The notes below the pieces were generated by a model. The model was given only the letters and a program-made list of their open reading frames with translations. It had not been told where the DNA came from and made no database searches. DNA of 33,696 nt from Mesorhizobium sp. Its GTDB lineage: Bacteria > Pseudomonadota > Alphaproteobacteria > Rhizobiales > Rhizobiaceae. Positions 1-33,696 of this stretch are shown here, in pieces. Each line of letters begins with the position of its first letter. Positions within the stretch are counted from its first letter, which is position 1. The stretch spans positions 1 to 33,696 of the forward strand of contig JAIPUZ010000087.1 of the NCBI GenBank assembly GCA_022833215.1, written 5' to 3'. Made by a program: the position numbers and the translations under genes.

Positions 1-96
1 GCGACATGCCTGTCGGTATGCGTCTACATCCTCTTCACATGGCTCGGTAACAGGCTCTTCGCAAAGTGGCACGAGTCCGGCGCAAGCCAGAACTGA
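1..96 (+). CDS. ABC transporter permease, C-terminal end (partial)
   Basis: The reading frame is open from base 1 and ends at TGA 94-96. It encodes about 31 residues: a hydrophobic stretch (CVYILFTWLGNRLF) followed by a short polar tail (AKWHESGASQN). This looks like the last membrane helix and cytoplasmic tail of an ABC permease. The gene lies 51 bp before a NitT/TauT-type binding protein on the same strand, so a permease of the same importer is the natural reading. The fragment is too short for family assignment from sequence alone; the call rests on hydrophobicity and context. Confidence 0.6.
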   Translation, partial: ATCLSVCVYILFTWLGNRLFAKWHESGASQN

Positions 97-147
97 ACGC
101 ACAAATCTCGAAACCTCACACACAACCAAATTCCAAAGGGGAGATAC

Positions 148-1302
148 ATGAAGATTTTGAGAAGCGTTCTGCTGGCGGCGACCGCCATGGCAGTACCGGT
201 CGCCGTGCAGGCAGCAGAGCCCGGAGAAAGGGCAAGGCAGGCTTATACGACGCCGCTCGCAGATGTCTGTCCGAATCCCTTCATCATTCAGAAGGACTGG
301 CTGGCGCAGGCAGAACAGGGCGGCCTTTTCAACATGATCGGCGGTGGCGGCAAGATGGAAAGTGGCCGCTACAGCGGGCCGCTGGGCAGCACCGGCATTG
401 ATCTCGTTATTCTGGAAGGCGGCGGCGGCATGGGCCTGGGAGATGGCGAGACTGCCTATTCGGCCCTGCATCTGGGCAACTCCAAGGCCGGACTGAAGCC
501 GCATCTGGGCTATCAGGAACTCGACAACGCCTTCGCGTTCTCGAAGCGTTTCCCTGTTGTGGGCGTCATCGCGCCGCTGGAGACCGCACCGCAGGGTCTG
601 TTCTGGGATCGCGGAACCTATCCCGAAGGCTTCAGGAGTATGGATGATCTGAAGGCTTTCGCCGAAGCCGGCAAGGGTATGATCTATGTCTCGACCATAC
701 AGCGCACCTTTGGTCTGTTTCTGGTCAAATCCGGCGTGCCGCGTGAGGTTTTTGTGGAAGGCTACCGTGGCGACGGAGAGAATTTCGTCACCAACAACGG
801 CACCTGGCTCAATCAGGGCTTCGTGACCTCAGAGCCCTACATCTTCTCGACAGGCAAAAACTGGAACAAGCCGATCGATGCCGTGACGGTGGGCGAACTC
901 GGCTATCCCAACTATACCGGCATGCTCGCGGTTGCGACCAACCGTCTGGAAGAGCTCGCACCCTGTCTTGAAAAGCTGGTGCCGATTATCCAGCAATCGA
1001 TGATCGACTACATCACCGACGGCAGCGAAGTGCTGCAACTCCTTCATGAGTTCAACGAGAAGGGCCACGGCACCTCATGGTGGAAAACGCCCATGAACGA
1101 ACTCGAATTTGCGTGGAAGACGATGGGCGAACGCATCGTCTCGAACGGCAACAACGATACCGTGGGCGATTTTGACATGGACCGCGTGGCAAAGATGCTC
1201 GAAATCGTGAAACCGTGGCTCGATGAGCGGGCGCACGAGGATGTATCCCCTGAAATGGTGGTGACCAACCGCTTCATCGATCCCTCAATAGGGTTCAGGT
1301 AA
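148..1302 (+). CDS. ABC transporter substrate-binding protein, NitT/TauT (SsuA/THI5-like) type
   Basis: A 384-residue periplasmic protein. The first ~22 residues are a Sec signal peptide (MKILRSVLLAATAMAVPVAVQA) with an AxA-type cleavage site. The mature part has the features of SsuA/THI5-like binding proteins: a GGGGKMESGRY stretch and an LVILEGGGGMGLGDGETAYSAL-like segment near residues 85-110, and a long helical C-terminus. The ATG at 148 follows a good Shine-Dalgarno (GGGGAGA). The gene follows a permease tail and is the last gene of its transcript, because a strong terminator lies 66 bp downstream. Such proteins deliver small sulfonates, nitrate, pyrimidine precursors or aromatics to the permease; the ligand cannot be read from the sequence. 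Confidence 0.85.
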   Translation: MKILRSVLLAATAMAVPVAVQAAEPGERARQAYTTPLADVCPNPFIIQKDWLAQAEQGGLFNMIGGGGKMESGRYSGPLGSTGIDLVILEGGGGMGLGDGETAYSALHLGNSKAGLKPHLGYQELDNAFAFSKRFPVVGVIAPLETAPQGLFWDRGTYPEGFRSMDDLKAFAEAGKGMIYVSTIQRTFGLFLVKSGVPREVFVEGYRGDGENFVTNNGTWLNQGFVTSEPYIFSTGKNWNKPIDAVTVGELGYPNYTGMLAVATNRLEELAPCLEKLVPIIQQSMIDYITDGSEVLQLLHEFNEKGHGTSWWKTPMNELEFAWKTMGERIVSNGNNDTVGDFDMDRVAKMLEIVKPWLDERAHEDVSPEMVVTNRFIDPSIGFR

Positions 1303-1367
1303 GTCCGCAAGCCATAGCGGGACAAGGAGGCCGACATCCGCGATCTTGTCCGCGGACGCCAGCTTTG

Positions 1368-1398
1368 ACAGGGCCGGAAGTCACCGGCCCTGTTTTTT
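1368..1398 (+). terminator. Rho-independent terminator of the NitT/TauT-type operon
   Basis: A perfect 10-bp GC-rich stem (ACAGGGCCGG at 1368-1377 pairing with CCGGCCCTGT at 1384-1393) encloses a 6-nt loop (AAGTCA). It is followed directly by a run of T to 1398. The T-run is only on the + strand, so it ends the transcript of the binding-protein gene and is not expected to stop transcripts arriving from the right. Confidence 0.9.
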
Positions 1399-1429
1399 AC
1401 GCGCAGTCGCGGGTTGAGCGGCACGTCGC

Positions 1430-1558
1430 CCGAAGGCGGGCCTCATGAAGACCCTCAAGGGGTTCACACCTTACGAATTCATCTGCAAAAAATGGACTTC
1501 AGAGCCGGATCGGTTCATCTTCGATCCAATCCATCAAATGCCGGGACCGAACACCTAG
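1430..1558 (+). pseudogene. IS481-type transposase, C-terminal remnant
   Basis: The + frame ending at TAG 1556-1558 reads MKTLKGFTPYEFICKKW (from 1445), then TSEPDRFIFDPIHQMPG, then PNT and stop. This is the characteristic extreme C-terminus of rhizobial IS481-family DDE transposases (LKGLTPYEFICK ... NPIHQMPGLN). About 43 codons of similarity remain and the rest of the transposase is missing, so this is a scar. Its stop codon overlaps the stop of the convergent PLP-enzyme gene in the palindrome CTAG at 1555-1558. Confidence 0.8.
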
Positions 1559-2670
1559 GCTGGCATTTCCAATAAGGAGCATAAGCCGGTATCCAGAAAC
1601 GCCTCGATACGCTGACGCCAATCCGCGATGTCGATTTTCTGCTCTGCCAGCCAGGCGTCGTTGAAATAGGTGTTTTCGTAGCGCTCTCCGCTGTCACAGA
1701 TGAGGGTGACGATGGAACCTTCCCGACCGTGTCGCATCATATCGGATGCCATGCACAGCGCACCGATGAAATTGGTACCGGTGGATCCGCCAACGCGTCG
1801 GAACAGGCGCTCCGAGAGCACTCGGGTGGCTGCGATTGAGGCTGCGTCGGGGACGAGGATCATTTCGTCGATGACGCCGGGGATGAAGGACGGTTCAACG
1901 CGGGGGCGTCCGATACCCTCTATGCGTGAACCGGTGGCGGTGACGGAGGTGTCGCCGGTGCACCAGGCTTCGTAAAAGGCCGAATTCTCCACGTCGACGA
2001 CGCAGAGGCGGGTTGCCAGATTGCGATAGCGGATGAAGCGCCCAATGGTGGCGGAAGTGCCGCCAGTGCCGGCACTCATCACGACCCAATCGGGAATCGA
2101 ATGCTGTTCGCTCGACATCTGTCGGAAAATGCTCTCGGCAATGTTATTGTTGCCGCGCCAGTCAGTGGCACGTTCAGCATTGGTGAACTGATCGAGATAA
2201 TAGCCGCCAGTTTCATCGGCTATTTTCTGAGCCATAGCGTAGACTTCGCCGGCGTTTTCCACGAAGTGGCATTGTCCGCCGAAACTGGTGATGGACTCGA
2301 CCTTCTGCTGGCTGGTCGAGCGCGGCATGACGGCCACGAAAGGCAGGCTCAGCAGTCTTGCGAAATAGGCCTCGGACACCGCCGTCGACCCGGACGAAGC
2401 CTCGACCAGCGTGGTGCCCCGGCGAATGCAGCCGTTGCAGATGCCATACAAGAAAAGCGAACGGGCAAGCCGATGTTTGAGACTCCCGGTGGGATGGGAG
2501 CTTTCGTCCTTGAGATAGATGGAAATGCCCCTTAGGCCAGGAAAGTCGGGCATAACGAGATGCGTATCGGCCGAACGGCGCCCGTCGGCCTCAAGAATGT
2601 CTATCGCCCGGCGCGTCCAATCCCGGTCGTCCTCTGACAGGCGGCTTACGAACTTTTGGCACTGTTCCAT
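1555..2670 (-). CDS. PLP-dependent cysteine synthase-like enzyme (possible L-cysteine desulfhydrase)
   Basis: A 371-residue fold-type II PLP enzyme of the cysteine synthase/cystathionine beta-synthase superfamily. Visible sites: Schiff-base lysine ~K65 in HPTGSLKHR; substrate loop SSGSTAVS (~92-99); phosphate-binding loop [13 protein letters not shown]; and near the C-terminus CDSGERY, whose serine should contact the pyridine nitrogen. The length and the [16 protein letters not shown] pattern fit the 'cysteine synthase family' proteins of proteobacteria, some of which act as cysteine desulfhydrases, rather than CysK or CysM. The ATG at 2670 is chosen because it has an AGGAAG Shine-Dalgarno and lies 2 bp after the RidA-like stop; the longer open frame upstream would run inside that gene. 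Whether it makes or degrades cysteine cannot be decided here. Confidence 0.82.
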
Positions 2671-2672
2671 TC

Positions 2673-2975
2673 TCAGGCTTCCTTCCTCAGAGCGACGATG
2701 GCCTCGACTTCGACGGATGCGCCTTTGGGGCGTGCGGAAACCTCGATGGCCGACGTCTTGACCAGATCCGCAAGGCCAGCCCCTGCGGCGGTCGCGATGG
2801 TGGAGACATTGGCGAGGCACTGCCGCATCTGACCGGGCGCATCGCTCGCTGCGAACCGTTCTGTCGCGGGGGCCAGCGGAAGCTGGCCCGATATGAACAA
2901 CAGTCCATTTGCCGCTATGGCTTGCGAACAGGGCCCGATGGCTGCAGGGGCACTTTCGATGGCGATCTGCTTCAC
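2673..2975 (-). CDS. RidA-family protein with an internal deletion, probably inactive
   Basis: RidA proteins are ~125-130-residue trimeric deaminases that hydrolyse reactive enamine/imine intermediates made by PLP enzymes. This one has only 100 residues. The N-terminal two thirds are normal ([39 protein letters not shown]). The sequence then jumps to [20 protein letters not shown], so about 28 residues (the usual VFLxD ... VYxxFF ... PPAR segment) are missing in frame. The deletion removes the conserved catalytic arginine (Arg105 in E. coli RidA), and the usual tyrosine of IGPYSQ is cysteine here. The gene is cotranscribed with the PLP enzyme, a classic pairing. Confidence 0.8.
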
Positions 2976-3035
2976 GGCAAAACTTTCTGCAGGCGAATGG
3001 ATGGTGCTGATGTAAAGCTTAAGCCGTAGATTGCT

Positions 3036-3051
3036 ATAGAAAAAATACTAT
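3036..3051. promoter_or_regulatory. AT-rich inverted repeat in the ridA-lysR intergenic region
   Basis: ATAG (3036-3039), 8 bp of A/T, then CTAT (3048-3051) form a short inverted repeat in the 118-bp region between the divergent RidA-like and lysR genes. LysR-type regulators usually have a second, activation half-site near the target -35 region, and this is one candidate. The arms are short, so this is suggestive only. Confidence 0.35.
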
Positions 3052-3065
3052 GTCATGATATGAGT

Positions 3066-3082
3066 TATCGTACATCACGATA
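3066..3082. promoter_or_regulatory. LysR-type operator (T-N11-A box)
   Basis: A perfect 17-bp inverted repeat, TATCGT-ACATC-ACGATA, ends 11 bp before the lysR ATG at 3094. Its core TCGT-N5-ACGA is a textbook T-N11-A LysR box (T3068, A3080). Its position between divergent genes fits autoregulation of lysR and control of the RidA-like/PLP enzyme pair. A related box (14830-14846) precedes the large operon at 14.8 kb. Confidence 0.72.
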
Positions 3083-3093
3083 GGGTCGTGCAG

Positions 3094-4014
3094 ATGCGTC
3101 TGGACCAGTTGCGGTATTTCGTTGCGGCCGCCGAACGCGGCAGCATTTCAGAGGCGGCACGTCGCGTGCACCTCGCACAGCCGGCTTTTTCTGCACATAT
3201 CAAGGCGCTGGAACATGATCTGGGGGTGCAACTCTTTGAGCGCCGCGCCAAGGGTGTTGTGATGACGGAGGCCGGAAAACGCTTCTACGACGGCGCCGTT
3301 GCGCTACTCCGGCATGCCGAACAGATCCGTCACGAGGCGCAATCATCGAGCGGAACGCTGAGCGGCGAGGTGCGGATCGTGTTGGCCAGTTCCATCACTC
3401 CGCTGCTTGCCGGGCAGGTTTTCGTCCAGGCCCAGCGTCTCTATCCGCAAGTGCGCTTGTCGATATTGGATCTGCTCCGGGTGGCGAGCGAAAATCTCGT
3501 GACATCGCGGCTCGTGGATTTTGCGCTGTTGCCCAATGCCACCACTCTCGCAGGCTCACTTTCCGAGCCGGTTCTGTCGCAGGATCTCTACCTGGTCGGC
3601 CGCAAATTTCCCAATGGCATCGGGGACGTTATCGATTTTAAAGAACTGCACCATTTTCCCTTGGTGATGGGCGGCCGGCACAATCAGCTGCGTATCGATC
3701 TCGAAAACACCGCCGCCCGGCGCAGCCAGCGCATCAACGTCATATCCGAGCAGGATTCGCTTTCGGTTTATCGCAGCATTGTTCTGAGCGGCGACTATTA
3801 CACCGTCGTGCCCTATTCCGCCTATTCCGTCGAAATCGAAAGCGGCTGCCTGCGGGCGGCGCGCATCGTACGGCCGTCGGTAGAGCGCACGATATCCTTC
3901 GTCTGGCACGAATACTCGGAAATATCGGCGCCGGCGAAGGTGATTATGGAACTTCTGCGCGAATCCATCAGCGACATGATTGCCGCCGGAACGTTTCGCG
4001 GACGCCTGCTTTAA
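3094..4014 (+). CDS. LysR-family transcriptional regulator
   Basis: A 306-residue LysR-type regulator. Residues ~1-60 are the winged helix-turn-helix (MRLDQLRYFVAAAERGS, then EAARRVHLAQPAFSAHIKAL and LGVQLFER). Residues ~90-300 are a two-lobed effector-binding domain, recognisable as of the Nac/Cbl-like group (GEVRIVLASSITPLLAG). The ATG at 3094 is preferred over a GTG two codons upstream because AGGG lies 8-11 bases before it. The gene is divergent from the RidA-like/PLP enzyme pair and convergent with the molybdoenzyme gene, sharing the TTAA stop overlap at 4011-4014. Two similar T-N11-A boxes suggest that it controls both itself and the - strand operon starting at 14.8 kb. The effector is unknown. 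Confidence 0.88.
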   Translation: MRLDQLRYFVAAAERGSISEAARRVHLAQPAFSAHIKALEHDLGVQLFERRAKGVVMTEAGKRFYDGAVALLRHAEQIRHEAQSSSGTLSGEVRIVLASSITPLLAGQVFVQAQRLYPQVRLSILDLLRVASENLVTSRLVDFALLPNATTLAGSLSEPVLSQDLYLVGRKFPNGIGDVIDFKELHHFPLVMGGRHNQLRIDLENTAARRSQRINVISEQDSLSVYRSIVLSGDYYTVVPYSAYSVEIESGCLRAARIVRPSVERTISFVWHEYSEISAPAKVIMELLRESISDMIAAGTFRGRLL

Positions 4015-6305
4015 CGCTTTTCGTCGCCCTGTAGAGTCTTGCCGGGAACAGGGCCCTGCCATTTACGGATGGAGACAAGGCAGGAATTGGGGGCTGTGGC
4101 CTGTGCAAGGGTGGATGTCGGCAAGATCGAGGTTAGCGTGTTTGGGTTGCCACCCCGGTCGATAGGCAACCGGCCGTCATTCTCGACGGGATCGAACCAG
4201 GCTCCGGTTTGCAACACCACGACACAGCTCATGAGGTGCGGGACCAGCCTGACGCTGGCGAGAACGCGGCCGCGATCATTGAATAGCTCCGCAACGTCCC
4301 CGTCAGCAAGACCGAGCTGATCCGCGTCGGCTGCGCTGATCTCGAGGGGTTCGAGCCCATTGCGCTTGGACGCTTTGCTGGGCATGGCACCGTCCAACTG
4401 GCTGTGCAGCCGTTTGACCGGTTGCGGCGACAGCAGGTGGAACGGGTGCCGCCTGGCAGCCGGAGAAAGAAGGCATTCCTCAGGCTCAAGCCAGGTAGCA
4501 TGGCCCGGATGGTCAGCATAGCCGAAGTCGGCGACAATGCGCGAATACAGTTCGATGCGGCCCGAAGGCGTGCTCAGGGGCGACGTTGCCGGATCGGCCG
4601 CGAAGGCCTGGAAATGGTCTGCCGGTGCAGGTGCGGGCGCGAAAATATCGAGGCCGGCAAAGCCGGCGCTGAAGAATGCTTCGGCCTCAGGGAGTTCCGG
4701 AAATCGTTCGCGATAGCCCTGGTAGAGATGATCGAGCCAGGCCTGCTCGCTCCGGCTCTCCGAAAAGGCAGGCTCCAGACCCATCACAGCCGCTATTCGC
4801 CGCAGCCCATCATGGTCTGACAGCACACCCTGTGGCGGATCCATGATCTTGCGGGAATAGATCAGCCAGTTGTCACGCGAGGAGGCAGCGATATCGTTGC
4901 GTTCGAACGGCAGTGCTGCCGGCAGGACGATATCTGCCATGCGCGCCGTTGCTGTCCATACCGACTCCGATACGATCACGGTCCGGGGCTGACGGAAAGC
5001 CGATGCCAGTCGGTTGAGATCCTGATGGTGATGAAACGGATTGCCTCCGGCCCACCACACGAGGCCGATCTGCGGCAGCGGCAGCACCTTGCCGTTGTAC
5101 TCGATGTTGTCCGTATTGCCTTCGAGCAGTTCGGTGATACGTGCAACGGGGATATATGCCTTTACCGGGTTAGCCCCCTGCGACACCGACGGCCCCTTGA
5201 GGCGGCGTACAGGCTGACCGACCGAGTTGACGGCGGTGAGGCCGAAGGCAAAGCCACAACCGCGCTTGCCGACATGACCGGCCATGGACGCCAGGGAAAT
5301 CGCCGCCCAATAGGGCTGCTCGCCGAAGCGGGCACGCTGCAGCGACCAGCCGAGATTGAGAAGGCTCGGCTTTCTTACAATGTCCCGTGCCAAAGTACGG
5401 ATGATGTCGGCATCGACCCCGGTGATCGCTGATGCCCAGTCTGACGTCTTCGCAATGCCGTCATCCATCCCGTTCAAGTATCGGGCGAACTCTTCAAAGC
5501 CGACCGTGCAGCGATCGAGAAAAGCATGATCGGCAAGACCTTCGGCGAGAATCGTATGACAGAGGCCCAGCATCAGGGCCGTGTCGGTATTGGGTCTGAT
5601 GAAGTGATGGACGACACACGAGCCAGCGGGAGCGTCTGCGGCACTCGGCGAAAAGACCACCATGGCCTTGCCGCTCGCCGCATAGCTGAGCAGTGCCGGG
5701 CTGGCCCGGTGCGCGCCGGTGCCCCCGGCTTCGACCTGGCCGTTGGTCAACCGGAAACCGCCGAACCCGACAAAAAGCTCGCAACCAGCGAAAATGTCGC
5801 TCCAGGACGGAGCGGTGTCGCAGGCGTCGCGATAGTCAGCACCGAGCACATGCGGCAGGAACACCCCCGCTGCGCCATAGCTGTAGGTGTTTACGGCGGA
5901 GGTAAAACCGCCGCAAAGGTTGAGGAAGCGCTTAAGCTGGCTTTGCGCGTGGTGAAAACGTCCAGCGCTCGCCCAGCCATAGGAGCCGCCGAAAATGCCC
6001 TGGTTACCCAGCGTGCGTCGCGTGTGGTTGATTTCCCCGGCGACAAGCGGCGCGACCTCGTCCCATCCGAGTGACACGAAGTCGTCGCGCCCGCGCGCGG
6101 ACCGGTTGGCTGGGTCGTCTCGGTTATCGAGCCAGCCCTTACGCACCTTGGGCGACAGAACGCGATCGGGATGACGGGCCAGATCGAGAAAGGCCATGCC
6201 GACCGGCGAGGGATCGGGATCATGCCGGAAAGGATGAAGGACTGGAGTTCCTGCGGCATCCGTCCCGACTTCATATGTGCCCAGATGGCTGGCAAAAAGA
6301 TGCAT
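4011..6305 (-). CDS. Molybdopterin-dependent oxidoreductase, BisC/TorA/DMSO-reductase group
   Basis: A 764-residue enzyme of the DMSO reductase family that binds bis-MGD molybdenum. There is no N-terminal Cys-rich 4Fe-4S motif and no twin-arginine signal, which fits the cytoplasmic biotin-sulfoxide reductase (BisC) branch. The motif GGSYGWASAGRFHHAQ contains the expected Mo-ligand serine (~S113). Other landmarks are WWAGGNPFHHHQD, VLPAALPFERNDI and the C-terminal MGD-binding domain (PFHLLSPQPVKRLHSQLDG, NDRGRVLASVRLVPHL). Known relatives reduce biotin sulfoxide, free methionine sulfoxide or TMAO. It is the last gene of the peptide-transporter operon, 91 bp after the binding protein, with a stem-loop in the gap. 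The ATG at 6305 is the first that gives a family-like N-terminus; AGGAAG lies ~12 bases upstream. The longer open frame would run back into the binding-protein gene. Confidence 0.85.
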   Translation of the reverse strand: MHLFASHLGTYEVGTDAAGTPVLHPFRHDPDPSPVGMAFLDLARHPDRVLSPKVRKGWLDNRDDPANRSARGRDDFVSLGWDEVAPLVAGEINHTRRTLGNQGIFGGSYGWASAGRFHHAQSQLKRFLNLCGGFTSAVNTYSYGAAGVFLPHVLGADYRDACDTAPSWSDIFAGCELFVGFGGFRLTNGQVEAGGTGAHRASPALLSYAASGKAMVVFSPSAADAPAGSCVVHHFIRPNTDTALMLGLCHTILAEGLADHAFLDRCTVGFEEFARYLNGMDDGIAKTSDWASAITGVDADIIRTLARDIVRKPSLLNLGWSLQRARFGEQPYWAAISLASMAGHVGKRGCGFAFGLTAVNSVGQPVRRLKGPSVSQGANPVKAYIPVARITELLEGNTDNIEYNGKVLPLPQIGLVWWAGGNPFHHHQDLNRLASAFRQPRTVIVSESVWTATARMADIVLPAALPFERNDIAASSRDNWLIYSRKIMDPPQGVLSDHDGLRRIAAVMGLEPAFSESRSEQAWLDHLYQGYRERFPELPEAEAFFSAGFAGLDIFAPAPAPADHFQAFAADPATSPLSTPSGRIELYSRIVADFGYADHPGHATWLEPEECLLSPAARRHPFHLLSPQPVKRLHSQLDGAMPSKASKRNGLEPLEISAADADQLGLADGDVAELFNDRGRVLASVRLVPHLMSCVVVLQTGAWFDPVENDGRLPIDRGGNPNTLTSILPTSTLAQATAPNSCLVSIRKWQGPVPGKTLQGDEKR

Positions 6306-6349
6306 GATGGTGCCAATCTTCCTGATGGCCGCTTGGCCAGGTCGGAGCA

Positions 6350-6378
6350 GGTCACCGCACAAAAAATGCGCGGTGACC
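6350..6378 (-). repeat. Intercistronic 12-bp stem-loop
   Basis: On the - strand this reads GGTCACCGCGCA, a T5 loop, then TGTGCGGTGACC: 12 pairs, one of them a G-U wobble. It lies between the binding-protein stop (6397) and the molybdoenzyme start (6305). There is no T-run after the stem, so it is more likely an mRNA-stabilising or partial-attenuation hairpin than a terminator. It could uncouple strong binding-protein expression from low enzyme expression. Confidence 0.65.
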
Positions 6379-6396
6379 TCGTTTGGGCGCCCGACC

Positions 6397-7893
6397 TTAC
6401 TTGGCCGGGTGCATGTCGAAAGCGCGGACCCAGTCGTCACCACGCGGCGTCCATGTGACGTCGTTGGAATAGGCGTAGGTTGCGGGCTGGGTGTAAAGGA
6501 AGATGGCCGGCGCCTGGTCGCACATGATGTCGGTCGCCTTCCTGTAGGCAGTGAGACGAACGGCTTCGTCGGTGCTCGAGCGCCCCTCTTCCAGTGCAGC
6601 GCCGAAGTCGGCATTGTCCCAGTAGGCGTAGTTGTTGCCGGGTGCGAATAGGGTCAGAAGACCATCGGCATCGATGGTTGGCCAGGCCTGGGCAAGAAGC
6701 GAGGTGGCGGCCAATTTCTTGGTCTGCAGATACTTGTTCATATAGACCGAAAATTCCATCTCGTTAATCTGCAGGTTCACCCCGACATCGGCCAATTGTG
6801 CGGCGATCACCTGGGCGACTTCGGTGCCTTGCAGATAAACGCCGACCGGCACATCGAAGGGGATCGGCTGGCTGAGATCGGCGCCCGACTCGCTCAGCAG
6901 CTGCATCGCTTTGTCAGGATTGTACTCGTACGGTTTTAGGTCAGGATTGTAGCCAAAGTAGTTTTCCGAAAGAATCTGGCATTGCGACGGCTGGGCGAGC
7001 CCATTGAAGAGCGCAGCCGAAATGCCCTCCTTGTCGATGGCATAGTTCAAAGCCTGGCGCACCTTGGCGTTGTCGAGCGGCGGCACCGTGGTGTTGAACT
7101 TGATCATGACACTGCGCGTCGAGTTCACGGCACCGGCAGTGGCCTGGCCACTCTGGTTGATGCGGTCGAGTTCGGTCACCGGAATGCCGGTGATGAGATC
7201 GACCTCACCAGCCAGCAAGCCTGCGATACGGCTGCCGGTTTCAGGAATGGTGCGGAAGGTCACCTTGTCGAATTCGGCCTTGTCACCGAAGAAGTTGGGA
7301 TTGGGCTTAAGGACGATCGATTCACCGGGAACCACCGAATCCATAACATAGGGCCCGCCGGACATGGTTTCGGTCACGGGATTGTGCTCGCTTGCCCAGA
7401 CCGGCGGCAGCAACAGGAACATGGAGAGCTGGGCGACAAAAGCGGGATAGGGTGAGGACGTCTTCACCTCAAGCATGGTGGGCGAGAGGACGTTGATTTC
7501 CGACACGAGCGTAAACCAGCCGGCAACGCGAGCTTTCAGCTCGGGATTGCGGACCCGTTCGAGGTTCCACTTGACGGCTTCGGCGTCGAGCGGTTCGCCG
7601 TTCGAGAAGGTGGCGCCATCGCGCAGCGTGAAGTGCCACGTGTTGTCGTCAATCAGCTTCCACTCGGTTGCGAGGCTGCCATGCAGCTCCAGGTCGGCGC
7701 CGCGCAGCACCAGAGTCGGATAGATGTGGCTCAGCACGCTGAGATCGCTGCCGACCGAGGCGGTCATGTGGGGGTCGAACGTGTTGACCTGGTTTGACAG
7801 GGCGATGGTGAGATCGGCGGCATTTACCGCGAGCGTTGCCATCGGGCTGGCCAGGATTGTGGTTCCGATAAAAGCTGCTTTCAGAGACTTCAT
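6397..7893 (-). CDS. ABC transporter substrate-binding protein, peptide/nickel family 5 (DppA-like)
   Basis: A 498-residue periplasmic protein of solute-binding family 5. Residues 1-26 form a signal peptide (MKSLKAAFIGTTILASP ... NAA). The mature start LTIALSNQVNTFDPH and the later TWHFTLRDGATFSNGEPLDAEAV and LDNAKVRQALNYAIDKEGI stretches are hallmark family-5 motifs. The ATG at 7893 has an excellent AAGGAGGG Shine-Dalgarno. It follows the two ATPase genes and belongs with permeases at 11-12.8 kb. Family-5 proteins bind di/oligopeptides, opines, glutathione, nickel or other amino-acid conjugates; the ligand here is open. Confidence 0.9.
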   Translation of the reverse strand: MKSLKAAFIGTTILASPMATLAVNAADLTIALSNQVNTFDPHMTASVGSDLSVLSHIYPTLVLRGADLELHGSLATEWKLIDDNTWHFTLRDGATFSNGEPLDAEAVKWNLERVRNPELKARVAGWFTLVSEINVLSPTMLEVKTSSPYPAFVAQLSMFLLLPPVWASEHNPVTETMSGGPYVMDSVVPGESIVLKPNPNFFGDKAEFDKVTFRTIPETGSRIAGLLAGEVDLITGIPVTELDRINQSGQATAGAVNSTRSVMIKFNTTVPPLDNAKVRQALNYAIDKEGISAALFNGLAQPSQCQILSENYFGYNPDLKPYEYNPDKAMQLLSESGADLSQPIPFDVPVGVYLQGTEVAQVIAAQLADVGVNLQINEMEFSVYMNKYLQTKKLAATSLLAQAWPTIDADGLLTLFAPGNNYAYWDNADFGAALEEGRSSTDEAVRLTAYRKATDIMCDQAPAIFLYTQPATYAYSNDVTWTPRGDDWVRAFDMHPAK

Positions 7894-7931
7894 CACTTTG
7901 TGTTCCCTCCTTAGAACGTCTCGGCTGGCTT

Positions 7932-8834
7932 CTAGGCCAGCACGTAGTGATTTTCGCCGACCGGGCGCAGTTGCGCGTCCGCCGGAGATTTCTGAGTCTG
8001 ATAGTCGAAGCCGATGGGGCGGCGCTGCCGCTCCAGTTCGGGATCGGGCACCGGGATGGCCGACAGCAGGGCCTTGGTATAGGCGTGCTGGGGGTTGGCG
8101 AAGATGGCTTCGGTCGGCCCGATCTCGACCACGCGTCCGCGCAGCATGACCGCTACCCGGTGGCAAAGGTAGCGGATCATCGAAAGGTCGTGGGCAATGA
8201 AGAGATAGGTCAGCCCCAGCTTTTCCTGCAAGTCCTGGAACAGGTTGACGATCTGGGCCTGGATGGAGACATCGAGCGCGGTGATCGGCTCGTCGCACAC
8301 GATGAAGCGGGGATTGAGCGCAATGGCGCGCGCGATGCTGACGCGCTGTCGCTGGCCGCCGGAGAACTCGTGCGGATAACGTGTGGCAAAGCTCTGGTCG
8401 AGTCCGACCAGCGTAAACAGCTCCATGACGCGGGCACGGCGCTGTTGGCGATCCTTGAACAGACCGTGGACGATCAGCGGCTCTTCGACGAAATCGCCGA
8501 CGGTCATGCGCGGATTGAGCGAGGCATAGGGATCCTGGAAGATGATCTGCATTTCCTTGCGGTAGGGCTTGAGTTCCCGCTTGCTGAGACCCGTGATCCG
8601 GTTTCCGTCAAATTCGATCTCGCCACCCGTCGGCTTGTCCAGCTGAAGCAACACGCGCCCGGTCGTGCTCTTGCCTGAGCCGGATTCCCCGACCAGCCCC
8701 AACGTCTCGCCGGCCATGATTTCGAAGCTGACATTGTCGACGGCCCTGAACACCTGCCTGTTAGTGCTCATCAATCTTTCATCGCCGAAGGTCTTCTGGA
8801 GGCCAGTGACCCGTGCCAGGGGATGTTCGGTCAT
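7932..8834 (-). CDS. Peptide-type ABC transporter ATP-binding protein, DppF-like
   Basis: A 300-residue ATPase. Walker [10 protein letters not shown] (~48-56), Q-loop [14 protein letters not shown], signature [14 protein letters not shown], Walker B FIVCDEP and the H-loop FIAHDLS are all intact. The C-terminal [16 protein letters not shown] is typical of the OppF/DppF half of the oligopeptide transporter family. The start overlaps the stop of the DppD-like gene by ATGA (8831-8834). It lies 38 bp before the binding-protein gene. Confidence 0.92.
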
Positions 8835-9841
8835 GACTGGGCTCCCTGATTGGCAATGGCTGATCGCAGGTCATACCAGGCAGCGACCTGATGACCGGCA
8901 GCGCCGCCGTCGACCTGACGCAAGGGTGGCACTTCGGTCCGACACCTGTCGGTGGCAAAGCTGTTGCGCGGTGCAAAGGGGTCCCCGGCCGGCGGATGCA
9001 CCATGTTGGGCGGTGAGCCGGGAATCTGGTAGAGCCGCTGACCGGGCGCGGTTATCTTGCCGGGCAAGGAACGCAGCAGGCCCCAGGTATAGGCACTGCG
9101 CGGGTCGCGGAAGATTGCGCTGACAGGGCCCCGCTCCATGATGCGGCCGCCATACATGACCTGGACGGTGTCGGCGAGGCCGGCAACCACGCCCATATCA
9201 TGAGTGATCCAGATCACCGTCGTGCCGATCTTGCGCTTGAGATCGCGAACGAGTTCCAGAATCTGGGCCTGTACGGTGACATCGAGCGCAGTCGTCGCCT
9301 CGTCGGCGATCAGGAGTTTCGGCTCGCAGGAAATGCCGATGGCGATCATGACCCGCTGGCGCATGCCGCCGGAAAATTCGTGCGGAAACTGATCGAGCCG
9401 CCGATCGGGATCGACGATGCCGACGAGATCCAGAAGTTCCACGGCACGCTTGCGAGCCGCGTTTTGCGAGAGCTTGAGGTGACGCCTGAGCGGCTCCATG
9501 ATCTGGCGCCCGACCGTCAGTACCGGATTGAGCGAGGTCATCGGATCCTGGAACACGAAGCCGATTTCCTTGCCACGGATATCACGCAACTGGCGCTCCG
9601 GCATGCCGATGAGATTGCGGCCGTTGAACAGCACTTCGCCGGAAACGATGCGGCCGGGTGGGCTCGGAATGAGCCCGACCATGGCCAGGGCATGCACGGA
9701 CTTGCCGGAGCCCGATTCTCCCACGATGCCGAGTGTCTCACCTGCTGCCAGCGAATAGCTCAGGTCGTTGACCGCGTGCAGCACGCCTGCACGGGTGTGA
9801 AACTCAACCGTAAGATGCTTGAGCTCGAGCAGCGCCGACAT
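8831..9841 (-). CDS. Peptide-type ABC transporter ATP-binding protein, DppD-like
   Basis: A 336-residue ATPase with Walker [11 protein letters not shown]-loop [12 protein letters not shown], signature [12 protein letters not shown], Walker B LLIADEAT and H-loop WITHDMG. The C-terminus carries the OppD/DppD oligopeptide-type extension ([20 protein letters not shown] ... [11 protein letters not shown]). The usual cluster of cysteines is reduced to C-R, so any iron-sulfur role is unlikely. The ATG at 9841 is preferred to an earlier in-frame start because GAGG lies 8 bases upstream and the upstream gene ends at 9846, leaving a 4-bp gap. Confidence 0.92.
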
Positions 9842-9845
9842 GGTG

Positions 9846-11021
9846 TTAAACCTCGATATAGCCACCCCGCGAGTTCGTCAGGAACTCGCAGCCGGTGTCG
9901 GTGATAAGGATGGTGTCGGAAATCTGGGTGGCGCAGACGCCCGGGACACGCAGATTGGGCTCCAGCGTGAACAACATGCCCGGTTCCATCACGAGGTCCG
10001 ATTTGGCATCAAGCGAGGAATGCTCGTGGGCTCCCAGGCCGATGCCGTGTCCGATACGGCCGGGAATGTTGAGCCCATATCCCGCTTTTTCCAGTTCCTG
10101 CCGTGTTGTCTCAAACAAGGCGGCGTAGGCGGTACCTGGTTTGAGCATGGGAGTCAGCGTTTCGCGGATGTCGAGAATGGTGTCGATGGCCCGCCGACTG
10201 GCCTCGGGGGGCGCCCCGAGAGCAACGGTCCGTTCGTTTTCAGCGTGGATTCCATTGGCATTTGACCAGACGAAGATGCTGCTGAGTTCTCCGCGTTGCG
10301 GCCGGCGTTGGGCAGGATTGTCGCAATTGACGAACATGCGCTCACCGGTCAGAACCCAGGTCCACAAACCGTTCTGGGCACCTCCTTCAAGCGAGCCGAA
10401 ATCGCACACTTCTACGTCGGCATAGGTATCGGCCCAGAAACGGTTCATCGCTGCCATCGACGCGATTGCCACGTCGCGCTCGCTGCCACCGTCAGCCAAG
10501 GCGGCAATGGCCGCATCCATGCCGTGGTCGGCTATGCGCGCGGCAATACGCGCATTGGCGATCTCATCTTCGTCCTTGATCAATCGGACGTGGTCGATGA
10601 AAGCGCTGACATCCCTGAAGGCGGCGCCAGGCAGCCTGGCCTTGATCTGGGCGAAGCGTTCGAGCGTCATGAAGCCCTCTTCGATACCGATCGTGCCCTC
10701 GCGCGCGCCGAGTTCACCGAGGATTTCCGTCAGTGCGTCGAGCCAGTGGGCGCCCATCGTCACCTTTGTCGACCATGCGCCATAAAGGCGGATATCGGAA
10801 ACGAAGGCGCTGGCGCGTCCATGGTCGTCGCGCAGGGCATGTACCAGCATCAGTGGCTCTCCCTCGGCCGGCACAATGGCAACGACCGGATGGGAGTAGA
10901 TGATGGGATTGAACCCGGTCAGATAGAAACTGTTTTCGGGCTTGAAGACCAGCGACACTGCTATCCCGCGCTGGGCCATTTCCGCTTGGACACGACGGAC
11001 GCGGTTGGGTAGGGAATTCAT
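9846..11021 (-). CDS. M24-family (creatinase/prolidase-like) protein with degenerate metal site
   Basis: A 391-residue protein with the creatinase N-terminal domain (~1-140, with YLTGFNPIIYSHPVVAIVP) and a pita-bread M24 domain (~155-385). Active M24 peptidases use two Asp, one His and two Glu to bind two metals. Here the first Asp site reads IFVWSNANG (~250-257), the second reads HAENERT instead of SDxTRT, and the last Glu site reads TQISDT instead of xRIEDT. His (GRIGHGIGLG, ~H325) and one Glu (FTLEPN, ~E354) remain. Loss of most ligands resembles creatinase, a metal-free C-N hydrolase of this fold, so a non-peptidase amide or C-N hydrolase is plausible. The ATG at 11021 has GAGGA and overlaps the DppC-like stop by ATGA. 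Confidence 0.83.
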   Translation of the reverse strand: MNSLPNRVRRVQAEMAQRGIAVSLVFKPENSFYLTGFNPIIYSHPVVAIVPAEGEPLMLVHALRDDHGRASAFVSDIRLYGAWSTKVTMGAHWLDALTEILGELGAREGTIGIEEGFMTLERFAQIKARLPGAAFRDVSAFIDHVRLIKDEDEIANARIAARIADHGMDAAIAALADGGSERDVAIASMAAMNRFWADTYADVEVCDFGSLEGGAQNGLWTWVLTGERMFVNCDNPAQRRPQRGELSSIFVWSNANGIHAENERTVALGAPPEASRRAIDTILDIRETLTPMLKPGTAYAALFETTRQELEKAGYGLNIPGRIGHGIGLGAHEHSSLDAKSDLVMEPGMLFTLEPNLRVPGVCATQISDTILITDTGCEFLTNSRGGYIEV

Positions 11022-11884
11022 CGGGAAGTCCTCATCTTGGGGTCGAAATGGTCCCGCAGCCAATCACCGAGCAGGTTGACGGAGAGGACGGTCAGGAGAA
11101 TGGCAAGGCCGGGGAAGGTCACGATCCACCAGGCCGTCGAGATATAGACGCGGCCGTCGGCCAGCATGCGGCCCCAGCTGGGATTGGGTGGCTGGACGCC
11201 AAGCCCGAGGAAAGAGAGGGCCGCGTCCATGATGATGATGCGTGCCAGTTCGAGCGTGGCGACCACCAGCGCAGGCGTCAGTACGTTTGGCAGGATATGG
11301 CGCAGCATGATGCGCCAGGTGGATGCGCCGATGGCATAAGCGGACTGAACGAATTCGCGCTCACGCAGTGCAAACACCTGGCCGCGAATGATACGCGCAT
11401 AGCGGATCCAACTCGTCAGGGCGAGTACGATGACCAGGTTGACGAAAGAGGGGCCGAGCGCCGCCACCACCAGCAGGGCCAGCAGCATCAGCGGCAGGGC
11501 AAGCTGTATATCGACCAGGCGCATGAGGATGCGGTCGACGATGCCGCCATAAAATCCGGCGATTATGCCCAGCAGGGTGCCAACGATGCCGCCCAGAACC
11601 ACTGCGGTCGTTGCCAGCAAAAGGGTCAGGCGGCTGCCGTTGACGATGCGCGACAGTATATCCCGCCCCACTTCATCGGTACCGAGAGGATGTGCACCAG
11701 GGCTGAACGGACCGGTCCATGTAGGAGGTGAGAGCCGCGCCATCAGATCACCACGAATGGGGCTCACCAGACCGGCCATCGGAGCAAAGATCGCGATAGC
11801 GATGAACAGCGAAAGCAATACAAAACCCGCCAGGCCCGATGGCGATTTGAGCAAAGCCGAAAAGAACGCTTTCATGGGGTTCAC
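11018..11884 (-). CDS. Peptide-type ABC transporter permease, DppC-like
   Basis: A 288-residue inner-membrane permease with about six predicted helices. It shows the DppC N-terminal pattern (HPLGTDEVGRDILSRI) and the cytoplasmic EAA loop (EFVQSAYAIGASTWRIMLRHILPN) that docks on the ATPases. The start is GTG at 11884, overlapping the DppB-like stop as GTGA; an ATG three codons later is an alternative. It pairs with the DppB-like gene to form the channel of the importer. Confidence 0.92.
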   Translation of the reverse strand: MNPMKAFFSALLKSPSGLAGFVLLSLFIAIAIFAPMAGLVSPIRGDLMARLSPPTWTGPFSPGAHPLGTDEVGRDILSRIVNGSRLTLLLATTAVVLGGIVGTLLGIIAGFYGGIVDRILMRLVDIQLALPLMLLALLVVAALGPSFVNLVIVLALTSWIRYARIIRGQVFALREREFVQSAYAIGASTWRIMLRHILPNVLTPALVVATLELARIIIMDAALSFLGLGVQPPNPSWGRMLADGRVYISTAWWIVTFPGLAILLTVLSVNLLGDWLRDHFDPKMRTSR

Positions 11885-12801
11885 CGTCCCTGCCGGATAC
11901 GTGGATCGAGAAAGCCGTAGAGCAGGTCGATCGCCAGATTGATGAAGACGAAGATGACGGCGACAACGGCCACGCCGGCCTGAATCACCGGAAAATCCTG
12001 GTTCTGGATTGCCTGAACGATCAAACGGCCTACACCTGGCCAGCCGAACACGGTCTCGGTCACCACCGAGCCGCCGAGAAGCTCACCGGCGATGATACCT
12101 ATCATGGTGACGACAGGGATGAGGGCGTTTCGCGCCACATGCCAGGTGAAAATCGTTTGCGGCAGCAGGCCCTTTGCGCGAGCCGTCCGGACATAGTCTT
12201 CACCCAGAATATCGAGAAGCGAAGATCTCAGCAGCCGCGCGATGGAGGCGGAAACGAAAACCGCGAGAGTCAGGGCCGGCAGGACCAGATGGGCCAGGCT
12301 GCCCGACCCGGATGACGGCAACCAGCCCAGTTGCACCGAAAAGAAAAGGATCAGCATCAGGCCGAGCCAGAATACGGGGGTCGCCTGGCCCAACAGGGCT
12401 GCAATCATGACGATGAATTCCGCCAGTTTGCCGCGCTTGAGCGCGGCAATGGTGCCGGCAATGGCGCCGAACAGAACGCCGAGCGCCAGGGCCGTGAAGG
12501 CCAGCGAGGCCGTCGCCGGCATGCGTTCCAGGACCACGTCCAAGGCGGGGCGCATATGCTGGAAGGAAACCCCGAAGTCACCGCGCAGCATGGCGCCCAT
12601 ACTGGAGAAATATTGCTGCAGCAGGGGCTGATCGAGCCCGAGCGCTGAGCGCAAGGCTGCGAGTTCGGCATCGCTGGCGCCTGTCGGCAAGAGCAATGCC
12701 GTGGGGTCGCCCAAAACGCGCGACACAAAAAAGACGATGGTGATGACACCCCATACGGCGATGGCAGCTTCGGTCAGCTTGCCAAGCATGAAACGGATCA
12801 T
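11881..12801 (-). CDS. Peptide-type ABC transporter permease, DppB-like
   Basis: A 306-residue permease of the DppB/OppB type. It starts with the single N-terminal helix (AIAVWGVITIVFFVSRVLGDP), has a periplasmic loop containing DQPLLQQY and GDFGVSF, and ends with the GWPGVGRLIVQAIQNQDFPV motif and DPRIRQGR tail common to this family. The EAA loop is EDYVRTARAKGL. The start overlaps the hydrolase stop by ATGA (12798-12801). Confidence 0.92.
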   Translation of the reverse strand: MIRFMLGKLTEAAIAVWGVITIVFFVSRVLGDPTALLLPTGASDAELAALRSALGLDQPLLQQYFSSMGAMLRGDFGVSFQHMRPALDVVLERMPATASLAFTALALGVLFGAIAGTIAALKRGKLAEFIVMIAALLGQATPVFWLGLMLILFFSVQLGWLPSSGSGSLAHLVLPALTLAVFVSASIARLLRSSLLDILGEDYVRTARAKGLLPQTIFTWHVARNALIPVVTMIGIIAGELLGGSVVTETVFGWPGVGRLIVQAIQNQDFPVIQAGVAVVAVIFVFINLAIDLLYGFLDPRIRQGR

Positions 12802-13640
12802 GCCTGTCTCCTGGCAATGAAATCACGGATGGCCGGAAGCACAATTTCCGGCTTTTCTGCATGTACGGGGTGATTGGCGCCCGGCACTTCGAGATATTCA
12901 GCGCCCGGCACGGCGTCTGCGATGATGCGCGACTGCGAGGGCGGACAGATCCAGTCCTCCCCACCGCATATCACGAAGGTCGGCACGGAAATGCTCGAAA
13001 GCTTGTCGAGCAGGTCGTAGCTCTTGTCCTTGAACAGAGCGTTGTGGGTCTCGGCATGCAACTGCAGCGTGCGGGTCTTTTCCATCGCCGCATCGGGATC
13101 GAATTTCTCGAAATAGAGCGGCTGCAGGGCCAGCCAGATCAGGCGCAGTTCGGTATCGTCCACCACCTGATCGGAAAACAGCTTATGCACCATGCCGATC
13201 GAGGCCGAGGTCGCCTTATGCAGGCGGGCGTTGAAATTTTCAATCGCCTCGGCTTCGTGATGGTGACTGGCGGCCGTGCCGCGCAGGATCAGGTGCGAGA
13301 GCTTGTCTCCATATTTGACCGCATAGGTCAGCGCGATCATCCCGCCGAACGAACCACCAGCCAGAATTAACTTCCTGTCGCCCAGAAAATGCTGCCGGAA
13401 GGCTTCAAGATCATCGGCAAACTGATCGAACGTATAGGGCGGGGTCAGCGAACTCGCGCCGCAGCCTCTCTGATCGTAGGCGATAAGACGAAACTGATCG
13501 CTCAGCGGCTTGAAAACCGAGAAGTCCGAGCGATGATCTCCGATGCCCCGACCACCATGCAGCACGATAATGGTGTCTTCATTCTGCTCTCCCGCGATGT
13601 CATAGACGAAATCCGCGCCGTTGAGAGTGATTGTGTTCAT
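12798..13640 (-). CDS. Alpha/beta hydrolase, proline iminopeptidase-like
   Basis: A 280-residue cytoplasmic alpha/beta hydrolase. Visible catalytic parts: oxyanion-loop HGGRG (~28-32), nucleophile elbow GGSFGG (~S97), acid in CGGEDWICP (~D229) and histidine in GANHPVHAE (~H257). The strand YDQRGCGAS and the HGG motif are typical of proline iminopeptidases (S33) and related amidases. The ATG at 13640 has GGAGAA 5 bases upstream; an upstream frame extension lacks a ribosome site. Placed directly before the DppB-like gene, it likely acts on the imported substrate or a product. Confidence 0.87.
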   Translation of the reverse strand: MNTITLNGADFVYDIAGEQNEDTIIVLHGGRGIGDHRSDFSVFKPLSDQFRLIAYDQRGCGASSLTPPYTFDQFADDLEAFRQHFLGDRKLILAGGSFGGMIALTYAVKYGDKLSHLILRGTAASHHHEAEAIENFNARLHKATSASIGMVHKLFSDQVVDDTELRLIWLALQPLYFEKFDPDAAMEKTRTLQLHAETHNALFKDKSYDLLDKLSSISVPTFVICGGEDWICPPSQSRIIADAVPGAEYLEVPGANHPVHAEKPEIVLPAIRDFIARRQA

Positions 13641-13677
13641 GGATGTTCTCCGGTAGTTGGGCACGGGATCATCACGA

Positions 13678-14793
13678 TTATCCCGCAGCGGGTCGACGCA
13701 TCGCCGACACGTGTTCGCTGGAAGGGACCACGCGAACCGGGCCGGACGAAGCCGCCGCAGTTCCCGGTAACAGCGATGAGTTCCTCACAAAATCCCGCAT
13801 ACTCAAAATAGTGTTGCGGTTAAACCCCGCGCGAATTGTGCAGCTAGGCGCCAGGATCAGGTCGCCGATTGTTCCCATGGCCTGCAAGGAAGAGGCAATC
13901 TGTTCGCCGATCGCGGCGACGTCATTACTGGTTATAGACCGCCTGTCGATGCCGCCGACAACACATTTTCCAAAGGTCCGCGCCCCGGCCTCGACGCTGG
14001 GCAGCGTCTCCCAACTGTGCCAGTTGATTGCGTGGACAGGATAGTCCTGCAGTTCGCGGAAGCGGATACTCTCACCATGCAAATGGAGCACGTTGAACTG
14101 ACCCGAGGTGGCAGCGGCCAGCACTTCTATGTCGTAGGGGGCGACGAATTCGCTGAAACCGTCAAAGTCCAGCAATTGCCTGCCGGTATCCTGATGCGCA
14201 AAGAAAACCCCATTGGCTCCCGCTTCGAGCACGGCGCGCACATAGTCACGCGAAAGACTGGTCAGGGTCCGCAGCGCCGCATGCACCGCAGCGCCGCCGC
14301 CGGACTTGATGTGATCATAGACTGCGCCGTTGCTCAGCTTTGCCGCAATGGTCATCGGGCTGAATACGGTGCAGACGAGCGGCACGTCCGGAACGGCGGC
14401 ACGGACCTGGCGGAGCGAGCTCAACTCGCGTCCAAAGGCTCCTTTGCTGATGTCAGGCACGGGAAGCCCGGCCCAATCCCCGACATGACGATAAGGTGTG
14501 TGCACAACGCGCGCGACCCCGCCCCGCCCAACCTCGGAAAAGTCAAGATCGACGCCGAAGTCCTCGATGGCGTACATGCCATTGGGTGAGGTCTTGACGA
14601 GATCCAGGTCGAATTCGCGCTGGAGATTAACCGTCGCCTCGGCCAGCCGCCCGGCGTCGAGGTCCTCTTCCGGAAAGTGGGTCCAGAACGAGAATAGCGG
14701 CCGATGGGCACGAGCGCCGAAGACGCGCTGGATGGATTGGCTATACAACAAGTGGCGTTCCTCATACTGTCGCAAAGACAGATTAGGCGTCAA
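13678..14793 (-). CDS. Uroporphyrinogen decarboxylase/MtaA-like protein, possible zinc-dependent methyltransferase relative
   Basis: A 371-residue TIM-barrel protein of the UroD superfamily. It aligns best in my reading with MtaA/MtbA-type methylcobamide:coenzyme M methyltransferases rather than HemE: VLHLHGES (~235-242) matches the MtaA VLHICGN motif, and LILAPSCTI (~312-320) matches ILAPGCGI. These positions hold the zinc ligands His, Cys and Cys in MtaA; here they are H237, H239 and C318, so a metal site is likely. It is the first gene of the peptide-transporter operon. The frame opens with TTG at 14793 directly after an in-frame TGA; a second TTG at 14751 has a better GAGGAA site, so the exact start is uncertain. 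The substrate is unknown. Confidence 0.72.
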   Translation of the reverse strand: MTPNLSLRQYEERHLLYSQSIQRVFGARAHRPLFSFWTHFPEEDLDAGRLAEATVNLQREFDLDLVKTSPNGMYAIEDFGVDLDFSEVGRGGVARVVHTPYRHVGDWAGLPVPDISKGAFGRELSSLRQVRAAVPDVPLVCTVFSPMTIAAKLSNGAVYDHIKSGGGAAVHAALRTLTSLSRDYVRAVLEAGANGVFFAHQDTGRQLLDFDGFSEFVAPYDIEVLAAATSGQFNVLHLHGESIRFRELQDYPVHAINWHSWETLPSVEAGARTFGKCVVGGIDRRSITSNDVAAIGEQIASSLQAMGTIGDLILAPSCTIRAGFNRNTILSMRDFVRNSSLLPGTAAASSGPVRVVPSSEHVSAMRRPAAG

Positions 14794-14829
14794 TCAGTCA
14801 TCGTCATAATATTATGTCTGGATACATAC

Positions 14830-14846
14830 CATCGCAGATGGCGATA
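14830..14846. promoter_or_regulatory. LysR-type operator before the MtaA-like/peptide-transporter operon
   Basis: On the - strand this reads TATCGC-CATCT-GCGATG, an inverted repeat with a T-N11-A core (TCGC-N5-GCGA). It closely matches the box before lysR (TATCGT-ACATC-ACGATA): the half-sites TATCG and CGAT are identical and the spacing is equal. It lies 37-53 bp upstream of the TTG start of the operon, with a -10-like CATAAT between, as expected for an activator site. Confidence 0.65.
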
Positions 14847-14913
14847 GCTAAGAATCCATCGTCCGGCTGAAAATTATTCGCGACACCACCTGATCACCTG
14901 CGCCGGGGCACTG

Positions 14914-15045
14914 TGCGGCCAACATGCGCAGGCTCAGTGGAAAGCGAAAATAGAGCCGAACGGCGTGGGCGATTACTGCAGCGGGAAATCGGTGGCGACG
15001 ATAGAGCGGATCACGAGAAGGTTTGGTCATACCCAATCTTCGCAC
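14914..15045 (-). pseudogene. IS6-family transposase, N-terminal remnant
   Basis: The - frame from 15030 reads MTKPSRDPLYRRHRFPAAVI, then AHAVRLYFRFPLSLRM and LAA. This is the N-terminal signature of IS6-family transposases of rhizobia (DPLYRRHRFPxEVIxHAVWLYFRFPLSLR). Similarity stops after about 44 codons with a small in-frame loss (the usual VEEM after RM), and no catalytic DDE region remains. It is a scar just upstream of the peptide-transporter operon promoter. Confidence 0.75.
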
Positions 15046-15231
15046 CGCCTGGTCGACCAGCGGTCAGGGCGCGTCGCGCCTGCCGGTGCGGGGTCACATT
15101 ATAGCTATCGGTGTGCTCCGGCTACGGAAAGGCGGGTTGCATGAAGCTCACCATGAGCCTTCTGCTTCCCATGCCGCACGTCATGTCTCTTTCTTAAAAC
15201 GTGTTGAGCGGGCGCAGCCATGTCCATCCTG

Positions 15232-16434
15232 TCACGGGACTCCCTGCGCGGTAACACGTGGCCGCATTGCTTGCTCATAACGCGCCGGATCAAGCCGGCT
15301 ACAGATGCCCATGGCGACCGCCACCAACAGGAGATGCATGACCCAGCCGCCGCCGAAGCCTTGCCAATGACCGAGAACGGCCATCCCCAGCGGCGCGCAG
15401 CCGGCGATCAGAAATCCGCCGCCCTGCATCATAGTGGCCAGCGAACCCGCTTCTTCCGGCTCGCGGAGATGATCCAGCGCGATAACCAGCGTAAGCGAAA
15501 AACTCCCGCCGAGCCCCGCACCGCAGATCCCGACCCAAAGGAAAGGGGCCAATTCCGGTCGGAAGGCAAGTCCCGCGAATCCGACTGCCTGCATGATGAG
15601 GGCGAGCAGCAACCACGGACGCCGATCGATCCTTCGGCGAGCCAGCGCAGGAAGGCCAAGCGCGCAGAATACTTGGCACACGGCCATCACCGCGACGAGG
15701 GCCGCACTGTCGGCGCCGCTCCAGCCAAGCGCCTGATACGAAGCGGCGAGCCAGGCTATCACGGAGGCATAGCCGCCATTCGTGAGGCCGAAAATGAGCA
15801 TCAGCGTCCATGTCCGCGAGCAGGAGAGCAGGCGCCGCGCCGGCCAGCTGCCGGATGGCGGCGTTCCGGCGGCTAAAGGAACGATGGCGGCCAGCACCAG
15901 CGCCGGCAGAACCGGCACGGCGAACCAAGCCAACGACTGCTGCCAGTTGAAGCCCATTGCGGTAAGAACGGGCGTCAGATAAGCGCCAATGGCGCCTCCG
16001 ACCATCAGCACGGCCGAGTACAGGCCGGAAATCACGGCAACATTGCTCGGAAACGTGGCCTTGATGATGCCGGGAACGAGGCTCTGGATGAAGGCTACCG
16101 CCACTCCGCAAAGCCCGGCCGTGACAATGAACACCACGGAATCCCCTGCCCATTGGCGCAGGATCAGGCCCAGGAAAAGCAGGACCAGGGCGGCGATCAG
16201 ACCATTGCGAGTTCCCGTGCAGGAATGCAGGCGCGGCGTCAGAAACGCGCCGCCTCCCATCAGTATCATCGGCAGCAACGTTAGCAGGGAAATAGCCCCG
16301 TTACCCATTCCCGTGTCGGCCTGGATGTCAGGCAATACGGCTCCGGGAGCGGCGAGGAAGGGCCGCAGGTTGACACTCGCAAGAACGACGAGCGCCAGAA
16401 CCGAAACCGTTCCCGTGCGTGCTCTGTCCATCAT
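15232..16434 (-). CDS. MFS transporter, CynX/NimT family
   Basis: A 400-residue inner-membrane carrier with about 12 hydrophobic segments. The N-terminal SVNLRPFLAAPGAVLPDIQ and the TLLPMILMGGGAFLTPRL stretch are typical of the CynX/NimT branch (cyanate/2-nitroimidazole transporter family). Many members export or import small anions or drugs; the substrate cannot be inferred. The start is one of two consecutive ATGs at 16434/16431 with only a weak upstream site (CCGGAATG). It stands alone between an IS6 remnant and a coding remnant, so it may be monocistronic. Confidence 0.83.
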   Translation of the reverse strand: MMDRARTGTVSVLALVVLASVNLRPFLAAPGAVLPDIQADTGMGNGAISLLTLLPMILMGGGAFLTPRLHSCTGTRNGLIAALVLLFLGLILRQWAGDSVVFIVTAGLCGVAVAFIQSLVPGIIKATFPSNVAVISGLYSAVLMVGGAIGAYLTPVLTAMGFNWQQSLAWFAVPVLPALVLAAIVPLAAGTPPSGSWPARRLLSCSRTWTLMLIFGLTNGGYASVIAWLAASYQALGWSGADSAALVAVMAVCQVFCALGLPALARRRIDRRPWLLLALIMQAVGFAGLAFRPELAPFLWVGICGAGLGGSFSLTLVIALDHLREPEEAGSLATMMQGGGFLIAGCAPLGMAVLGHWQGFGGGWVMHLLLVAVAMGICSRLDPARYEQAMRPRVTAQGVP

Positions 16435-16483
16435 TCCGGAACCGGGCCGGCAGGAGCCTGTGCGAATGCGCCGTTCCGGCGCG

Positions 16484-16732
16484 TCAGAGCCATGGCAGGA
16501 TCAGCATCCGCACAGGCTGCGATAGCGCCCAGGCGCCGCGGTGCCATGCGCCCTTGGCGTACTCCATTGCCCGGGCTCGCAGTTGCGCCATATCGGTTCC
16601 GGTAAACTCTCCTTTGGAGACCGCCGCCTTGCCCGGTACATGGTGGCCATCGTGAGGATATGGCCCGCTGTAAGTATCCGGGGGCGTGGTTTTGCATACC
16701 CCGCGTGGCTCGGTGGATGAACCGAACAGCTT
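16484..16732 (-). pseudogene. Unidentified coding remnant (about 82 codons)
   Basis: Between the MFS gene and the PotA-like gene one - frame is open for 82 codons, from just after a TGA (16733-16735) to TGA 16484-16486, with protein-like composition: GSSTEPRGVCKTTPPD, then TYSGPYPHDGHHVPGKAAV, SKGEFTGTDMAQLRARAMEY and WALSQPVRMLILPWL. It has no ATG, GTG or TTG near its 5' end; the first ATG gives only ~35 residues. Both competing frames are rich in Arg and look non-coding. I do not recognise the family. It is most simply the 3' end of a gene whose 5' part has been lost, but a small gene with an unusual start cannot be excluded. Confidence 0.4.
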
Positions 16733-16821
16733 TCATGTCTACAAATATGCCGTTGACCGCATTGTCGCAGCCGAGCCCGACCGCAATGCCTGTTGCTCAC
16801 ATCGTCTTCACGTTCGGGACT

Positions 16822-16838
16822 GCGTTCGTTCCGAACGC
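16822..16838. terminator. Stem-loop after the PotA-like gene (weak terminator candidate)
   Basis: GCGTTCG-TTC-CGAACGC is a perfect 7-bp stem with a 3-nt loop, 11 bp after the stop of the last gene of the PotABCD-like operon. No T-run follows on the - strand, so intrinsic termination would be weak; it may mark the 3' end by protecting the transcript. Confidence 0.4.
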
Positions 16839-16848
16839 GAAAATCCCT

Positions 16849-17955
16849 TCAGGCTGCAATCACAATACTGGCTTGCTCTGGCCATTGGAGCCAGCAGCGC
16901 GCACCGTCGCTGACGGCCAGATCATGATCTTCCCCACTACGGATCACCATGCGTTCGATTCCCGAATCATCTTCGAACCGAAGGTAGGTAACGACACCGA
17001 GAAATTCCTTGCTGACGAGTTGTGCCGGGACAGCATTGATGCCTGGGACGCTGGCTTGCTTCTGTGGAGCCAGGCGAATGGCTTCCGGTCGCACACCAAC
17101 CGATACGCGCTCGCCTTCGCGTATCGTTTGCGCAGATGGTGCGCGGATTGAGAGGTTCGGTGCGATGGTAATGTCCAGCAGGCCACCCGTTTGTATTCCG
17201 ACCGTGCCTTCAAAATAGTTCATGTAGCCGATGAAATCGGCGACGAAACGACTGTTTGGCTTGTGGTACAGTTCGGCGCCGGTGCCGATCTGGGCGATGC
17301 GGCCGCGGTCCATGACAGCGATACGGTCGGCGATTGCCAGCGCTTCTTCCTGATCGTGGGTAACGATAATAGCCGTGATGCCTACCTTCTTGAGCAGAGC
17401 GCGCAGTTCGATACGCATGCCCTCGCGCAACTTCTTGTCGAGCGCCGAGAGCGGCTCATCGAGCAGCAGAACGGACGGTTCCGTCGCAATGGTTCGGGCA
17501 ATGGCGACCCGCTGCTGCTGGCCTCCTGAGAGCCTTGCGGGATAGGCATCGCGCAGGGCGGTCAATTCGAGCATGGCCAGGCTTGCGGTCTGTACCGCAT
17601 CGCGCCGCGCCGCCGCCACGTTCTTCATACGCAAGCCGAAGGTCACGTTGTCAGCGACGGTCATATGCGGAAAGAGCGCGTAATTCTGGAAAACCATGCC
17701 GACATTGCGCTGGTACGGCGGCACCTTGGTCATGATTTTTCCACCGACGGAAATGTCGCCTCTTAGCGGCGGTTGCAACCCGGCAATGGCGCGCAGCATC
17801 GTGGTCTTGCCGCAGCCGCTGGGACCGAGCAATGCCACGATCTCGCCAGGCTCGATCTCAAGATCGACATCGTCGAGAATGCGCTTGCCCTGCAGATCGA
17901 CCGTCAGCCCTCTAAGAGCCACGCCGCGCTTTTCGAGATTGAGCGAATAGGTCAT
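16849..17955 (-). CDS. Spermidine/putrescine-type ABC transporter ATP-binding protein, PotA-like
   Basis: A 368-residue ATPase. Walker A GPSGCGKTT (~48-56), Q-loop MVFQNYALFPHM, signature LSGGQQQRVAIART, Walker B LLLDEPLSALD and H-loop VTHDQEEAL are intact. The C-terminal ~110 residues form a TOBE domain (GVRPEAIRL ... FLGVVTYLRF). This layout fits the polyamine/opine/iron transporter class. The ATG at 17955 overlaps the permease stop by ATGA. It is the last gene of a four-gene importer operon. Confidence 0.92.
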   Translation of the reverse strand: MTYSLNLEKRGVALRGLTVDLQGKRILDDVDLEIEPGEIVALLGPSGCGKTTMLRAIAGLQPPLRGDISVGGKIMTKVPPYQRNVGMVFQNYALFPHMTVADNVTFGLRMKNVAAARRDAVQTASLAMLELTALRDAYPARLSGGQQQRVAIARTIATEPSVLLLDEPLSALDKKLREGMRIELRALLKKVGITAIIVTHDQEEALAIADRIAVMDRGRIAQIGTGAELYHKPNSRFVADFIGYMNYFEGTVGIQTGGLLDITIAPNLSIRAPSAQTIREGERVSVGVRPEAIRLAPQKQASVPGINAVPAQLVSKEFLGVVTYLRFEDDSGIERMVIRSGEDHDLAVSDGARCWLQWPEQASIVIAA

Positions 17956-18740
17956 CTGACCAACCTTTCCAGACCGATCCACTTTTCCATGAGATAGACC
18001 GCGAGGATTCCTCCAAGCATCGTCAGGGTCGAGAGTGCGGCAACAGTGGGATCGTTTTCCGTGCGAATGTATTGATAGGCGGCCACGGGCAGGGTCGGGC
18101 TGTTGCCGACCAGGAACATCGTGGCGGTGAAATTGTGGAACGACATGACGATCGCAAAGACCGCCGCTCCGAGCAGGCCCTTGCCCAACAAAGGCAAAGT
18201 GACATGCAGGAAAGCCTGGTGCGGCCGGGCGCCGAGCAACATCGCCGCGCTCTCCAGGTTCGGGTCCATACCCTGTAGATTGGCGACGACGAGCCGTACG
18301 ACATAGGGAAGCACGATCAGGCAGTGCAGCACGACCAGCACCGCCGTGTTGGAAATGAACAGCACCGTGTTCGCCCACAACAGCATGGCGATGCCCATGA
18401 CGATTTCCGGAACGAACAAAGGCGCCATCACGAACACGTTGGCGGCCTGCCGCCCAAAGAAACGGAAACGCACGATGGCAAGCGAGGCAAGCACCCCAAG
18501 CACCATGCTGACCGCGCAGCTGGTGGCCGCAAGCAGCAGGCTCTGTTTGATCCCCACCGCAAAGCTCGGCGTGCTGAAGACATTGGCATACCACTTGAGC
18601 GACAATCCGGTCGGCGGAAAGGCCAAGGTCGCCGCACTGTTGAAGGAAATCACAAGAATGAGCAGGTTCGGCAGCGCCATGAACAGGAGGACGCCGAAAG
18701 TCGTGATCTGAAGGATGGAAGGCATGGAACTGCGCGTCAT
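17952..18740 (-). CDS. ABC transporter permease, PotC-like
   Basis: A 262-residue permease with about six helices and the PotC pattern: a periplasmic GLSLKWYANVFSTPSF segment after helix 1 and an EAA loop (ESAAMLLGARPHQAFLHVTLPL). Its ATG overlaps the PotB-like stop by ATGA (18737-18740), and its own stop overlaps the PotA-like start in the same way. With the PotB-like protein it forms the channel. Confidence 0.9.
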   Translation of the reverse strand: MTRSSMPSILQITTFGVLLFMALPNLLILVISFNSAATLAFPPTGLSLKWYANVFSTPSFAVGIKQSLLLAATSCAVSMVLGVLASLAIVRFRFFGRQAANVFVMAPLFVPEIVMGIAMLLWANTVLFISNTAVLVVLHCLIVLPYVVRLVVANLQGMDPNLESAAMLLGARPHQAFLHVTLPLLGKGLLGAAVFAIVMSFHNFTATMFLVGNSPTLPVAAYQYIRTENDPTVAALSTLTMLGGILAVYLMEKWIGLERLVR

Positions 18741-19576
18741 CGTTGGAAACGCCTGTGGAAACGATCACCGGCCACCGTAAGGGCGAGAATAGCGGCGGCG
18801 GAAATCAGGAACAGGATACCGGCGGCTGCCGATCCCAGCGGCAGGTTGCCTAGATTGATGGACTGGTCGAAGATGAACACCGCGATCATGTCGACTCTGC
18901 CGCCGCCCAGAAGCATGGGCGTAACGAACGAGTTCAGCGACAAGAGGAAGCTCAGCATCGTTCCAGCCAGGATGCCGGGCACGCATAGTGGTACCGTGAT
19001 CAGCAGGAAGACCTGCCAGGGTGCCGCGCCAAGGAGTGCAGCCGCTTCCTGCAAGCGTTTGTCGAGCCGGGCGATCACCCCGTTGAGCGACAGGATCATG
19101 TAAGGCAGGATTCCGGAAATCAGGCCGACCAGAACGCCGAACTCGTTGAACATCAGCCGGAATGGTTCATCCGTAACGCCGAGCCAGAGCAGCAGCTTGT
19201 TGACCAGCCCCGTGCGCCCCAGAATGAGCACCAGACCGAACATTTTCAGCACGTAATCGCTCAGGAACATGGCCAGCAGCGCCGCGAAGATCAGCTTGCG
19301 CTGGCGGGGCGAGGCTTTGGTCTCCATGTAATAAGCCGCGGGAAAGCCGAGGACGAGTGCGACCGCCGTCGCTACCCCCGCCAACCACAGCGAGGACGTA
19401 AAGAACCGGCGATACGACGCATTGGTCACCAGGCTCTCATACTGCGCGAACGTCGCGCCGCTACCCGTTCCATCGTCGAGGCTCCAACCGAGCACTGACG
19501 ACAGCCCCATCAACAGCGTCACGATCAGGATGAACGACGGAACCACCAGCAAATAGGGCACAAGTCTCTGTCTCAT
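18737..19576 (-). CDS. ABC transporter permease, PotB-like
   Basis: A 279-residue permease starting MRQRLVPYLLVVPSFILIV, with an EAA loop (LQEAAALLGAAPWQVFLLITVPL) and GSFVTPMLLGGG-like C-terminal segment (NSFVTPMLLGGGRVDMIAV). This is typical of PotB/HisM-like polyamine or opine permeases. The ATG at 19576 is preferred to a TTG at 19618, which would place the start within an inverted repeat and has no ribosome site. Confidence 0.9.
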   Translation of the reverse strand: MRQRLVPYLLVVPSFILIVTLLMGLSSVLGWSLDDGTGSGATFAQYESLVTNASYRRFFTSSLWLAGVATAVALVLGFPAAYYMETKASPRQRKLIFAALLAMFLSDYVLKMFGLVLILGRTGLVNKLLLWLGVTDEPFRLMFNEFGVLVGLISGILPYMILSLNGVIARLDKRLQEAAALLGAAPWQVFLLITVPLCVPGILAGTMLSFLLSLNSFVTPMLLGGGRVDMIAVFIFDQSINLGNLPLGSAAAGILFLISAAAILALTVAGDRFHRRFQR

Positions 19577-19607
19577 TGATCTGCCCCCGGCTCGTACGGC
19601 ACTTTCG

Positions 19608-19631
19608 GGCAGGCGCAATCACACGCCTGCC
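19608..19631 (-). repeat. Intercistronic stem-loop 2 in the PotD-PotB gap
   Basis: GGCAGGCG (19608-19615) and CGCCTGCC (19624-19631) form a perfect 8-bp stem with an 8-nt loop. Without a T-run it is not a standard terminator. Together with the hairpin at 19658-19686 it fills the 133-bp gap after the binding-protein gene, a common way to stabilise the binding-protein mRNA or reduce read-through into the permeases. Confidence 0.6.
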
Positions 19632-19657
19632 GGAGGAAGACGCCTCTGGGGGAAGCT

Positions 19658-19686
19658 GGGGCCGATGGCATTTCCCTGTCGGCCCC
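19658..19686 (-). repeat. Intercistronic stem-loop 1 in the PotD-PotB gap
   Basis: GGGGCCGA (19658-19665) pairs with TCGGCCCC (19679-19686) over a 13-nt loop. It lies 23 bp after the stop of the binding-protein gene and before the second hairpin. No T-run follows in the - direction. Confidence 0.6.
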
Positions 19687-19709
19687 ACTTGCGTGATGAT
19701 ATGGAGTTC

Positions 19710-20738
19710 TCACTGAATTTCCTGCTGCCACCGGTCGTTCCACGCTGCCAGCTGGGTGGAGATCGTCGGCTCATCCATATAGCGGAATTGCGTATCGGCC
19801 GGCACCGCCTCGCGCAACTCGGGGGAAACCGCCGCCTGCGTGTTGATCGGCAGGCAGCCGAGCTGTTTGGCAATGCCTTCCTGCGCAACCTTGCCGATGG
19901 CAAAATCGATGAAGCGTGTGGCGGCCTCGACATCCGCGCCCTTCAGCATGACGATGTTGTTGATGCTGACGGGAATGAACGGCTTTGGCGAGACGAAGCG
20001 GAACTGCGGGCCGGCCTTGCGCAGGCTGAAATAGTTGGAAACCGGGGTAAAAGCGATAACATCTATCTCGCCGGACGACATCAGGCGGACCTGCTCGGCA
20101 TCGGAGGTGGTAAAGACCGAGAAGTTCGGCTTCATTTCCCTGGCCAGATCGAAACCGGGATCGACATTCTTTTCGTCCCCACCGGCAAGCGCAGCCAGGA
20201 GTGCGATGAATAGGCCATTGTAGTTGGCGCCGTAAGGCGCGCCGATCTTACCCTTCAGTCGCTCGTCCTTGAGATCGGTCCATTCCCTGATCTCGAACGG
20301 CGTCGTTTCCGAATTGTATATGATGCCGTAGGGCAGGTTCCAGACGCCGACGAAATTCTCGTTGGCCATGTTTTCCGGCAGATGCGCAGCATTGGCCAGC
20401 TTGTCCACCGGGATCGGCTCGAGCAGGCCATCGCGCATGGCCAGCGTTGCGGGTGAAATGGCGGAAAGCCACAGATCGTCGTCCATACGCCCCTTGTTGG
20501 CGCGCAGCGCTGCAAGCGTCTCCATGGAGGAGGACTGAAGCTGGATTTCGGAAGTGATGCCGCTTTGCGCTGCGAACGGATCCATCCAGTTGGCGCGCAT
20601 CGCTTCACCATAGGACCCGCCCCAGGCTATAATCTTCAGGAGCTTTTCCTGCGCCATTAGGCTGGATGTGTCCGCAAGTCCAACCGCGCCGCAAGCGGCC
20701 GCCAGCTTCATGAAATCCCGGCGATTGAATGTACCCAT
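19710..20738 (-). CDS. ABC transporter substrate-binding protein, spermidine/putrescine type (PotD-like)
   Basis: A 342-residue periplasmic protein. The N-terminus MGTFNRRDFMKLAAACGAVG carries a twin-arginine motif (NRRDFMK), so export is probably by the Tat system. The mature protein begins KLLKIIAWGGSYGEAMRANW, typical of PotD/extracellular family-1 proteins, and includes VWNLPYGIIYNSETTPF and WTDLKDERLKGKIG. The ATG at 20738 has GGGGAGGAAAA upstream; a longer open frame lacks a site. It is the first gene of the operon, and is divergent from the XRE-cupin regulator. Confidence 0.9.
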   Translation of the reverse strand: MGTFNRRDFMKLAAACGAVGLADTSSLMAQEKLLKIIAWGGSYGEAMRANWMDPFAAQSGITSEIQLQSSSMETLAALRANKGRMDDDLWLSAISPATLAMRDGLLEPIPVDKLANAAHLPENMANENFVGVWNLPYGIIYNSETTPFEIREWTDLKDERLKGKIGAPYGANYNGLFIALLAALAGGDEKNVDPGFDLAREMKPNFSVFTTSDAEQVRLMSSGEIDVIAFTPVSNYFSLRKAGPQFRFVSPKPFIPVSINNIVMLKGADVEAATRFIDFAIGKVAQEGIAKQLGCLPINTQAAVSPELREAVPADTQFRYMDEPTISTQLAAWNDRWQQEIQ

Positions 20739-20833
20739 GGTTTTCCTCCCCGTTTGACGCAGCTCGAAGCTGCTGATGACTATCCCCTGATATACGCCCG
20801 CTCTCCTCCTGAGGTGACGCCGGCGTGTTTCCG

Positions 20834-20855
20834 ATAAGGAATAATAGTCCCTTAT
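20834..20855. promoter_or_regulatory. Candidate operator, inverted repeat ATAAGG-N10-CCTTAT
   Basis: Perfect 6-bp arms separated by 10 bp, in the 200-bp AT-rich region between the divergent PotD-like gene and the XRE-cupin gene. The position fits binding by the adjacent regulator. No direct evidence links them. Confidence 0.5.
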
Positions 20856-20859
20856 GGAA

Positions 20860-20869
20860 ATGCAAGCAT
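20860..20869. promoter_or_regulatory. Short inverted repeat ATGC-AA-GCAT in the divergent promoter
   Basis: A 10-bp near-palindrome just beside the larger inverted repeat. The core TGCAAG recurs in the perfect palindrome at 21911-21920 before the lactonase-like gene. It could be part of a common site for the XRE-cupin protein. Confidence 0.35.
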
Positions 20870-20938
20870 ATTTTTGATGCAATCGTTTCTTCCCCATGCT
20901 ACGGGGCAAAAATCAGGAAACTACGCAGAGGCAGCGTC

Positions 20939-21580
20939 GTGAACGGCGATCCATTTCGCGGCAAGAATGAAGATTCGGCTGTCGTGGGCCCCGGAGAACC
21001 AGGTCAAGGCTTCCGTCCGGAGCAATCTGTCGGCGCCCGGCTGCGAGCCATTCGGCAAGCGCGGCGCTGGACCCTGGAGGAAGCCAGCAAACGCAGCTCT
21101 GTCGGACGCTCCACCCTGTCCAAGATCGAAAACGACCTCATGTCGCCGACCTTCGATCTCCTGAAAAAGATCACCCGTGGCATGGAGATCGACCTCGTCG
21201 AGCTTTTCGACGAGCGGCAACAGGAGCAAGAACCGCGCGGGCGCAGGAGCATTACCCGCAGGGGCGAGGGGAAGGTCAATCTGACCCGGGCCTACAGCCA
21301 CGAACTAATCGCCACCGACATGAAATCAAAGCGCATGCTGCCGTTTCGTACGACGGTCATGGCGCGCTCCCTCGACGATTTTAGCGGCTGGGAACGCCAT
21401 GACGGCGAGGAAGTGCTGATGGTCGCGTCTGGCGCGGTCGAGGTGCACACCGAATACTATGCGCCCACGAGGCTGGAAGTCGGCGACTCGATCTATTTCG
21501 ACAGTCGCATGGGCCATTGCGTAATCTCGGTAAGCGAGAACGACGCGGAAGTTCTGTGGGTCAGCTCCGGCGCGATGTAG
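20939..21580 (+). CDS. XRE-family regulator with C-terminal cupin domain
   Basis: A 213-residue cytoplasmic regulator. The helix-turn-helix spans roughly residues 30-85 (VGARLRAIRQARRWTLEEAS, GRSTLSKIENDLMSPTFDLL) and a cupin barrel fills the C-terminus (HDGEEVLMVASGAVEVHTEYY, LEVGDSIYFDSRMGHCVISV). This layout is shared with PuuR-type regulators that sense small molecules such as polyamine or amino-acid intermediates. The GTG at 20939 is chosen because AGAGG lies 7 bases before it; the earlier ATG at 20825 would place 38 low-quality residues across the promoter palindromes. It is divergent from the PotABCD-like operon, which it probably controls. Confidence 0.83.
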   Translation: MNGDPFRGKNEDSAVVGPGEPGQGFRPEQSVGARLRAIRQARRWTLEEASKRSSVGRSTLSKIENDLMSPTFDLLKKITRGMEIDLVELFDERQQEQEPRGRRSITRRGEGKVNLTRAYSHELIATDMKSKRMLPFRTTVMARSLDDFSGWERHDGEEVLMVASGAVEVHTEYYAPTRLEVGDSIYFDSRMGHCVISVSENDAEVLWVSSGAM

Positions 21581-21671
21581 CGAAAACGCTTGCGTCGCCA
21601 GGCGGGTAAAGCAAATGGATAAAGCGTCTCCCTGCCTTGGCGGGAAACGACGGGTGACGCTATGGGCAGCC

Positions 21672-21857
21672 CTACGTCTCCGACAGCACCTTGCCCGCTA
21701 TCGCCCAGTCCTCACGGGCCTTCTCGTCGTAGATCACGGTAACATCTTCTGGCCTTGAGCCGAAATGATCGACGAGCGCGGCCGTCAATGCTTCGGCTGC
21801 CGCGACTTTTTGCAGTCGGCTGCGGCCTTCCAGATACGAAACACGAATAATGGGCAT
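21672..21857 (-). CDS. 4-oxalocrotonate tautomerase-family protein
   Basis: A 61-residue protein, the usual size of 4-OT. After removal of Met1 the N-terminus is Pro (PIIRVSYLEGRSRLQK), the catalytic general base of the family, and R11 is in the expected place. It also has VTVIYDEKAREDWAIAGK near the C-terminus. The ATG at 21857 has GGAGGAAAAG before it; the longer open frame has no ribosome site. It is divergent from the lactonase-like gene and convergent with the regulator. The family acts on enol/keto acids from aromatic or lactone breakdown; the substrate is unknown. Confidence 0.85.
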   Translation of the reverse strand: MPIIRVSYLEGRSRLQKVAAAEALTAALVDHFGSRPEDVTVIYDEKAREDWAIAGKVLSET

Positions 21858-21910
21858 TTCTTTTCCTCCCGTTGAGGCACATGCATTGTCCCGTATTCGA
21901 GCAATCATTC

Positions 21911-21920
21911 CCTTGCAAGG
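21911..21920. promoter_or_regulatory. Perfect palindrome CCTTGCAAGG in the tautomerase-lactonase promoter region
   Basis: A 10-bp perfect palindrome in the 111-bp gap between divergent genes. It shares the core TGCAAG with the repeat at 20860-20869. Possible operator. Confidence 0.4.
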
Positions 21921-21931
21921 TCAAAAATTTC

Positions 21932-21948
21932 TGATAGGAAACTTATCA
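21932..21948. promoter_or_regulatory. Inverted repeat TGATA-N7-TATCA before the lactonase-like gene
   Basis: Five-base arms separated by 7 bp, about 20 bp before the ATG of the lactonase-like gene. It is AT-rich and placed in the expected promoter/operator region. Evidence is positional only. Confidence 0.4.
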
Positions 21949-21968
21949 CTTTAAAAGGGAGATTTTCT

Positions 21969-22823
21969 ATGACTCTTACCGTGCAGGTGCTGAATTTCGG
22001 CAACATCCGCGGCGACTGGACGGCCCAGCTAGCCGGCCGCAAGCAAGGGCGCCGCGTGCTTACGCCCACCAACGCTTTCCTGATCCAGGGGGGCGAATAC
22101 CCGGTTCTGGTCGATGCTGGCACGCGCAGCGTCGAGGCGCTGACGCGACTGCCGCTCGGGCTGGAGACGGAGTTTGGTGAAGAGCACAGCCTCGAGGCGC
22201 AGCTTGCCAGCCACGGCGTTCGGGCCGAGGACATCGGGATGATCATTCTGACCCATCTCCACGTCGACCATGCCGGTTATCTCGACCGTTTCCCGATGAC
22301 CGTCCCGGTCATGCTCTGCCGCAGGGAACTTGAATTCGCCTTCAGCGGTGCCAGTCCGATAGATTATGCGCCGGAAGATCTCCATCACATCGTCGAGCGA
22401 CTCTATACGCCGGGGGCGCTTGGCATGTTCGACCTGTCCTTCGGTGAGCGTGCGCCTGTCCTGCCGGGCATCAGCGTCGTGTGCCTCGCCGGCCATACGC
22501 CAGGCAGCATCGCCGTCGTCGTCGATACGGAGGCCGGCGCGGTCTGCATCTGCGGTGACGTCGTCTACGATGTGCACGGCACCTTCGTGGCGCGAACCGG
22601 CCAGATCCACGCTTTCGAACCGCAGACCTCCGGCAATTTCGCAACGAGCCGGGTCGAGGAAAAGCGGGCGATCAAGCTGGCTGCGAGCCTCGGCCGGTTC
22701 CTCTATCCCTCGCATGACCACCACGGCGCGGTTATGGAAGACGGTCAGATCGTCGGTCGCATCGGCCGCACCATCCCAGGCCCCATACTGCCGCTGGATC
22801 TGAAATATGCCACGGCGCCCTGA
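21969..22823 (+). CDS. Metallo-beta-lactamase-fold hydrolase, AHL-lactonase-like (AttM/AiiA group)
   Basis: A 284-residue cytoplasmic hydrolase. The dinuclear metal motif is HLHVDH (~H96, H98, D100, H101), with further ligands in AGHTPGS (~H176), CICGDVVYD (~D197) and YPSHDHH (~H249-251). Length and spacing fit N-acyl homoserine lactonases such as AttM/AiiA, and NAFLIQGGEYPVLVDAG is typical of that group. The ATG at 21969 follows AAAGGGAGA. Adjacent tautomerase and XRE-cupin genes suggest a catabolic role (lactone opening) as well as, or instead of, quorum quenching. Confidence 0.82.
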   Translation: MTLTVQVLNFGNIRGDWTAQLAGRKQGRRVLTPTNAFLIQGGEYPVLVDAGTRSVEALTRLPLGLETEFGEEHSLEAQLASHGVRAEDIGMIILTHLHVDHAGYLDRFPMTVPVMLCRRELEFAFSGASPIDYAPEDLHHIVERLYTPGALGMFDLSFGERAPVLPGISVVCLAGHTPGSIAVVVDTEAGAVCICGDVVYDVHGTFVARTGQIHAFEPQTSGNFATSRVEEKRAIKLAASLGRFLYPSHDHHGAVMEDGQIVGRIGRTIPGPILPLDLKYATAP

Positions 22824-22855
22824 TCGATCGACACCTGCCGCCCTCCACGCCCTTC

Positions 22856-23240
22856 TGAGCTGCTGCCGATTTTTCGGACACGAGGTTAGCTAACTGGGCT
22901 GCCCTATTCCGCAGACAAGCCCCTCCTGTCCTTTCAGCACAGGAGCCAGCTTGTCGCGGTGGGCATGTCGGCACGTAGTTTGTACAGGTGGGTCAAGGCG
23001 GTATCTCCCGAACGATCCGAGCAGCAGTCGAAGAAGTTCCTGGAGGCCAGGAGCGGGGTTCTTCGCCTTCGCTCGAATTTGCGCCGTGCCAAGTCGCTCG
23101 GATACTCCTTGGCCCCAACACCTGCTGCCGCATGTGCTTCTTAGGAAGCCGCGCGGTACTTTGCCAGGGAGCCCGAGTGAAGTACCGCTTCATCAACGAG
23201 CACCGTCCTGACCATTTCTTCCGACTTCTTTTGCAGCGTG
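22856..23240 (+). pseudogene. IS3-family element remnant (orfA end and orfB start)
   Basis: The + strand has the end of an IS3 orfA: VGMSARSLYRWVKAVSPERS, a leucine-zipper-like EARSGVLRLRSNLRRA, a garbled stretch with a TAG, then EAARYFAREPE and stop at 23178-23180. orfB begins with GTG at 23177 (VKYRFINEHRPDHFFRLL) and fades by about 23240. The GTGA overlap is usual for the family. Upstream, GATTTTTCGGACACGAGG and the palindrome GTTAGCTAAC (22885-22894) look like the element's left end. The catalytic domain is gone. Confidence 0.78.
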
Positions 23241-23246
23241 TTGCTT

Positions 23247-23408
23247 CTATACGAGACACTGGTGGGTGCGGAAGATCGCGGCGCCGGCCTGATGCCCGGC
23301 GCTCTTCACGGCAACACAATGAATGTTCGGACGCAGTGCGGCATCATTCTTCTGTCGCTTGACGAATGGCTTCACATGGATGGGCGCAACCAGGCGAACA
23401 TCGTGGCC
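23247..23408 (-). pseudogene. IS110-family transposase fragment
   Basis: On the - strand the frame reads GHDVRLVAPIHVKPFVKRQK, NDAALRPNIHCVAVKSAGHQ, AGAAIFRTHQCLV and then TAG (23247-23249). This is the central N-terminal DEDD-domain region of rhizobial IS110 transposases (KLGHDVRLI ... VKPFVKRQKNDAADAEAI ... FVAVKS ... RTHxCLVRQRTQ). About nine residues after NDAA are missing, and the frame stops just after CLV. It abuts the IS3 remnant. Confidence 0.78.
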
Positions 23409-23521
23409 GCCGCCTCGTCCCTCCCTGCGCTGTGCAGAAAAGGGAAAAAGTGAACGACTTTTACGCCGCCCGCAGCAGGACTATCCCGCCGCTGCCGTGA
23501 TCCAATTTCTCGCCGCCGTCC
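23409..23521. other. Spacer without recognised feature between IS110 fragment and SDR gene
   Basis: GC-rich sequence with no convincing coding frame, no stem with a T-run, and no clear transposon end. It may hold more IS110 sequence that is too degenerate to recognise. Confidence 0.4.
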
Positions 23522-24322
23522 TCACACCCGATCGCCTTCCCAATTCCCGGCATTGGTGCCGCCGGCGAGCGACTCGCCTCCATCGGCCACCAGCGCGTGG
23601 CCGGTCATGTAGGATGACCGATCGGAGACCATGAACAGGATGACCTCGGCGATCTCCTCCGCGGTCGCGAAGCGGCCCATCGGCACGACATTCGAGATCG
23701 CGTGCTCCAGCGCGGCGCGCCCCCCCATCTGCTGGGTGTAGGGATCATTGAAAGGCGTATCGACCCAACCGGGGCACAGCGCATTGACGCGGATGGCAAA
23801 GGGCGCCACGTCGAGAGCGATCTGCCGCGTCATGGTGATCGAGGCCGCCTTGCTGGTGATGTATGCCGTCATCTCCCGGTCCAGGAAGACGCCGGAATTT
23901 GACGAGGTGTTCAGAATGACCCCGCCGCCCTGCTTCTTCATGATCGGAATCACCGCCTGGCAGGCGACGAACTGGGCATGGACATTGACGGCCCATGACA
24001 TGTCAAAGCCGGCGGCCTCAACCTGCTCGACGCTGCCGGCGACCTGGACGCCAGCATGGTTGTGAAGAATGTCGATGCCGCCCCGCGTTTTGGCCACGTC
24101 TTCGACCAGGGAAAAGACTGCCGCATCGTCGGTCACGTCCAGCGCGCACGCCTCTGCCCGGCCGCCGGCCTGCGTGATCAGGCCGGCCGTTTTGCGGGCG
24201 GCCTCGACATCCCGGTCGGTGACGACGACAAAGGCACCTTCGCGCGCCATCGCGATAGAGCCGGCACGGCCGATTCCGGAACCAGCGGCGGTGACGATTG
24301 CCGTTCTATCCTGAAGTATCAT
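23522..24322 (-). CDS. Short-chain dehydrogenase/reductase (SDR)
   Basis: A 266-residue classical SDR. Visible: nucleotide-binding TAAGSGIGRAG (~11-21), NHAG in place of the usual NNAG (~88-91), catalytic Asn ~113, Ser in ILNTSSNSG (~140), Tyr154 and Lys158 in AYITSKAA, and PGWVDTPF in the C-terminal lobe. The Asp in VVVTDRD after strand 2 favours NAD(H). It lies 19 bp after the diol dehydratase small subunit on the same strand and closes the operon. A likely role is oxidation of a polyol or hydroxy intermediate, or reduction of the aldehyde made by the dehydratase. Confidence 0.88.
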   Translation of the reverse strand: MILQDRTAIVTAAGSGIGRAGSIAMAREGAFVVVTDRDVEAARKTAGLITQAGGRAEACALDVTDDAAVFSLVEDVAKTRGGIDILHNHAGVQVAGSVEQVEAAGFDMSWAVNVHAQFVACQAVIPIMKKQGGGVILNTSSNSGVFLDREMTAYITSKAASITMTRQIALDVAPFAIRVNALCPGWVDTPFNDPYTQQMGGRAALEHAISNVVPMGRFATAEEIAEVILFMVSDRSSYMTGHALVADGGESLAGGTNAGNWEGDRV

Positions 24323-24341
24323 CGATGTTTCCCTCTAAAAA

Positions 24342-24761
24342 TCAGTATCGGCGGCGCAAAAGGCCGCGCCGGGCATAGACGGCCACGGCCTCATCGATCA
24401 GCGCGGCGATTGCATCGGCGCCGTAGTCGCGCCGCAGCATCTCGGCGCGCGCCGTCAACAGGGCCGGGTCTGTCACGCGCCCGGGGCGCAGCATTTCGTA
24501 TGTTTCGAGGATCACGTCCTGCGGCACCGAGACCAGTTCCGCCCCGCGCTCGAAATTCAGCGCCAGCCGATCGCGGCCGGCGGATCGCGCGATGCCGGCC
24601 TGAAGCCGGAGCGCCTCGGCGGAGATGCGGATATCGGTGGCGGCGACACGGCCCGCCAGAACCTCTTCGAGCGTCAGCCGCTCCAGCGGCATTCCGGACG
24701 CCGACACGGCAAGTTCCGGCGCATTCTCGGAGATCGGATAGAGATCGAGAGGATCGGTCAT
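24342..24761 (-). CDS. Diol/glycerol dehydratase small (gamma) subunit
   Basis: A 139-residue subunit of adenosylcobalamin-dependent diol/glycerol dehydratase. Family signatures are LYPISENAPEL at the N-terminus, LTLEEVLAGRVAATDIRIS, LRLQAGIARSAGRDRLALNF, and VPQDVILETYEMLRPGR, ending in VYARRGLLRRRY. The length is normal for PduE/DhaE proteins without the long N-terminal microcompartment-targeting helix found in PduE, which fits a soluble enzyme. The start overlaps the fused large-medium subunit stop by ATGA. Confidence 0.9.
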   Translation of the reverse strand: MTDPLDLYPISENAPELAVSASGMPLERLTLEEVLAGRVAATDIRISAEALRLQAGIARSAGRDRLALNFERGAELVSVPQDVILETYEMLRPGRVTDPALLTARAEMLRRDYGADAIAALIDEAVAVYARRGLLRRRY

Positions 24762-27025
24762 GTCGGGATACCTCCCTGGCCCAGCGTCATGGACAGTTCG
24801 AGCGGCGGCGCATCCGCCACCACCAACCCGGTTTCGATGGCGTAGAGCATCGCGACACGGACATGGTAGCGCGCGGCAAGTGATTGGCCGTCCACCGGCA
24901 CGACGATGGGCTCGGGCGCCTCGCCTCCGGCGTAGAGCGCCGCGTTGCGTCCCATTGCCCGGTAGTGTTCCAGCGTCGTTACCGGCGCATTGGAGAAAAG
25001 CTCGATGTTCATGTGGGGCAGCCGGTCGGCGCGATGGATCACCGCCGTGCCCTTGGCCTGGATGCCGATGCCGTAGCCCGAACCCGAGAGCCGCGCGGCC
25101 GTCAGGCCGAGAAACGAGGTGTCTGCGGTATGGCGCATCCGCACCAGCCGCGGTGTCCCGCCGCCTTCCCGAATACCCTCGGTCAGAGCCAGAACGACGT
25201 CGATCAGATCGTGCCCGGCCGTGGTCCGGGTCAGCTCGACGCCGAAGGCGGGGCTGAGCCCGATGACGATGTCGCGAGGGTCGTCACCCTTCACCGCCTC
25301 GCCCGTTGCCACGAGCCACGGGGTGGTGGTCGGGTCATGGCGGCGCTCGCGCTCCAGCACGGAGGCACGCGTCTGCAACCCCCGCACCTCGCACACGGCC
25401 TGCCAGCGCGCATCGGACATGCGATAGCCGCTCCCCGGCCCCTGATAGTCGTTGGGGTCGTTGAGCGCACTGATGATCCTGCCGTCCCGCAGGATGGCCG
25501 AGGTCTGCAGATAGTCGCCCGAAATGCGCTGGCGCAGCATGAACAGAAGGTTTTCCGCCTCCTCGCCGAAGCCGCGCCTGGAAAGCGCACGAACCACGTC
25601 GACAGCGGTCAGGCCACGCGTGCGGATCGCCTCGCTGATGCGCGTGACTTCGCCGGGGTTGAAACTGTCCGTATCCTGCGAGCCGGAGGCCGTTGCCACC
25701 GACTGCACCCATTCCTCCGGGACTTTTTTCAGGTCCAGTTCCTCGAACACGGCCGCGATGGCGCGGATCGCGCGCATGCGCAATTGCTCGACGCTGCTTT
25801 CGGTGATCGGGGTCAGGCCGCCGTCCGCCTCGAAGTCGCGCTGCAGCGTGAGGTAATCCTCGATCTCCTCGCCGTTGAACAGGGACGGGTTGAAGGTGTT
25901 GTCATATTTGCGGATCGAGCCGAAGCCGGAGCAGATCAGGTCGGAGCCGGCCATGAGATAGGGCGTGATCTTGGCGCCGACGCGGATTTCCGACTCGCTG
26001 ACGCGGGTGTCGTTGCCGGAGGCGCATTCGAGCCCGAGCCAGACGGCGATGAGATTTTCCGCCATCAGTTCACGCATGCCGCCCGCCATCGAGGAGGTCA
26101 GCGGGGCGCCGTCGATGCCGCCGTTCTGGGTGCCCTGCACGCCCATGGCGCGTTGCAGGCACAGACAGCGCGCTTCCAGGTAGAGCACCGACTGGCGCTC
26201 GTGGAAGCCCATCAGCAGTTCAGATGACGCACCCGACGTGCAGCGCGCCTTGATCCCCCGCGACGCATAGGCGGCGGTGAGGAAAGCCTTCGACCATGGC
26301 GTGTCGTCCCCGTCGACGAATGCCGCCTCGGTGCCGTAGACGGAAACCGTTTCCGCGTAGGAGGTGAAGCCGGCCATGCCGATCTGCAACTCTTCCGCTT
26401 CCTCGATGGAGCACTGGAAGAGCACGCCGCCGCGCCCGACGGCGGCGCCGACCGCGCAGGCCATGGCGTTGGCCCAGGAGTTCGACGCGACCCGCATCGT
26501 GGTCTCGATCTCGTCGAAGCCGAGCGCGACGGCGAAGGCGGCGTCGGCCGCAAGCTGGAGCGGGTCGTCCTTGGCGTTGGTGACATGCGCCTGGTTGCCA
26601 GGGGTGCGGCGCTGGCGCATCTTGGAATAGGCGAAGGTGATCTCGAGCGACGACATGGCCGCGACCACCGACACCAGCTTGGCGGGTGTCATGCCGCGCG
26701 CCAGACGCTCCAGTTTTTCACGCGGAACGTTGATGTCGACCAGCATCCGCGCCACGTCGACCGGATCCATCGCCATTGCCTCGTCGATCACCTCCGGGTC
26801 GAGGTGATGCGCGGCGATGTAGGCATCGAGAATATCGAAGTCCTTTTCCGCCTTGCCGTCGATCTCGACCACGCGTCCGTTTTCAACACGGGCGGAGGGC
26901 GCGGGGTCCCACGGGCTGTGGAAGGTAGCGAAACCCGCTTCCACGTCTTCGGCGGCAAACAGGTCGTGACGTAGCTGGCGGGTATCCCACTCGTCGAAAC
27001 GACGCCAGCGCGGGGTGGAAGTCAT
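24758..27025 (-). CDS. B12-dependent diol/glycerol dehydratase, fused large and medium subunits
   Basis: A 755-residue fusion. Residues ~1-545 are the TIM-barrel large subunit and ~581-755 the medium subunit, joined by a ~35-residue linker. Compared with Klebsiella diol dehydratase, active-site residues H143, E170, E221, Q296, D335 and S362 correspond, with a constant offset of four, to H147 (QAHVTN), E174, E225 (SYAETVSVYGTE), Q300 (GVQGTQNGG), D339 (ASGNDTR) and S366. The enzyme is thus expected to be active, converting glycerol, 1,2-propanediol or a similar vicinal diol to an aldehyde through an adenosyl radical. The ATG at 27025 follows AAGGAGAGG. Fused forms are known from some actinobacteria. 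Here the enzyme lies directly behind an ABC importer, with no reactivase or shell gene in the window. Confidence 0.92.
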   Translation of the reverse strand: MTSTPRWRRFDEWDTRQLRHDLFAAEDVEAGFATFHSPWDPAPSARVENGRVVEIDGKAEKDFDILDAYIAAHHLDPEVIDEAMAMDPVDVARMLVDINVPREKLERLARGMTPAKLVSVVAAMSSLEITFAYSKMRQRRTPGNQAHVTNAKDDPLQLAADAAFAVALGFDEIETTMRVASNSWANAMACAVGAAVGRGGVLFQCSIEEAEELQIGMAGFTSYAETVSVYGTEAAFVDGDDTPWSKAFLTAAYASRGIKARCTSGASSELLMGFHERQSVLYLEARCLCLQRAMGVQGTQNGGIDGAPLTSSMAGGMRELMAENLIAVWLGLECASGNDTRVSESEIRVGAKITPYLMAGSDLICSGFGSIRKYDNTFNPSLFNGEEIEDYLTLQRDFEADGGLTPITESSVEQLRMRAIRAIAAVFEELDLKKVPEEWVQSVATASGSQDTDSFNPGEVTRISEAIRTRGLTAVDVVRALSRRGFGEEAENLLFMLRQRISGDYLQTSAILRDGRIISALNDPNDYQGPGSGYRMSDARWQAVCEVRGLQTRASVLERERRHDPTTTPWLVATGEAVKGDDPRDIVIGLSPAFGVELTRTTAGHDLIDVVLALTEGIREGGGTPRLVRMRHTADTSFLGLTAARLSGSGYGIGIQAKGTAVIHRADRLPHMNIELFSNAPVTTLEHYRAMGRNAALYAGGEAPEPIVVPVDGQSLAARYHVRVAMLYAIETGLVVADAPPLELSMTLGQGGIPT

Positions 27026-27082
27026 CTCACCTCTCCTTCCCTGTCCGTTCGAGCCAAAGCCGCCTCCCTCATGCCCCCGCGA

Positions 27083-27244
27083 TCAGAACCAGCGCAGCCA
27101 CAAAAGCTGGATGACGATCAGGACGATGACGTCCCAGAAGATCACCTCGCCGATGGTGAACCATCGATGCTTGCGGTTGACACGCCAGAAGCCGAACCAG
27201 ACGACCGCGGACAACAGCACGGGAACGAAGCCGACGAGCGTCAC
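27083..27244 (-). CDS. Small two-helix membrane protein of the importer operon
   Basis: A 53-residue protein starting at GTG 27244 in a GTGA overlap with the ATPase stop (27241-27244), with GAGAGG five bases upstream. It has two hydrophobic segments (VGFVPVLLSAVVWFGFW, ~4-20, and VIFWDVIVLIVIQLLWL, ~34-50) joined by a basic loop RVNRKHRWFTIGE, and ends RWF. The tight coupling argues that it is real and made with the importer. I do not recognise a named family; a small accessory subunit of the permease is plausible, as small membrane genes accompany some rhizobial glycerol/polyol importers. Confidence 0.72.
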   Translation of the reverse strand: MTLVGFVPVLLSAVVWFGFWRVNRKHRWFTIGEVIFWDVIVLIVIQLLWLRWF

Positions 27245-28293
27245 CGCAGCCTCTCCCCCGTGCTGGCGTCGAAATAGTGCAAGGCCTCGCGTGGAAAACG
27301 CAGACCGACCGGCTGCCCGACCTCGATATGGTCGCAGTTCTTCTGCGTCCGCACCGTCAGCGCGCCCGCCCCGGTCTGGAAAATGAGCAGCGTATCGGGC
27401 TCGATCAGTTCCCTGACATCGACGGCAAGGGTGATCGCGTCCTCGCTTCCGGCTTGCACGAGTTCGACCTGCTCGGGGCGGATGCCCAGCGTTACCGGCC
27501 CTTCGGGACGATCGACGGGGCAAGCAATATCGCCGGCGCGGAAGATGCCGTCCCTGACGATACCCTCGATCGTGTTCATGGCGGGCCGGCCCATGAATTC
27601 GGCCACGAACCTGTTGGCGGGCTCGCGATAGATCGTGCGCGGCTCGTCGAACTGCACCAGCTTGCCGTCCCTGAGCACCGCGATGCGCGTCGCCAGCGTC
27701 ATCGCCTCTTCCTGGTCGTGCGTGACGAAGACGAATGTCTTGCCGAGGCGCCGGTAGAGGCGACTGAGCTCGGTGCGCATATGCAGGCGCAGCAGCGCAT
27801 CGAGGTTGGAGAGCGGCTCGTCCATGACGCAGATGGTCGGCTCCCAGACCAGGGCCCGCGCCACCGCCACACGCTGCGCCTGACCGCCCGAAAGCTGGGC
27901 GGGCTTTCGATGCAGGTAGTTGCCGATCTGCAGCAAGTCGGCGATGGCACCCACGCGGCTTTCGATGTCGGCCTTGCCGACTTTGCGAATGCGCAGCGGA
28001 TAGGCGATGTTCTCGAACACGCTCTTGTGGCTGTAGAGGGCGTAGTTCTGGAAAACCATGCCGATCCCGCGCATGCGCGGCGGCAGGTGGGTGATGTCCT
28101 TGCCGTTGATCTCGATGCGCCCTTCCGACGACGTTTCGAGCCCCGCCAGAAGCCGGCAGGCCGTCGTCTTGCCCGAACCCGACGGGCCGAGCAGGACGAT
28201 GAACTCGCCCTGGTCGAACTCAAGGTTCAGCCGGTCGAGGGCCCTGGTTCCGTCGGGAAATTTCTTGGTGACTTCTCTGAACGAGACACCCAT
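27241..28293 (-). CDS. Carbohydrate/polyol-type ABC transporter ATP-binding protein, UgpC/MalK-like
   Basis: A 350-residue ATPase: Walker A GPSGSGKTT (~35-43), Q-loop MVFQNYALYSHK, signature LSGGQAQRVAVARA, Walker B ICVMDEPLSNLDA, H-loop FVTHDQEEAM. The C-terminal ~100 residues are a TOBE/OB domain (LGIRPEQVELV) as in MalK/UgpC proteins of the CUT1 class. The ATG at 28293 has CGGAG upstream. Its stop overlaps the small membrane protein start. Confidence 0.92.
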   Translation of the reverse strand: MGVSFREVTKKFPDGTRALDRLNLEFDQGEFIVLLGPSGSGKTTACRLLAGLETSSEGRIEINGKDITHLPPRMRGIGMVFQNYALYSHKSVFENIAYPLRIRKVGKADIESRVGAIADLLQIGNYLHRKPAQLSGGQAQRVAVARALVWEPTICVMDEPLSNLDALLRLHMRTELSRLYRRLGKTFVFVTHDQEEAMTLATRIAVLRDGKLVQFDEPRTIYREPANRFVAEFMGRPAMNTIEGIVRDGIFRAGDIACPVDRPEGPVTLGIRPEQVELVQAGSEDAITLAVDVRELIEPDTLLIFQTGAGALTVRTQKNCDHIEVGQPVGLRFPREALHYFDASTGERLR

Positions 28294-28319
28294 GGGTAAC
28301 TCCGTGAATTCTTGCGGGT

Positions 28320-29138
28320 TCAGCCCTTGACCGCACCGAAGGTGAGGCCGCGGACAAGGTGCTTCTGCACCAGGAACGTGAAGACGAGGATCGGCAGGGT
28401 GGCGACGACGGCGACGGCCGCCACCTGCCCCCACAGCGTCCCATGCGGCGTGATCAGCCCGGGGATGCCGACCGTCAGCGGACGGCCCTCGAACGCCACG
28501 AGGATGAAGGCATAGAGGAACTCGTTCCACGACAGGATGAAGCAGAGCACGGCGGTGGCCGCCATGCCGGGCGCCGCCATGGGAACGACGACCCGCACGA
28601 AGGCGCCGAGCTTGGAGCGGCCGTCCATCATCGCCGCCTCGTCGATTTCCCGCGGGATCTCGGCAAAGAAGCCGCGCATCATCCACACGACCAGCGAGAG
28701 ATTGAAGCTCGTATGCGCGATCACCACGGCGTAGATCGTGTCGGTGAGCCCGAGTGCCGTGAAGAACATGAACAGCGGCACCGCGATGGAGATGGGCGGG
28801 GCCATGCGCGTGGTGAGGAAAAAGAAGAACAGGTCTTCCTTGCCGGCAAAATCGGTGCGCGCGAACACATAGGCCGCCGGCACGCCGATGCCGATCGACA
28901 GCACCGTCGACGAAATGGAGATGATCAGCGAATTGAGCACCAGCGGCAGGTAGTCCTTGCCGAGGAAGACCTCCGGGTAGTTGCTGAAGGTCGGCGTGAA
29001 GAACCAGCGCGGATCGGGCGACAGAATATCCAGGCGCCCTTTGAAGGACGTCAGCAGAATCCACAGATAGGGCGTCAATGCGATGACCAGCACGCAGGCA
29101 AGGATGCCGATGGCCAGTATCTTCCAGGACTTGTTCAT
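28320..29138 (-). CDS. Carbohydrate-type ABC transporter permease, UgpE/MalG-like
   Basis: A 272-residue permease of the CUT1 class with about six helices. The N-terminus LVIALTPYLWILLTSFKGR, the periplasmic FSNYPEVFLGKDYLPLVLNSL segment and the EAA loop (EIDEAAMMDGRSKLGAFVRVVVPMAAPG) are typical of MalG/UgpE. It lies 26 bp before the ATPase and 9 bp after the partner permease. Confidence 0.92.
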   Translation of the reverse strand: MNKSWKILAIGILACVLVIALTPYLWILLTSFKGRLDILSPDPRWFFTPTFSNYPEVFLGKDYLPLVLNSLIISISSTVLSIGIGVPAAYVFARTDFAGKEDLFFFFLTTRMAPPISIAVPLFMFFTALGLTDTIYAVVIAHTSFNLSLVVWMMRGFFAEIPREIDEAAMMDGRSKLGAFVRVVVPMAAPGMAATAVLCFILSWNEFLYAFILVAFEGRPLTVGIPGLITPHGTLWGQVAAVAVVATLPILVFTFLVQKHLVRGLTFGAVKG

Positions 29139-29147
29139 GGCCGCCCC

Positions 29148-30071
29148 CTACACCTTGCCGACCGGCGACTTCCAGTACACGGCCTTGTAGAAGATCGAGC
29201 ACAGGATCAGCACGACGAGGTAGACCATGAAAGCCACCGTCGCGCCGTAGCCGAGGTTCCAGTTCTTGAAATTGACGCGGTAGGCGTAGATCGACAGCAG
29301 TTCGGATACGGTGCCGGGGCCGCCGCCGGTCAGGATGAAGACCTTGTCGAATTCCTTGAAGGCGTCGATGCCGCGCAGGAGCAGGACAAGGGCGATGATC
29401 GGCCTCAGCAAGGGCAGCATGATATCGATGAATTGCCGCCACGGCCCGGCGCCGTCCATAGTCGCGGCCTCGAAGGGCGCCTTCGGCAGGCTCATGAGGC
29501 CGGCCAGGATGATCAGCGTCACGAACGGCGTCCACTGCCACACGTCGATGGCTATGATCGTCGGCATCACGAGATAGGGCGTGGAAAAGACCGCGCTCTG
29601 CTGGGACAGCAGCCCCACCGCCCGCAGGTAGTAGCTGACCATGCCGAAGTCGCCCTGCAGCAACAGCCGCCAGATCAGGCCAACGGCGACGGGCGCCAGC
29701 ATCATCGGAACCAGAAGCAACGTAGTCAACAGCCTCTGGCGCTCGATGAAGCGCCAGATCAGCCAGGCCAGTGCGAAGCCGAGCGCGAACTCGACCGTCA
29801 CGCTCGCCACGACGAAGCGGATGGTCAGCCAGAACGAATCCCAGAAGACGGGATCGTTGCGCACCAGTTGCCGGAAATTGTCGAGCCCGATGAAAGCGCC
29901 GTTCTGGTCCGGATTGGCATAGCTCAGGTCGGTCATGGCCGTATAAGCCATGTAGCCGAACGGCCCCACCAGGAAGACCAGCACGAGCAGCGTCGCCGGC
30001 AGCAACAGGGGCAGCGACGCTCCCCTGTCCAGCAGGAATCGCCCGCGCGAAAGCTGTTTGACTGTATTCAT
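29148..30071 (-). CDS. Carbohydrate-type ABC transporter permease, UgpA/MalF-like
   Basis: A 307-residue permease. It has the MalF/UgpA N-terminus (LPATLLVLVFLVGPFGYMAYTA), the FIGLDNFRQLV periplasmic motif, and the EAA loop (FEAATMDGAGPWRQFIDIMLPLL). The ATG at 30071 is chosen, but a GTG two codons upstream (30077) is also possible. It is the second gene of the operon, 63 bp after the binding protein. Confidence 0.9.
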   Translation of the reverse strand: MNTVKQLSRGRFLLDRGASLPLLLPATLLVLVFLVGPFGYMAYTAMTDLSYANPDQNGAFIGLDNFRQLVRNDPVFWDSFWLTIRFVVASVTVEFALGFALAWLIWRFIERQRLLTTLLLVPMMLAPVAVGLIWRLLLQGDFGMVSYYLRAVGLLSQQSAVFSTPYLVMPTIIAIDVWQWTPFVTLIILAGLMSLPKAPFEAATMDGAGPWRQFIDIMLPLLRPIIALVLLLRGIDAFKEFDKVFILTGGGPGTVSELLSIYAYRVNFKNWNLGYGATVAFMVYLVVLILCSIFYKAVYWKSPVGKV

Positions 30072-30134
30072 GACCACCGCTCATGCTTTCCCGCGAGTGC
30101 CCTCACGGGGAAGGGTTTGTCTGGATGAAGAGGA

Positions 30135-31532
30135 TTACTCGACCGGGTACTTCATCGGCGCGCAGGAACCGAGCAGGGTGGAGATGTCCTGCGCCGACCT
30201 GTCGAGCGCTTCCTTCGCCGTCTTCTCATCGGCGAGATAGGAAGAAAGCTCGCGCACCAGGATATCGGTCATCTCGCCCGACAGCGGCACAGTAGGCTTG
30301 GACCTGGCCACGGCGTTGGAGTCCATGGACGCCCTGGAATACGGCAGCTTCTGCACCTCCTCTGATGAATAGACGTCCGGGCGCGCCGTCGCGCCGCCGT
30401 TGAGGTGCTGGTTGAGCTGCTGGTCGTAGTCCATCATCCACTGGATGAAGAGGTAGGCAGCTTCCTTGTTCTTGGACGAGGTGGGCACCAGATAGGACCA
30501 GCCCTCGACCTGGGCGACCTTGCCGCCCTCGCCCTGGGGCACGATGTCGAACCCCATCTTGCCGACCACCGTCGAAGCCGATTCATCGACGGCGACCGCA
30601 TAGGTCGAGTCGTTCCACATGATGAGCTGGGCGACTTCCCCCTGCTGCATCAGGGCCATCACGTCGTCCCAGAAATAATTCAGCGTATCCGGCGGCGAGA
30701 ACGCCTTGAGGCTCTTGTAGTATTCCGTCGCGGCAATGGCCTGCGGGCTGTTGACGATAACCGGGCCGCATTCCGAGCCCGATTTCGTATCGAGCATGTC
30801 GCCGCCGAAGGAGTAGAGGAAGTTCAGCCACTCGTACCACAGCGCCTCGTGGCGCTTGCCCTGCAGCGCGGTGCCGTAGAGCCGCTGGTCGGGGCGCGTG
30901 AACCATTCGGCGATATCGCGATACTGCTTCCAGTCCTGCGCCGGGGCGAGGTCGTAGCCGTACCTGGCCTTGAACCCTTCCTTCTCCTTCTCGTCCGAGA
31001 GGAGGTCGGAGCGGTACCACATGTACATGCTGAGAGCCGTGAACGGAAAGCCGTAGACCTTGCCGTCGTACCAGGAGATTTCCTTCCACAGGCGCGGATA
31101 AAGCTGGTCCTCGGGCTTGAACTGCGGGTCGCGCAATTCGGCGCTGTCGAGATATTTCTCCAGCGATCCCAGATGGCCGTTGGTGACGAACTTGCCGAGT
31201 TCCCGGTGGGGCTGGATGATGAAATCGTAGCGGCCGCGCCTGGAATTGAGATCGAGCATGACCTTGTTGACGGCCTCGGAGTGCTCGTACATCTCGATCT
31301 CGACCTTGATGCCGGTGCGCTTCTCGAATTCCGGCGCGAGCTTCTTCATGGCTTCGAGCGGCGGAAGGGCCTCGCCGATCGTCCGAATGGTAGCGCCCTT
31401 GTAAGGTGCTGCCGCTTCCTCCAGCGACCAGGCGGCGGCGGTGGAAACCTGGCTCACCACGCTGGTCGTGCCCAGCGCGACGGCGATCATCGCCGCGCCC
31501 AGGGTTCCTCTGGTCAATCTATTCGCAAGCAT
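30135..31532 (-). CDS. Extracellular solute-binding protein, family 1 (carbohydrate/polyol ABC importer)
   Basis: A 465-residue periplasmic protein. Residues 1-~34 are a signal peptide (MLANRLTRGTLGAAMIAVAL ... STAAAW). Landmarks of family-1 sugar/polyol binding proteins are LPPLEAMKKLAPEFEKRTGI, YDFIIQPHRELGKF, WYDGKVYGFPFTALSMYMWY and VAQVEGWSYLVPTSSKNKEA. The ATG at 31532 has AGGGGAG upstream; the much longer open frame covers the intergenic region and is not credible. It starts the operon that ends with the dehydratase and SDR, so glycerol, 1,2-propanediol-like or another polyol is the likely ligand. Confidence 0.9.
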   Translation of the reverse strand: MLANRLTRGTLGAAMIAVALGTTSVVSQVSTAAAWSLEEAAAPYKGATIRTIGEALPPLEAMKKLAPEFEKRTGIKVEIEMYEHSEAVNKVMLDLNSRRGRYDFIIQPHRELGKFVTNGHLGSLEKYLDSAELRDPQFKPEDQLYPRLWKEISWYDGKVYGFPFTALSMYMWYRSDLLSDEKEKEGFKARYGYDLAPAQDWKQYRDIAEWFTRPDQRLYGTALQGKRHEALWYEWLNFLYSFGGDMLDTKSGSECGPVIVNSPQAIAATEYYKSLKAFSPPDTLNYFWDDVMALMQQGEVAQLIMWNDSTYAVAVDESASTVVGKMGFDIVPQGEGGKVAQVEGWSYLVPTSSKNKEAAYLFIQWMMDYDQQLNQHLNGGATARPDVYSSEEVQKLPYSRASMDSNAVARSKPTVPLSGEMTDILVRELSSYLADEKTAKEALDRSAQDISTLLGSCAPMKYPVE

Positions 31533-31924
31533 CTCAACTCCCCTTTTTTGTTTGTTTGCGGTATCTGGATGTGCATCGGGTCGGGCCTGACCCACGCGCC
31601 GACGCACCGCATGTTTGTGAGCGCACGGAAGGCCGTCATGACGTTGGAAAACGGGCTTGTTCGCACGGCCCGGGCCTCCAACCGCGCAAGCGCGATCGGC
31701 CCGGCTTCGGCGGACGGTTCGACCGGCAAAACGCAGACACGGAAAGGGCCTGCCAATATCTCCTCCCTTGTTGCCGGAAAGACGCGAGGCTTTCCGGCAC
31801 CCTCCTGACCGAGGCGCATTTGCAAGCTGAATCTGGCTGCCGGCGGTTTCCGGCGCCAATCCTCGTATTCAGCGATATATGCCTCAGACTACCCTTTCAG
31901 TCATGCCGCTTGACATGTAGAGCA

Positions 31925-31942
31925 TATCCCATGATCGGGATA
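31925..31942. promoter_or_regulatory. Candidate LuxR-family operator 1, TATCCC-N6-GGGATA
   Basis: A perfect 18-bp inverted repeat in the 488-bp divergent region between the importer operon and the LuxR-type gene. Its centre is 40 bp from that of the second repeat, about four helical turns, so one regulator could bind both on the same face. A TTGACA (31910-31915) lies just before it on the + strand. Confidence 0.6.
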
Positions 31943-31965
31943 AATCTTATACATTTATCGCATTC

Positions 31966-31981
31966 ATGGGATATTCCCCAT
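31966..31981. promoter_or_regulatory. Candidate LuxR-family operator 2, ATGGG-N6-CCCAT
   Basis: A second inverted repeat containing the same GGGATA half-site (31968-31973). A further single GGGATA is found at 32012-32017, just before the LuxR-type start codon. Repeated half-sites support regulatory use. Confidence 0.55.
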
Positions 31982-32020
31982 TTAGCATAAGCTGGAGAGC
32001 ATATTACTTTTGGGATAGGG

Positions 32021-32878
32021 ATGGCTGTGAGGGAAAAGAATTCGCAGGTCGTCATGGGCAGGAAACTTCTCTCGCAACCGCAATGGTATATCGCATTGAG
32101 CGATCTTCTGTCGCTCGTGGGCGATCCGGGTTTTCCGGGCGCGCTGGCAGCGACGATCCGCAGCCTCGTGCAGTTCGACTATACGGTCACCTTTGCCTAT
32201 AACGGACCGGATGTTCCCCTGTGTCTGCATCACACGTTCCAGCCGAAGCAGTACGAAATCCACGTCGACGAATATCGTGTCGGGCCTTACCTGCTCGACC
32301 CGTTCTACAAGGCGGCCGCCACGGGAACGCGGTCCGGCCTCTATCGCCTCGCCGAGGTCGCACCGGACCAGTTCTATAAAAGCGAGTACTATCGCTCTTA
32401 TTACGTGCAGACCGGCCCCGTGGACGAGATCGCGATGTTCGTCCCCGGCAATGGAGACCGGACCATCGTCGTCTCGTTGATGCGCGCGCCAACCCAGCCC
32501 GCCTTTTCCGCGCATGACCTAAGGACGCTGCGCTGCATCGAGCCCCTGTTGAGCGGCATCGCGCAGATGCACTGGAAGGCCGACGAACGTCTTGTGGGCG
32601 TCGAACCGACGCAAGACGAGAAGGAAGTGTTGCGCCGGACCGTGCAGGAAGCTTTGAGCATCCGGGGCATGCCGGCGCTGACACCGCGCGAACTGGAAGT
32701 GGTCGGCTCGGTGCTCGAAGGGCATTCGTCGGAATCGATCTCCAACCTGCTCGGCATTTCGGCGGGGACCGTTCGCATCCACCGCAAGAATATCTATGCC
32801 AAGATGCGGATTTCCTCGCAAAGAGAACTGTTCGCCATTTTCATGAAATCGCCGGTCACAGGAACTAAGCTTCAATAG
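32021..32878 (+). CDS. LuxR-family transcriptional regulator
   Basis: A 285-residue regulator. The C-terminal LuxR helix-turn-helix is clear (~222-275: LTPRELEVVGSVLEGHSSES, NLLGISAGTVRIHRKNIYAK). The N-terminal ~190 residues form a sensor domain of unknown ligand (WYIALSDLLSLVG, FDYTVTFAYNG, YYRSYYVQTGPVDEIAMFVP). It lacks the receiver-domain aspartate pattern, and the usual AHL-pocket WYDPEW motifs are not seen. The ATG at 32021 has GGATAGGG directly before it; an ATG at 32054 is an alternative. It is divergent from the importer/dehydratase operon and probably its regulator. Confidence 0.85.
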   Translation: MAVREKNSQVVMGRKLLSQPQWYIALSDLLSLVGDPGFPGALAATIRSLVQFDYTVTFAYNGPDVPLCLHHTFQPKQYEIHVDEYRVGPYLLDPFYKAAATGTRSGLYRLAEVAPDQFYKSEYYRSYYVQTGPVDEIAMFVPGNGDRTIVVSLMRAPTQPAFSAHDLRTLRCIEPLLSGIAQMHWKADERLVGVEPTQDEKEVLRRTVQEALSIRGMPALTPRELEVVGSVLEGHSSESISNLLGISAGTVRIHRKNIYAKMRISSQRELFAIFMKSPVTGTKLQ

Positions 32879-33206
32879 CCCTAAATCCGTTCCCGATCAT
32901 TTCTTTGATCAAGACCCGGGGTTCGGGAAAAGGTTTCAGTCTGTTGAGTTATTCCGCTTTGGCTCCCTGTCTTCCATCCAAGACGGCACTCTCCACGCTG
33001 GTCGCTTGGGGATCCGGCTCCAGCGCCGTCGACAGGTGTTTCGCGGCAACTCGGGAAGAAGACGATGCGCGCCGCGACCGCAGGAGCCCACGCGCCGCCG
33101 CCCACGCCGAAACGCGAGGCACCGGAAGGGAGGCTTGCAAGGTTGGGTGCGGATTGCCGATTCATCGTGTGCGGCTCAAGCAGCTCCCTGCGTCAGCAGC
33201 AGGACG
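32879..33206. other. Intergenic region without a credible gene
   Basis: No frame here has coding-like composition. Near the LuxR-type stop there is a stem of TTCCCGA (32890-32896) with TCGGGAA (32923-32929), with an alternative inner stem GATCA/TGATC. It lacks a T-run, so it is only a weak candidate for the regulator's transcript end. Nothing else was recognised. Confidence 0.4.
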
Positions 33207-33696
33207 TCATCTGTAATACAGGGCGTAGATGCTGGCTTCTTCCCGGAAGATCGAAACGTCGATGCCGAAAATGCTGCGGATGATGCCGCTTTCCATGATC
33301 TCTTCGGGAGCGCCCTGTGCAGCCACTCGGCCGTCGCGCATGGCGACGATGTGATCGGAATAGCAGGAAGCGAAATTGATGTCGTGCAGCACCACAACGA
33401 CGGTCCTGCCCAGTTCGTCCGCCGCGCGCCGCAACAGCCGCATCATGCCGGCGGCATGTTTCATGTCCAGATTGTTGAGCGGCTCGTCCAGCAGCACGTA
33501 ATCGGTATCCTGACACAGCACCATGGCGACGAAGGCACGCTGGCGCTGTCCGCCGGAAAGCTCGTCGAGAAAGCGGTCGGCAAGCGCTTCCAGATCCAGA
33601 AACTCAAGCGCCTGCCGGATGTGTCGGTCGTCCTCGGCGGTGATCCTGCCGCGCGAATGGGGAAAGCGGCCGAAGGCGACCAGATCGCGCACGGTC
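33207..33696 (-). CDS. Iron-siderophore ABC transporter ATP-binding protein, FepC/YclP-like (partial)
   Basis: The C-terminal ~163 residues of an ATPase; the N-terminus and Walker A lie beyond the window. The frame stays open to base 33696 (TVRDLVAFGRFPHSRGR), so GTG at 33690-33692 is internal, not a start. Present are the signature LSGGQRQRAFVAMV, Walker B YVLLDEPLNNLD and H-loop VVVLHDINFA. The VAFGRFPHSRGR segment and ending EEASIYALYYR fit YclP/FepC-type catechol- or petrobactin-siderophore ATPases. It is the last gene of its operon. Confidence 0.88.
   Translation of the reverse strand, partial: TVRDLVAFGRFPHSRGRITAEDDRHIRQALEFLDLEALADRFLDELSGGQRQRAFVAMVLCQDTDYVLLDEPLNNLDMKHAAGMMRLLRRAADELGRTVVVVLHDINFASCYSDHIVAMRDGRVAAQGAPEEIMESGIIRSIFGIDVSIFREEASIYALYYR

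Follow-up and report, generated by a model that had tools for sequence, protein, structure and literature searches.

The window, by which we mean the whole 33,696-nucleotide stretch of Mesorhizobium sp. DNA that was analyzed, is contig C87 of an assembly of 131 contigs and 4.5 Mb; because that assembly has 4.43% estimated contamination, statements about presence or absence in the window's own genome hold only if contig C87 is correctly placed. On the minus strand, reading from 31532 to 23522, the window carries a cassette predicted to encode an importer, a small membrane protein, a fused dehydratase, a separate small subunit and an SDR, and a LuxR-type gene lies divergent from the importer gene:

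30135..31532, minus strand: CUT1-type solute-binding protein, 465 aa (PF01547, SBP_bac_1, 112.6 bits)
29148..30077, minus strand: ABC permease 1, UgpA/MalF type (PF00528; top NCBIfam model UgpA, under its cut-off)
28320..29138, minus strand: ABC permease 2, MalG type (PF00528; top NCBIfam model MalG, under its cut-off)
27241..28293, minus strand: ABC ATPase, UgpC/MalK type, with TOBE domain (PF00005, PF08402)
27083..27244, minus strand: predicted membrane protein, 53 aa, with a GTG start overlapping the ATPase stop (from the sequence, by sight)
24758..27025, minus strand: fused large and medium subunit of an AdoCbl-dependent diol/glycerol-type dehydratase, 755 aa (PF02286 and PF02288)
24342..24761, minus strand: small subunit, 139 aa (PF02287, 133.4 bits)
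23522..24322, minus strand: SDR-family dehydrogenase, 266 aa (PF13561, 187.3 bits)
32021..32878, plus strand: LuxR-type gene (GerE domain), a candidate regulator

The positions and gene calls that the first-pass annotation gave for the importer, the 53-residue protein, the fused dehydratase, the small subunit and the SDR were all borne out. Two neighbor pairs overlap by 4 bases (ATPase and membrane protein; fused gene and small subunit), and the remaining gaps measure 9–57 bases. The CUT1 importer has its complete set of parts (an SBP_bac_1 binder, two BPD_transp_1 permeases and a TOBE-type ATPase); the ATPase scored 367.9 bits against NCBIfam UgpC, under the cut-off of 432. The 53-residue membrane protein matched nothing in Pfam or NCBIfam. 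Within the fused dehydratase, PF02286 covers residues 6–549 (712 bits) and PF02288 covers residues 591–704 (79.4 bits); PF02286, PF02288 and PF02287 all scored above their cut-offs, and the NCBIfam medium- and small-subunit models scored under theirs. In the alignment to solved gamma chains, the small subunit begins to pair at its residue 7, opposite residue 42 of 1dio; based on this starting point, it has no N-terminal extension, in agreement with the earlier reading that it lacks a targeting extension. An Rfam scan of the window at gathering thresholds returned no match, hence no known cobalamin riboswitch, and a CobO-type adenosyltransferase is present in the window's own genome.

We scanned bacterial and archaeal genomes for relatives of the locus, confirmed 157, and kept 80 (L001–L080), which by their record titles are alphaproteobacteria or metagenome-assembled genomes labeled Proteobacteria, Pseudomonadota or "bacterium." The first-pass annotation had proposed searching for the same gene order elsewhere, and this search identified it in four relatives: the full cassette, with order and orientation conserved and protein identities of 68–97%, occurs in a Gemmobacter metagenome-assembled genome, Pseudaminobacter soli, Mesorhizobium sp. 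YM1C-6-2 and Chelativorans sp. Marseille-P2723 (L001–L004, 4 of 80 loci). Because order and orientation are conserved in these four, the cassette is not a chance arrangement. The binding protein is 83–91% identical in L001–L004, and the 53-residue membrane protein is 70–74% identical in the same four and was not found in the other 76 loci. The LuxR-type gene is conserved in L001–L004 (69–92%) and in L006 (44%). Seven Mesorhizobium loci carry, next to a kinase gene and a class III enzyme gene, an SDR to which the window SDR is 60–62% identical. We also sampled 397 genomes of the same order, 32 of which contain a dehydratase of the superfamily at an E value of 1e-50 or better; across our sets, at least three genomes are present under two handles (G003/G381, G012/G141 and G016/G692).

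The window enzyme is ~48% identical to a Klebsiella enzyme, and it resembles PduCDE and DhaB (1DIO, 1IWP) in its large, medium and small domains, its catalytic residues and its separate small subunit. It differs from them in having the large and medium subunits fused in one 755-aa frame and in its pocket (S301D, Q336T, M373T), and its genome differs in lacking a match to a DdrA/PduG-type reactivase and in carrying a dedicated ABC importer with the enzyme. In contrast to a Pdu-type microcompartment system, the window's own genome has no match to the PF00936 shell profile, and the small subunit starts without the N-terminal extension. Natural fusion of the two subunits has been published before: PMC7674605 credits Liu et al. 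2010 with noting alpha-beta fusions that occur naturally in Mesorhizobium loti and Mycobacterium smegmatis. These are the same kind of fusion as in the window enzyme, and the enzyme encoded at the Mesorhizobium loci found here is presumably that of M. loti; however, the passage of PMC7674605 that names them does not mention a D301 pocket, an absence of reactivase or an amine setting. The engineered fused glycerol dehydratase (PMC7674605; 9vi2 and kin) is likewise a one-chain alpha-beta enzyme, but it is man-made and, unlike the window enzyme, 9vi2 retains S301, Q336 and M373. In our literature search, which covered mainly papers outside subscription, nothing was found on a D301 pocket, an amino-diol substrate or a missing reactivase in the fused family.

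We aligned the pocket of 78 fused sequences with the 9vi2 chain as reference; we assume this chain to be the K. pneumoniae glycerol dehydratase. The 78 are the window enzyme and those of 77 loci among L001–L080, as the gene caller did not pick up L036, L041 and L042. Positions follow the Klebsiella oxytoca scheme, and 141, 143, 170, 296, 301, 336 and 362 match residues named in PMC7674605. Nine unfused-type sequences served for comparison: Klebsiella michiganensis, E. coli pduC, Listeria, Cetobacterium, three haloarchaea, G420 and the 9vi2 chain, which is a one-chain construct of a naturally two-chain enzyme.

Catalytic residues Q141, H143, E170, E205, E208, E221, Q296, D335 and S362 are invariant in 78/78 fused sequences. 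The first-pass annotation had compared six active-site residues and reported them in place; that observation stands and now extends to nine catalytic positions, but the comparison missed the substitutions in the pocket (S301D, C302G, I303A and those at Q336 and M373). S301D, C302G, I303A and V173M each occur in all 78 fused sequences, and residues 298–304 read G-G-(I/V)-D-G-A-P in 76 of them, the other two differing at the last place alone. The residues beside D301 have smaller side chains in every fused sequence. Position 336, which is Gln in the unfused type, is Ala in 54 fused sequences, Thr in 18, Cys in 4, Val in 1 and Gln in 1, and position 373, Met in the unfused type, is Ser in 73 and Thr in 5; the window enzyme itself has D301, T336 and T373. 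All nine unfused-type sequences retain S301, Q336 and M373. Of 25 additional fused loci, 24 extend across position 301 and all 24 have D301; the sequence at the remaining one, L175, does not include this position. Predicted structures were weak for both the binding protein (pLDDT 47.2, 11 sequences) and the dehydratase (pLDDT 67.7, 40 sequences), and the placement of D301 consequently rests on alignment to solved relatives.

Based on the sequence of the pocket, the fused type points away from propanediol and glycerol as substrates. According to PMC7674605, glycerol in its inactivating conformation has the C3 hydroxyl directed at Ser301, and the table there lists S301A and Q336A as slowing inactivation by glycerol while inactivating faster with 1,2-propanediol; the S301A/Q336A double variant is worse on both glycerol and 1,2-propanediol by kcat/kinact. 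Because S301A and Q336A inactivate faster with 1,2-propanediol in these data, the natural changes at these sites cannot simply be read as resistance.

In the phylogenetic tree (which left out L023, L047, L059, L074, L079 and L087), the fused D301 sequences form a single clade with full support. This clade splits into clade I, which includes the window, and clade II, with L053 and L070 outside both. Position 336 is Thr in 16 and Cys in 4 of the 22 aligned clade I sequences and Ala in 54/54 of clade II. A CUT1 binder of type A or B occurs in 15 of the 24 clade I loci. The type B arrangement, annotated on plasmids of Agrobacterium cucumeris and Shinella zoogloeoides, has the order permease, binder, permease, dehydratase, small subunit, ATPase, SDR, phosphotransferase, class III enzyme and GntR. 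At one further locus (L099, on an E. coli plasmid), the large subunit adjoins a copy of IS26; this locus was left out of the analysis.

A search of the window's own genome with the PF08841 profile (reactivase ATPase), a check that the first-pass annotation had proposed, gave no match, and the sole PF02288 match is the medium domain of the fused enzyme itself. PF08841 was likewise absent from the genomes behind L001–L050 (0/50), and no match exceeded the cut-off of 24.6 in 28 additional genomes behind L051–L080 (a set without L068, and with L067 falling in a genome already searched), whereas three of three unfused controls in that same search gave strong matches. There was also none above the cut-off in G324, G381, G141, G058 and two plasmid records bearing fused enzymes; the fused-bearing genome G470 reached 20.8 bits, below the cut-off. 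Within the order sample, PF08841 was detected in 0/26 fused-type genomes versus 5/5 unfused-type genomes, counts in which related genomes are not independent evidence. The 26 comprise the window's own genome, three from one search and 22 from another (D301 is not covered in G507); three of the five unfused-type enzymes were read as unfused with S301, and G499 and G569 were assigned to this type because their matches stop where that of G597 does. Genome G597, together with L188, carries a same-order operon with an unfused enzyme, an extended small subunit and a reactivase. Among seven unfused plasmid loci that we aligned, six have an annotated reactivase subunit nearby, and the stretch for the seventh (E. 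coli pdu) is too short.

A fused enzyme with S301 (G698) was also found in the order sample, in a genome without a reactivase, and the tree places it outside the D301 clade. We considered G698 as an independent second fusion without reactivase and set this aside, as a single clade of all fused sequences was not rejected (p 0.106).

According to PMC7674605, the reactivase is thought to act through a swap of the medium (beta) subunit, and an engineered fused enzyme showed slower inactivation, in cell lysate only. Such a swap is hard to picture in the fused enzymes, as their large and medium subunits are one chain; fusion would block the exchange, and the enzyme would then have to inactivate slowly or be replaced. 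The distribution of PF08841 fits fused enzymes that would do without a known reactivase, and it is not proof of this.

The PF00936 shell profile had no match in the window's own genome or in G001–G004; however, it matched in 20 of 48 fused-bearing genomes searched (21/49 with the Pdu-type control G420), and shell-gene homologs occur at 16 of 83 dehydratase loci. The first-pass annotation had described the pathway as having neither shell nor reactivase genes, and had named either kind of locus adjacent in relatives as evidence that would count against a compact soluble pathway. Its description holds for the window's own assembly, which lacks both PF08841 and PF00936, but shell genes do lie near the dehydratase in some distant relatives; given the 16 loci and 20 genomes, "without shell" is right for the window subtype and not for the whole family.

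Shell genes also figure in published loci. The RMM/Aut loci of PMC4207490 and PMC6620236 resemble part of the fused family in having shell, kinase, class III and acylating-type dehydrogenase genes near a dehydratase, and they differ from the window genome and G001–G004 in having a shell at all. RMM2 microcompartment loci carry a diol dehydratase on the opposite strand, which was judged not to be used by the compartment unless the compartment is bifunctional (PMC4207490), and an amino-propanol compartment has been proposed (PMC6620236).

The solved chains nearest to the binding protein are, by name, binders of maltose, sugar, trehalose/maltose and sorbitol. Rhizobia import glycerol through an ABC system, and a glycerol kinase and an ABC system lie near the enzyme at four loci (L008, L012, L014 and L015; three Ancylobacter and one Xanthobacteraceae). 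ABC uptake, which the first-pass annotation had considered unusual for a diol, is therefore not odd in itself.

We compared the neighborhoods of the dehydratase with nine amine-type reference genes (of kinase, class III enzyme, isochorismatase-type hydrolase, SBP_bac_8 binder, amino-acid-transporter-like permease, GATase and BADH-like dehydrogenase kinds). At least one of these occurs within the fetched stretch at 69 of 83 loci, versus 0 of 40 control stretches, which were hand-picked 20 kb stretches from 19 of the case genomes; loosening the threshold to 100 bits gave matches to the phospholyase references in one control stretch and to the BADH-like reference in two. Because the reference genes were taken from the case loci themselves, this comparison shows linkage and not substrate. 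By group, amine-type neighbors occur in 17/24 clade I loci, in 52/57 clade II loci (a set that includes eight of L001–L080 absent from the tree and assigned there by default), and in neither L053 nor L070. Clade II neighborhoods include the isochorismatase-type hydrolase at 44 of the 57 loci, the SBP_bac_8 binder (PotD-like by sight) at 30 and the amino-acid-transporter-like permease at 21. For the clade II kinase, the closest solved match is 6ef6 (297.4 bits), which we take to be the M. smegmatis 1-amino-2-propanol kinase; for the class III enzyme of type B, the phospholyases 5g4i (357 bits) and 6tor (339.5 bits) score highest, with the next best at 173.6.

No amine-type gene was found near the window, L001–L003, L006, L016, L022, L053, L070 or five clade II loci, and the argument from amines consequently rests mainly on cousins of the window enzyme. 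Among the relatives of the window subtype (L001–L004), L004 alone has an amine-type neighbor, a dehydrogenase directly after the SDR that is closest to betaine-aldehyde/aminobutyraldehyde models and below their cut-offs. One 1176-aa frame in the window's own genome matches both the phospholyase and the kinase (302.5 and 130.9 bits), as does a 1036-aa frame in G002. A phospholyase and kinase route for amino alcohols was considered but is not claimed for the window, as G003/G381 and G004 have no clear pair.

Taking the pocket and the neighborhoods together, we put at about even the chance that the operon serves the uptake and breakdown of a small cationic amino-diol, in which carbon 3 of a vicinal diol bears an amino or ammonium group; the simplest candidate substrate is 3-amino-1,2-propanediol or an N-substituted form of it. 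The first-pass annotation's "larger or scarcer diol" would thus be sharpened, with a cationic amino-diol as leading candidate. The importer would bring in the amino-diol, and its ammonium group would be held by the D301 carboxylate, at the site where the C3 hydroxyl of glycerol would have Ser301 opposite it. Together with the small subunit and AdoCbl, the fused enzyme would then apply the usual radical mechanism to C1–C2, moving the C2 hydroxyl to C1 and yielding a 3-amino-aldehyde, which a betaine-aldehyde/aminobutyraldehyde-type dehydrogenase or other enzymes might process. Asp can hold hydroxyls as well as ammonium, which makes this reading less secure. Breakdown of 3-amino-1,2-propanediol was not described among the literature matches listed. 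As a separate and weak ecological hint, PMC4192682 lists "1-aminopropanediol," of unclear isomer, among compounds exuded by bean roots at zero phosphorus.

The main rival, which we consider unlikely, is a larger neutral polyol or deoxy-polyol (at least 4 carbons, or a substituted glycerol) that would arrive through an ordinary polyol importer and hydrogen-bond to D301 through its hydroxyls. A CUT1 importer whose binding protein has relatives named for maltose, sugar and sorbitol would suit such a substrate, the wider pocket would accommodate longer chains, L006 has ribose/xylose-like importer parts (below model cut-offs), and an FGGY-family kinase is annotated near L082 and was seen by eye near L022. 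However, D301 is equally invariant in clade II, where amine-type neighbors are the rule (52/57), and in type B the kinase and phospholyase-like genes lie downstream of the dehydratase on the same strand.

It is quite improbable that the enzyme still acts on glycerol or 1,2-propanediol as a fused variant tuned against inactivation and supplied by a glycerol importer. All catalytic residues are retained, the four loci with a glycerol kinase are consistent with such a role, and PMC7674605 lists the M. loti and M. smegmatis fused enzymes as candidates for glycerol conversion; however, S301 and M373 occur in 0/78 fused sequences and Q336 in one, whereas 9/9 unfused sequences keep all three, and the window's own genome has neither a shell nor a reactivase match.

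Most improbable is a reversed substrate yielding an amino-ketone (e.g., aminoacetone), which the SDR would reduce to 1-amino-2-propanol and a kinase, phospholyase and acylating dehydrogenase would convert to propionyl-CoA: in type B and Mesorhizobium the dehydratase does have SDR, kinase and class III enzyme genes clustered with it, the clade II kinase has 6ef6 as its closest match, some loci adjoin shell genes and an acylating-type aldehyde dehydrogenase (below model cut-offs), and a methylmalonyl-CoA mutase lies near L004, but S301 lies opposite the substituent of the carbon from which the hydroxyl is lost, favoring an amino-aldehyde, the window cassette has no kinase or lyase, and no diol dehydratase family member is known to convert a terminal diol into a ketone.

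Returning to the amino-diol reading, we propose, tentatively and with somewhat less than even confidence, that a branch of B12 diol dehydratases labeled as glycerol/propanediol enzymes became amino-diol dehydratases. In this proposal, an Asp-for-Ser switch at the C3 site would select cationic substrates, fusion would remove both the means of and the need for repair by a reactivase, and alphaproteobacteria would have recruited the enzyme to several pathways for amine import and for amino alcohols, some with microcompartments and some without.

Self-inactivation is a main limit of B12 diol dehydratases, and a reactivase is their usual partner; a natural fused lineage with altered inactivation-linked sites and no reactivase match makes it testable how a radical B12 enzyme could cope on its own. 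If the substrate is an amino-diol, the reaction would be new for the B12 diol dehydratase class, and "propanediol/glycerol family dehydratase" labels in alphaproteobacteria, such as those on the A. cucumeris and S. zoogloeoides plasmids, would need correction. An amino-diol substrate could also explain the presence of diol dehydratase genes in amino-alcohol microcompartment loci such as those described in PMC4207490.

The cassette includes a predicted membrane protein of 53 residues, which is 70-74% conserved across the four relative loci that keep the cassette order (L001-L004) and was not found in the other 76 of the 80 loci compared; it matched no Pfam or NCBIfam family. The features of the window considered here are as follows:

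27083-27244, minus strand, predicted membrane protein (53 residues), its gene in translational coupling with that of the ATPase
16849-20909, minus strand, second ABC importer: TOBE-type ATPase, two permeases recognised by sight, and an SBP_bac_8 binder judged PotD-like by sight
20825-21580, plus strand, XRE-cupin regulator, adjoining the second importer
21969-22823, plus strand, metallo-beta-lactamase-fold protein, likewise beside the second importer
13678-14793, minus strand, protein of URO-D fold (PF01208 at 81 bits)
4011-6614, minus strand, molybdopterin oxidoreductase (domains PF00384 and PF01568)

In the neighbour-gene homology test, the SBP_bac_8 binder of the second importer did not qualify as homologous to the binder found in clade II. 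The best NCBIfam match of the metallo-beta-lactamase-fold protein was AHL lactonase, below the cut-off. The URO-D-fold gene belongs to a run that, by sight, also encodes a peptidase, an alpha/beta hydrolase and an ABC importer of the dipeptide type, and the molybdopterin oxidoreductase lies downstream of this ABC run; corrinoid methyltransferases are among the URO-D-fold proteins.

Two further features were recorded in relative loci:

L004:15203-19347, strand opposite to the cassette, methylmalonyl-CoA mutase and biotin carboxylase-type subunit, after the cassette in Chelativorans
L069:5191-5619 and kin, 142-aa protein, cluster of 8 loci

The 142-aa protein sits among shell genes of alphaproteobacterial loci, and a Pfam search at E 1e-5 gave no match. 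Near the D301-type dehydratase of L008, L012, L014 and L015 (three Ancylobacter, one Xanthobacteraceae) are a glycerol kinase (that of L014 was searched) and an ABC system whose 585-aa binder was unnamed by any NCBIfam model at E 1e-20.

One genome of the same-order sample, G698, encodes a 743-aa fused dehydratase (L174 / L187, on G698:C1) that retains S301 and carries A336, L373 and E208N; a search of this genome with PF08841, the reactivase ATPase model, returned no match. A one-clade test of all fused rows, including the G698 enzyme, did not reject a single clade (p 0.106). The G698 dehydratase possibly represents an independent fusion event.
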